42,655 nucleotides of DNA from positions 1 to 42,655 of the forward strand of contig JAKSKY010000007.1 in NCBI GenBank assembly GCA_024401515.1. Reading direction: 5' to 3'. Below are positions 1 through 42,655 of this stretch, piece after piece. This DNA comes from Paludibacteraceae bacterium. Its GTDB lineage: Bacteria; Bacteroidota; Bacteroidia; Bacteroidales; Paludibacteraceae. A model generated the notes under the pieces. The model ran no database searches. It had not been told where the DNA came from and was given only the letters and a program-made list of their open reading frames with translations. Both the position numbers and the translations under genes were made by a program. How positions within the stretch are numbered: the first letter of the stretch is position 1; every line of letters starts with the position of its first letter.

Positions 1-19
1 AAACGGTTCAAACAATAGA

Positions 20-1585
20 CTATTGTTTCGCTTCGTATATTTTTTCCGCGCAGTTGATACCATCCATGGCGGATGAGGTAATGCCACCCGCATAACCTGC
101 CCCCTCTCCGCAAGGGTAGAGCCCCTTGATTTGCGGATGTTGGAAACTCTCCGGATCACGTGGAATACGAACCGGTGACGATGTCCTCGATTCAACACCG
201 ACGATGATGGCTTCATTGGTAAGATAGCCTTTCATTTTTCGGTCAAAATCCTTGAATCCTTGTTGCATGCGCTCGCGGATGAATGGAGGCATCCATTTGT
301 GCATGTCGGAAGGAACGATACCTGGTAGATAGGATGTTTTCGGCAAATCCCTTGAACTTCGGTTGTTGACGAAGTCCACCAATCTTTGAGCGGGTGCCAC
401 GGCATTGCCTCCTCCGTTTTGGAACGATAGTCTTTCGTACTCCTCTTGGAAACGAAGGCCCGCTAATGCGCCATATTGCTCATAGCCCTTCAAATCCTCT
501 GGACGAATCTCCACAACGATGGCCGCATTGGCCAATGGTGAATTTCGTTGCGAAGGGGACATTCCGTTCACGACACATTCGCCTTCGCCTGTGGAGGCGG
601 GGACGATGAAGCCTCCCGGACACATGCAGAAGGAGTAGACGCCTCTATCTTTTACTTGGGTCACCACATTATAGGCGGCGGAAGGCAAATATTTGCCTCT
701 GTTTTTGCAGTGATACTGGATACTATCGATCAGTGATTGAGGATGCTCCACGCGGACACCCATGGCGAATCCTTTGCACTCCAATTGAATGCCTGCTTGA
801 TGAAGCATCGCATATACGTCGCGGGAAGAGTGTCCTGTGGCTAGAATGATATTTTTCGCCAAGAGTCTCTGACCATCTGCCGTGACGATTCCTTCCACTT
901 GTTGATCCTTGACCAATATCTCTGTCATCTTGGTCTCGAAATGGATCTCTCCACCATGAGCCAAAATGGTTTCACGCATCTTCTTGATGACGGTGGGAAG
1001 TCGGTCCGTTCCAATGTGAGGGTGAGCTTCGTAAAGAATCTCGTCCTGCGCACCATGTTGATGGAAGGTAAGTAGAATGCGGCTGCAATCACCCTTCTTT
1101 TTGGAACGGGTGAATAGTTTTCCATCGGAGAATGTACCCGCACCGCCTTCACCGAAACAGTAGTTGGATTCACAGTTCAAACCGTTGTTGCGGTTCAACT
1201 GGGCGATATCCTTTTTCCTGTCGCTTACCTCTTTACCTCGTTCGATGATAATAGGTTTGAAACCCAGTTCAATAAGGCGAAGCGCCCCGAAAAGTCCAGC
1301 GGGGCCCGCACCGATGATCAGTACCGGTTCGGCATTGTGGACCTCTTTGTATTCGAAAGGGTAGGAGATGGGTTGTGGCTTTGTTCCTTGGGTATATACA
1401 TCGACGCAAAGATTGATCTTGACTTGTGATCTGGATCGAGCGTCAATTGATTTGCGGATGATTCTCACCCCATTGACCTCCTCCCTCCTTACACGGATCT
1501 TCTTTGCGACTTCCTCTTTTAAACGGGCGGGTTCGCCTGCTTGTTCGGGTAGAAGTGTGAGTTGTATATTCTGTAAAAAAGCCAT
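20..1585 (-). CDS. FAD-dependent oxidoreductase, COG2509-like
   Basis: This is a soluble flavoprotein of 521 aa. A Rossmann FAD-binding motif, GAGPAG, lies at residues 92-97 after a roughly 85-residue N-terminal domain rich in basic residues. A second dinucleotide-type segment, IILATGHSSRDV, follows in mid-protein, and the C-terminal stretch GEGAGYAGGITSSAMDG is typical of the FAD-binding C-terminus. This layout matches the widespread 'uncharacterised FAD-dependent dehydrogenase' family (COG2509), whose substrate is unknown. The ATG at 1585 is used because the protein begins cleanly there, 15 nt beyond the stop of the upstream LytTR gene, so the two are probably co-transcribed. It looks like ordinary chromosomal flank rather than part of the polysaccharide cluster. 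Family assignment is firm; the reaction is not known. Confidence 0.85.
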   Translation of the reverse strand: MAFLQNIQLTLLPEQAGEPARLKEEVAKKIRVRREEVNGVRIIRKSIDARSRSQVKINLCVDVYTQGTKPQPISYPFEYKEVHNAEPVLIIGAGPAGLFGALRLIELGFKPIIIERGKEVSDRKKDIAQLNRNNGLNCESNYCFGEGGAGTFSDGKLFTRSKKKGDCSRILLTFHQHGAQDEILYEAHPHIGTDRLPTVIKKMRETILAHGGEIHFETKMTEILVKDQQVEGIVTADGQRLLAKNIILATGHSSRDVYAMLHQAGIQLECKGFAMGVRVEHPQSLIDSIQYHCKNRGKYLPSAAYNVVTQVKDRGVYSFCMCPGGFIVPASTGEGECVVNGMSPSQRNSPLANAAIVVEIRPEDLKGYEQYGALAGLRFQEEYERLSFQNGGGNAVAPAQRLVDFVNNRSSRDLPKTSYLPGIVPSDMHKWMPPFIRERMQQGFKDFDRKMKGYLTNEAIIVGVESRTSSPVRIPRDPESFQHPQIKGLYPCGEGAGYAGGITSSAMDGINCAEKIYEAKQ

Positions 1586-1599
1586 GGCTTATCATTCAA

Positions 1600-2340
1600 T
1601 TATTGATTGGTCAACATTCTCTTATCGATGAACTCTTGGAATACATCCTTGTAAGAGTCCGATACTGGGATATAGGTCTTGCCAAAGACGATTCTGTTTC
1701 TTTCCACCTCTTTGATTTTGCTGGCTTGTACGATGTATGAGCGGTGAACTCGCATGAACTGTTTAGCGGGAAGCGCACTCTCCAAGGCCTTCATGCTCAT
1801 CAAGGATAGGATAGGGAATTGTTGATCCTCCATATGGATTTTCACATAGTCCTTCATTCCTTCCACGTATAGAATCTTGTCCAATTCGATTTGGATCAAT
1901 TTATAATCTGTCTTAACGAAGATACTCTTGGTTTCTTCATTCTCGCCCTTTGTGGACTCGTTGTTGCCACTGCCTGAGGTCATCTTGAACCAGTTCAAAG
2001 CTTTGTTGGCCGCATTGAGGAAATCCGTATAGCTGATAGGCTTCAACAAATAGTCCAATGCGTTCACTTTAAAACCGTCCAATGCATATTGTTGGAAAGC
2101 GGTGGTGAAAATCACCTTTGTTTTGTCGCCCACCAATTTGGAGAATTCCAAACCGTTCATTTCCGGCATTTGGATATCCAAGAACATCAAATCTGGTGGG
2201 TTGGTTGATAACACGCTTGAAGCCTCCACTGCACTTGAATAGCTGCCTACCAAGTTGAGAAAAGGCGTCTTCTTTACGTAAGACTCAATTAATCCTAGTG
2301 CCAAAGGCTCGTCGTCCACTACGATGCATTTCAATTCCAT
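1600..2340 (-). CDS. LytTR-family response regulator
   Basis: This is a 246-aa two-component response regulator. The N-terminal receiver domain (about residues 3-120) has the acidic pair D9-D10, the phospho-acceptor D55 in LMFLDIQMPEMNG, and the conserved lysine K100 in YLLKP. A low-complexity linker rich in Ser, Asn and Glu separates it from a C-terminal LytTR DNA-binding domain (about 140-240) with the characteristic FMRVHRSYIV segment. It starts 4 nt after the stop of the LytS-like kinase gene, which is its presumed partner. Targets cannot be read from the sequence. Because it neighbours a large surface-polysaccharide cluster it might influence envelope genes, but that is inference from position only. 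Confidence 0.93.
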   Translation of the reverse strand: MELKCIVVDDEPLALGLIESYVKKTPFLNLVGSYSSAVEASSVLSTNPPDLMFLDIQMPEMNGLEFSKLVGDKTKVIFTTAFQQYALDGFKVNALDYLLKPISYTDFLNAANKALNWFKMTSGSGNNESTKGENEETKSIFVKTDYKLIQIELDKILYVEGMKDYVKIHMEDQQFPILSLMSMKALESALPAKQFMRVHRSYIVQASKIKEVERNRIVFGKTYIPVSDSYKDVFQEFIDKRMLTNQ

Positions 2341-2344
2341 GTTG

Positions 2345-3556
2345 TCAGCTTTGTTTTGTGTTTATGATTAATAATGAATAATATTCGTTGTCCTTAACCC
2401 CATAATCTAACGTGTGAGCGTTAGGATAGATGAGTTGTAATCTACGTTTGGTGTTTTCAATGCCAATGCCCGAACCGCTCTTGTCGTGCTCCTCGGATTT
2501 TGGAAAGTAACTGTTCCTTAATTCGCAACGTACCGTATTCGCGTCGATCGTTTCTATGGAGAAATGGATATGGGATGGCTGATTATTGGTCACGCCATGT
2601 TTGAAGGCATTCTCGATGAAGGATATGAAAAGCAATGGAGCGATTGGCATTTCTGGGTTCTTATCCACGTTGGTCACTACATTCACCTCCACTTGCTTAG
2701 TCAATCTGAGTTTCATCAAACTGATGTAATTGTTGATGAAATCCACCTCTTTTTGGATAGGCACAAACATCTTGTCGTCGTCGTAAAGAACGTATCGCAA
2801 CATTTGGCTCAAGCTCATGACCGCTTCTTGCGCCTTGTCCTGGCTGATGGCGATTAAAGCATAGATGTTGTTCAAAGTATTGAAAAGGAAGTGTGGATTG
2901 ATTTGGCTCTTTAGGTTTTTCAACTCCGCCTCTACTTTTTGCTTCTCCTCCTCTTGTCTTTTCTCTTCGTTCTCAAACCAACTGATGGTGGATTTGAAGG
3001 CTACCGCAATACCCGTGATGAGGATAAAGGTGAATATATCCGTGAAGATATGCCACCATCTCAGTTTCATTCGGGCCTTGTGGGCTTTACTTTCTGTTTT
3101 ACTAATGGGTTTTACGGTGATTTCGCTTTGATGGTCGTTCGCCATAAATGGGGCGTCGTCGCCACGTTTTAAGACAGCGATTTCCTGTTGCAGTTCCTCC
3201 ACTTTTTCAATCAATTTCACGGTCGGAGGTGGGGTGTCTGGAATAATGACCCTGAACCATAGGAAGTGCAGCGCGCTAATAATCGCATAGGTGGCGAGGT
3301 TGGCAAGGAAAAATTTTTTGATATTGTTTTTGAATATGTATTTCTCAACAAAGTAGAGAAAGTTCAAATAGAATATCACAAAGAACGAAACCGGGGTGAT
3401 CAATTGTTTGATGTATTGACCCCAAGGAGCATCTCCCTCTTCTCTACCGAATACGATGAGCGGCATGATCAAAAGGATGATCCAGGGCACCGTGTGTCCC
3501 AATATTTTGATGATTTTAATTTGTCTCTTTGAAAGGGAACCGATAACGTTATTCAT
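2345..3556 (-). CDS. LytS/YehU-like sensor histidine kinase
   Basis: This is a membrane sensor kinase of 403 aa. Hydrophobic segments lie near residues 20-37, 54-71, 82-101 and 172-188. A charged region (about 110-165) lies between the third and fourth, and a coiled-coil stretch rich in Glu and Lys (195-218) leads into the kinase domain. The His_kinase domain carries the phospho-acceptor H222 in INPHFLFNTLNN. The HATPase domain shows the N-box FIENAFKHG (N316) and a G-box SGSGIGIENTKRRL near residue 370. This is the standard LytS-type kinase found with LytTR regulators in Bacteroidota. It overlaps the end of the next upstream gene by 8 nt, so the block 6105-1600 is probably one operon. The signal sensed is unknown. 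Confidence 0.92.
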   Translation of the reverse strand: MNNVIGSLSKRQIKIIKILGHTVPWIILLIMPLIVFGREEGDAPWGQYIKQLITPVSFFVIFYLNFLYFVEKYIFKNNIKKFFLANLATYAIISALHFLWFRVIIPDTPPPTVKLIEKVEELQQEIAVLKRGDDAPFMANDHQSEITVKPISKTESKAHKARMKLRWWHIFTDIFTFILITGIAVAFKSTISWFENEEKRQEEEKQKVEAELKNLKSQINPHFLFNTLNNIYALIAISQDKAQEAVMSLSQMLRYVLYDDDKMFVPIQKEVDFINNYISLMKLRLTKQVEVNVVTNVDKNPEMPIAPLLFISFIENAFKHGVTNNQPSHIHFSIETIDANTVRCELRNSYFPKSEEHDKSGSGIGIENTKRRLQLIYPNAHTLDYGVKDNEYYSLLIINTKQS

Positions 3557-4589
3557 GTTTCTTAATGATTAAGTCTAAATAAATGGGAAGATGGTCGCTA
3601 TATCCGTAGGCATAGAATGTGCCTCTGAAAGATCGTTTGGGTGTTTTACCCGTTTTATCTTCCGTTAATAAAAACGCTTCTTGACAAATATGTACCTTGT
3701 CTGGTGAGGTATAACTTTTCGCTTTATTGTTCAGTAGGCTACCTGTGACGATGAATTGGTCCAGAACACCCCATTCTCCGCCGAATTTGTGGGTGCCCAT
3801 GTCGCTTAACCCTGAAAATTGTTCGCAGAGATTGTATATACCGTAAGGAATGATTTTTTCGTTTTGTGGATTTTTTGCGCCCAGATGTTCCTTAATGCTT
3901 GCATTGTATGGGTAATCGTTGAAGTCACCCATGCAAATGATTTTGGCGTTGTGATTGGAGGCCATGATGCTATCCATCAAAAAATGAAGATACATCGCCG
4001 CATTGATACGTTTGTGCTCAGACTCCAATTCTCCTCCGTAGCGAGATGGCCAGTGGTTGACAAAGAGGTGTAGCGTGTCGTTATTGGGCAAAATACCGGT
4101 CGCCTCCAAAATGTCACGAGTGGGTTTGTCTTCAGGATTGACCATATGGACTGTATGGAATTTTTGGTTAATAACCCTGAATTGATCCGAAAGATAGGCT
4201 AGCGCAACATCAACGCCTCTTCTGTCAGGAGAGTCCTGGTGGATGAATTGGTAGCCGCTTCCTTTGAGTTGGGTGTGGTTGAAAAGGTCATCCAATACCT
4301 TTTTGTTCTCGATTTCGCATAACCCGATGATGGCGGGCTTGGTCCAACCTCCAGCGGCGGTAATGGCGCGGGAGATATTGTTGATTTTATTCTTGTATTT
4401 TTTCTCAACCCATTGGTGATCGCCCTCTGGTGTGAAAGAATCATCCTCCGTTAGGGGATCATTCTCGCAGTCGAATAGATTTTCGACGTTGTAGCTGATA
4501 ATACGTAGCGTGTCAGCCTTGCTCTCAAAGGGGAAGGTTAAGTACCCAAGAAGGGTGATGACGGCTATGATGATCTGGGTTTTCTTCAT
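3549..4589 (-). CDS. Secreted endonuclease/exonuclease/phosphatase-fold protein
   Basis: The protein has 346 aa when read from the ATG at 4589; an in-frame ATG at 4622 would add 11 residues ahead of the signal peptide and overlap the upstream gene. I prefer 4589 because the product then begins MKKTQIIIAVITLLGYLTF, a normal signal peptide. The mature domain has the EEP-superfamily signatures: ISYNVENLFD near the N-terminus, an internal GDFND, and a C-terminal SDHLPIYLD with the catalytic Asp-His pair. The family hydrolyses phosphodiester or phosphomonoester bonds in nucleic acids, lipids or sugar phosphates. The signal peptide suggests periplasmic or surface action. The exact substrate cannot be assigned. 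Confidence 0.88.
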   Translation of the reverse strand: MKKTQIIIAVITLLGYLTFPFESKADTLRIISYNVENLFDCENDPLTEDDSFTPEGDHQWVEKKYKNKINNISRAITAAGGWTKPAIIGLCEIENKKVLDDLFNHTQLKGSGYQFIHQDSPDRRGVDVALAYLSDQFRVINQKFHTVHMVNPEDKPTRDILEATGILPNNDTLHLFVNHWPSRYGGELESEHKRINAAMYLHFLMDSIMASNHNAKIICMGDFNDYPYNASIKEHLGAKNPQNEKIIPYGIYNLCEQFSGLSDMGTHKFGGEWGVLDQFIVTGSLLNNKAKSYTSPDKVHICQEAFLLTEDKTGKTPKRSFRGTFYAYGYSDHLPIYLDLIIKKHE

Positions 4590-4596
4590 ACTATAG

Positions 4597-6105
4597 CTAT
4601 TTTGATTCCTCTTCATTTTCACCTTCCTCGGTTATGACAATCTGAAGTGCGCCGAGATCCGGTGCGGCTTCCACATTTCTTACGACTCCCTCCCTGTCTG
4701 TTTGTAAATAGCTCTTTTTGAGGACTTGCCCTAAATCGCCTTTCTCTTTGCAAGGAGAATCCTCCGCCAGATGGAAGTCGTATTGTAGATTTTCGTAATC
4801 CGTTGAAACGAAATTGGGTTTCTCGTTGATGATAGTCATGTTGTAATGGGTCGAGTCGTTCAACTCCTCCTCTGTCAATTTGTCCAATAGGAGGCAATGG
4901 TCAAACATATAATCCATTTGACTTACCTCCTTCTCCTTGGGCTGCATGAAAAGAATTTCACTTTGCGTGCCACTATTTCCATAAATGATACAATTGTTGA
5001 AATGGGCCTTCATAGGGAGGTTGAGTTCCTCCTTAAATTCCGCCAATCCTTTGTTTGAAAGCGTCAATGCCTTGCTGTAAAATCCCATGCCTCTTTTGTA
5101 GGTAGCTATGGTACAGTGGTCGAATTGGTAGTCTCCGCAAGAAAGAACGACACTTCCGTTCTCTCCATTGGCGAAGATGGTATTGTATGCCAATATTTTC
5201 GCATGGTGGGCCTTTAGACAGGAACTTTCCATGTTCATGATGGTGGAGTTGGCGAGGATAAGCCTGTAATCATCGTTAATTTCCGAGGAGTCGATTTCGA
5301 TGCCGAACGCGCCTCCCATGATGTTCGCGAAGTGTATTTCGTTCTTTTGGCTGGATGAGCCGATGTGGATGCCTTTCCATTGATTGGCCATTTGATCGTA
5401 TGCGATTTTGCTTGAGTATCGATCCGTTCTATGGGTACGGAAAAGAACTTCGTCTCCCAAGACGCCCTCCACTTTCATCGTGCCGTTCACAAGTATCGTC
5501 GCTTTTTTATGCATGAAGATTCGAGCACCATGTTGGATCGTCCATGTGGCGACCGAATCGACAATGATGGAATCGTAGACTAAATAGGGTTTGTCATTGT
5601 TCCAAACTGTGTTTTGGTCTATGTGTAGCGTGTTGCGGATGTGGTAGGCGTCTTGCCCGTAAGCGGAAAGAACCACCTGCTGTGTGTTGCCGTTGTAGAT
5701 GAATTTAATTTTGTCCTCGATGAGCAGAGGGGCGTTTTGTCCCAATTCGGAGGCCATTATCTGGACAAAAATATACAGACTATCTCCTGAGGCGATTTTC
5801 ACATCGGAAAAGGAACGTCCCGCCTTGCCATTGACATTGATTTGAAAATAACCCTTTTCTGATTCAAAGAGAATAGAGGCGACCTTAATGTCCTCCTCCG
5901 TTTGGTTGTAGACTTTGACGATATTGGTGGAACTGATTGTTTGGGTTAATATCGTGTCTAGCTTCAATGTGTCTACAGATAGGGTGAGGCGATATTGGCT
6001 GTCTGTCGTGAAATCATCTTTGCAACTATAGGAAATGGTTGTCAAAAACAAAATGGTTGATAGTACGACCAATAGGGATCTATATTTCTTTTTGATACTT
6101 TCCAT
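4597..6105 (-). CDS. Lipoprotein with right-handed beta-helix region
   Basis: This is a 502-aa predicted lipoprotein. The N-terminus has a basic start, a hydrophobic core and a lipobox-like TISYSC with C28 as the lipidated residue. An Ig-like or 'choice-of-anchor' type region (about 40-150) is followed by a region with the repeating short hydrophobic and Asn/Gly pattern of parallel beta-helix proteins (about 170-420). The C-terminal part contains the phrase DFHLAEDSPCKEKGD, typical of Bacteroidota beta-helix surface proteins. It is first in the minus-strand block, which it probably heads. It may bind or cleave polysaccharide, but no catalytic residues can be assigned. Confidence 0.75.
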   Translation of the reverse strand: MESIKKKYRSLLVVLSTILFLTTISYSCKDDFTTDSQYRLTLSVDTLKLDTILTQTISSTNIVKVYNQTEEDIKVASILFESEKGYFQINVNGKAGRSFSDVKIASGDSLYIFVQIMASELGQNAPLLIEDKIKFIYNGNTQQVVLSAYGQDAYHIRNTLHIDQNTVWNNDKPYLVYDSIIVDSVATWTIQHGARIFMHKKATILVNGTMKVEGVLGDEVLFRTHRTDRYSSKIAYDQMANQWKGIHIGSSSQKNEIHFANIMGGAFGIEIDSSEINDDYRLILANSTIMNMESSCLKAHHAKILAYNTIFANGENGSVVLSCGDYQFDHCTIATYKRGMGFYSKALTLSNKGLAEFKEELNLPMKAHFNNCIIYGNSGTQSEILFMQPKEKEVSQMDYMFDHCLLLDKLTEEELNDSTHYNMTIINEKPNFVSTDYENLQYDFHLAEDSPCKEKGDLGQVLKKSYLQTDREGVVRNVEAAPDLGALQIVITEEGENEEESK

Positions 6106-6125
6106 ATTTATATATATAACGGGTT

Positions 6126-6133
6126 CAAAGATA
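6126..6133 (-). promoter_or_regulatory. Possible -7 box for the minus-strand block
   Basis: On the minus strand this reads TATCTTTG, matching the Bacteroidota -7 consensus TAnnTTTG, about 20 nt upstream of the lipoprotein start codon. I see no good -33 TTTG at the expected distance, so this is only a weak call. Confidence 0.35.
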
Positions 6134-6290
6134 AGATGAATAATTGAATAATCTATGTATATTTATTTGAATAAACGCTTTCTAATGCTGGATTTTCGTT
6201 AAATAATTGACTTTTATGTTTTATATATAACGAACTATGAATCATTTACTTATTTTTTATGTTCGATTTTTGATAGAAAAATTCAGTAAA

Positions 6291-6324
6291 TTGTCAATAT
6301 TTTTCAATTATTTCAGTATTTTTG
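6291..6324 (+). promoter_or_regulatory. Probable promoter of module 1
   Basis: TATTTTTG at 6317-6324 fits the -7 consensus TAnnTTTG. An ATTG at 6290-6293 could serve as the -33 element, although the 23-nt spacing is a little longer than the usual 19-21. Transcription from here would give a leader of about 280 nt before wecA. Confidence 0.6.
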
Positions 6325-6333
6325 CATCGTGAA

Positions 6334-6354
6334 ATTAAGAAGGTGTGTCTTAAT
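6334..6354 (+). promoter_or_regulatory. Hairpin at the 5' end of the module 1 leader
   Basis: ATTAAGA and TCTTAAT form a perfect 7-bp stem around a 7-nt loop, starting about 10 nt after the -7 box, so it would sit at the very 5' end of the transcript. It has no following T-run and is therefore not a simple terminator. It could stabilise the mRNA or act as a site for a NusG-type antiterminator; that is inference. Confidence 0.5.
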
Positions 6355-6611
6355 CGCAGTCGCAAGGTAACGGTCTTTTTTGGTGTGCGTTGTCGTGCAT
6401 CAGCCGAGTTTCGGGTTATTTATTTAATTAAATATTAGCGAACTACCTTGAAGTGGCCGCATTGTTTTTAGGTGCGGGGAGAGGAGGATATGCGATTAAA
6501 ACAAATGTGTGCTGCCATTGTTATTTCTTGAAATTTAGTTGTTTATGGTGATTTTTGTGTGTTGTTGAATGATTATGCATAAAAGGTTTTTTATTTTTAA
6601 ATTTATTCAAA

Positions 6612-7757
6612 ATGTCTGATTTCTTTATTACGATGTCCCCTGAGTCTTTTTGGAGATTTGTGATGATATCGGTATTGATTATGTCTATTGTAGCTGCGGG
6701 AGTCTTGATTCCTCAGATTCTTTTGATAGCATTTAGGAAGAATTTGTTCGACGAACCGGACGAGCGAAAAATCCATCACAGTACGGTGCCTCGTTTGGGA
6801 GGTTTGGCATTCGAACCTGTGATCTTGTTCACCATATTTATCATGTTGGTTTTTGATGTCCATGCGGGCCGTAACCAGTTGATGGTGGCTTTGGGTGCCA
6901 ATGTCTTGCCATTGTCCATCTGCCTTTGTTCGTTGATTCTTTTGTATTTGGTTGGAATCGCGGATGATTTGATTGGCGTGAAGTACAGTGCGAAGTTTGT
7001 TGTCCAAGTGGCATGTGGCCTTCTGTTCCTATTCGGAGGCCTCTATTTGAATAATCTTCATGGCATCTTCTTCCTAAACGAATTGCCTAAATTCATTTTT
7101 TGGCCATTGACGATCGTCTTGGTGGTATTTATCATCAATGCGATGAATTTGATTGATGGCATCGACGGTTTGGCCTCTGGTTTGAGTGGTGTGGCGTTGG
7201 CCTTTTATGGGGTGGTGTTTTATTACCAACATGAATATGCCTTCGCATTGGTCGCATCGGCTACATTGGGTACCGTGATTCCGTTCTTCTACTACAACGT
7301 GTTTGGAAAGGCGGAGAAGCAAAAAAAGATCTTTATGGGAGATACCGGTTCCTTGACCATTGGTTTGATCCTATGTTTCTTGAGTTTCCGAATGGCTCAG
7401 ATTGATTTGAAGCATGTGCAATGTCTAAGCGATGCGCATCCTTTGTTCTTGGCTTTTAGTCCATTGATTGTTCCTTGTTTGGATGTGGTTCGTGTCTTTA
7501 TGCATCGTATTCGCAAGGGTAATAGTCCATTTTTGCCGGACAAGAGCCATATCCACCATAAATTGTTGAATCTAGGTATGAATCAACATGCGGCCATGAT
7601 TACCATACTCATGTTCTCCGCTTCGATTATTGCTTTGTGCGTCATTTTGTCTAAATGTGTGAATCCTACGCTTCTTCTTTTGGGATGCATCGTATTATTC
7701 ACTGTACTCAATATTTGGATGACACGCAAGATTCATCAAAAAGGTATTGAATATTAA
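6612..7757 (+). CDS. WecA-like undecaprenyl-phosphate sugar-1-P transferase (copy 1)
   Basis: This is a polytopic membrane enzyme of 381 aa, in the WecA/MraY family, that transfers a sugar-1-phosphate (often GlcNAc-1-P) from a UDP-sugar to undecaprenyl phosphate and so starts repeat-unit assembly on the cytoplasmic face. The family motifs are all present: DEPDERKIHHSTVPRLGG (47-64), the Mg-binding Asp pair in GIADD (119-120), NAMNLIDGIDGLASG (176-190), GDTGSL (243-248), and the C-terminal HIHHKL (313-318). Length is close to that of E. coli WecA. It opens module 1 and is followed 22 nt later by a Wza gene. A highly similar paralogue lies at 19058-20206. The exact sugar cannot be read from the sequence. 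Confidence 0.92.
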   Translation: MSDFFITMSPESFWRFVMISVLIMSIVAAGVLIPQILLIAFRKNLFDEPDERKIHHSTVPRLGGLAFEPVILFTIFIMLVFDVHAGRNQLMVALGANVLPLSICLCSLILLYLVGIADDLIGVKYSAKFVVQVACGLLFLFGGLYLNNLHGIFFLNELPKFIFWPLTIVLVVFIINAMNLIDGIDGLASGLSGVALAFYGVVFYYQHEYAFALVASATLGTVIPFFYYNVFGKAEKQKKIFMGDTGSLTIGLILCFLSFRMAQIDLKHVQCLSDAHPLFLAFSPLIVPCLDVVRVFMHRIRKGNSPFLPDKSHIHHKLLNLGMNQHAAMITILMFSASIIALCVILSKCVNPTLLLLGCIVLFTVLNIWMTRKIHQKGIEY

Positions 7758-7779
7758 TCGTTTATAAAATATAAAATAT

Positions 7780-8622
7780 ATGAAGACATTATTTGTCTCC
7801 ATGAGGGGATGGTTGCTATTCATGATGATTTCTATCTTCATGGGTTCCTGCTCTTCGTACAAAAATATCCCTTATTTCCAGGATGCGGATCGTGTGAAAG
7901 GTATCAATACCTCCGCTGTCCAGGAGATTATGCTTCGTCCGAAGGATCGTATTTCAATTGTGGTAAACTGTAAGGATCCGATGATTTCGGCTTTGTTCAA
8001 TCTTCCATATGTGACCCAACGTGTGGTGAGTACAGGTGCTAAAAATACTTTGTATGGAGAGGAGTCAAGCGCAGTTTCCGGTTATACGGTTGATAGCGAT
8101 GGTAATATCGATTTCCCAACGATTGGAAAAATCAATGTGGCGGGTTTGACCAGAAATGAATTGGCCACCTTGATTAAAGACGAGATTGAAGCGCGTAATC
8201 AGGCGAAAGATCCAGTGGTTACCGTCGATTTCCTTAATCTAAGTGTGACGGTGATGGGTGAAGTGGCTCATCCTGGCATTTATCGAATTTATAAGGATAA
8301 CATCACCTTGTTCGAGGCGATTGGTGGAGCGGGGGACATCACCATTGAGGGAAAACGTGACAATGTTTTGGTATTACGTATGGAAGATGGTAAACAGAAG
8401 ACATATCGTGTAAATATGACTTCATTACAGAATGTGGTGCAATCTCCAGTCTTCTATTTGCAACAGGATGATATCGTGTATGTGGAGCCTAATAAGATGA
8501 AGGCTAAGAAATCAACGGTTAATGGAAATGAAGTACGTTCCGCATCCTTCTGGATTTCGTTGTCCTCTTTAGGAACGACGGCCGCTACACTGATACTCAA
8601 TAATAGAAATAAAAATAAGTAA
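7780..8622 (+). CDS. Wza-like polysaccharide export lipoprotein (copy 1)
   Basis: This is a 280-aa outer-membrane polysaccharide export protein. A signal peptide ends in a lipobox-like FMGSC with C24 lipidated. The Poly_export domain (about 50-130) contains PKDRISIVVN and the YTVDSDGNIDFPTIGKI segment. It is followed by a SLBB domain (about 147-225), which begins VTVMGEVAHPGIYRI, and by a short hydrophobic C-terminal stretch. Such proteins form the periplasm-spanning channel that works with Wzc. It sits between wecA and wzc, 15 nt before the latter. The copy at 20225 is almost identical in protein sequence; the copy at 26846 is much more divergent. Confidence 0.92.
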   Translation: MKTLFVSMRGWLLFMMISIFMGSCSSYKNIPYFQDADRVKGINTSAVQEIMLRPKDRISIVVNCKDPMISALFNLPYVTQRVVSTGAKNTLYGEESSAVSGYTVDSDGNIDFPTIGKINVAGLTRNELATLIKDEIEARNQAKDPVVTVDFLNLSVTVMGEVAHPGIYRIYKDNITLFEAIGGAGDITIEGKRDNVLVLRMEDGKQKTYRVNMTSLQNVVQSPVFYLQQDDIVYVEPNKMKAKKSTVNGNEVRSASFWISLSSLGTTAATLILNNRNKNK

Positions 8623-8637
8623 TAGATAATTTGTTTT

Positions 8638-11022
8638 ATGGAAGAAACGAAGAAATTGAACAATGGACAATCGGACGATTTCGTGGAGTTTGGCGAATTG
8701 ATCCTATTGTGTCTTAAGAAATGGTACTGGTTTGCCATCTCTTTTTTGATCATGGTGTCTTTCGCGGCTCTTTACATTCTAAGGACCCCTGCGACCTATA
8801 AACGTACGGCGGAAGTGCAGATTAAATCGGAAGCTTCCGGTCCTTCCGTGAGTATCCAAAAGGCATTCAGCGATATGGGTGGTATGATTGGTATGAATCC
8901 GACGATTAACAATGAGTTACGCGCCTTGCTTTCAACCGATGTGATGTTTGATGTTGTAAGACGCTTGAATTTGGACAAGAGTTATACCATAGATGCTCCT
9001 TTCCATGACAAGGTTTTGTATGGCAAATCCCTTCCAGTGACCATCTCATTCCTTAATTTGACCGATTATGACAATGTCTCTTGCGATATCAACGTGGATA
9101 CGACAAAGTCTGTGGTGCTTGAAAATTTCGTACGTTACGAGAAGGGCGAGGAGGTGAAAATCGACGAGAGCGTCACTTGCCATTTCGGTGATACGATCAG
9201 TACACCATTGGGCCAAGTGGTTGTGGTGGGTAACTCCGAGTATGAAGGCGGTCCATTGCCAACGATCCATTTGTTCCGTTCCGATATGTACTCATCTCAG
9301 GAGGGTTGGTCAAGAGGATTGAGCGTTACCCAAGAGGATGAAAAGGCTGACATCATCACGTTGGAGGTGACTGACGTCTCTCCAGAACGAGGTGACGATA
9401 TTTTGGAGATGGTGATCAAGGTCTACAATGAAAATTGGATCAAAGATAAGAACACCATCGCCGATGGTACTTCCATGTTCATCAATGAACGTTTGAAGAT
9501 CATCGAGACTGAGTTGTCTACGGTGGATAACGACATTTCTTCCTACAAAAGTAAGAATCTCTTGCCTGATGTGAAGGCGGTGGCTGACATTTATATGCAG
9601 GAGAACGCCAATATTTCCAACCAATTGCGTGATTTGAATGCGCAGTTGTATATGACCAACTACATACGTGACTATCTTTCCGTTCAAAAGAATCAAACCA
9701 GTACCTTGCCTGCAAGTTCCGGTTTGAATAACGCCAACATCGAGCGACAGATTTCCGAGTATAACGAAAAGATGTTGCAAAGAAACAGATTGGAGGAGAA
9801 CAGTAGTTCCGAGAACGTTTGGGTTATGCAGTATGACAAGGAGTTGGCAACCATGCGTAAAGCTATCCTCGTCTCTATCGACAACCAAATCGCAGCCATC
9901 GACAACCAAGTCCGCAATTTGAAAAGAAGTGAGCAAAAGGCTTTGTCCCACATCTCTTCCAATCCGAAGCAAGCAGAGATGTTGCTTTCCGCTGAACGTC
10001 AACAAGCGGTTAAGGAGGCTCTTTACCTCTTCTTGTTGCAGAAACGTGAGGAAAACGAGTTGTCACAATCCTTTACCGCATACAACACCCGTATGATCAA
10101 ACGTCCGGGTGGAAGTTTGCGTCCTGATGGACCTAAAAAGCGTAACATTGTCCTGATTGCCCTCGCTTTGGGACTTCTTATTCCTCTCTCAATCATTTAT
10201 TTGAAAGAGACCTTTAACACGACGCTTCGTGGTAAAAAGGATTTGGAGAACGTGCCCGTGCCTTTGTTCGGTGAGATTCCGATGGGTAAACAACCTAAGA
10301 AATGGTGGCAATTCTGGCGTAGGGAACATAATGAGTTGGAGGCTGTTGTGGAAGAGGGTAACCGTAATACCATCAATGAGGCCTTTCGTGTCTTGCGTAC
10401 CAATTTGGATTTCAAGATGGAGAAGGGTAAGAACGTGGTGATGTTCACCTCCTTCAATGCTGAGAGCGGTAAGAGTTTCCTATGTTTGAACACGGCCTTG
10501 AGTTTCGCCTTCAAAGAGAAGCGTGTTTTGGTGATCGATGGAGATATGCGTCACGCCTCCATGTCTAAGTGGGCCGATTCTCCGGAGAAGGGCTTGAGTT
10601 CAATCTTGGCTGGTAAAGAGGAGAATGTATCCAATGTGATTGTGAAATCGGTCAACGATACTAAGGGATTGGATATGATTCCTGTTGGTGCGATTCCTAG
10701 CAATCCATCAGAATTGATCGGCAATGGCAAGTTGGGCGATTTGATCGAAAAGCTCAAAGGCCAATATGATTATGTCTTTATCGATTGTCCGCCAATTGAT
10801 GTGGTGGCCGATGCGCGAATCATCGAGAAATATGCTGATACTACCATGTTCGCGATCCGTGTAGGTTTGTTGGAGAGATCTTTGTTGGTTGATTTGGCAG
10901 ACTTGTATCACGAGAACCGAATCAAGGATATGCAGTTGATTTTGAATGGTACTCCAATGGAGAAGGGTAAATATTCATATCGTAATAGATATCACAGTAG
11001 TACCTATTTCTCTCGTGGATAA
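8638..11022 (+). CDS. Wzc-like chain-length determinant tyrosine autokinase (copy 1)
   Basis: This 794-aa inner-membrane protein combines a Wzz periplasmic domain with a cytoplasmic BY-kinase. Membrane segments lie near residues 30-50 and 503-521, with coiled-coil-rich sequence between them. The kinase domain has a Walker A motif NAESGKS (607-613), Walker A' VLVIDGDMR near 631, and Walker B YVFIDCPP near 712. The tail carries four tyrosines (Y779, Y781, Y785, Y790), the likely autophosphorylation cluster. Cycles of phosphorylation control polymer length and export through Wza. Its likely phosphatase is encoded 15 nt downstream. Compare the paralogue at 27734, which has a different tail. Confidence 0.93.
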   Translation: MEETKKLNNGQSDDFVEFGELILLCLKKWYWFAISFLIMVSFAALYILRTPATYKRTAEVQIKSEASGPSVSIQKAFSDMGGMIGMNPTINNELRALLSTDVMFDVVRRLNLDKSYTIDAPFHDKVLYGKSLPVTISFLNLTDYDNVSCDINVDTTKSVVLENFVRYEKGEEVKIDESVTCHFGDTISTPLGQVVVVGNSEYEGGPLPTIHLFRSDMYSSQEGWSRGLSVTQEDEKADIITLEVTDVSPERGDDILEMVIKVYNENWIKDKNTIADGTSMFINERLKIIETELSTVDNDISSYKSKNLLPDVKAVADIYMQENANISNQLRDLNAQLYMTNYIRDYLSVQKNQTSTLPASSGLNNANIERQISEYNEKMLQRNRLEENSSSENVWVMQYDKELATMRKAILVSIDNQIAAIDNQVRNLKRSEQKALSHISSNPKQAEMLLSAERQQAVKEALYLFLLQKREENELSQSFTAYNTRMIKRPGGSLRPDGPKKRNIVLIALALGLLIPLSIIYLKETFNTTLRGKKDLENVPVPLFGEIPMGKQPKKWWQFWRREHNELEAVVEEGNRNTINEAFRVLRTNLDFKMEKGKNVVMFTSFNAESGKSFLCLNTALSFAFKEKRVLVIDGDMRHASMSKWADSPEKGLSSILAGKEENVSNVIVKSVNDTKGLDMIPVGAIPSNPSELIGNGKLGDLIEKLKGQYDYVFIDCPPIDVVADARIIEKYADTTMFAIRVGLLERSLLVDLADLYHENRIKDMQLILNGTPMEKGKYSYRNRYHSSTYFSRG

Positions 11023-11036
11023 AAGATAATAACGCT

Positions 11037-11744
11037 ATGTCCTTTTTCGACTTATTCAGTAGCCATGTGACTTTGGCGGAATCCAACATTTGTCAGGGAA
11101 TGGTCGATGCCCATTCGCACTTGATTCCCGGCGTGGACGATGGTGTCCAAAAGATGGAGGATACGCTCGCTATTTTAAGCTCCTATGAAGCGTTGGGGGT
11201 AAAGAAAATATATTGCACCCCCCATATCATGGAGGATTTGCCGAACAAAACCGCCCATCTGAAGGATCGATTCGCTCAATTGCGCGAAGCCTATCAGGGA
11301 AGCATAGAGTTGCGTTTGGCCGCTGAGTACATGATCGATAATTTATTACTCAACCGACTTCAGGAGAAAGATTTGCTGCCTCATGGCGAGAAGGAAGACC
11401 ACTTGTTGATCGAGACCTCCTATTACTCATCCCCAGGTTGTTTTGAAGAGGCGATTGAACAGGTCCGTTCTTTGGGATTTTGGCCTATGTTGGCCCATCC
11501 TGAGCGTTATTGTTACATGGAGCGTCGCCAGTATGAAAAGCTGAAGGAGGAGGGGGTGAAATTTCAGTTGAACCTCCCTTCGTTGCTGGGTAAGTATGGT
11601 GAAGATGCGAAAAAGAAGGCTCGCATGCTTCTGGAAAAGGGTATGTATGATTTTATGGGCACGGATGTTCATCGTTTGGATCCGCAGTTCGCGGATCGTA
11701 AGATGAAGAAGTCTGATGCGGAAATGGTTTTGAAACTTAAATAG
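11037..11744 (+). CDS. PHP-type protein-tyrosine phosphatase (CpsB/YwqE-like)
   Basis: The 235-aa protein belongs to the PHP-fold metal-dependent tyrosine phosphatases of Gram-positive and Bacteroidota capsule loci. Metal-binding motifs are visible in order: DAHSHLIPGVDDG (H26, H28), CTPHIMED (near 61-68), AHPERY (near 153-158), and GTDVHR (near 210-215). It would dephosphorylate the tyrosine tail of the Wzc immediately upstream. Only module 1 has such a phosphatase, so it may also serve the second Wzc at 27734; that is inference. Confidence 0.9.
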   Translation: MSFFDLFSSHVTLAESNICQGMVDAHSHLIPGVDDGVQKMEDTLAILSSYEALGVKKIYCTPHIMEDLPNKTAHLKDRFAQLREAYQGSIELRLAAEYMIDNLLLNRLQEKDLLPHGEKEDHLLIETSYYSSPGCFEEAIEQVRSLGFWPMLAHPERYCYMERRQYEKLKEEGVKFQLNLPSLLGKYGEDAKKKARMLLEKGMYDFMGTDVHRLDPQFADRKMKKSDAEMVLKLK

Positions 11745-11788
11745 TTGGCTCATCGGATGTTGGGTCTGATGAATAAATAATTTGTCGT

Positions 11789-12898
11789 ATGGACAATAAT
11801 TTGATTACAGTAACATCTCCGTTATTACCTGATTTGGAGGAGTTCCATGGCTTGTTGAAACAGATTTGGGACTCTAAATGGATAACCAACAACGGTTCAT
11901 TCCATAAGCAATTGGAGAGAGAGTTGGCGGATTATCTAAAAGTGCCCTATGTGAGCCTTTTCACCAATGGTACATTGCCGCTAATCACCGCATTGCAGGC
12001 TTTGAGAATTACGGGTGAGGTGATTACCACTCCCTATAGTTTCGTCGCCACCACACACGCCTTGTGGTGGAATGGAATCAAGCCCGTCTTTGTTGATATT
12101 GATATGCGTACAGGAAACCTTGATCCAGATAAGATTGAGGCCGCCATCACGCCAAAGACAACAGCGATTATGCCTGTCCACGTCTATGGAAAACCTTGTG
12201 ATACGAAACGTATTCAGGAAATCGCCGACCGTTACGGCCTAAAAGTAATCTATGATGCCGCACATGCCTTTGGTGTGGAGGTGAATGGTGAAAGTGTCTT
12301 GAATGCGGGCGATATGTCTACCTTGTCATTCCATGCCACCAAAGTCTATAATACCATAGAGGGTGGCGCAATGGTGATGCAGGATGAAAAGACCAAACAA
12401 CGTATCGATTATTTGAAGAATTTCGGCTTTGCGGGTGAGACTACCGTGGTTGGCCCTGGTATCAACTCCAAAATGGATGAAATCCGAGCGGCCTATGGTA
12501 TTTTGAACCTTCGTCAAGTGGATGATTGTATCGCTGCCCGTCAGAGAGTGGCGATTTATTATCGTGAGGCTTTGAAAAATGTGGAGGGTGTTAGTTTCTT
12601 TATGGATATGCCAGGGGTAAAACATAACTATTCCTATTTCCCAATCTTCATTGATGAGAAGAAATATGGAATGTCCCGTGATGAACTATACATGAAGATG
12701 AAGGCGGTCAATGTACTGGGTAGACGTTATTTCTATCCGTTGATCTCTGAATTCTCCACCTATAGGGGCTTGGAGTCCTCTAATCCGACCAATTTGCCTA
12801 ATGCGCATAAGATGGCGAACTCCGTTATCTGTTTGCCAATGCATCATGCATTGAGTGATTCAGACTTGCAGCGTATTGTTGAATTGATTATCAAGTGA
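11789..12898 (+). CDS. DegT/DnrJ/EryC1/StrS sugar aminotransferase
   Basis: This is a PLP-dependent nucleotide-sugar aminotransferase of 369 aa. The PLP lysine is K185 in FHATKVYNTIEGG. The cofactor-contacting Asp is in IYDAAHAFG (D156), and the substrate-loop sequence TTPYSFVATTHA lies at 80-91. The family converts keto-sugars such as dTDP-4-keto-6-deoxyhexoses into amino sugars. The opening WITNNGSFHKQLE resembles VioA/FdtB-type enzymes, but I cannot fix the position aminated. No dehydratase or thymidylyltransferase lies in the window, so the keto-sugar must be made elsewhere. Its product would offer a free amino group for acylation, which links it to the acyl cassette of module 2. Confidence 0.88.
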   Translation: MDNNLITVTSPLLPDLEEFHGLLKQIWDSKWITNNGSFHKQLERELADYLKVPYVSLFTNGTLPLITALQALRITGEVITTPYSFVATTHALWWNGIKPVFVDIDMRTGNLDPDKIEAAITPKTTAIMPVHVYGKPCDTKRIQEIADRYGLKVIYDAAHAFGVEVNGESVLNAGDMSTLSFHATKVYNTIEGGAMVMQDEKTKQRIDYLKNFGFAGETTVVGPGINSKMDEIRAAYGILNLRQVDDCIAARQRVAIYYREALKNVEGVSFFMDMPGVKHNYSYFPIFIDEKKYGMSRDELYMKMKAVNVLGRRYFYPLISEFSTYRGLESSNPTNLPNAHKMANSVICLPMHHALSDSDLQRIVELIIK

Positions 12899-12926
12899 TT
12901 ATTTTAGAACGTAGATCCAATTTGTA

Positions 12927-14024
12927 ATGGAAAATAATAAGGATATCTATTTCGCGCCGGTTATTATACCAACTCTTTGCCGTTCAAAATTCTTTATCAA
13001 TTTGGTGGAGAGCTTGAAGCGTAATACATGGGCTAAATATACAGATATTTACGTTGGTCTCGATTATCCACCATCTGAGAAATATAGACAAGGATGGCAA
13101 GAGATTTGTGATTATTTGGATAGCAGTGATTTTTCCGTATTCGCACATTTTGAAGTATTCAGAAGAACGGAGAATTTGGGTGGATTCCGCAATAATAATG
13201 AACTTACCAAGTATGTGATGGATAGGTATGAGTGCATGATCCGTGTGGATGATGACTTGGAATTTTCTCCCAATTTCTTGGAGTTTATGGATAAGTGTTT
13301 GTGGAAATACCGCGACGATAATGAGGTCCTCTTCGTTTCTGGCTATTCTTATCCTATGCCATGGAAGGTTGAAGAGGGCGCCACCTGCTTCCGTCAGAAT
13401 TTCAGCACCCCATCTTGGGGATTGGGTCTGTGGAAGAAAAAGCATCCGATTTATACCAACTATATCCGAAATGGACAAATGTTGAAGGATGCCGCTCAAT
13501 TCATCAAGGAGGGAAGAGAGGAGTTGATGTCATTGGCTACTTTCCGTTATTATTTCTTCGATGTGTTGTCCTTGAAGAGTAAATCTGGATTATACAATTT
13601 GAACACCGATGTCTCTTTGACAACTTATATGGCTTGTAAGGGTGGCTATTGCGTTACGCCAACACTCTCTAAGGTTAAGAATTTTGGTTGGGATGGATCC
13701 GGTGAATTTTGCCATGCCATAACGGGAGAGTTTGGTAACCACTCTTGCGATTACGACTATGCGCACCAGGAGATTGACACATCCGAAAGTTTTGAATTGA
13801 TCCCAGATGATAGCAAACGCTACATGAAGGAGAACCGCGACCTTTTGAGTGAATTCGAATATGATGACCATCCTGGTCCATTGAAAAGGATGGAGGTGGC
13901 GCAACATAGTTTTGCGTTGGTGAAACGATATGGAAGGCCGTTGGCGTTATTGATCCATCTCTTCGAGTATGGTTGGGCGAAAATCACGAAAAAGAATAGC
14001 GTGGATTTAGGATCATCCAAATAA
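12927..14024 (+). CDS. GT-A fold glycosyltransferase
   Basis: This is a 365-aa cytoplasmic or peripheral glycosyltransferase. The N-terminus VIIPTLCRSKFFINLVESL and the acidic metal-binding triad in MIRVDDDLEFSP (D108-D110) mark a GT-A fold. The middle segment TPSWGLGLWKKKH is reminiscent of GNT-I/GT2-like bacterial enzymes. No membrane segment is evident. It lies between the aminotransferase and the Wzy polymerase, so it most likely adds a sugar to the module 1 repeat unit. Donor and linkage are unknown. Confidence 0.75.
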   Translation: MENNKDIYFAPVIIPTLCRSKFFINLVESLKRNTWAKYTDIYVGLDYPPSEKYRQGWQEICDYLDSSDFSVFAHFEVFRRTENLGGFRNNNELTKYVMDRYECMIRVDDDLEFSPNFLEFMDKCLWKYRDDNEVLFVSGYSYPMPWKVEEGATCFRQNFSTPSWGLGLWKKKHPIYTNYIRNGQMLKDAAQFIKEGREELMSLATFRYYFFDVLSLKSKSGLYNLNTDVSLTTYMACKGGYCVTPTLSKVKNFGWDGSGEFCHAITGEFGNHSCDYDYAHQEIDTSESFELIPDDSKRYMKENRDLLSEFEYDDHPGPLKRMEVAQHSFALVKRYGRPLALLIHLFEYGWAKITKKNSVDLGSSK

Positions 14025-14038
14025 ATACAAAGCATTTT

Positions 14039-15145
14039 ATGTTTTTAGCATTCTATGTATATCTTTTGCTCTTGCTGGTAATGGTCTATTTTGGCTACCA
14101 GTACAGCAAAACCAATAAAAACGCATACGCCTATATTGTCATCGGCGTATTTACGTTTGTCATTGGTTTGCGGTATGGGGTCGGGGACGATTATATGGCT
14201 TATATGAATTACTATTTCAAGCCAGAGCTCTTCCCTAAAATGGAGTGGGGATATACGTATATCAACAAAATATTCAGGGAACTCGATTTCCATTATTGTA
14301 CCATCTTCCTTTTGGGCGCTTTCTTGGAAATCTATTTCTTCACGCGCGCTTTTAAGAATTTTAAATTCATCTTGCCGCTCGCATATCTCTTCCTCTTTAC
14401 GACTTTGGAGTTGTTCATCTGGGATAATACAGTCAGACAAAGTTTGGCATTTTGCGTATTCTTGTGTTCCATCCAATATGTACAAGAGAAGAAGTTGATT
14501 CCTTTTGTAATCTTAATTTTGATTGGAGCGGCTTTCCATAAAACCGCCTATCCTTTGTTGGCCTTCTATTTTGTGCTTCGATTCCATGCGAAAGACGATA
14601 GATGGTTCCAATACATGATGTTGCTAGGTACATTTGCCGCTGGAGCGGTTTTAAAAGTATTCCTACTTACTTATATGACCAAAATCGCCCTTATGGTGGG
14701 CATTGGTGGTTCTGCTGGTAATGCAGAGTTCCTTCAGTCGGTTGACTGGTCAAATGGCAAAAATTCCTTAGGTTTGGCCACTTTAATATGGTTAGCGATC
14801 GATATGTTTTGCGTATGGCTTTATCCTGCTTTGAAGAAAAAATACAAGGAGGTTGGCTTTGAAAAATATTACTTTTTGTACTTCTGTGGTATCTTGATGC
14901 AAAATTGCGTGGGTGGTACCTATTTGGACCGTGTGAATATGTACTTCCTACCATTCCGTATTGTCATCTATTCATTCTGTGTGTATGAGATGGCCAAGAA
15001 GCGGAATGTATTCTACAAGATCCCAATTATGATGTTTTGTGGCTTGACATTCGCCTTGTTCTTGTGGGCGATCAGTAAAAAGGCGGGAACCTGCGCACCA
15101 TATGAATTTGTTGAGTTAGGATTCTTCCCTGATATATTTGATTAA
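14039..15145 (+). CDS. EpsG/Wzy-like polysaccharide polymerase
   Basis: This is a very hydrophobic 368-aa protein with about ten predicted membrane segments. It has the EpsG-type signature RYGVGDDYMAYMNYY from R45, followed by an EWGYTYIN-like loop (MEWGYTYINKIF). EpsG-family proteins polymerise lipid-linked repeat units in the periplasm. It is the only Wzy-like protein I see in the window, although there are three flippases. It is embedded among glycosyltransferases with short gaps on both sides, consistent with one operon. Confidence 0.82.
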   Translation: MFLAFYVYLLLLLVMVYFGYQYSKTNKNAYAYIVIGVFTFVIGLRYGVGDDYMAYMNYYFKPELFPKMEWGYTYINKIFRELDFHYCTIFLLGAFLEIYFFTRAFKNFKFILPLAYLFLFTTLELFIWDNTVRQSLAFCVFLCSIQYVQEKKLIPFVILILIGAAFHKTAYPLLAFYFVLRFHAKDDRWFQYMMLLGTFAAGAVLKVFLLTYMTKIALMVGIGGSAGNAEFLQSVDWSNGKNSLGLATLIWLAIDMFCVWLYPALKKKYKEVGFEKYYFLYFCGILMQNCVGGTYLDRVNMYFLPFRIVIYSFCVYEMAKKRNVFYKIPIMMFCGLTFALFLWAISKKAGTCAPYEFVELGFFPDIFD

Positions 15146-15158
15146 TAAATAAGAGATT

Positions 15159-16103
15159 ATGTTTCTATCGATTATAGTCCCATCCTACAATGTGGAGCAA
15201 TATGTGGAAGATTGCTTGAAGAGTTGTGTGGCTCAGAATATCAGCCATGATGACTATGAAATCATTGTCATCAATGATGGGTCCAAGGACAATACATTGG
15301 ATGTGATCAATGGTTTCGTCTCCGAACGACAAACCCACAATATTAAGGTTTTTTCCCATGATAACCAGGGATTGAGCGCCACCCGTAACAGAGGTCTCTC
15401 CTTGGCTGAAGGTGATTACATCTGGTTCGTCGATAGCGATGATTGGATGGCGGAAAACATTCTGGACGGACTTCGTCTTTTTGTTGAGAAACATAACCAA
15501 CCCGATGTGGTGGTATTGAATACCATTATGAAAAGGGAGGGTGTCGCGGAAGAGGAGTTGGTGGACAGACGATTGGTACAGGAGTCTTGTGACGGTGCGT
15601 TCGTTTATCAGAATTCCTACATATATCCTTATAGCGGTGCGCAATTTTACCTATTCAAACGTGACTATTTGCTAACGCATGGTTTGTCATTCAAGCCGGG
15701 CATCTATTTCGAGGATTGCCTTTTCACACCCTCCGTTCTTAGCCAAACGGACCATTGCGCCTACTATTCCACGCCGGCCTATTATTATCGTCTACGGGCC
15801 AATTCCATCACGACCTCTTCGATCACTGAGAAGAAATTGTATGATTCCATCACAGTGGCAGAGGAGTTAAAGGCGAAAATAGATGATGAGCGTACGAAAT
15901 ATCCAAACATTCTCAAAGATGCGATTTGCAGAACCTATGAGGTGTTGTTCAGATATTATATCTTGAAATCGGCTCCTGATGTGCAAAAGAAATTTTTGAA
16001 ATTGTTGAACAGCAACGACAATTGGAAATCGATGAAGGGTATAAGCTTAAAACACAAGGTTTACTACTATATCATGAGAGTCTATGCTCTCATAAAAGGA
16101 TAA
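15159..16103 (+). CDS. GT2 glycosyltransferase
   Basis: This 314-aa protein has the family 2 core: SIIVPSYNVEQYVEDCL at the N-terminus, INDGSKDNT (38-46), and the metal-binding FVDSDDWM with D92-D95. The C-terminal part is helical and ends in a basic, amphipathic segment that may touch the membrane. It starts 13 nt after the polymerase gene. It adds a sugar to a lipid-linked intermediate; the specificity is not evident. Confidence 0.9.
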   Translation: MFLSIIVPSYNVEQYVEDCLKSCVAQNISHDDYEIIVINDGSKDNTLDVINGFVSERQTHNIKVFSHDNQGLSATRNRGLSLAEGDYIWFVDSDDWMAENILDGLRLFVEKHNQPDVVVLNTIMKREGVAEEELVDRRLVQESCDGAFVYQNSYIYPYSGAQFYLFKRDYLLTHGLSFKPGIYFEDCLFTPSVLSQTDHCAYYSTPAYYYRLRANSITTSSITEKKLYDSITVAEELKAKIDDERTKYPNILKDAICRTYEVLFRYYILKSAPDVQKKFLKLLNSNDNWKSMKGISLKHKVYYYIMRVYALIKG

Positions 16104-16122
16104 TATCTAAGATAGGCTCAGT

Positions 16123-17205
16123 ATGAAGATTGTAGCATTCCACTTGTTCAACGATTATTCTGGCAGCCCAAAGGTGCTGAAAATGGTCTTGGAGGGCCTT
16201 TTGAAACAGGATTACCAGATAGAAGTGGTTACCTCCAAGGGTGGAGTATTGGACGAATTAAAGTCGGACAATGTCCGTCATCATCACTATAGCTATCATT
16301 TCTCGATGAATCCGGTGGTGACGATGATTCGATACACGTTTGCGCAGCTCTATACATTCTTCTTCGCATTCCGTTATATTTTCAAAAAGGATGTGGTCTT
16401 TTATATTAACACGATTTTGCCTGTAGGGCCTGCGTTGGCCGGCCGTTTGATGGGTAAACGTGTTGTCTATCATTATCACGAGAATGCTTATGCGAAGAGT
16501 GGGTTTTATAGCGCATTAGCCAATATCATGCAGAAAATCGCTACCGATATCATGTGTGTCTCCGCTTTCCAGCGAGGATATATCAAGCGTGAAAAAAATG
16601 TGACGGTTGTGCCTAACGCTTTGTCCACCTCCTTCACGGAGATGATGTCCTGCGATGCGGATCGATCATATGGATATCAAACGGTTTTGATGGTCGCCTC
16701 CTTGAAGAAATACAAGGGAATCATGCAGTTCTTTGAACTTGCCTCTCGATTGCCGCAATATCAATTTGTGGTGGTTGTGAATGATGATCAGCGCACCATC
16801 GATGAGTTTGTGAAGACCGAGGGAATAACCCTTACCGAAAACCTTACCATCTATCCACGTCAGGAACGTGTCGCTCCTTTTTACCAAAAGGCTTCCATGG
16901 TTTTAAATTTGTCAGATACCAGCATGGTGCTCGAAACATTTGGTTTGACCGCATTGGAGGCGATGTCCGCGGGGTTACCTGTGATTGTTCCTACCAAGGG
17001 TGGTGTGGCGGAATTGGTGGAGGATGGTATCCATGGTTATAAGATCGATGTGAGCCAATTGGATCAAATTGAGCAAAAGATAAGCGAAATTTTGGGCAAC
17101 AAGTCCCTTTACGAGGCGATGTCCCATTCCGCCTATGAGAAGTCAAAAGAATATTCAGAGGATAAGATCATTCGAATGGTCACCTCTATCCTAGATAGAC
17201 AATAA
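16123..17205 (+). CDS. GT4 glycosyltransferase
   Basis: This is a GT-B fold glycosyltransferase of 360 aa. The retaining GT4 signature E-x7-E is clear: E271 and E279 in ETFGLTALEAMSAGLPVIVP, followed by TKGGVAELV. The N-terminal acceptor domain has FNDYSGSPKVL. It follows the GT2 gene by 19 nt. It would transfer a sugar from an activated donor to the growing oligosaccharide at the cytoplasmic membrane. Confidence 0.9.
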   Translation: MKIVAFHLFNDYSGSPKVLKMVLEGLLKQDYQIEVVTSKGGVLDELKSDNVRHHHYSYHFSMNPVVTMIRYTFAQLYTFFFAFRYIFKKDVVFYINTILPVGPALAGRLMGKRVVYHYHENAYAKSGFYSALANIMQKIATDIMCVSAFQRGYIKREKNVTVVPNALSTSFTEMMSCDADRSYGYQTVLMVASLKKYKGIMQFFELASRLPQYQFVVVVNDDQRTIDEFVKTEGITLTENLTIYPRQERVAPFYQKASMVLNLSDTSMVLETFGLTALEAMSAGLPVIVPTKGGVAELVEDGIHGYKIDVSQLDQIEQKISEILGNKSLYEAMSHSAYEKSKEYSEDKIIRMVTSILDRQ

Positions 17206-17237
17206 AAGAAAAATATATAAGGGAGGAAAGTTTAAAG

Positions 17238-18302
17238 ATGAAACAGGTCGCGATTGTGGGATGCCAAGGAATTCCCGCTAAGTATGGAGGCTTTGAGTCT
17301 TTGGTGGAGAATATTGTCGGAGAGAACGCATCGGCGAATATTCATTACACTGTATTTTGTAGTGGCGTAGATATGCCGGGAAAGATTCATGAATACAAAG
17401 GCTGTACTTTGAAGTACGTGGATATGAAGGCCAATGGTATTCAAAGTATTATGTACGATATTCTTTGCATGATGCGTACATTCAGAGGGTATGATACCGT
17501 ATTGGTTTTAGGTGTGTCAGGCTGTATGTTCTTGCCATTTTTGAAATGGTTTAGCAAGAACCGTCTTGTGGTGAATATAGATGGTTTGGAACATCGACGC
17601 GCGAAGTGGGGTAAGGTAGCCCGTTGGATTCTTCGTACCTCGGAGAAGATGGCTGTCAAGTTTGCTGATGTGGTCATTGCCGACAACAAGGGTATCCAAG
17701 ATTATGTCACTGAGACCTATCAAAAACCATCTGAACTGATCGCTTATGGAGGAGACCATGTGATCCGTCAGATTGAGGAGGAGAAGGTTCAGCAAGTCCT
17801 TGCCGATTATGGTTTGAAAAAGGACAACTATGCGGTTTGTGTCTGCAGAATTGAGCCAGAGAACAACTGCCACATCACCTTGGAGGCCTTCTCCAAGACC
17901 GATAAGGAGTTGGTTTTCATCGGTAACTGGGGACACAGCGATTACGCGAGAAGTTTGAAGAAACAATATCAGGATTTTCCTAATATCCATATTTTGGATG
18001 CCATCTATGATTTGGATATCCTCTACATCATCCGTTCCAATGCGGCCACCTATGTGCATGGACACAGTGCGGGTGGAACCAACCCTTCCTTGGTGGAGGC
18101 GATGTTTTTCGGAATGCCTATTTTGGCCTTCGATTGCGTTTACAACCGCGCTTCAACCAATGAGAAGGCCTATTACTTCTCCGATGTTGAGAGTATGCAT
18201 AGACTATTGGAGCAAGAGTTGAATGGTGAGGAGATGCGTGTAATTGCGGAGCAACAATATACGTGGAAAAAAATTGCCCAACAATACGAGGCGACTTATT
18301 AG
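17238..18302 (+). CDS. DUF1972-domain glycosyltransferase
   Basis: The 354-aa protein starts with the hallmark of the DUF1972 family, VAIVGCQGIPAKYGGFESL, and has a GT4-like C-terminal half with HSAGGTNPSLVEAM (about 275-289). Family members are often annotated as rhamnosyltransferases, but donor specificity is not established by sequence. A purine-rich GGGAGGAAAG lies 8-17 nt before the ATG, stronger than the starts of its neighbours. It is the last gene of module 1, followed by a 200-bp gap and the UpxY gene. Confidence 0.88.
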   Translation: MKQVAIVGCQGIPAKYGGFESLVENIVGENASANIHYTVFCSGVDMPGKIHEYKGCTLKYVDMKANGIQSIMYDILCMMRTFRGYDTVLVLGVSGCMFLPFLKWFSKNRLVVNIDGLEHRRAKWGKVARWILRTSEKMAVKFADVVIADNKGIQDYVTETYQKPSELIAYGGDHVIRQIEEEKVQQVLADYGLKKDNYAVCVCRIEPENNCHITLEAFSKTDKELVFIGNWGHSDYARSLKKQYQDFPNIHILDAIYDLDILYIIRSNAATYVHGHSAGGTNPSLVEAMFFGMPILAFDCVYNRASTNEKAYYFSDVESMHRLLEQELNGEEMRVIAEQQYTWKKIAQQYEATY

Positions 18303-18395
18303 AAGATGCTTGAAAATTCATGCAACTTCTTTGCTTTGATTTATTGCTTTATGTGAGTTTTTATTATAAATCAATGAATTATAGTCGATTTTGTC

Positions 18396-18454
18396 TAATT
18401 TTGATAAATATTTTAACTTGATTTTCTAAATATTTGAATTTTTATCTAATTTTG
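18396..18454 (+). promoter_or_regulatory. Candidate promoter(s) of module 2
   Basis: Two copies of TCTAATTTTG occur at 18394-18403 and 18445-18454, each containing the -7 consensus TAnnTTTG. Neither has a clean TTTG at the ideal distance upstream. The second is closest to the UpxY start and would give a leader of about 45 nt. The gap 18303-18503 is otherwise AT-rich without recognised features. Confidence 0.45.
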
Positions 18455-18503
18455 TCGAAGTAAGGGAGTCGTTTCTCTCTGCCATTTGTTTACTTTAAAC
18501 CAT

Positions 18504-19037
18504 ATGAAGTTGGACAAAAGCTTTGGCTGGTATGCTCTGAATGTGTTTTTTAATCGCGTGTCGAAATTGTCGACATTGCTCGATTCGGAAGAGATGGAGT
18601 ACTACGTGCCGATGCGGACAGTGGAACTTTTCAAGAATGGGGAGAAAACCTACGAAAAACGTCAGTTAATCGCATCATTATTGTTCTTGAGATGCACCTC
18701 TTCCTATTTTGATGGCTTGAAAGAGCGTTTTGGTGATTCTTTTTACGTCTATGCGGATCGTGAAACCAAAAAGCCGAGAAGGATTCCGGACCATGAGATG
18801 AACTCTTTTATGCTAGTCACTTCGGTCGAAGATATAGGTATGGAGTTACTACCGCAAGGGGAGTGTAATTACACGATAGGAGATCATGTTAAAGTTGTGG
18901 AAGGTTTGTTCAAAGGAGCGGAAGGTTACATTAAACGAATTCAAGGAAGAAAGAGATTGATAGTCTCTATCGAAGGAATCGCAGTGGTAGCAACCTCCTA
19001 CATTCCACGTTCGTATTTGGAAATAATTGAAGATTGA
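18504..19037 (+). CDS. UpxY-family transcription antiterminator (NusG paralogue)
   Basis: The open frame extends upstream to a TTG, but the ATG at 18504 gives a 177-aa protein beginning MKLDKSFGWYALNVFFNRV, the usual UpxY start. The NGN domain covers about residues 8-110, and a KOW motif follows in GDHVKVVEGLFKGAEGYI. UpxY proteins are NusG homologues that bind the elongating polymerase and let it read through the long leader of their own polysaccharide operon in Bacteroides. They are normally the first gene of a locus. Here it precedes the second WecA by 20 nt and marks the start of module 2. No UpxZ partner is visible. Confidence 0.9.
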   Translation: MKLDKSFGWYALNVFFNRVSKLSTLLDSEEMEYYVPMRTVELFKNGEKTYEKRQLIASLLFLRCTSSYFDGLKERFGDSFYVYADRETKKPRRIPDHEMNSFMLVTSVEDIGMELLPQGECNYTIGDHVKVVEGLFKGAEGYIKRIQGRKRLIVSIEGIAVVATSYIPRSYLEIIED

Positions 19038-19057
19038 TTGTCAAATAATTATTATGT

Positions 19058-20206
19058 ATGTCTGATTTTTTTGTTACCATGTCAGAGGCCTCTTTTTGGA
19101 GGTTTTCTATGATTGCCGTATTGGTGATGGCAATTATCGCTGCGGGTGTCTTGATTCCCCAGATTTTGTTGATCGCCTTCAGAAAAAAATTGTTTGACGA
19201 GCCTGATGAGCGTAAGATTCATCACAGTACCGTTCCCCGTTTGGGTGGATTGGCTTTCGAACCGGTGATTTTGTTTACGATCTTCATCATGCTTGTATTT
19301 GATGTGCATGCGGGTCAAGCCCGTCTTACGAGCGCTTTGGGCGCCAATGTGTTGCCATTGTCCATCTGTATCTGTTCGCTGATTCTGCTCTATTTGGTGG
19401 GTATCGCGGATGATTTGATCGGTGTGAAATATAGCGCGAAGTTTGTGGTTCAAGTGGCATGTGGCCTTCTGTTCCTATTTGGTGGCTTGTATTTGAACAA
19501 TCTTCATGGCATATTTTTCTTGCACGAACTGCCAAAGTTTTTGTTTTGGCCGTTGACCGTTGTGATGGTGGTCTTTATCATCAATGCCATGAACCTCATC
19601 GACGGTATTGATGGTTTGGCTTCCGGATTGAGCGGTGTCGCCTTGACCTATTATGGCTGCGTGTTTTTCAATTTACATGACTATACCTTCGCCTTGGTCG
19701 CATTCGCTACTTTGGGAACTGTAATTCCGTTCTTCTATTACAATGTATTTGGAAAGGCGGAGAAGCAACGCAAGATTTTCATGGGTGATACTGGTTCTTT
19801 GACCATTGGACTTATCCTTTGTTTCCTTAGTTTCCGTATGGCGAATGTGCAGGTAAGTGCCGGCTCTCCATGTTTGGCGGATATTAATCCACTCTTCTTG
19901 GCCTTCAGTCCATTGTTTGTGCCTTGTTTGGATGTGGTACGTGTCTTTATGCACCGTATTCGTAAGGGCAATAGTCCATTCTTGCCGGATAAGAGTCATA
20001 TCCACCACAAATTGTTGAATTTGGGTATGTCCCAACATGCTGCGATGATTACCATCCTCAGCTGTTCCGCCCTTAACATCGCATTGTGTGTGGTCTTGTC
20101 CAAATATGTTCATCCTACCTTGTTGTTTCTAGGCTGTTTGGTTTTGTTCACTGCCCTCAACATTTGGATGACACACAAGATCCATCAAAAGAATATCGAA
20201 TATTAA
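19058..20206 (+). CDS. WecA-like undecaprenyl-phosphate sugar-1-P transferase (copy 2)
   Basis: This is a 382-aa paralogue of the protein at 6612 with every family motif intact (DEPDERKIHHSTVPRLGG, GIADD, NAMNLIDGIDGLASG, GDTGSL, HIHHKL). Differences cluster in the first 20 residues, in the loop around residues 260-278 (VQVSAGSPCLADINP in place of the copy 1 sequence), and near the C-terminus. Both copies should therefore be active and probably use the same or similar donors. An ATG 4 nt upstream is out of frame; the start at 19058 is chosen to match copy 1. It is first after UpxY and 18 nt before the second Wza. Confidence 0.92.
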   Translation: MSDFFVTMSEASFWRFSMIAVLVMAIIAAGVLIPQILLIAFRKKLFDEPDERKIHHSTVPRLGGLAFEPVILFTIFIMLVFDVHAGQARLTSALGANVLPLSICICSLILLYLVGIADDLIGVKYSAKFVVQVACGLLFLFGGLYLNNLHGIFFLHELPKFLFWPLTVVMVVFIINAMNLIDGIDGLASGLSGVALTYYGCVFFNLHDYTFALVAFATLGTVIPFFYYNVFGKAEKQRKIFMGDTGSLTIGLILCFLSFRMANVQVSAGSPCLADINPLFLAFSPLFVPCLDVVRVFMHRIRKGNSPFLPDKSHIHHKLLNLGMSQHAAMITILSCSALNIALCVVLSKYVHPTLLFLGCLVLFTALNIWMTHKIHQKNIEY

Positions 20207-20224
20207 GAAACGCGAAATAGATTT

Positions 20225-21055
20225 ATGAGAAATATAAAATTGTTATTGGCTGCCATGGTGGCTTGTATGATGATGGGCTCTTGCTCTTCATACAAGAAGA
20301 TCCCTTACTTCCAGGATGCTGATCAGGTGAAAGGAATCAATACCGCCGCGGTTCAAGAGATAACGATTCGTCCGAAAGATAGGATCTCCATTGTGGTCAA
20401 CTGTAAGGATCCAATGATTTCCGCTCTTTTCAACCTTCCATATGTGACGCAACGAGTAGTGAGCACTGGTGCGAAAAATACATTGTATGGCGAGGAGTCA
20501 AGCGCGGTGTCGGGTTACACGGTCGATAGCGATGGAAACATCGATTTCCCTACCATCGGTAAGATTAATGTGGCTGGTTTGACTAGAAATGAGTTGGCCG
20601 CTTTGATTAAAGATGAGATTGAAGCGCGTAACCAGGCGAAGGATCCTGTTGTCACTGTCGACTTCCTGAATCTAAGCGTAACCGTGATGGGCGAGGTTGC
20701 CAATCCAGGCATTTATCGTATATACAAGGATAATATCACCCTTTTGGAGGCCATCGGCGGCGCTGGTGACATCACTGTTCAGGGAAAACGTGATAATGTC
20801 TTGGTGTTACGAATGGAGGATGGTAAGCAAAAGTCTTACCGTGTGAACATGACCTCATTGCAAAATGTGGTGCAATCCCCAGTGTTCTATTTGCAACAAG
20901 ATGATATCGTCTATGTGGAGCCTAATAAGATGAAGGCTAAACAATCCACAGTCAATGGAAACACGGTCCGTTCCGCATCCTTTTGGATTTCATTATCCTC
21001 TTTGGCCACTACGGTCGCCACACTTGTCTTGAATCAGAAAAACAGGTCTAAATAA
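20225..21055 (+). CDS. Wza-like polysaccharide export lipoprotein (copy 2)
   Basis: This is a 276-aa lipoprotein with a signal peptide ending in MMMGSC (C20). The Poly_export and SLBB domains are almost identical to the copy at 7780; most changes are in the signal peptide and the last 20 residues. At DNA level the two copies differ at many third codon positions, so the similarity is kept by selection rather than by recent duplication. Unlike copies 1 and 3 it is not followed by a wzc gene. It must rely on a Wzc from another module if it is functional. Confidence 0.92.
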   Translation: MRNIKLLLAAMVACMMMGSCSSYKKIPYFQDADQVKGINTAAVQEITIRPKDRISIVVNCKDPMISALFNLPYVTQRVVSTGAKNTLYGEESSAVSGYTVDSDGNIDFPTIGKINVAGLTRNELAALIKDEIEARNQAKDPVVTVDFLNLSVTVMGEVANPGIYRIYKDNITLLEAIGGAGDITVQGKRDNVLVLRMEDGKQKSYRVNMTSLQNVVQSPVFYLQQDDIVYVEPNKMKAKQSTVNGNTVRSASFWISLSSLATTVATLVLNQKNRSK

Positions 21056-21090
21056 TCAATCAAGCCAGAAATAGGGAAGTACTTGGATTT

Positions 21091-21726
21091 ATGAAGAATA
21101 TAATAATCATAGGCGCTAGGGGGTTCGGTCGTGAATGTTTCGATTTGTTCAAACACAAAAAGGGACAATATTTCAAATACCGTATCAAGGGATTTTTGGA
21201 TGATAAAGCCGATGCTTTGGATGGCTTGAAGGGGTATCCTCCTATTTTAGGGGCTGTCGAGACCTATGAAATACAAAAGAATGATGTATTCTTCTGTGCC
21301 TTAGGTGATCCGGTGTATCGTAAAAAATATGCTGAAATAATTTTGAATAAGGGCGGAGAGTTTATATCTTGCATAAGCGACTACGCTTTGATCAATCCGA
21401 CCGCCCATTTAGGTAAGGGTGTCTTTGTCGGTGCCTATGCGATTATATCGGCGGAAGTGAAGGTGGAGGACTTTTCCGTTATCCACCCGTTCTGTAACAT
21501 CGGACACGACGCTACGATCGGTTCTTACAGCGAAGTGGAGGCCTATGTGGCAATGGGCGGCTCTTCGCAAGTGGGAGAACAGGCGACTATCCATCCGCAT
21601 GCCTCAATATTACCTCGTGTGAAGGTGGGCAAGAACGCGACGGTGGGAGCGGGTAGTGTAGTCCTTAAAAATGTAAAGGAGGGGAGTACCGTGTTTGGTG
21701 TTCCCGCAAAAGTTGTAGATTTTTAA
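21091..21726 (+). CDS. NeuD/PglD-like left-handed beta-helix acyltransferase
   Basis: The 211-aa protein has the two-part layout of sugar O- or N-acetyltransferases of the NeuD/PglD family. An N-terminal Rossmann-like nucleotide-sugar domain carries IIIIGARGFGRE (8-13 core), and a left-handed beta-helix of hexapeptide repeats spans about 100-205. The catalytic base is likely H139 in CNIGHDATIG, matching the active His of PglD. The family transfers acetyl, or sometimes longer acyl groups, to amino sugars or sialic acids. Its position directly before an ACP and condensing enzymes suggests the donor may be an acyl-ACP; that is inference. Confidence 0.85.
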   Translation: MKNIIIIGARGFGRECFDLFKHKKGQYFKYRIKGFLDDKADALDGLKGYPPILGAVETYEIQKNDVFFCALGDPVYRKKYAEIILNKGGEFISCISDYALINPTAHLGKGVFVGAYAIISAEVKVEDFSVIHPFCNIGHDATIGSYSEVEAYVAMGGSSQVGEQATIHPHASILPRVKVGKNATVGAGSVVLKNVKEGSTVFGVPAKVVDF

Positions 21727-21742
21727 TTAATATATAGTGATT

Positions 21743-21979
21743 ATGAAAACATTAGACGAATTTGTAGCTCTTTTCGCTGAGCAATTGGATGATACAGATC
21801 CATCTACAGTAACTGCACAAACCAAGATCCGTGATTTGGAGGAGTGGTCATCTCTTTTGGCTTTGTCTTTGATTTCAATGGTTGATGAGGAGTTCGGTAT
21901 CGCTTTGAAGGGTGATGATGTGAAGAATTCCGAGACGATCGAGGACGTTTATAACGTGATTAAGGCTAAGCTACAATAA
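21743..21979 (+). CDS. Acyl carrier protein
   Basis: This is a small acidic protein of 78 aa from the ATG at 21743; an upstream in-frame GTG at 21737 is less likely. The sequence around EEWSSLLALSLISMVDEEFGI aligns with the phosphopantetheine site of ACPs, with S37 as the attachment serine and the usual preceding Asp replaced by Ser. The remaining helices fit the ACP fold. The stop codon overlaps the ATG of the next KASIII gene by one base (TAATG), pointing to tight coupling. It would hold acyl chains for the KASIII, SDR and acyltransferase encoded beside it. It is a pathway-specific ACP rather than the housekeeping one, judging by context. Confidence 0.87.
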   Translation: MKTLDEFVALFAEQLDDTDPSTVTAQTKIRDLEEWSSLLALSLISMVDEEFGIALKGDDVKNSETIEDVYNVIKAKLQ

Positions 21980-23055
21980 TGGCATTTTTCGAATTTAAGA
22001 ATGTAAGGCTTGCTGGAATCGCCGCTGGTGTTCCTAGCTTTATCGCCAATAATCTTCATCCATTGCCAGAGGATGCGGTATCATCCGACTATTCTCCCGA
22101 GGATTTCGTGAAAACGACTGGTGTTTTGGAACGTCGCATCACCTATACGCAAACCACTTCGGATTTGTGTTACCATGCGACCCAAAAACTCTTGTCCGAT
22201 TTGAACTGGAAAAAGGAGGAGGTCGATGCCATTATTTTCGTATCCCAATCCAGGGACTATAACGCTCCCTCCACGGCTGGTATACTCCAAAACCGATTGG
22301 GGATGTCAACCGACACCTATTGCATCGATTTGACTTTGGGTTGTTCCGGATGGGTATATGGATTGAACACCGTTGCCTCATTGCTCTCTTCCGGTTGTAT
22401 GAAGAAAGCTTTGTTGATGGCTGGAGACTCCAAAGCGGTACGTCCGATGCAGTTGTCTCCACTTTTCGGCCATGCGGGAACCGTAACAGCCGTAGAGTAC
22501 AAAGAGGGCGAAAAAGGGTTCTGTTTCCATTGTGGAACGGATGGTAGTGGCTATGACGCTATTATCATTCCTGATGGAGGTTCAAGAAACCTCACATCTC
22601 CCAACTCCTTTGTTTTTGAGGATTGTGAAGATGGCCATAAGAGCAGGATGGAATCCAGAATGAAAGGTATGGATGTCTTTTCATTCGGTATCACCACCGC
22701 ACCGAAATCGGTGAAGAAATTGGCTGAACATTTTGAATTCGACTATTTGAGTTACGATTACCTTATGTTGCATCAAGCCAATATGGCGATGAACAACATG
22801 ATTGCCAAGAAGTTGAAATTCACACCGGAGAAAGTTCCGTCTTGTATGCACCATTTTGGAAACACATCGTCGGCTTCCATTCCTTTGACCATCGCGACAG
22901 AGTTGAAGGGAAAGGTGGGTGCGGAACCTAAGCATTTTATCTGCTGTGGTTTTGGTGTGGGTCTCTCATGGGCCACTGTCGCGTTCACCACGGAGAATTT
23001 CATCATCTCAGATCTTGTCGAGGTGGATGAGAATGGCAATGTCGTCCATTCATAA
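21979..23055 (+). CDS. KASIII (FabH-like) condensing enzyme with full triad
   Basis: This 358-aa thiolase-fold protein belongs to the ketoacyl-ACP synthase III family. The catalytic triad is complete: C122 in LGCSGWVYGL, H265 in MLHQANMAM, and N295 in FGNTSSASIP. It should be able to load an acyl group on the cysteine and condense it with a malonyl thioester, giving a 3-ketoacyl-ACP. FabH relatives in secondary pathways may also transfer acyl groups to other acceptors. It overlaps the ACP gene by one base and is followed 28 nt later by a second KASIII, so the three are probably co-expressed. Starter and product are not evident. Confidence 0.92.
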   Translation: MAFFEFKNVRLAGIAAGVPSFIANNLHPLPEDAVSSDYSPEDFVKTTGVLERRITYTQTTSDLCYHATQKLLSDLNWKKEEVDAIIFVSQSRDYNAPSTAGILQNRLGMSTDTYCIDLTLGCSGWVYGLNTVASLLSSGCMKKALLMAGDSKAVRPMQLSPLFGHAGTVTAVEYKEGEKGFCFHCGTDGSGYDAIIIPDGGSRNLTSPNSFVFEDCEDGHKSRMESRMKGMDVFSFGITTAPKSVKKLAEHFEFDYLSYDYLMLHQANMAMNNMIAKKLKFTPEKVPSCMHHFGNTSSASIPLTIATELKGKVGAEPKHFICCGFGVGLSWATVAFTTENFIISDLVEVDENGNVVHS

Positions 23056-23083
23056 TTTGTAAACTAATTTGAACTAAACATAT

Positions 23084-24166
23084 ATGTCGTTCATAGAGAT
23101 AAAGGATGTCAGAATCGCTGGTATATCCACTGCGGTACCTGCAAGGGTAGTGGACAATACCAAGGTTTCGTCCACCGTAGGAAATGATGCGGAATCCGTA
23201 CAGGATTTTGTGAAGCGAGTTGGAATCTTCGAGAGAAGGGAGAGCCTTCAATTGACAGCTGCCGATCTATCTTGTGAGGCATGCGAGCGACTCATTGCTG
23301 ATTTGGGCTGGGAGAAAGAGTCCATCGAGGCGATTCTTGCGGTGACCATTACACCAGATTATCCCTTGCCGGTTAATGCCTGCATGATCCAAGACCGTCT
23401 TGGCTTGAGCAAAGAGTGTTATGCCCAGGATATCTCTATGGGATGCTCCGGTTGGGTCTATGGTCTTAGCGCTGTAGCCTCTCTCCTTGGCAGTGGAAAC
23501 ATCAAACGCGCGATCATGGTGACGGGTGAATCCAAGATGCATTGGGGAAAGGGTGTCAACGATTTGACGTTGGGTCATGCCGTTTCCGCCACCGCTGTCG
23601 AATATATGCCAGGTGCGGATTCTTTGAAGTTCCATTTTGGAACCGACGGAAGCGGTGCCGACTCTATGATTTTACCTAAGAGTGGTGTGCGTAACATGCA
23701 CTATTCCGACGAAGAGATCAAACTTTTGGAAAATAAGGAATTGCAACGTTCCATGGAGGTGGAGATGAATAGCGAGGAGATGGCTCAATTCGCCATCAAT
23801 CGTGTTCCACAAACCATCCAAGCTTTGTCTGACCGTTATGGCATCGACTACAAAGGCTGCGATTACCTTGTGCTCAATCAGTCTAACCAACAGATTACCG
23901 ACCAATTGGTGAAGAAGTTGGGTGTAGATCCCGCCAAAGCCATCTCATCATTGCGTAAATTCGGCAATACACTATCCGCATCGATCCCAGTTACGATCAC
24001 CACGCAGCTCAAGGGGATGATAGAAAACAAGAAAACGCAATTTGTCGCTTGCGGTTATGGAATTGGCCTCTCATGGGGAAGTGTCGCTTTCTCAACAGAG
24101 AATATCGTGATATCAGACCTTGTAGAGGTTCCGGAAAATAGATTTGAAGATTTAAAATGGGAATAA
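23084..24166 (+). CDS. KASIII-like protein with catalytic His replaced by Asn
   Basis: The 360-aa paralogue of the preceding KASIII aligns with it almost without gaps. The nucleophile C121 (MGCSGWVYGL) and N295 (FGNTLSASIP) are kept, but the position of the catalytic His reads N265 in LVLNQSNQQ; the codon is AAT at 23876-23878. In FabH the His is needed for decarboxylative condensation. The protein may therefore be an acyltransferase, a partner subunit, or an enzyme with altered chemistry. It is otherwise intact and of full length, which argues against a decaying gene. It overlaps the SDR start by one base if the SDR begins at 24166. Confidence 0.9.
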   Translation: MSFIEIKDVRIAGISTAVPARVVDNTKVSSTVGNDAESVQDFVKRVGIFERRESLQLTAADLSCEACERLIADLGWEKESIEAILAVTITPDYPLPVNACMIQDRLGLSKECYAQDISMGCSGWVYGLSAVASLLGSGNIKRAIMVTGESKMHWGKGVNDLTLGHAVSATAVEYMPGADSLKFHFGTDGSGADSMILPKSGVRNMHYSDEEIKLLENKELQRSMEVEMNSEEMAQFAINRVPQTIQALSDRYGIDYKGCDYLVLNQSNQQITDQLVKKLGVDPAKAISSLRKFGNTLSASIPVTITTQLKGMIENKKTQFVACGYGIGLSWGSVAFSTENIVISDLVEVPENRFEDLKWE

Positions 24167-24918
24167 TGAATAATCCATTCTCCCTAGAGGGAAAAACAAT
24201 ATTAGTGACAGGTGCCTCTTCTGGTATCGGTCAAGGTTGTGCGGTGATGGCCGCGCAAATGGGTGCGAAAGTGATTGTCTCAGGACGAAACGAAGAGCGC
24301 CTACAAGAGACTTTGAAACAATTGCAAGGTGAGGGACACACCACATTCGCTGGCGATTTGACCGATGCCGCTGTGATCGAGAAGATGGTTGGCGAAGTGC
24401 CCGCTTTGGATGGCGTAGTGTTCTCCGCTGGTATCTCCATGACCGCTCCCTTTGCTTTCACGACACGTGAAAAGTTCGACAAGGTCTTTAATGTGAATTT
24501 TTTCTCACCCATTGAATTGCTTCGTTTACTTGTGAAGAAGAAGAAATTGGTCAATGGTTCTTCCGTCGTATTCATCTCCTCTGTGGGCGGTAATTTCGGA
24601 TTCTCTGTCGGTAATGGCGCATATGGCGCATCCAAGGCCGCGTTGAATTCCATGTCACGCCTTTGCAGTTTGGAGTTGGCTCCTAAGAAGATTCGTGTCA
24701 ACGCGATCTGTCCTGGTATGGTGGAGACGCCGTTGGTACAAGGATTTTCACAGAATATTACCGAAGAGGAGAAGCAAAGGGATATTGATTTCTATCCATT
24801 GAAAAGATACGGAAAACCCGAAGATATCGCTGGCGGTGTAGTTTATCTATTGTCTGAAGCGGCCTCTTGGGTGACAGGCCAAGCCATCTGCATCGATGGC
24901 GGTATCACCGCTTACTAA
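24166..24918 (+). CDS. SDR oxidoreductase, FabG-like
   Basis: This is a 250-aa short-chain dehydrogenase/reductase from the ATG at 24166; another in-frame ATG at 24157 would lengthen the overlap with the KASIII gene. The cofactor motif TGASSGIG lies at 15-22. The catalytic YxxxK is Y153-GAS-K157, the Ser is in VVFISSVGG, and the C-terminal CPGMVETPL and ITGQ-like VTGQAICIDGG are typical of FabG-type ketoreductases. In this setting it would reduce a 3-ketoacyl-ACP made by the KASIII to a 3-hydroxyacyl-ACP. Action on a keto-sugar is an alternative I cannot exclude. Confidence 0.88.
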   Translation: MNNPFSLEGKTILVTGASSGIGQGCAVMAAQMGAKVIVSGRNEERLQETLKQLQGEGHTTFAGDLTDAAVIEKMVGEVPALDGVVFSAGISMTAPFAFTTREKFDKVFNVNFFSPIELLRLLVKKKKLVNGSSVVFISSVGGNFGFSVGNGAYGASKAALNSMSRLCSLELAPKKIRVNAICPGMVETPLVQGFSQNITEEEKQRDIDFYPLKRYGKPEDIAGGVVYLLSEAASWVTGQAICIDGGITAY

Positions 24919-24936
24919 TAATAAAAAAATATCACA

Positions 24937-24970
24937 TAATAGAGGCGCCTCTTTTCAGGTGTCTCTATTA
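24937..24970. repeat. Long imperfect hairpin between SDR and flippase genes
   Basis: A 14-bp stem (24937-24950 with 24957-24970, two G-U pairs) encloses the 6-nt loop CTTTTC. On the plus strand no T-run follows. On the minus strand it is followed by a run of T (the A-run at 24923-24929), so it is not an ordinary plus-strand terminator. A 10-bp palindrome TAGATATCTA lies just downstream at 24976-24985. It may attenuate or process the transcript between the acyl cassette and the flippase. Confidence 0.5.
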
Positions 24971-24993
24971 TTGTGTAGATATCTATACAATTT

Positions 24994-26460
24994 ATGGCAG
25001 AAGAATCGTTGCAGCACAAAACGAAGATGGGACTCCTGTGGAGTGCCTTCGAACGCTTTGGTACCCAAGGAATATCGGCCCTATTCGCTATCTTTTTGGC
25101 GAGATTACTCTCCCCGGAAGATTACGGTTTGGTGGCGATGCCCATGGTCTTCATGTGCTTGGCGCAATGCTTCATCGATAGTGGATTCGCCTCGGCATTG
25201 GTGCGCAAGCCCGATTTGAAGGAGGAGGATATTGTCACGGCTTTCTATTTCAATGTCGTGATGGGTATCGTATGCTATTTGATACTCTTCTTCGCCTCTC
25301 CATTCGTCGCTGATTTCTATCATGCGCCTGAATTGTCGAAACTATTGAAAGTCTCTGCGCTCAGTTTGTTGATCGGTTCCTTCGGAACGGTTCAGCAAGC
25401 GCTTTTAACCAAATCGATCGATTTTAAGCGTCAAGCCAAAATCTCCCTTTGCGCCTCACTGCTCAGTGGCGCCATCGCGATCACTTTAGCCCTAAACGGG
25501 TGGGGCGTGTGGGCTTTGATCTTCCAAGCGGTTTGTGGACAAATCGTACGTACCATACTTCTTTGGATCACCAGTCAATGGCGTCCTCATGGAGCGTGGT
25601 CGGCCAGTTCATTCCACTATTTGTGGAATTTTGGTAGCAAGATGCTGGCCTCCGCAGTGTTGGATACCATCTACAACAATATCTATCCAATCGTCATTGG
25701 AAAATTCTTCAACAAGAAGGATTTGGGAAATTTCGTCAACGCCAACAATTTGGCCTCTTTGCCCTCCAGCAATTTGACCGGTGTCTTGCAGCGTGTCACC
25801 TTCCCCGTGTTAAGTTCCATCCAAGATGACGATGCCCGATTGGCCACCAGTTACAGAAAACTGTTGCGTTTATCCGCCTTCTTGATATTCCCTTTGATGG
25901 TGGGCCTTTCCGCCGCGGCACGTCCCTTTATCCTTACCTTGATCGGAGAAAAGTGGGAGGGAAGTATCGTCCTTTTGCAGTTGGCCTGTTTCTACATGAT
26001 GTTCTATCCCATCCATGCGATCAATTTGAACCTATTGGAGGTGAAAGGACGTTCCGATCTATTCCTACGTTTGGAGATTATCAAAAAGGTGCTAGGTGCC
26101 ATTGTGATGGCCTTGGCCATTCCGCACGGAATCATTTGCATGATGGCGAGTGGTATCGTCTCCTCTTTGTTAGCATTGGTAATTAATACCTACTACACGG
26201 GTGTGCTGATCAATGTGGGCTTTTTCAAGCAAGTTTTGGACCTTCTGCCTATCTTTTGCGTGAGTATGGTGATGTGGGGCGCCATCATGTTGTTCAATTA
26301 CTATGTGGATTTGGATATCATGGCCCTTCTGTTGGTGGTGGACATTGTGATTGGTGTGACCCTATATTTGCTTCTATCCAAAATCTTTCTGAAGAAAGAG
26401 ACCAGCGAGGTGTTGGAGATGATGCCGGAGAAGATCAAGAGCAAAATGAAGTGGTTGTAG
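24994..26460 (+). CDS. Wzx-like flippase (MOP superfamily), copy 1
   Basis: This is a polytopic protein of 488 aa with about 12-14 hydrophobic segments. The N-terminus, KMGLLWSAFERFGTQGISAL followed by FLARLLSPEDYGLVAM, is characteristic of the WzxC/PST branch. It would move lipid-linked repeat units across the inner membrane. It ends module 2, 75 nt after the SDR gene. It is only distantly related to the other two flippases in the window, which resemble each other more closely. Confidence 0.9.
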   Translation: MAEESLQHKTKMGLLWSAFERFGTQGISALFAIFLARLLSPEDYGLVAMPMVFMCLAQCFIDSGFASALVRKPDLKEEDIVTAFYFNVVMGIVCYLILFFASPFVADFYHAPELSKLLKVSALSLLIGSFGTVQQALLTKSIDFKRQAKISLCASLLSGAIAITLALNGWGVWALIFQAVCGQIVRTILLWITSQWRPHGAWSASSFHYLWNFGSKMLASAVLDTIYNNIYPIVIGKFFNKKDLGNFVNANNLASLPSSNLTGVLQRVTFPVLSSIQDDDARLATSYRKLLRLSAFLIFPLMVGLSAAARPFILTLIGEKWEGSIVLLQLACFYMMFYPIHAINLNLLEVKGRSDLFLRLEIIKKVLGAIVMALAIPHGIICMMASGIVSSLLALVINTYYTGVLINVGFFKQVLDLLPIFCVSMVMWGAIMLFNYYVDLDIMALLLVVDIVIGVTLYLLLSKIFLKKETSEVLEMMPEKIKSKMKWL

Positions 26461-26522
26461 TCCGCTGGGAAATCATAAGAAGTCCAGCCATTTGTTAAGA
26501 GTTTCTAAAATGAATTCCCGTT

Positions 26523-26552
26523 TTTGTAAATCCAAAAATATTTGTAATTTTG
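26523..26552 (+). promoter_or_regulatory. Promoter of module 3
   Basis: TTTG at 26523-26526, an 18-nt spacer, and TAATTTTG at 26545-26552 match the Bacteroidota sigma-ABfr consensus closely. It makes the third Wza and second Wzc an independent transcription unit with a leader of about 285 nt. Confidence 0.75.
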
Positions 26553-26578
26553 CATCCGTATCAATTTGTTGAATTTTA

Positions 26579-26596
26579 AACAATCTGTAGATTGTT
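26579..26596 (+). promoter_or_regulatory. Hairpin near the 5' end of the module 3 leader
   Basis: AACAATCT and AGATTGTT form a perfect 8-bp inverted repeat with GT between them, about 20 nt downstream of the predicted start of transcription. It has no T-run. Its place resembles the hairpin in the module 1 leader at 6334-6354, although the sequences differ. Confidence 0.5.
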
Positions 26597-26845
26597 GGAT
26601 TTCTAAGAAGAGGATACGTGAATGCGATGTATAAATGTGTTTATGTTCGGAGATGCATGTTTCTTGACGCAATTCATTTATACGGTTAATTTGAATGATT
26701 GATGTGTTGAATTGATGTGAATTCTAGATGTGAAGTATAGGTGTGTCGGACATACAGGTCTACCTAAGCTCAAAGGGTCGTCGAATCTCCATTCTTTTTC
26801 ATCCCGGATGTCATGGATTGGTAATACATTGAAACTATATTGTAT

Positions 26846-27700
26846 ATGAATTTATTAAATCACGGAAAATTTGGTTTTATTCTTTTGCTTTGGGTTGCGC
26901 TTTGTTCTTCGTGCAATACCCAGAAAAAAATCGTCTATATCCAGGATACGGAGAATATGACCAAGTTGAAGAATACCTATGAGGAGAATATCACCTTGAA
27001 GCCGGAAGATCAGGTCTTCATCATTGTCAGCTGCCGTGATCCGCAAATATCCGCCATGTTTAATCTTCCATACTACACCAACCGTATCGGTGGAGTAGAG
27101 TCATTCACCTCATCGAACTATACGCTCAATAGCTATACATCCGCATCCAATGTGATGGGATATACGGTCGATCCGGACGGAAACATCGATTTCCCGGTCT
27201 TGGGAAAGATTAAGATCGGTGGCTTGAAACGTTTGGAAGTGGTGGAGTTAATCAAACAAAAGTTGATTGAGAGCAGCCAAATAAAGGATCCTGTCGTAAC
27301 GGTGGAATACATGAATTTGGGTGTCTCCGTGTTGGGAGAGGTGGTTCGTCCAGGTCGTTTCAGAATTGACCGTGACCACTATTCCTTCTTCGACGCACTA
27401 GGTATGGCAGGTGATTTGACCATCAACGGACAAAGAAAGAATGTGACTTTGATCCGCCACACAGACGATGGCGACCAAGTATATAAATTGGATCTCACCA
27501 ATGCGCAAAGTATCTATTCATCCCCTGCCTTCTACGTGCAACAGGGTGATGTGATCTATGTGGCGCCTACATCGAAACGTGCCAGAGAGTCTTCTGTCAA
27601 TGGTAATACGGTCCGTTCCGCCGGATTCTGGGTATCCATCGCCTCCGCGATGACCTCCGTGGCGGTATTGGTAACCAACCTAACCATTCGCAATAAATAA
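26846..27700 (+). CDS. Wza-like polysaccharide export lipoprotein (copy 3)
   Basis: The reading frame opens at a TTG, but the ATG at 26846 gives a 284-aa protein with a normal signal peptide ending in LCSSC (C23 in this numbering). The Poly_export domain holds PEDQVFIIVSCRDPQISAMF and a SLBB-like domain begins VSVLGEVVRPGRFRI. It has the same architecture as the copies at 7780 and 20225 but differs at roughly half the residues and carries an extra Ser/Thr/Asn-rich stretch near residues 70-87. It is followed 33 nt later by its own Wzc and so belongs to a separate export system. Confidence 0.9.
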   Translation: MNLLNHGKFGFILLLWVALCSSCNTQKKIVYIQDTENMTKLKNTYEENITLKPEDQVFIIVSCRDPQISAMFNLPYYTNRIGGVESFTSSNYTLNSYTSASNVMGYTVDPDGNIDFPVLGKIKIGGLKRLEVVELIKQKLIESSQIKDPVVTVEYMNLGVSVLGEVVRPGRFRIDRDHYSFFDALGMAGDLTINGQRKNVTLIRHTDDGDQVYKLDLTNAQSIYSSPAFYVQQGDVIYVAPTSKRARESSVNGNTVRSAGFWVSIASAMTSVAVLVTNLTIRNK

Positions 27701-27733
27701 TTGACATCGAATCTTTCTTAACTGAACATTATA

Positions 27734-30130
27734 ATGGCAAATAATAACGCAAATACGAGAAATAATATCCAACATCCCAAGGATGATATCCTATTGCAGG
27801 ATATTTTCAGCATCTACATCTCCAAATGGAAGTGGATTCTTCTCTCCGTGCTTTTGTGTTTGGGCATTGGTATCTACCATATCTTGACCACAGCACCGAT
27901 GTACAAGGTGACCTCTTCTGTTTTGTTGAAGCAGGATAAGGATGGTCAAGCATTGTTGGGAAATGTGGCGATGTCCATGACAGATATCGGTTTGTCGCAA
28001 GTCAATATCAATACCTCCAATGTCATCATGACATTCCAAACACCTGATATTACACACACGGCGATTCAAAGATTGCATTTGAACGATAAGTACAGTGTGC
28101 AAGGTTCTTTTAGGGAGGAGTTGCTTTATGGTTCCAATTTGCCGATCAGACTCTCATTCTTAGATCATCCATATACGGGAAGTTGTTCCTTGGTGGCCCA
28201 AATGACAGAGAGTGATTTGGTGGAACTCTCCAATTTTGTTGTCGAAGGAGTTCCTTCTGACGAGAAGTATTCCGTTGGTTTGGGTGATACGATTGGTACC
28301 ACATTCGGTAAGATTGTCGTGCAAAAGAATGAACGTTATAAGGGAGAGGGGTTGGATAAACCAATCAACGTCTCTCACATTAGCTCATATAGCGCCATCG
28401 GTGAATTCCAAGGTAAATTGGGTGTGGCCCTTCGTGATAAGATGGGTACCGTCTTCGATTTGACCTTCAATGATCAGAGCCGTGAACGTGCCATCGACGC
28501 TTTGAAGATGATCGTGAATGTTTACGACGAATTCTGGATGCAGGATAAGAACCAAGTGACCCTTAGCACGGTTGAGTTCATTACCCAACGACTTAGAATG
28601 TTGGAGGATGATTTGAACTCTGTCGATGGTGAAATTGCTACCTATAAGAGTTCGCAGAGAATTCCTGATATTGTGGCGACCGCCCACTATGATTTGACCA
28701 TGGCCGGAGAGAATGAACGCAAATTGCAGCAGTCAAACAATGAGTTGTCCGTAGCTCAACTTTTGTTGAACTACATGAAGAACAGCAAGGACAAATTGTT
28801 GCCTGCCAATGTCGGTGTTTCCGAACAAAGCATTCAGTCCCAAATCGCCGAATATAACAAGTTGACACTACAACGTGGCCGATTTGTCGAGAATAGTAGT
28901 GAAGAGAATTTGTTGGTTAAGGATATCGATAATCAATTGAATGCGTTGAGAAGCGCCATCATCAGTTCTGTCGAGAACTACATTGCGGCGATCCAATTGC
29001 AGTTGAACGCTTACCAAACCAATAAGCACGAAATCAATTCCCGCATCAGTTCCAATCCGAAACAGGCGGGTCACTTGCTCTCCGCAGAGCGTCAACAGAA
29101 GGTGAAGGAGGGTCTTTACCTTTTCTTGTTGCAAAAGAAGGAGGAGTTTGAGATTTCGCAGGCATTTACCGCTTATGACACCCGTGTGATCATGCAACCG
29201 GAGTTGGGTGGAGGAGATGCGCCATTCTCACCAAACAACCGCAACGTCATCGTCTTGGCCTTGCTGTTAGGTTTGGTCATCCCATTCGCGATTTTGTACT
29301 TGAAGGAGTTGATGAATACAAGGGTGCGTGGCCGCAAGGATTTGGAGGTGCTTTCCATTCCATATATGGGTGAGATTCCGTTGTATTCCCAAAAGAACAG
29401 ACTCAACTTCTTCTCATTTATGCGTAAGGAGGATAACAACGCTCCTGTGGAATTGGTCGTGAAACCACAAAGCCGTGACGTCATCAATGAGGCTTTCCGC
29501 GTCATCCGTACCAATACGGAGTTCATGTGCAAGGAGAGGGGAGCCACCACCATTATGGTGACATCCGCCAATGTGAACAGTGGAAAGACATTTATATCCA
29601 GCAACTTGGCCCTTTCATTCGCCATCAACGGCAAACGTGTCATCGCGATCGACCTGGACCTTCGTAAGGAGACCCTTTCGAAGACATTCGATTGTCCGAA
29701 AGGCAAAGGTGTGGTCGATTACTTGAGTGGCAACGAGAAAGATTTCCATAAGTTGATCGACCATCAGACCTTGGATCTCCTACCAGCCGGTAAATTACCG
29801 CCAAACCCAGCTGAGTTGTTGACTTCCAACCGATTAGGCGAGTTGATCGAGGCTTTGCGAAAAGAGTATGATTATATCTTCATCGATTGTCCGCCGGTTG
29901 AGATTGTCACCGATGCCGATATCATCAAACAGTGGGCTGATTTGACCCTCTTCGTTGTCAGGGCGAACCTCTTGGAGAAGAGCATCCTGCCGGATATCGA
30001 GAAGTATTACACCGACAAACGCTTCGAAAGATTGGCCATTGTCTTGAATGGTACCGAGGCGGTCGGACACTATGGTTATAAGTACGGATACTACAAGAGT
30101 AAGTACGGTTATTACGCCGAGTACAAATAA
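27734..30130 (+). CDS. Wzc-like chain-length determinant tyrosine autokinase (copy 2)
   Basis: The 798-aa protein has the same layout as the Wzc at 8638: two membrane segments flanking a coiled-coil-rich periplasmic domain, then a BY-kinase with Walker A SANVNSGKTF (about 610-620), Walker A' VIAIDLDLRK, and Walker B IFIDCPPVEIVTDAD. The C-terminal tail is striking: nine tyrosines between Y780 and Y797, mostly in GY or GYY repeats. No phosphatase gene follows. A terminator-like hairpin lies after the stop, so much transcription may end here before the flippase and glycosyltransferases. Confidence 0.92.
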   Translation: MANNNANTRNNIQHPKDDILLQDIFSIYISKWKWILLSVLLCLGIGIYHILTTAPMYKVTSSVLLKQDKDGQALLGNVAMSMTDIGLSQVNINTSNVIMTFQTPDITHTAIQRLHLNDKYSVQGSFREELLYGSNLPIRLSFLDHPYTGSCSLVAQMTESDLVELSNFVVEGVPSDEKYSVGLGDTIGTTFGKIVVQKNERYKGEGLDKPINVSHISSYSAIGEFQGKLGVALRDKMGTVFDLTFNDQSRERAIDALKMIVNVYDEFWMQDKNQVTLSTVEFITQRLRMLEDDLNSVDGEIATYKSSQRIPDIVATAHYDLTMAGENERKLQQSNNELSVAQLLLNYMKNSKDKLLPANVGVSEQSIQSQIAEYNKLTLQRGRFVENSSEENLLVKDIDNQLNALRSAIISSVENYIAAIQLQLNAYQTNKHEINSRISSNPKQAGHLLSAERQQKVKEGLYLFLLQKKEEFEISQAFTAYDTRVIMQPELGGGDAPFSPNNRNVIVLALLLGLVIPFAILYLKELMNTRVRGRKDLEVLSIPYMGEIPLYSQKNRLNFFSFMRKEDNNAPVELVVKPQSRDVINEAFRVIRTNTEFMCKERGATTIMVTSANVNSGKTFISSNLALSFAINGKRVIAIDLDLRKETLSKTFDCPKGKGVVDYLSGNEKDFHKLIDHQTLDLLPAGKLPPNPAELLTSNRLGELIEALRKEYDYIFIDCPPVEIVTDADIIKQWADLTLFVVRANLLEKSILPDIEKYYTDKRFERLAIVLNGTEAVGHYGYKYGYYKSKYGYYAEYK

Positions 30131-30139
30131 ATCCATCAT

Positions 30140-30173
30140 AAGAGAAAGGATCATCTGGTTCTTTCTCTTTTTT
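30140..30173 (+). terminator. Intrinsic terminator after the second wzc
   Basis: AAGAGAAAG and CTTTCTCTT form a perfect 9-bp stem around a 12-nt loop, running directly into a T-run at 30168-30173. It lies between wzc and the flippase gene that starts at 30196, so it could make expression of the downstream genes partial. Confidence 0.7.
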
Positions 30174-30195
30174 CATACCCTTATTTTTATCCTTT

Positions 30196-31701
30196 ATGAG
30201 TCGAATCGTCACAAACGCTTTCTTTCTCTATGTCAGAATGTTGGTTGTGATGGTGATCTCCATCTTCACCACACGTATCATTCTACAGACACTTGGGGCG
30301 GAAGACTTCGGCCTTTTCTATACCGTTGCGGGAGTGGTCTCTCTGCTCTCCTTCGTGACCTCTTCGATGAGCAGCGCCACCTCGCGCTTCATCGCTTATG
30401 AGATAGGGAAGAGTGAGGAGGGGAATGTACAGGAAGTCTTCACCTCCGCATGGACCATCCATGCCCTTTTAGCGCTCCTTTTCGCCCTTTTGGTAGAGAC
30501 GGTCGGTGTATGGTTCCTCAACCATTATTTGAAAATTCCGGCAGGACGTGAGTGGGTTGCCAATGTTTTGCTTCAGCTATCGGTGGCCATGTCTGTGCTA
30601 TCTGTTTTACAAGTTCCTTTTACCGCCTCTGTAATGGCCCATGAGAAAATGAATGTATTTGCGGCGATAGAGGTGGGGGTTGTCGTCCTAAAATTATTGA
30701 TTCTCTATTTGGTGCCCTATATAGATTATGACCAGGTGATCGTATATGGTGCCTTGCTGCTATTCATTTCCTTGTTGAGTTTCTTGTTTTACATGATTTA
30801 CTGCAATAGGGCGCTAGGCAATTGTGACATGTGTTATTCCCTAAAGAGTGGCTATGTGAAAAAGATGTTCCACTTTTCAGGTTGGGATCTCTTTGGAAAT
30901 TTAAGTGTCGCCGCACGTTCTCAAGGTGTGATTGTCGTACTGGAGTGTTTCTTTGGAACCGTGATGGTGACAGCCGCATCCATCGCCATGAGAGTTCAAA
31001 TCTCCGTGATGTCTTTCGCAAGTAATGTAATGGCTGCTTTTCGTCCTCAGATCGTGAAGTCTTACGCGACTGGCGATTATACGATGGTGGACCGTTTGGT
31101 TCGGAATGCGGGTGTCTATACCTCTTTGTTGCTCTATTTGGTGACTGTCCCCGTCATTTTGGATATGGACTTCATCTTTACAAAGTGGTTGGGAAAGTTC
31201 CCCGCATATACAACCGAGTTTTGCCGTTTGACGCTGATATTCAATATTTTCGCCAACTTTTCCAGTGTTGTGATTAGTGCTATACACGCCAATGGAAACA
31301 TCAAGCGCCCTAGCTTTATCAATGGGTCGCTCTATTTATCTGTCATACCCATATCCGTTCTTATGTTTAAAATGGATTTGTCGCCCGTTTATGTTTATCT
31401 CTATAACATTGCGGCCGTTTCATTGGGTATGCTCTCCAACGTATGGACACTACATCTTTTGATGCCCGCTTTCCACATGGGAAAATTCCTTTTCAATGTT
31501 CTTTTTAAATCGTTATTGGTAGGCGCATCGGCATTCTTCTTAGCCTACATCGCCTCCACCTATTTTGAACCATCTTGGTACAGGACACTACTTATTTGCC
31601 TTGTATCTACACTTTCTATCATCGTTTTAGCCCTAACCATCCTCTTGGACAAGGAAGAGGTGAAGGCGGTTAAAAATAAGCTTACAGCATATGTCAGATA
31701 A
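30196..31701 (+). CDS. Wzx-like flippase (MOP superfamily), copy 2
   Basis: This is a 501-aa polytopic membrane protein. FLYVRMLVVMVISIFTTRII at the N-terminus and the internal FSGWDLFGNLSVAARSQGVI match the Bacteroidota polysaccharide-flippase group that also includes the protein at 39454. It would flip lipid-linked oligosaccharides. Its stop overlaps the start of the following GT2 by 11 nt, so the two are translationally coupled. Confidence 0.88.
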   Translation: MSRIVTNAFFLYVRMLVVMVISIFTTRIILQTLGAEDFGLFYTVAGVVSLLSFVTSSMSSATSRFIAYEIGKSEEGNVQEVFTSAWTIHALLALLFALLVETVGVWFLNHYLKIPAGREWVANVLLQLSVAMSVLSVLQVPFTASVMAHEKMNVFAAIEVGVVVLKLLILYLVPYIDYDQVIVYGALLLFISLLSFLFYMIYCNRALGNCDMCYSLKSGYVKKMFHFSGWDLFGNLSVAARSQGVIVVLECFFGTVMVTAASIAMRVQISVMSFASNVMAAFRPQIVKSYATGDYTMVDRLVRNAGVYTSLLLYLVTVPVILDMDFIFTKWLGKFPAYTTEFCRLTLIFNIFANFSSVVISAIHANGNIKRPSFINGSLYLSVIPISVLMFKMDLSPVYVYLYNIAAVSLGMLSNVWTLHLLMPAFHMGKFLFNVLFKSLLVGASAFFLAYIASTYFEPSWYRTLLICLVSTLSIIVLALTILLDKEEVKAVKNKLTAYVR

Positions 31702-32722
31702 ATTAGTCTCCGTTATTACGCCTTGCTACAATACAGCCCAATATTTGCCTAGATTGCTCGATTCTCTGCTTCGGCAGAGCTATCAGCACATGGAGGTCAT
31801 CGCCGTGGATGACGGTTCCACGGACGATACGATGACGGTTTTATCCTCATACGCGAAACGTTTTGAAGAGAAAGGGTACTCCTATCAGGTGCTCCATCAA
31901 GAGAATCAAGGTCAATCCGTTGCGATAAATAGGGCGCTTAAATTGATTCATGGCGATTATTTGCTGTGGCCGGACTCTGACGATTATTATGCGTCGGATG
32001 AGGCGATAGAGAAGATGGTGGGCGCTTTGGAGCGATCCGACAACTCTTTTCGTATGGTCCGTTCACAAGTGAAGATTGTCCGTGATCCTGACCTACAACC
32101 GATAAAAACTGAGGGCGAAGGACGTCCCTATGAAGAGGAGAGTACGCTCTTCGACGATATGATATTTTACAGGAATGGTTTTTACTTCTCTTCCGGCGTC
32201 TATATGGTGGATGTGGTAACCTTGCGGGAGTTGACTGATATGGACATCTATACGACAAGACTCGGTGGCCAAAATTGGCAGCTGGTCTTGCCGATTTTGT
32301 ATCACTACCGGTGTCTTACGATCGCAGAACCTTTGTATCATATTGTCGAAAGAAGCTCTTCCCATAGTCGTGGACAATTTGTCGGTGTGGAAAAAGAGAC
32401 GGCCCGCAATGAAGCCTATCGGTCGATTCTGTACGAGACCTTATCCCGTATAAAAGGAATGCCGGAAGCGCAATTGAAGGATTATCTTCAAAGAGTGATG
32501 GAGAAGTTTGATCTGCAGCGTTTGGCTATCGCCATTCGTTCCCATGATAAGCTATATGCCCGCATTGCCTTGGAAGAGGCGAAAACCCATGGTACCCAAT
32601 TACCTATCATAATCCATGCGATAGGCTGCTTGGTCGCCCATCCGTTGGGAAATCACATCTATCGTGCTTATAAAAGATTGAGCGTATGCCTACGGAATAT
32701 CATTTCGAGGCGCGATAGATGA
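31691..32722 (+). CDS. GT2 glycosyltransferase
   Basis: The 343-aa protein has the GT2 core: SVITPCYNTAQYLPRLLDSL, VDDGSTDDT (39-47), and the metal-binding WPDSDDYY (D95-D98). It overlaps the flippase gene by 11 nt. The C-terminal 60 residues are basic and helical with a hydrophobic face. The donor sugar cannot be inferred. It is followed by a 158-bp AT-rich gap. Confidence 0.9.
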   Translation: MSDKLVSVITPCYNTAQYLPRLLDSLLRQSYQHMEVIAVDDGSTDDTMTVLSSYAKRFEEKGYSYQVLHQENQGQSVAINRALKLIHGDYLLWPDSDDYYASDEAIEKMVGALERSDNSFRMVRSQVKIVRDPDLQPIKTEGEGRPYEEESTLFDDMIFYRNGFYFSSGVYMVDVVTLRELTDMDIYTTRLGGQNWQLVLPILYHYRCLTIAEPLYHIVERSSSHSRGQFVGVEKETARNEAYRSILYETLSRIKGMPEAQLKDYLQRVMEKFDLQRLAIAIRSHDKLYARIALEEAKTHGTQLPIIIHAIGCLVAHPLGNHIYRAYKRLSVCLRNIISRRDR

Positions 32723-32880
32723 ATTTCTTCGCAAAATTTATTTTTGATATTGTAATTCCATTGGAAACTATTATCTTTACTTAAGTATTTTCGGTCGTCC
32801 TACGATAACGATTGAAATAGTATGTTTCTTGTAAACGAGAATTGATCAGACGATTGATATACAAAGTATAATCTTGTGTT

Positions 32881-33870
32881 ATGAGTAGTAATACCCCTTC
32901 AGTATCCATCATATGCCCCGTCTACCAAGCCGAGGCTTATCTGAGACGTTGCGTGGATTCCATCCTGGCGCAACGCTTCACCGATTTTGAATTACTGTTG
33001 GTGGATGACGGTAGCCGTGACACAAGTGGCGCCATCTGCGACGAATATGCCCAAAAGGATAGCCGCGTGCGTGTTTTACACAAAGAGAATGGGGGCGTGT
33101 GCAGTGCTAGAAACAGAGGCATAGATGAGGCGCAAGGCGAGTATACCATCCATGCAGATCCCGATGATTGGGTGGAGCCTGATTTTTTGGAGGAACTTTA
33201 TCGCGCGGCGAAAGCTAGTGATGCGGATATGGTCCTTTGCGATTTCTTCCAAAATGTCGGTAACGAGCAATATTATATCAAACAGGAGCCTTCCGGCCTC
33301 GACCATCAAACCCTCTTGAATGATCTATTCAATGGTTTGCATGGTAGTTGTTGGAACAAATTGGTGCGACGTGCCTCCTATCAGGAGCGTAACCTCCGTT
33401 TCCCTGAGAATCTGACGATTTGGGAGGATCTCTACTTCAATGCCACGCTATGCATGGAGGAGATCAAGATCGCCTATGTGGCGAAAGCACTCTATCACTA
33501 TGATTTCTCCATCAACGCCAACTCGTTGGTGCGTATGGGCAATCAACGTACCGTCGATTCGCAAAAGTGGGTCATAGACTCCTTCGAGCGTCGATTGGGC
33601 AGCTCTAGCCAATTGGATGAATTGAAGATAATGACTAAGGAGCGCGCCTTTTTCACACGTCCACAGACAGGCAAACAAATCGTCTCCCTCTATTCGGAGG
33701 TGAATGAGAAGTATTTAGACCGTAAAAATTACAAACATCCGGTATGGCGCGCACTCTCCACTTCGTTGCGCTTTCCGTTCCTTTATCCATTGGTGGAGCG
33801 CTTTCTGGCTTTCGAAATATGCGTTAGGCAAGGTGTTCATTATTTGGTGAATAAGATAAAAGGACGATGA
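32881..33870 (+). CDS. GT2 glycosyltransferase with DPDD motif
   Basis: This 329-aa GT2 protein shows SIICPVYQAEAYLRRCVDSI and VDDGSRDTSG (41-50). The usual DSDD metal motif reads HADPDDWVEP (D93, P94, D95, D96), a variant that keeps the acidic residues. The segment CWNKLVRRASY further in is typical of capsule GT2 enzymes. It stands alone, with gaps of 158 and 141 bp on either side, so it may be transcribed separately. Confidence 0.88.
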   Translation: MSSNTPSVSIICPVYQAEAYLRRCVDSILAQRFTDFELLLVDDGSRDTSGAICDEYAQKDSRVRVLHKENGGVCSARNRGIDEAQGEYTIHADPDDWVEPDFLEELYRAAKASDADMVLCDFFQNVGNEQYYIKQEPSGLDHQTLLNDLFNGLHGSCWNKLVRRASYQERNLRFPENLTIWEDLYFNATLCMEEIKIAYVAKALYHYDFSINANSLVRMGNQRTVDSQKWVIDSFERRLGSSSQLDELKIMTKERAFFTRPQTGKQIVSLYSEVNEKYLDRKNYKHPVWRALSTSLRFPFLYPLVERFLAFEICVRQGVHYLVNKIKGR

Positions 33871-33909
33871 AGAGTGGCCGAATTAGATGAATATATCTGA
33901 TTTTTTCTC

Positions 33910-33917
33910 TATATTTG
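33910..33917 (+). promoter_or_regulatory. Possible -7 box before the third GT2 gene
   Basis: TATATTTG fits the TAnnTTTG consensus about 95 nt before the ATG at 34012. I find no TTTG at the expected -33 distance. A hairpin follows in the leader. Confidence 0.4.
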
Positions 33918-33944
33918 CCGCTTGAAGATGATTTTTCGGTTATT

Positions 33945-33983
33945 CCTAGGCAAGTTTAAGGGAAAGTTGATGACTTGCTTAGG
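33945..33983 (+). promoter_or_regulatory. Leader hairpin upstream of the GT2 gene at 34012
   Basis: CCTAGGCAAGT and ACTTGCTTAGG form an 11-bp stem with one G-U pair around a 17-nt loop. It lies between the -7 box at 33910 and the start codon, and no T-run follows. It is probably a 5' UTR structure of unknown role. Confidence 0.5.
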
Positions 33984-34011
33984 TATTTAACTGGGAGTTA
34001 ATGAATTATAT

Positions 34012-34941
34012 ATGGATACAGTGAAACCCAAAGTTTCGGTGATTGTTCCAGTTTATGGGGTTGAGAAGTTCATTGAAAAATGTGCTCGATCCCTGTTTGA
34101 TCAGACTTTCCGCGATGTGGAGTACATTTTTGTGGACGATTGCACAAAAGATGGTTCCATCAGCGTGTTGGAGTCGGTGATGGCTGAATATCCTGAATTA
34201 AATGTGAGGATTGTACGAAAGGAGCAGAACGGCGGCTTGCCTCAGGCGAGACGTAGCGGTTTGTTGTGCGCTTCCGGCGACTACATCCTGCATATAGATT
34301 CCGACGACTGGGTGGAGCCAAATATGATTGAGACCCTCTACAACAAGGCGATGGAGACCGGAGCCGAAATGGTCATCTGTAATTGGGTGGAGGAGTACCT
34401 CGACCATCAGGAGGTTAAGACGCAGCCTGCGATGAACCGGGATGATTATTACCATAACATCTTGTCTTTGGAGGCGGGTGCGTACGTGTGGTCCCGATTG
34501 GTGAAAAGAAGTTTGTACGAAGGGGTCGAATTCCCTACCTACAACATGTTCGAGGATTATGTGATCACTTCGCAACTATTGGCGAATTGCAAGCAGGTAG
34601 CCTTCGTATCCGATGTATTATACCACTATCTACGTTACAATGTTAACTCAATCCGCGCCACAGCGGAAAAGAAGCGTATATTGACCCAAGAGATCCACAA
34701 TATCTTCTTGGTATATAACCGTGTCAAAGATGAATTCCCTGCCGATAAAAAGTCCAGGGCCCTTGGTCGAATGCTTTTCGCGATGGGCTGGCACACCATG
34801 AGACGTCGTCTCTACTGCCATTTGTCCGATGAGGAGCGCGCCAAGATCAAGGAGGGTGTGTTGATTCATTTGCCTAATACAAATTTGGGCTTCTCCTACA
34901 TCAAACAGTTGATCCTTTACATAGGCAACCGTCTATCATGA
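34012..34941 (+). CDS. GT2 glycosyltransferase
   Basis: The 309-aa GT2 protein carries VSVIVPVYGVEKFIEKCARS, VDDCTKDGS (41-49), and HIDSDDWVEP with D96-D99. It resembles the GT2 at 32881 in layout, including a VWSRLVKRSLY segment in place of CWNKLVRRASY, which suggests a shared origin within the cluster. It precedes the ligase gene by 55 nt. Confidence 0.9.
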   Translation: MDTVKPKVSVIVPVYGVEKFIEKCARSLFDQTFRDVEYIFVDDCTKDGSISVLESVMAEYPELNVRIVRKEQNGGLPQARRSGLLCASGDYILHIDSDDWVEPNMIETLYNKAMETGAEMVICNWVEEYLDHQEVKTQPAMNRDDYYHNILSLEAGAYVWSRLVKRSLYEGVEFPTYNMFEDYVITSQLLANCKQVAFVSDVLYHYLRYNVNSIRATAEKKRILTQEIHNIFLVYNRVKDEFPADKKSRALGRMLFAMGWHTMRRRLYCHLSDEERAKIKEGVLIHLPNTNLGFSYIKQLILYIGNRLS

Positions 34942-34996
34942 ATTTCTAAGTGACGTTTTGCATATTCACGTTTTCTAAATTAACCTATCCTTTTTT

Positions 34997-36646
34997 ATGA
35001 ATAGGAAATTTATTCAGTTTTTCGAGGATTCCATCAAGAAGCATTGGGATCTGGTCGCACTGACCAATTATGCTAAAAATCAGCATTATACTTATGGAGA
35101 TATGGCCAAAGAAATCAAGCGCCGCCATCTCTTGTTCGAGGAGTTGGGTATCCAACAAGGGGATCATGTAGCCCTCGTCGGACCTAATTCACCTGAGTGG
35201 GTGATTACATTCATCGCCACCATTACCTACGGTGCGGTGATTGTGCCAATCCTTCCTGATTTCCATCCCAATGATATCCACAACATCGTCAACCACAGTG
35301 AAGCGAAGTTGATGTTCGTGGATAAGCTCTGTTGGAATGAATTGGATCAATCGCAACTTAATAGTGTTCGCTATGTTTTGCCCATCACGCAATTGACATG
35401 CCTACACCAAGCCGAGGGTGAATCCTTGGATGTTTGTTTGGCTCATTTGGATGATCGTTTCAAGACGGTATATCCTAATGGATTAGAGCCTGAAAACCTC
35501 CGCTTTGCGGACAAGGATGATGAGGAGGTGGCCGTCATCAACTATACATCAGGAACGACTGGTTTCAGCAAGGGAGTCATGTTGACGGGTGACAACTTCT
35601 GCTGCTTGATCGAATACGCCGAGCGCCACAATTTGGGAAGCCGAGGCGACCGTGTCCTCTCCTTCTTGCCGTTGGCCCACATGTTCGGTTGTGTGAACGA
35701 TTTGTTCTTCCCTTTGTCCTTCGGCGAGCACATCACCTTCTTGACTAAGATTCCTACACCTAAAGCGATCCTAAAGGCGATGGGCGATGTGAAACCCAAC
35801 TGGATCTCCTCCGTGCCGATCTTCTTGGAGGCGATTTACAAGAAAGCGATCGCTCCGCAACTCAAGAAGAGATCCATTCGGCTTATGACCAAAATCCCCG
35901 TGGTCTCCAACTTAATCTATGGCACTTTCAGGAAGAAACTCTTGGAGGTCTTTGGTGGCGAGTTGAATAAGATCTTCATCGGTGGCGCGCCGCTCAATCG
36001 TGAAGTGGAGGATTTCTTGCTTAAGATAAAGTTCCCATTCTCAATTGGTTATGGCATGACCGAGTGCGCACCGATCATTTGTGCCGACATCGCGGAATTA
36101 ACGCCTCACTCTGTGGGACACCCAGTCGAGGGTGTTCAGGTGAAGGTGGATTCGGACGATCCGATCCATGTGGATGGTGAGATTTTGGTGAAGGGTAGAA
36201 ACGTGATGAAGGGATATTTCCGCAATGAAGAGGCGACCCAAGCCACCTTTACCGAGGATGGTTGGTTGAAGACCGGTGATGTGGGACTCTTTGACAAAGC
36301 GGGCAACCTATTTATCCGAGGAAGGTGCAAGAATATGTTCCTCTCCGCTACCGGCCAGAACATCTATCCGGAAGAGATCGAGGCGAAGCTGAGCAATCTG
36401 CCTTACGTGGCGGAGTGTGTCGTTGTGCAAAGGGAGAACAAGATTGTAGCCTTGGTTTATCCTAATTTCGCCGAGATGGAGGAACACAATATTCCTCGTG
36501 AAAACTTGGCGAGCTTGATGGAGGAGCATCGTAAAGCGCTCAATCCGCAATTGGCCGCCTACGAGTACATCGATTCGATCGTGATCCATCCGACCGAGTT
36601 CGAAAAGACACCGAAGCGTAGCATTAAGCGATATAAATACAAATAA
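34997..36646 (+). CDS. AMP-forming acyl-CoA synthetase-like ligase
   Basis: This is a 549-aa adenylate-forming enzyme. The P-loop INYTSGTTGFSKGVML lies near 180-195, followed by YGMTECAPII (A5-type motif), TGDVGLFD near 425 (A7), and RGRCKNMFLSATGQNIYPEE. The C-terminal catalytic lysine is in FEKTPKRSIKR near residue 540. The closest family by eye is the long-chain acyl-CoA synthetase group. It activates a carboxylic acid as acyl-AMP and then thioester. It could be ordinary lipid metabolism, or it could supply acyl groups to the surface polysaccharide. It ends at a strong bidirectional terminator. Confidence 0.88.
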   Translation: MNRKFIQFFEDSIKKHWDLVALTNYAKNQHYTYGDMAKEIKRRHLLFEELGIQQGDHVALVGPNSPEWVITFIATITYGAVIVPILPDFHPNDIHNIVNHSEAKLMFVDKLCWNELDQSQLNSVRYVLPITQLTCLHQAEGESLDVCLAHLDDRFKTVYPNGLEPENLRFADKDDEEVAVINYTSGTTGFSKGVMLTGDNFCCLIEYAERHNLGSRGDRVLSFLPLAHMFGCVNDLFFPLSFGEHITFLTKIPTPKAILKAMGDVKPNWISSVPIFLEAIYKKAIAPQLKKRSIRLMTKIPVVSNLIYGTFRKKLLEVFGGELNKIFIGGAPLNREVEDFLLKIKFPFSIGYGMTECAPIICADIAELTPHSVGHPVEGVQVKVDSDDPIHVDGEILVKGRNVMKGYFRNEEATQATFTEDGWLKTGDVGLFDKAGNLFIRGRCKNMFLSATGQNIYPEEIEAKLSNLPYVAECVVVQRENKIVALVYPNFAEMEEHNIPRENLASLMEEHRKALNPQLAAYEYIDSIVIHPTEFEKTPKRSIKRYKYK

Positions 36647-36661
36647 GCTTGGGCTTGTTGG

Positions 36662-36699
36662 AAAAAAAACGGTTTATCAGACGATAAACCGTTTTTTTT
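36662..36699. terminator. Perfect bidirectional terminator
   Basis: A 17-bp perfect stem (36662-36678 with 36683-36699) encloses the loop AGAC; an A8 run opens it and a T8 run closes it. It serves both the plus-strand ligase gene and the minus-strand WbqC-like gene, whose 3' ends face each other here. Confidence 0.93.
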
Positions 36700-36718
36700 G
36701 TTGTTCACTTATCTATGA

Positions 36719-37417
36719 TTAACCCTCGACGATGGTGAAATCGTCCAACATCTTGATGACCTCCTCACGTTTGTTGAACATGATCACGTCGATGATGGAG
36801 AGGCTCTCGATAAAATCGTTATCGAATTGTTTGTAGGTGATATCGTTGGTCTTTAGGAACTCCAACTTGATGTTGCGTTGTTTGAACTCGTTGAAATCGT
36901 ACAACTCCATGCCGCCGATGGCGTTGATGTAGGTGTCGGCTCCCAATTTTTGGCAGAAATCGTAGATACGGTATTCCCGCTTCAAAAGGGCGTTGCCTTC
37001 GATCTCGGAAGTTCTCTTGAACTGGGTCTTTAATCCTAAATATTCAGCGATGACCTTGATGGAGTTCTCCAAGAAGTAGGCAAGGTTGCGCTCAGGGCAG
37101 GAGAGGATAGTCTCCATCAATTTGTAACCCTCCTCGAAATTAGGCGCTTTGCGGTAGGTGCATTCGAGGCTTCTCAGTTGTTTCTCTATGTCGATATCCT
37201 TGATGAAGGTCTCGTTGATCATCTTATTTTGGCTGGCCTTGTCTAGCGATAAATTGCAGTAGATAGGCTCTTTACCATTCAAGACACGGTTGCGGTTGAT
37301 CCAACCACCCTTGATGTAGTTGTAGTCGTCGCAAATGAGGAAGATGTCAGCATTCTTGATCAATTGCCAATATCCGATGTAGGGGATAAAGTAGGGCTGA
37401 TTCGCTGAAAGTTTCAT
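36719..37417 (-). CDS. WbqC-like family protein
   Basis: The open frame reaches 37450, but the internal ATG at 37417 gives the conserved start MKLSANQPYFIPYIGYWQL and a 232-aa protein, so I use it. This opening, together with CDDYNYIKGGWINRNRVL, is diagnostic of the WbqC family (PF08889), found in O-antigen and capsule loci. Its biochemical role is not settled as far as I know. It is soluble and has no signal peptide. It is transcribed opposite to the rest of the cluster and diverges from the gene at 37614. Confidence 0.88.
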   Translation of the reverse strand: MKLSANQPYFIPYIGYWQLIKNADIFLICDDYNYIKGGWINRNRVLNGKEPIYCNLSLDKASQNKMINETFIKDIDIEKQLRSLECTYRKAPNFEEGYKLMETILSCPERNLAYFLENSIKVIAEYLGLKTQFKRTSEIEGNALLKREYRIYDFCQKLGADTYINAIGGMELYDFNEFKQRNIKLEFLKTNDITYKQFDNDFIESLSIIDVIMFNKREEVIKMLDDFTIVEG

Positions 37418-37447
37418 ATTTATTGAATAATTTGTTTGAATTTTTTG

Positions 37448-37455
37448 CAAAAGTA
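37448..37455 (-). promoter_or_regulatory. Possible -7 box for the WbqC-like gene
   Basis: On the minus strand this reads TACTTTTG, fitting TAnnTTTG, about 30 nt before the start codon at 37417. No clear -33 element is seen. It supports the internal start over the one at 37450. Confidence 0.5.
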
Positions 37456-37495
37456 AATAAAATCGGACATAATCCTATTCAATCTCTCTCTTTAT

Positions 37496-37526
37496 TTTGT
37501 GGTTTTATTGATAATTTATAATTTTG
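37496..37526 (+). promoter_or_regulatory. Promoter of module 4 operon
   Basis: TTTG at 37496-37499, a 19-nt spacer and TAATTTTG at 37519-37526 are an excellent match to the Bacteroidota promoter consensus. It drives the FrhB-acyltransferase, flippase and pyruvyl transferase genes. Confidence 0.8.
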
Positions 37527-37613
37527 CATGGAATTATTCTAAAGGCTAAAATGGTGACTATTGTGGAAGTTATAGGACGATAAGGCAGTTAGAACCAAGA
37601 CGGAACGTTTATT

Positions 37614-39452
37614 ATGATAGATATAAAGAATGCGGAAGCTTGTTGCGGATGTAACGCTTGTGGCGACGTCTGCGCGAAACAGGCCATCTCGTTCAAGACA
37701 GATAGCGAGGGCTTCTGGTATCCGGAGGTAAATAAGGATTTGTGCAACAATTGCGCTCTTTGTGAGAAGGTATGCCCTCAAATCAATATTCAGGAATTAA
37801 AGAAAAACGATTATCCGCAACCCAAGCATACCTATGCGGCGGTTAACCGTAACATGCGCATCCGTTGGGACAGTACCAGCGGCGGTGCCTATACCGCTTT
37901 GGCGGAGACGATGTTGGAGCAGGGTGGTTATGTGAGTGGCGCCATCTACAATGAAGGCTTCACCGGTGTCCATAACTATGTGACCAATCGCCCTGAAGAT
38001 CTCGAAAAACTCAGAAGTAGCAAGTATCTACAAAGTAATGCGGAAGGTCTCTACAAGGAGATCAAGGGGTTGCTTGTGAAGGGCGAGAAGGTGCTTGCCT
38101 GTGGCACACCCTGCCAAATGGCCGCCTTGCGCAGTTACCTCCGTAAGGATTACGAGAACTTGATCATCGTCGATTTCATCTGCCGAGGCGTCAATTCCCC
38201 TAAAGTCTACCGCGCTTACCTGGATTCTCTGGAGAAACGATACAATAGCAAGATTGTCTTCATCAAGGCCAAAAGCAAGGATTTAGGCTGGCGCACCATG
38301 GCCCGTAAGGTGGTTTTCGAAAATGGGGAGACCTATTACGGATTGAAGGACGACCCGTTCCGTCGCGGCTACCGCAAGGAGATCTTCTGCCGTCCATCCT
38401 GTTACAACTGCCAATTCAAAGGGATGCCTCGCATGGCGGACATTACCGTGGCCGATTATTGGGGCATCGAGCGTGTCGACCAACAATTGGATATGAACAT
38501 CGGTACCTCCATGATCCTGTTGAACTCAGACAAGGGCATCGCCTATTTTGAGCAGGCGAAGAGCAAACTTGAATACAAGGAGACCCCATTCGAATCGGTT
38601 TTGCCAGGCAATGTGGCGCTTTTTGAATCGATTCCTCATGCCGCCATCGACCGTGCCGCCTTCTTCAAGGATTTGGACGAAAAGGATTTCTCCCAAGTGG
38701 CCGATCAATATTTCCCTATGGAGCAGGCTCCAGCCCCTACGCTGAAAAGTAGGCTGAAGGCATTGCTGAGAAAGGGTTATCATGCGGCTAGATATTTGTT
38801 GTATGCGTTGAAACACCCCGCTGCGGTTTGGAACACCTACCGCATCAACCACCGTGATAACACGCGTCGAACTGCGGCTAAAAAGATCACCGTCTCTCCG
38901 CAAGTGGTTTTGGATATCCATCCTTCCGCTACAATCAATGTGGAGGATTCCCTACTATTGGGCCATTCGGAGATCAAGAACTTTTGGTACCCGACCGCAC
39001 TCAAAATGGAGGCCAACACCGAGTTGACCATCCATGGCGGACCGTTGACCCGATATAACCAACAAGCCTATAAATTACGGAGTGGTGCTTGTGTAGAGAT
39101 CGTCAATGGCGGCAAACTCACCATCGGTGCGGGGGCTTGCAATGTTAATCTGACCATTATGTGCGGCAAGGAGATCACCATCGGCAATGGGGTCCGCATC
39201 GGACGCAATGTCTCCATCCGCGATTTCAACGGTATCCATGTCATCCTAAATGACCATTATAGAACCCATGCCCCCGTACACATCGGTGACCATTGTTGGT
39301 TGTGCACCGGTTGTACCATCATGCCGGGCGTGACCATCGGAGAGGGATCCGTGGTGGCGGCCAACGCCGTTGTCACAAAGGATGTTCCGCCTCATTCCTT
39401 GGTGGCTGGCTCTCCAGCCAAGGTCATCAAAGAAAATATTCAGTGGTATTGA
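37614..39452 (+). CDS. 4Fe-4S/FrhB-domain protein fused to a hexapeptide acyltransferase
   Basis: This 612-aa protein joins two units. The N-terminal part has two 4Fe-4S cluster motifs (C11, C13, C16, C20 and C44, C47, C50, C54) and then the coenzyme F420 hydrogenase/dehydrogenase beta-subunit domains, with CGTPCQMAAL near 163 and a cysteine group FCRPSCYNCQ near 260. A basic linker (about 372-425) leads to a left-handed beta-helix acyltransferase domain (about 433-612) with VHIGDHCWLCTGC and ending SLVAGSPAKVIKENIQWY. FrhB-type proteins commonly neighbour polysaccharide pyruvyl transferases in capsule loci, as here. F420 itself is not expected in Bacteroidota, so the real electron donor or role is unknown. 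Confidence 0.87.
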   Translation: MIDIKNAEACCGCNACGDVCAKQAISFKTDSEGFWYPEVNKDLCNNCALCEKVCPQINIQELKKNDYPQPKHTYAAVNRNMRIRWDSTSGGAYTALAETMLEQGGYVSGAIYNEGFTGVHNYVTNRPEDLEKLRSSKYLQSNAEGLYKEIKGLLVKGEKVLACGTPCQMAALRSYLRKDYENLIIVDFICRGVNSPKVYRAYLDSLEKRYNSKIVFIKAKSKDLGWRTMARKVVFENGETYYGLKDDPFRRGYRKEIFCRPSCYNCQFKGMPRMADITVADYWGIERVDQQLDMNIGTSMILLNSDKGIAYFEQAKSKLEYKETPFESVLPGNVALFESIPHAAIDRAAFFKDLDEKDFSQVADQYFPMEQAPAPTLKSRLKALLRKGYHAARYLLYALKHPAAVWNTYRINHRDNTRRTAAKKITVSPQVVLDIHPSATINVEDSLLLGHSEIKNFWYPTALKMEANTELTIHGGPLTRYNQQAYKLRSGACVEIVNGGKLTIGAGACNVNLTIMCGKEITIGNGVRIGRNVSIRDFNGIHVILNDHYRTHAPVHIGDHCWLCTGCTIMPGVTIGEGSVVAANAVVTKDVPPHSLVAGSPAKVIKENIQWY

Positions 39453-39453
39453 T

Positions 39454-41001
39454 ATGTCGGAACCTGTTACATCCAATAAGACCATAGCGAAGAATACCGT
39501 CTTCCTATACTTCAGAATGATGATCACCATGGTGGTATCCTTGTATACCTCCCGTGTCATCCTGCAGGTATTGGGTGTGGACGATTATGGCATCTACCAA
39601 GCGGTAGGCGGTATCGTCGGATTCATGGGCTTCCTGAACGCGGCCTTGGCGACTGGCTCCTCCCGTTTCCTCACCTTCGCGATGGGCGAGGGGGATTTCG
39701 AGAAGTTGAAGCGTACCTTCTCCACCAATGTCATCATCCACTTGGGGCTTGGCCTTGTGGTGGTATTGCTGGCGGAAACCGTCGGCCTATGGTTCCTGAA
39801 CAACAAGATGGTGGTGCCCGAAGAGCGCTGGTATGCAGTGCAGTGGGTCTACCAGTTGTCCATCCTGACCGCCTTCCTTAACATCACCCAAGTGCCCTAT
39901 AATGCGGCGATCATCGCCCATGAACGTATGTCCATCTATGCCTATGTGAGCATTGTGGAGGTGGTGCTGAAGTTGGCGATTGTCTATATGCTGACGGTAG
40001 GAGACTTCGATAAACTGATTCTCTATGCCATCCTGCTCACCCTTCTATGTGCGGGTTTGATGGCCTTTTACCGCTGGTACTGCATGCGTCAGTTCCCTGA
40101 ATCGAAGATGAACTTCACCTTCGACCGTAATCTATTCAAGGAGGTGGCCTCTTTTTCCGGATGGAGCCTCTTCTCCAACTTTGTGACCGCCTTGAACAGC
40201 CAGGGTATTTTGGTGTTGCTGAATATGTTCTTCGCCCCAGCCGTTGTGGCGGCCAGGGCTATCTCCTTGCAGGTGAATAACGCTGCCCTCCAATTTGTGG
40301 ATAATTTCCGGTTGGCGGCCAATCCACAGATCACCAAGCGCTACGCGATGGGCGATGAGGAGGGTTCCATGCGCCTTTTGTTGCAATCCACCACCTTCTC
40401 CTACTATCTGATGTTCTTCCTAGGGCTTCCGATCTGTTTCGTGGCGGAACCCCTACTGAAGATGTGGCTCGGCATCGTCCCTGAGTATGCGGTGATTTTC
40501 CTCCAGCTTATCATCGTGCAGAGTCTCTTCCAGGTCTTCAACACCTCCCTCTACCAGGCCTTCTACGCCAAGGGTAGGATCAAGGAGAATGCGATCTTGA
40601 CCCCGCTGATGGGTTGCCTACGCTTCCCGATCATCTATCTCCTCTTCAAGATGGGCTATTCGCCAGTGGCCCTTTCCTGGCTCAGCATCATCAACTATAT
40701 GTTCTTGGCCCTCGTCTTGAAACCGATTCTCTTGGTCAAGATCTGTGACTACAAACTCTCCGATATTGTGAAAATGTTCGTTCCTTGTGTGAACGTGACC
40801 ATAGTAGCGTTGATTCTTCCTACACTTTTCTACTATTACAAAAGTGAGCTCGGCCTATCTGAAAATGTACAGGCCATTTTGTTGCTCATCCTCTCTTTTG
40901 CCAGTGTGGCCCTTGCCATCTGGCTGGTCGGACTGGATAGGACAATGAAGGAGAAGCTTTTAGTCGTTGTCAAACAGAAAGTGTTGCGGAGGAATCCTTG
41001 A
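39454..41001 (+). CDS. Wzx-like flippase (MOP superfamily), copy 3
   Basis: The frame is open from 39370 inside the previous gene, but the ATG at 39454, one base after that gene's stop, gives a 515-aa protein starting MSEPVTSNKTIAKNTVFLYF, which aligns with the start of the flippase at 30196. Both share FLYxRM, TSRVILQ/TRIILQ, LLAETVGLWFLN/LLVETVGVWFLN and FSGWSLFSNF/FSGWDLFGNL. It is polytopic and would flip lipid-linked units. It is tightly coupled to the upstream fusion gene and lies 33 nt before the pyruvyl transferase gene. Confidence 0.9.
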   Translation: MSEPVTSNKTIAKNTVFLYFRMMITMVVSLYTSRVILQVLGVDDYGIYQAVGGIVGFMGFLNAALATGSSRFLTFAMGEGDFEKLKRTFSTNVIIHLGLGLVVVLLAETVGLWFLNNKMVVPEERWYAVQWVYQLSILTAFLNITQVPYNAAIIAHERMSIYAYVSIVEVVLKLAIVYMLTVGDFDKLILYAILLTLLCAGLMAFYRWYCMRQFPESKMNFTFDRNLFKEVASFSGWSLFSNFVTALNSQGILVLLNMFFAPAVVAARAISLQVNNAALQFVDNFRLAANPQITKRYAMGDEEGSMRLLLQSTTFSYYLMFFLGLPICFVAEPLLKMWLGIVPEYAVIFLQLIIVQSLFQVFNTSLYQAFYAKGRIKENAILTPLMGCLRFPIIYLLFKMGYSPVALSWLSIINYMFLALVLKPILLVKICDYKLSDIVKMFVPCVNVTIVALILPTLFYYYKSELGLSENVQAILLLILSFASVALAIWLVGLDRTMKEKLLVVVKQKVLRRNP

Positions 41002-41034
41002 TTTTGGGAGTATTTAGTATTTAAGAATGAAGTT

Positions 41035-42192
41035 ATGAAGGTAGCTATCCTTTCGTTGGTGCTCCATACCAATTATGGAGGTTTATTACAGTCTTACGCC
41101 TTGCAGACGGTACTGGAACGTATGGGGCATGAGGTGGAGATCTTGTCCGCCCCTGAGACCTGCAAGACGCCGCCGCTCCGTAAGATGCCCTACTGCCTCA
41201 TGAGACGCTTGGCCTACAAGCTCTTGAAGGATCACAGCGCCCCTATCTTTTGGGAGCGCAAGATGAACAGGGAGCGTCCTGTCGTCACGCAGCATACCCA
41301 ACGCTTCATCGATCAATACTTGCATGTCCGCCTGATCGAATCCTTCGGAGATATCCAACAGCAAGATTACGACGCCTATGTGGTCGGTAGCGACCAGGTG
41401 TGGCGACCTAAATATTTCGAGTGTCAGTGGCATTCGCCCATCGAGAACGCCTTTCTTCTCTTCACGAAGGATTGGCAGGTGAAGCGCATCGCCTATGCCC
41501 CCTCTTTTGGTGTCGATAACTGGGAGTTCTCCGAAGCGCAGACCAAAGCCTGCGGTGAGTTGGCGCAAGCCTTCGACCATATATCTGTCCGGGAGGATGC
41601 CGGTATCCTGTTGTGCCAAGAGCACCTGCATCTAGAGGCGGCCCATACTTTGGACCCTACCATGTTGCTCCAAGCGGAGGATTACCGTGCCTTGATCGCC
41701 CAGGAGCCTGCTAGCCCAGGTGATCTGCTCGTTTACCTATTGGATGAGGACGGGGAGAAGGGTAGTGTCGTGGAACGTATCGCCCAGAAGAAGCGAATGA
41801 CCCCTTTCCGTGTTAATAGCGCCCATTCGCAGTTGTCAGACCCTTTGGAGAAGCGCATTGTACCGAAGGTGGAGAGTTGGCTCAAGGGTTTTGCTGACGC
41901 GAAGCTCGTGGTCACCGATAGTTTCCACGCCTGTGTATTCTCGATTCTTTTCGGCAAACCTTTCGTGGTTCTTAAAAATGAAGACCGTGGCAATGCTCGT
42001 GTCGATAGTTTGATCAAGCAGTTGGGGTTGACGCCGCAGCCGTTGGAGGGGGTAGAGGGGCTCTCGTTCTATCTTTGTGAGGCGAAGAACGTTGAATCGT
42101 TACGAGAGCAGTCCGCGGCTTGGTTAAGCGAAGCGACGATGTCATTTAAGAAACGAATCGACGCAGTCGATGAGTTCGGCGAAGCCAATTAA
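41035..42192 (+). CDS. Polysaccharide pyruvyl transferase family protein
   Basis: The 385-aa protein matches the PS_pyruv_trans family (PF04230). It has an N-terminal ILSLVLHTNYGGLLQSYALQ, the conserved VVGSDQVWRPKYF near 117-128, YAPSFGVDNW, and a C-terminal VVTDSFHACVFSILFGKPFV. Members add pyruvate ketals from phosphoenolpyruvate to sugars, giving acidic polymers. It works with the FrhB-type protein encoded two genes upstream in many loci. The last 15 codons lie in a 26-bp direct repeat whose second copy begins at the stop codon, so the extreme C-terminus may have been remodelled. Confidence 0.9.
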   Translation: MKVAILSLVLHTNYGGLLQSYALQTVLERMGHEVEILSAPETCKTPPLRKMPYCLMRRLAYKLLKDHSAPIFWERKMNRERPVVTQHTQRFIDQYLHVRLIESFGDIQQQDYDAYVVGSDQVWRPKYFECQWHSPIENAFLLFTKDWQVKRIAYAPSFGVDNWEFSEAQTKACGELAQAFDHISVREDAGILLCQEHLHLEAAHTLDPTMLLQAEDYRALIAQEPASPGDLLVYLLDEDGEKGSVVERIAQKKRMTPFRVNSAHSQLSDPLEKRIVPKVESWLKGFADAKLVVTDSFHACVFSILFGKPFVVLKNEDRGNARVDSLIKQLGLTPQPLEGVEGLSFYLCEAKNVESLREQSAAWLSEATMSFKKRIDAVDEFGEAN

Positions 42193-42214
42193 GAAACGAA
42201 TCGACGCAGTCGAT
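42146..42214. repeat. 26-bp direct repeat straddling the pyruvyl transferase stop
   Basis: Two identical 26-bp copies occupy 42146-42171 and 42189-42214, offset by 43 bp. The first is coding (FKKRIDAVD); the second contains the TAA stop. The second copy with its flank also forms a perfect 8-bp hairpin, GAATCGAC-gca-GTCGATTC, followed by a small GC hairpin ACCCC-gta-GGGGT. Confidence 0.85.
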
Positions 42215-42273
42215 TCTAACTACCCCGTAGGGGTTCCCTATCTATAGCCCTATCGTTGTCAATATCAATCATA

Positions 42274-42302
42274 CGTCATGCCCCAAGCATGGCGTTTTTT
42301 TT
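42274..42302 (+). terminator. Intrinsic terminator of module 4
   Basis: CGTCATGC and GCATGGCG form an 8-bp stem with one U-G pair around the loop CCCAA, followed by eight T residues. It closes the operon that began at 37614. Confidence 0.9.
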
Positions 42303-42370
42303 CATCATCCATCTGTCCAAATCGTTTTGTATAATTCGTCAATCTTTCATTATTATTTCAAAATTAATTA

Positions 42371-42378
42371 TATATTTG
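42371..42378 (+). promoter_or_regulatory. Possible -7 box of the next transcription unit
   Basis: TATATTTG fits TAnnTTTG and is followed by GCACAAAATTCC. No TTTG is found at the ideal -33 spacing. If real, it would drive a gene beyond the right edge with a leader of more than 270 nt. Confidence 0.45.
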
Positions 42379-42597
42379 CACAAAATTCCGCATCGTGTGT
42401 GAATTTGGTATTTGTCGTGTCAATAGATGTTACTGACATTGGCGAAGCTGTGTGTATGAATTGAGTATGATGGTGTGTAAATGTCTCTTTCCCTGACGGT
42501 TATTTCCCCGGATTATCTTTTTTACATGGCTGTTACCACTACTAACTACTCACCCGTTTTCTTGGTAGGATGAGAGAATTTACGTATTATTGCAGAA

Positions 42598-42655
42598 AAA
42601 AATAAGCCTCTAGAGACTAAAAACTAGAAAATAAGCCTCTAGAGACTAAAAACTA
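42598..42655. repeat. 29-bp tandem repeat cut by the window edge
   Basis: Two adjacent 29-bp units (42598-42626 and 42627-42655) differ only at the first base. Each has the core AATAAGCCTCTAGAGACTAA, with the perfect 8-bp palindrome CTCTAGAG. The array may continue beyond the window. There are no spacers, so it is not a CRISPR array. Confidence 0.85.

Follow-up and report, generated by a model that had tools for sequence, protein, structure and literature searches.

A KASIII paralogue without its catalytic histidine in a probable glycan-acylation cassette of a Paludibacteraceae bacterium

The systems closest to the gene set considered here have been described in Pseudomonas and Flavobacterium. 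In the available part of the report on Pseudomonas syringae pv. tabaci 6605 (PMC3927599), a viosamine island holds vioA, vioB, vioS, vioR and acp, and by mass spectrometry the flagellin glycan of vioA, vioB and vioR mutants was without its modified viosamine, which is a 3-hydroxy-1-oxobutyl amide. In Flavobacterium psychrophilum, NMR revealed an N-linked 3,5-dihydroxyhexanoyl group, and wfpC-wfpG have been proposed to make it (Cisar et al. 2019, PMC6519341, available in part); a preliminary description of the present DNA had drawn on a dihydroxyhexanoyl group on an amino sugar of the F. psychrophilum O-polysaccharide, which agrees with that NMR structure. A more distant likeness is to PqsBC of Pseudomonas aeruginosa, in which, as far as the available text goes, one of two FabH-like subunits lacks the full catalytic triad (PMC4807248). 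The accessible part of a paper on Aeromonas flagellin glycosylation (PMC7874193) mentions an ACP and a reductase and no KASIII. A literature search by title, with most subscription papers outside it, found no paper on such a cassette in Bacteroidales.

The DNA analysed here (the window, 42,655 nucleotides) is from a Paludibacteraceae bacterium, of a rumen-associated group. Five genes stand in a row on the plus strand between wza and wzx: neuD (21091-21726), for a left-handed beta-helix acyltransferase of the NeuD/PglD/VioB family (TIGR03570), a predicted N-acyltransferase; acp (21743-21979, with an ATG start and an in-frame GTG at 21737), for an acyl carrier protein (PF00550); kas1 (21979-23055), for a KASIII with its Cys-His-Asn triad intact (PF08541/PF08545); kas2 (23084-24166), for a KASIII paralogue of KAS1 that has Asn in place of the catalytic His; and sdr (24166-24918, with an ATG start and another in-frame ATG at 24157), for a FabG-like SDR (adh_short_C2), a predicted 3-oxoacyl-ACP reductase. 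ORF positions and domain matches confirm the five adjacent plus-strand genes of the families first assigned, together with the one-base overlaps claimed for acp and kas1 (at 21979) and for kas2 and sdr (at 24166). The row is headed by the gene for a UpxY-family antiterminator (18486-19037, plus strand; NF033644, 127.1 bits against a cut-off of 100), and the cassette is followed, here as in the genus, by that for a Wzx-type flippase (24994-26460, plus strand; Polysacc_synt_3). The predicted source of the amine, a DegT-family sugar aminotransferase (11789-12898, plus strand; PF01041, 338.1 bits), is encoded in the neighbouring row ahead of upxY, about 8 kb upstream of the cassette, and the initiating enzymes of the window are WecA-like (PF00953). 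An invertible promoter was sought close to where the gene rows begin, and only short inverted repeats were found; promoter- and terminator-like sites are at the shuffled level.

The cassette is probably a dedicated glycan-acylation pathway, all of its reactions, the sugar and the chain being predicted. The ACP would carry the growing short chain, KAS1 would condense malonyl-ACP with an acyl primer that is probably acetyl-CoA, and the SDR would reduce the 3-oxo to a 3-hydroxy group. From ACP the NeuD/VioB-like enzyme would pass the hydroxyacyl group on to the amine at position 4 of a dTDP-4-amino-4,6-dideoxyhexose, which would itself come from dTDP-glucose via RmlB and the DegT encoded at 11789, and the acylated sugar would join the repeat unit for export by the Wzx encoded at 24994. 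Across the genus the second KASIII may permit a further round of elongation, like that suggested for the F. psychrophilum 3,5-dihydroxyhexanoyl group. The catalytic His being absent from the window KAS2, the likeliest product here would be 3-hydroxybutanoyl; should KAS2 act solely as a partner of KAS1, a longer chain might result.

The pathway, of which donor chain length and final linkage had been put forward as possibly new, is of a known kind, with both the viosamine island and wfpC-G, so far as their reports were available, as precedents. The P. syringae island as there described shares five functions with the window (sugar aminotransferase, VioB of 213 aa, KASIII, 3-oxoacyl-ACP reductase of 253 aa and ACP), and its acceptor is a dTDP sugar, as proposed here; 4-aminotransferase, NeuD/VioB, ACP, KASIII and reductase, the viosamine-type set, do lie close together in the window. 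However, the island has one KASIII and serves a flagellin glycan, whereas the polysaccharide locus of the window is of the UpxY type and has two. Among the window ORFs scanned no vioM-like methyltransferase was found. F. psychrophilum, from the same partial source as above, shares two KASs, ACP, reductase and a PglD-like acyltransferase within a polysaccharide locus. Its acceptor is UDP-Qui2NAc4N, from PglF/PglE and with a PglC-like transferase, whereas a dTDP sugar is proposed for the window, which has no PF02719 match, one DegT and, among the ORFs scanned, no match to PF02397 (PglC-like). Nor does the window have two KASs with intact triads, as would be expected of a two-KAS pathway of the wfp type, its KAS2 reading C-N-N. 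The second KAS of F. psychrophilum is probably of another KASIII branch, to judge by the KAS-ACP-KAS-SDR order that it shares with loci L125-L127. The wfp and vio genes were compared by function and order, and the likeness is of that kind.

A housekeeping role for the cassette KASIIIs was rejected, as the genome carries a separate FabH, on contig C83. KAS1 shares fold family and Cys-His-Asn with housekeeping FabH, but it scores 143.5 bits against the fabH model, whose cut-off is 292.1, and both cassette KASs reach about half of that cut-off. KAS1 has the motifs GCSGW, HQAN and FGNTS. KAS2, 43% identical to KAS1, has both Pfam KASIII domains and keeps Cys and Asn, and the codon for the catalytic His is replaced by AAT (23876-23878), for Asn. 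Of the two KASIII proteins claimed, both are present, but the second, without the catalytic His, is not simply countable as a second condensing enzyme, and condensation by the window KAS2 itself is doubtful.

Among the KASIIIs compared, the departure is peculiar to the window. The KAS alignment (203 rows, or 198 once identical ones were merged) excluded ORFs of 300 aa or less and the L145 and L146 copies, which repeat genus contigs; L033-L035 were the only ones of loci L007-L035 to be included directly, the rest being in a 39-row motif comparison. Among the matches listed, the triad is C-H-N in 197 of the 198 aligned KASIIIs and C-N-N in the window KAS2 alone. The other eight KAS2s of the genus are C-H-N, and in the motif comparison 38 of 39 sequences read HQ-N, with NQSN in the window KAS2. 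(YQAN in L152 and other odd KAS motifs were pattern-match artefacts, gone on alignment.) At 28 conserved columns, set from the other 197 sequences, the window KAS2 departs at five (H265N, A267S, F234A, G230S and F325Y), the most of any of the 198 among the matches listed. KAS2 is a paralogue of KAS1 that evolves fast: in all three close pairs it shows about double the dN of KAS1, with dN/dS at 0.06-0.12, so that in those pairs it is still under selection. Against the nearest relative dS is saturated, and constraint on the branch of the window KAS2 is therefore unmeasurable. In a tree of 85 of the 198 rows, used to ask whether the second KASs form a single family, a clade of genus KAS2 and branch B was rejected (AU p 0.012, for a group named post hoc); a clade uniting branches A and B was not (p 0.39).

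That the window KAS2 is simply failing, the second elongation being lost and the one-round product being 3-hydroxybutanoyl, is a serious possibility, if short of probable. The His is lost along with four further conserved residues, a hydroxybutanoyl sugar is made with one KASIII in P. syringae (PMC3927599, available part), and single-KAS cassettes exist, at the five Flavobacterium-genus loci read (L249-L253) out of 54 matching genomes. However, the kas2 ORF has neither stop nor frameshift, its product retains Cys and Asn, the gene still lies between kas1 and sdr, and the saturated dS gives no measure of constraint on its branch. The intact ORF also fits the more tentative idea that KAS2 has become a non-condensing partner in a KAS1-KAS2 heterodimer, shaping the acyl pocket or serving acyl transfer only. 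It adjoins KAS1 as its paralogue, and it has changed fast, to the extent of five of the 28 conserved columns in the window, while dN/dS stays low in the close pairs. PqsBC, in the available part of PMC4807248, gives a precedent for a FabH-like heterodimer and for a catalytic His that is dispensable for the acyl-enzyme; by the same partial source, PqsB has lost all three triad residues, whereas KAS2 has lost His only, and PqsBC condenses with 2-aminobenzoylacetate, not malonyl-ACP. As the other eight genus KAS2s keep His, a partner role would be either peculiar to the window genome or older than the loss. Both these readings of KAS2 lie within the glycan-acylation explanation, and the likelihoods given to them do not sum to one.

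The neuD product scores 177.3 bits against TIGR03570 (NeuD/PglB/VioB), above the cut-off of 160.8, and PF17836 (PglD_N) and PF00132 (hexapeptide repeats) are also above cut-off, which places it in the family. Among PDB sequence matches its nearest solved structure is VioB 7txp (E 1.4e-19), the other best ones being perosamine N-acetyltransferase 4ea7 and the PglD-type 2npo/2vhe/3bss; gene neighbourhood alone suggests that its acyl donor is acyl-ACP and not acetyl-CoA. The ACP reads EEWSSL, with the Asp of the usual DSL replaced by Ser and the phosphopantetheine Ser kept; attachment is predicted. EWSSL is present in all nine genus copies and, among the matches listed, every one of the 96 aligned rows has the Ser, with WSSL the commonest motif (34 of 96). 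The SDR is 85-90% identical to those of eight genus relatives. For DegT, the best NCBIfam model is PLP_DesI, at 306.5 bits far below its cut-off of 650, and the best PDB match is 2po3 (E 5.1e-70). This DegT occurs in 13 of 16 genus genomes; RmlB is in all 13 of these and in one of the three others. RmlB makes the substrate expected for DegT, dTDP-4-keto-6-deoxyglucose, and its use by DegT is predicted.

Within the genus the row neuD-acp-kas1-kas2-sdr-wzx is kept in all eight related loci, with wzx adjoining sdr, the UpxY gene in the same place and DegT upstream in each; the recurrence is more than chance and answers in the affirmative the synteny with sugar aminotransferases proposed as a check. 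A close NeuD relative (E up to 1e-20) occurs in exactly the nine of 16 genus genomes that have the KAS pair. The preliminary description had named absence of the block from other aminotransferase loci as grounds for refutation: it is absent from four of the 13 degT-bearing genomes and present in nine. The DegTs of those four lie in a different locus, so the link between DegT and cassette is limited, not broken. A Wzx relative (46-49% identical) stands directly before degT in three of the four cassette-less loci, and a 74-aa Wzx piece (41% over 64 aa) is found in the fourth.

More widely, scanning with an alignment of KAS1 types yielded 80 named loci, the best of 584, weaker relatives being missing and many flanks incomplete. 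Near the KAS1 type these best 80 have ACP in 78, SDR in 77, a second KAS in 63, NeuD in 49 and DegT in 39; among the 50 of them with full flanks the counts are 50, 50, 48, 35 and 27. A single-protein KAS2 scan of genome contigs gave no confirmed match. NeuD was found in 16 of 20 phylum loci read (from 21 other genomes matched, with G474 left out). Among Bacteroidota, those of gut and rumen groups included, the combination of ACP, KAS, SDR and NeuD is widespread. Of the 32 loci, among the best 80 of 584, with both a NeuD and a DegT, 31 have the two types in agreement: both are window-like in 19 and neither is in 12 (Fisher p 5.8e-8, or 9.6e-6 with ten Flavobacterium loci counted once, the thresholds in either case set post hoc). 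In seven of these best 80 the window-type degT overlaps, or ends within 40 bp of, the window-type neuD. By NeuD and DegT type the loci appear to fall into two acceptor classes. Comparison supports the route first put forward, from hydroxyacyl-ACP through NeuD to the amine that the DegT encoded at 11789 would supply, both in the agreement of types and in the upstream DegT of the genus loci. Points counted on the other side were the place of DegT in another row, its score under the DesI cut-off, the four cassette-less degT genomes, the KAS1-type loci without NeuD, the missing His of KAS2 and the three other DegTs of the window genome (this contig has one only).

The same comparison bears on whether the acceptor is instead UDP-Qui2NAc4N, the PglF/PglE product, with the DegT at 11789 serving another sugar and other enzymes. 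This is unlikely: the five loci read of that acceptor kind have NeuDs 25-29% identical to that of the window (one DegT scanned from them is LegC-like), whereas with the 19 NeuDs paired with window-type DegT among the matches listed the window NeuD shares 45-52% identity. UDP-Qui2NAc4N is the acceptor in F. psychrophilum (PMC6519341, available part), a long PF02719 frame (642-655 aa) lies elsewhere in 14 of 16 genus genomes and other DegTs are in all 16, but this contig has no PF02719 match, and the sole one in the window genome, which is 88% complete, is a 344-aa frame on contig C57. After degT, seven of the eight cassette-bearing relatives have a 402-aa gene (three) or a 241-aa gene (four), of ATP-grasp and WbqC size class; one scanned of each was ATP-grasp and WbqC-like respectively. 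Such a gene, not found in the window or in G008, the eighth relative, might itself acylate the amine, a point for the UDP-Qui2NAc4N reading and against the main one.

An assembly error, with KAS2 an ordinary KASIII, is quite improbable. The sequence comes from one metagenome-type assembly, no second genome of the species being among the 16 of the genus, and relative to these the first-base changes in the codons for residues 265 and 267 are C-to-A and G-to-T, the kind of change given by oxidised DNA. However, two nearby residues have changed, and the Ser codon also has a third base unlike that of the Ala codons in relatives. KAS2 departs at three more conserved positions as well. Very improbable is a free small molecule or lipid as the product: a polyketide-like pathway could use ACP, KAS and SDR by themselves, and the available stretch of 31 of the best 80 of 584 loci holds no NeuD, but the cassette sits between wza and wzx, a sugar N-acyltransferase is kept in all nine cassette-bearing genus genomes and NeuD is near in 35 of the 50 full-flank loci.

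The pathway is thus known in kind from other bacteria, and what is novel here is a second KASIII without a catalytic residue kept by the relatives compared. A wider and speculative proposal is that KAS2 is a His-less partner, the KASIII counterpart of a chain-length factor, and that DegT and NeuD stay together whereas the second KASIII is exchanged between several branches, which would make it the variable part that determines the acyl chain of the glycan. Acyl groups on amino sugars alter the antigenicity of surface glycans, as described for the F. psychrophilum R-group genes (PMC6519341), and such genes have been tied to structure there and in P. syringae (PMC3927599), both papers being available in part. 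The NeuD/DegT classes, together with second KASs from different branches, may allow a testable guess of sugar and chain from sequence, for which the window, with the same cassette and a second enzyme without its catalytic His, would be a natural test case.

From 6612 to its end the window, a complete contig (C132) of a Bacteroidota assembly of 2.70 Mb in 164 contigs (88% complete), carries for the most part polysaccharide genes. A first unit (6612–18302) reads wecA-wza-wzc-cpsB-degT-gt-epsG-gt-gt-gt and a second (18486–26460) upxY-wecA-wza-neuD-acp-kas1-kas2-sdr-wzx, while a third, with wza and wzc first, starts at 26840. The five adjacent plus strand genes of the preliminary description, neuD (21091–21726), acp (21743–21979), kas1 (21979–23055), kas2 (23084–24166) and sdr (24166–24918), were recovered on ORF checking of the window, and the one-base overlaps it had claimed for acp/kas1 and kas2/sdr are both borne out by their coordinates. 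Both wecA and wza are present twice (6612–8622 and 19058–21055; the copies are 86% and 90% identical). As wecA is likewise doubled in seven of eight related loci, with one copy heading each unit, the duplication seems to be a conserved trait and not an assembly fault. Within the third unit is an AMP-binding acyl-CoA ligase-like protein of 549 aa (34997–36646), a relative of which (35%) lies near a KAS cassette in the locus L054. The regions 37614–39452 and 41035–42192 draw attention for a protein of 612 aa, which combines 4Fe-4S and FrhB/FdhB domains with a hexapeptide-repeat end and is encoded close to a flippase gene and a gene for a polysaccharide pyruvyl transferase.

That KAS1 and KAS2, the KASIII proteins of the cassette, serve as the housekeeping FabH is ruled out: their scores are about half of the fabH curated cut-off, and a separate FabH above that cut-off is encoded on another contig of the genome (G000:C83). 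The cassette ACP is among five ACP-like matches in the genome. Its motif is EWSSL in all nine genus copies, with the phosphopantetheine Ser retained and the preceding Asp of the usual motif replaced by Ser.

In a genus sample of 16 genomes, the window's own counted, the KAS pair is present in nine, a close neuD relative in exactly those nine, and degT in the nine and four more. The order neuD-acp-kas1-kas2-sdr-wzx is identical in all eight other cassette-bearing genomes, and in all eight degT is upstream at the same position, its product 86–92% identical to that of the window. Though degT (11789–12898) and the cassette stand in two gene rows, a further feature ties them together. No flippase is found among the genes of unit one, in the window or in the eight related genus loci, and the Wzx after the cassette (24994–26460) would fill this gap. 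A relative of that Wzx (46–49%) is directly before degT in three of the four cassette-less degT loci, and a 74-aa piece of one is there in the fourth. Counting against the tie is another gene immediately after degT in seven of the eight relatives (402 aa in three, 241 aa in four), absent from the window and from G008, another cassette-bearing genome. The example scanned of each size, an ATP-grasp protein (L060, 13073–14281) and a WbqC-like protein (L061, 13802–14527), might be an alternative acylator of the same amine.

DegT is closest to DesI-type 4-aminotransferases: PLP_DesI is its best NCBIfam model (306.5 bits, under the cut-off of 650), and its best PDB sequence match is 2po3, an entry labelled 4-dehydrase and also named DesI. 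For NeuD, the closest PDB entry is VioB (7txp), followed by perosamine N-acetyltransferase and then PglD-type enzymes. RmlB, whose product is dTDP-4-keto-6-deoxyglucose, is in all 13 degT-bearing genus genomes versus one of three without degT, and in the four cassette-less degT-bearing genomes it is a few kb before degT on the same contig. In a wide scan, 32 of 80 named loci, the best of 584, hold both NeuD and DegT. With window-like cut-offs chosen after the values were seen (NeuD at least 40%, DegT at least 38%), both are window-like in 19, neither in 12, and one locus is discordant (L182: NeuD 37%, DegT 62%). The association gives a Fisher p of 5.8e-8 over the 32 loci with kinship ignored, and of 9.6e-6 with ten Flavobacterium loci collapsed to one and shared descent otherwise ignored. 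In seven of the best 80 of 584 loci, from records titled Fibrobacter, Paludibacteraceae, Phocaeicola and unclassified Bacteroidales, a window-type degT overlaps neuD or ends within 40 bp of it. This pairing of types and contact of genes is the best evidence, at the level of sequence, that DegT makes an amine which NeuD would acylate.

KAS2 is 43% identical to KAS1 and falls within the KAS1-type clade (27 rows, 99% SH-aLRT; clade names were picked with the data in view), most other second KASs being on different branches. Forcing the genus KAS2 together with one of these, branch B, changes the fit by −71 log units (AU p 0.012). Outside the genus its top match is 40% identical (101 genomes, first search). 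In every genus pair KAS2 identity is below that of KAS1 (54–76% versus 77–92%, three close pairs excluded). In the three close pairs, where dN is 0.023 vs 0.009, 0.043 vs 0.022 and 0.025 vs 0.014, KAS2 evolves faster than KAS1 yet stays constrained (dN/dS 0.06–0.12). In the window, from the single assembly of the species, its catalytic His codon is AAT (23876–23878) versus CAT/CAC in eight relatives. Cys-His-Asn is kept in 197 of 198 distinct aligned KASIIIs, and Cys-Asn-Asn occurs in window KAS2 only; it also deviates at five of 28 columns 95% conserved in the other 197, the most of any row (the next has four). The catalytic His of FabH acts in decarboxylation of malonyl-ACP. For PqsBC, the His is described as dispensable for acyl-enzyme formation (PMC4807248). 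By analogy with these two enzymes, window KAS2 may still take up an acyl group and should be poor at condensation by itself.

A KAS1 relative (E ≤1e-55) is present in 22 of 395 sampled phylum genomes, the window's included. Twenty of the 21 others were examined, and NeuD is near in 16 of the 20 loci; in two, L140 and L142, both NeuD and SDR are missing from the neighbourhood. Near KAS1 in the best 80 of 584 loci are ACP (78 loci), SDR (77), a second KAS (63), NeuD (49) and DegT (39); for the 50 of these 80 with full flanks the counts are 50, 50, 48, 35 and 27. By record title 70 of the best 80 are Bacteroidota, and the other ten are metagenome or uncultured records, for which misbinning is possible. 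An additional gene of about 360 aa is within the row in three Flavobacterium-like loci (L128–L130); that of L128 (10204–11289), the one scanned, is a Rieske oxygenase, which suggests an oxygen-dependent extra hydroxylation of the acyl chain. Five loci of the genus Flavobacterium (L249–L253) have one KAS, in the order ACP-KAS-SDR-NeuD-DegT and then a frame of about 658 aa, and are a natural counterpart of the loci with two, so that the cassette exists in both forms. In L250, the sole one scanned, DegT is LegC-like and the frame PseB/FnlA-like, i.e. PglE- and PglF-like. L177 has two ACP-KAS-SDR sets with NeuD in between, plus DegT, all in one locus.

Two precedents place the cassette in an already known kind of pathway. 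Work on the Pseudomonas syringae viosamine island lists vioA, vioB, vioS, vioR and acp, reports that vioA, vioB or vioR mutants have flagellin without modified viosamine, and gives that sugar a 3-hydroxy-1-oxobutyl amide (PMC3927599). In Flavobacterium psychrophilum, wfpC-wfpG encode two KASs, an ACP, a reductase and a PglD homolog, proposed makers of an NMR-detected 3,5-dihydroxyhexanoyl amide (PMC6519341). Compared with them by gene function and order, the window stands apart in joining a VioA/VioB-like sugar half to two KASs, and in having as its second KAS a KAS1 paralogue without the His. Most likely KAS1, SDR and ACP would yield 3-hydroxybutanoyl-ACP, from which the NeuD-like enzyme would transfer the acyl group to a dTDP-4-amino-4,6-dideoxyhexose. 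In the eight other genus members KAS2 could perform a second elongation round, as proposed for F. psychrophilum; in the organism of the window that round may have been lost, or KAS2 may act as a partner of KAS1.
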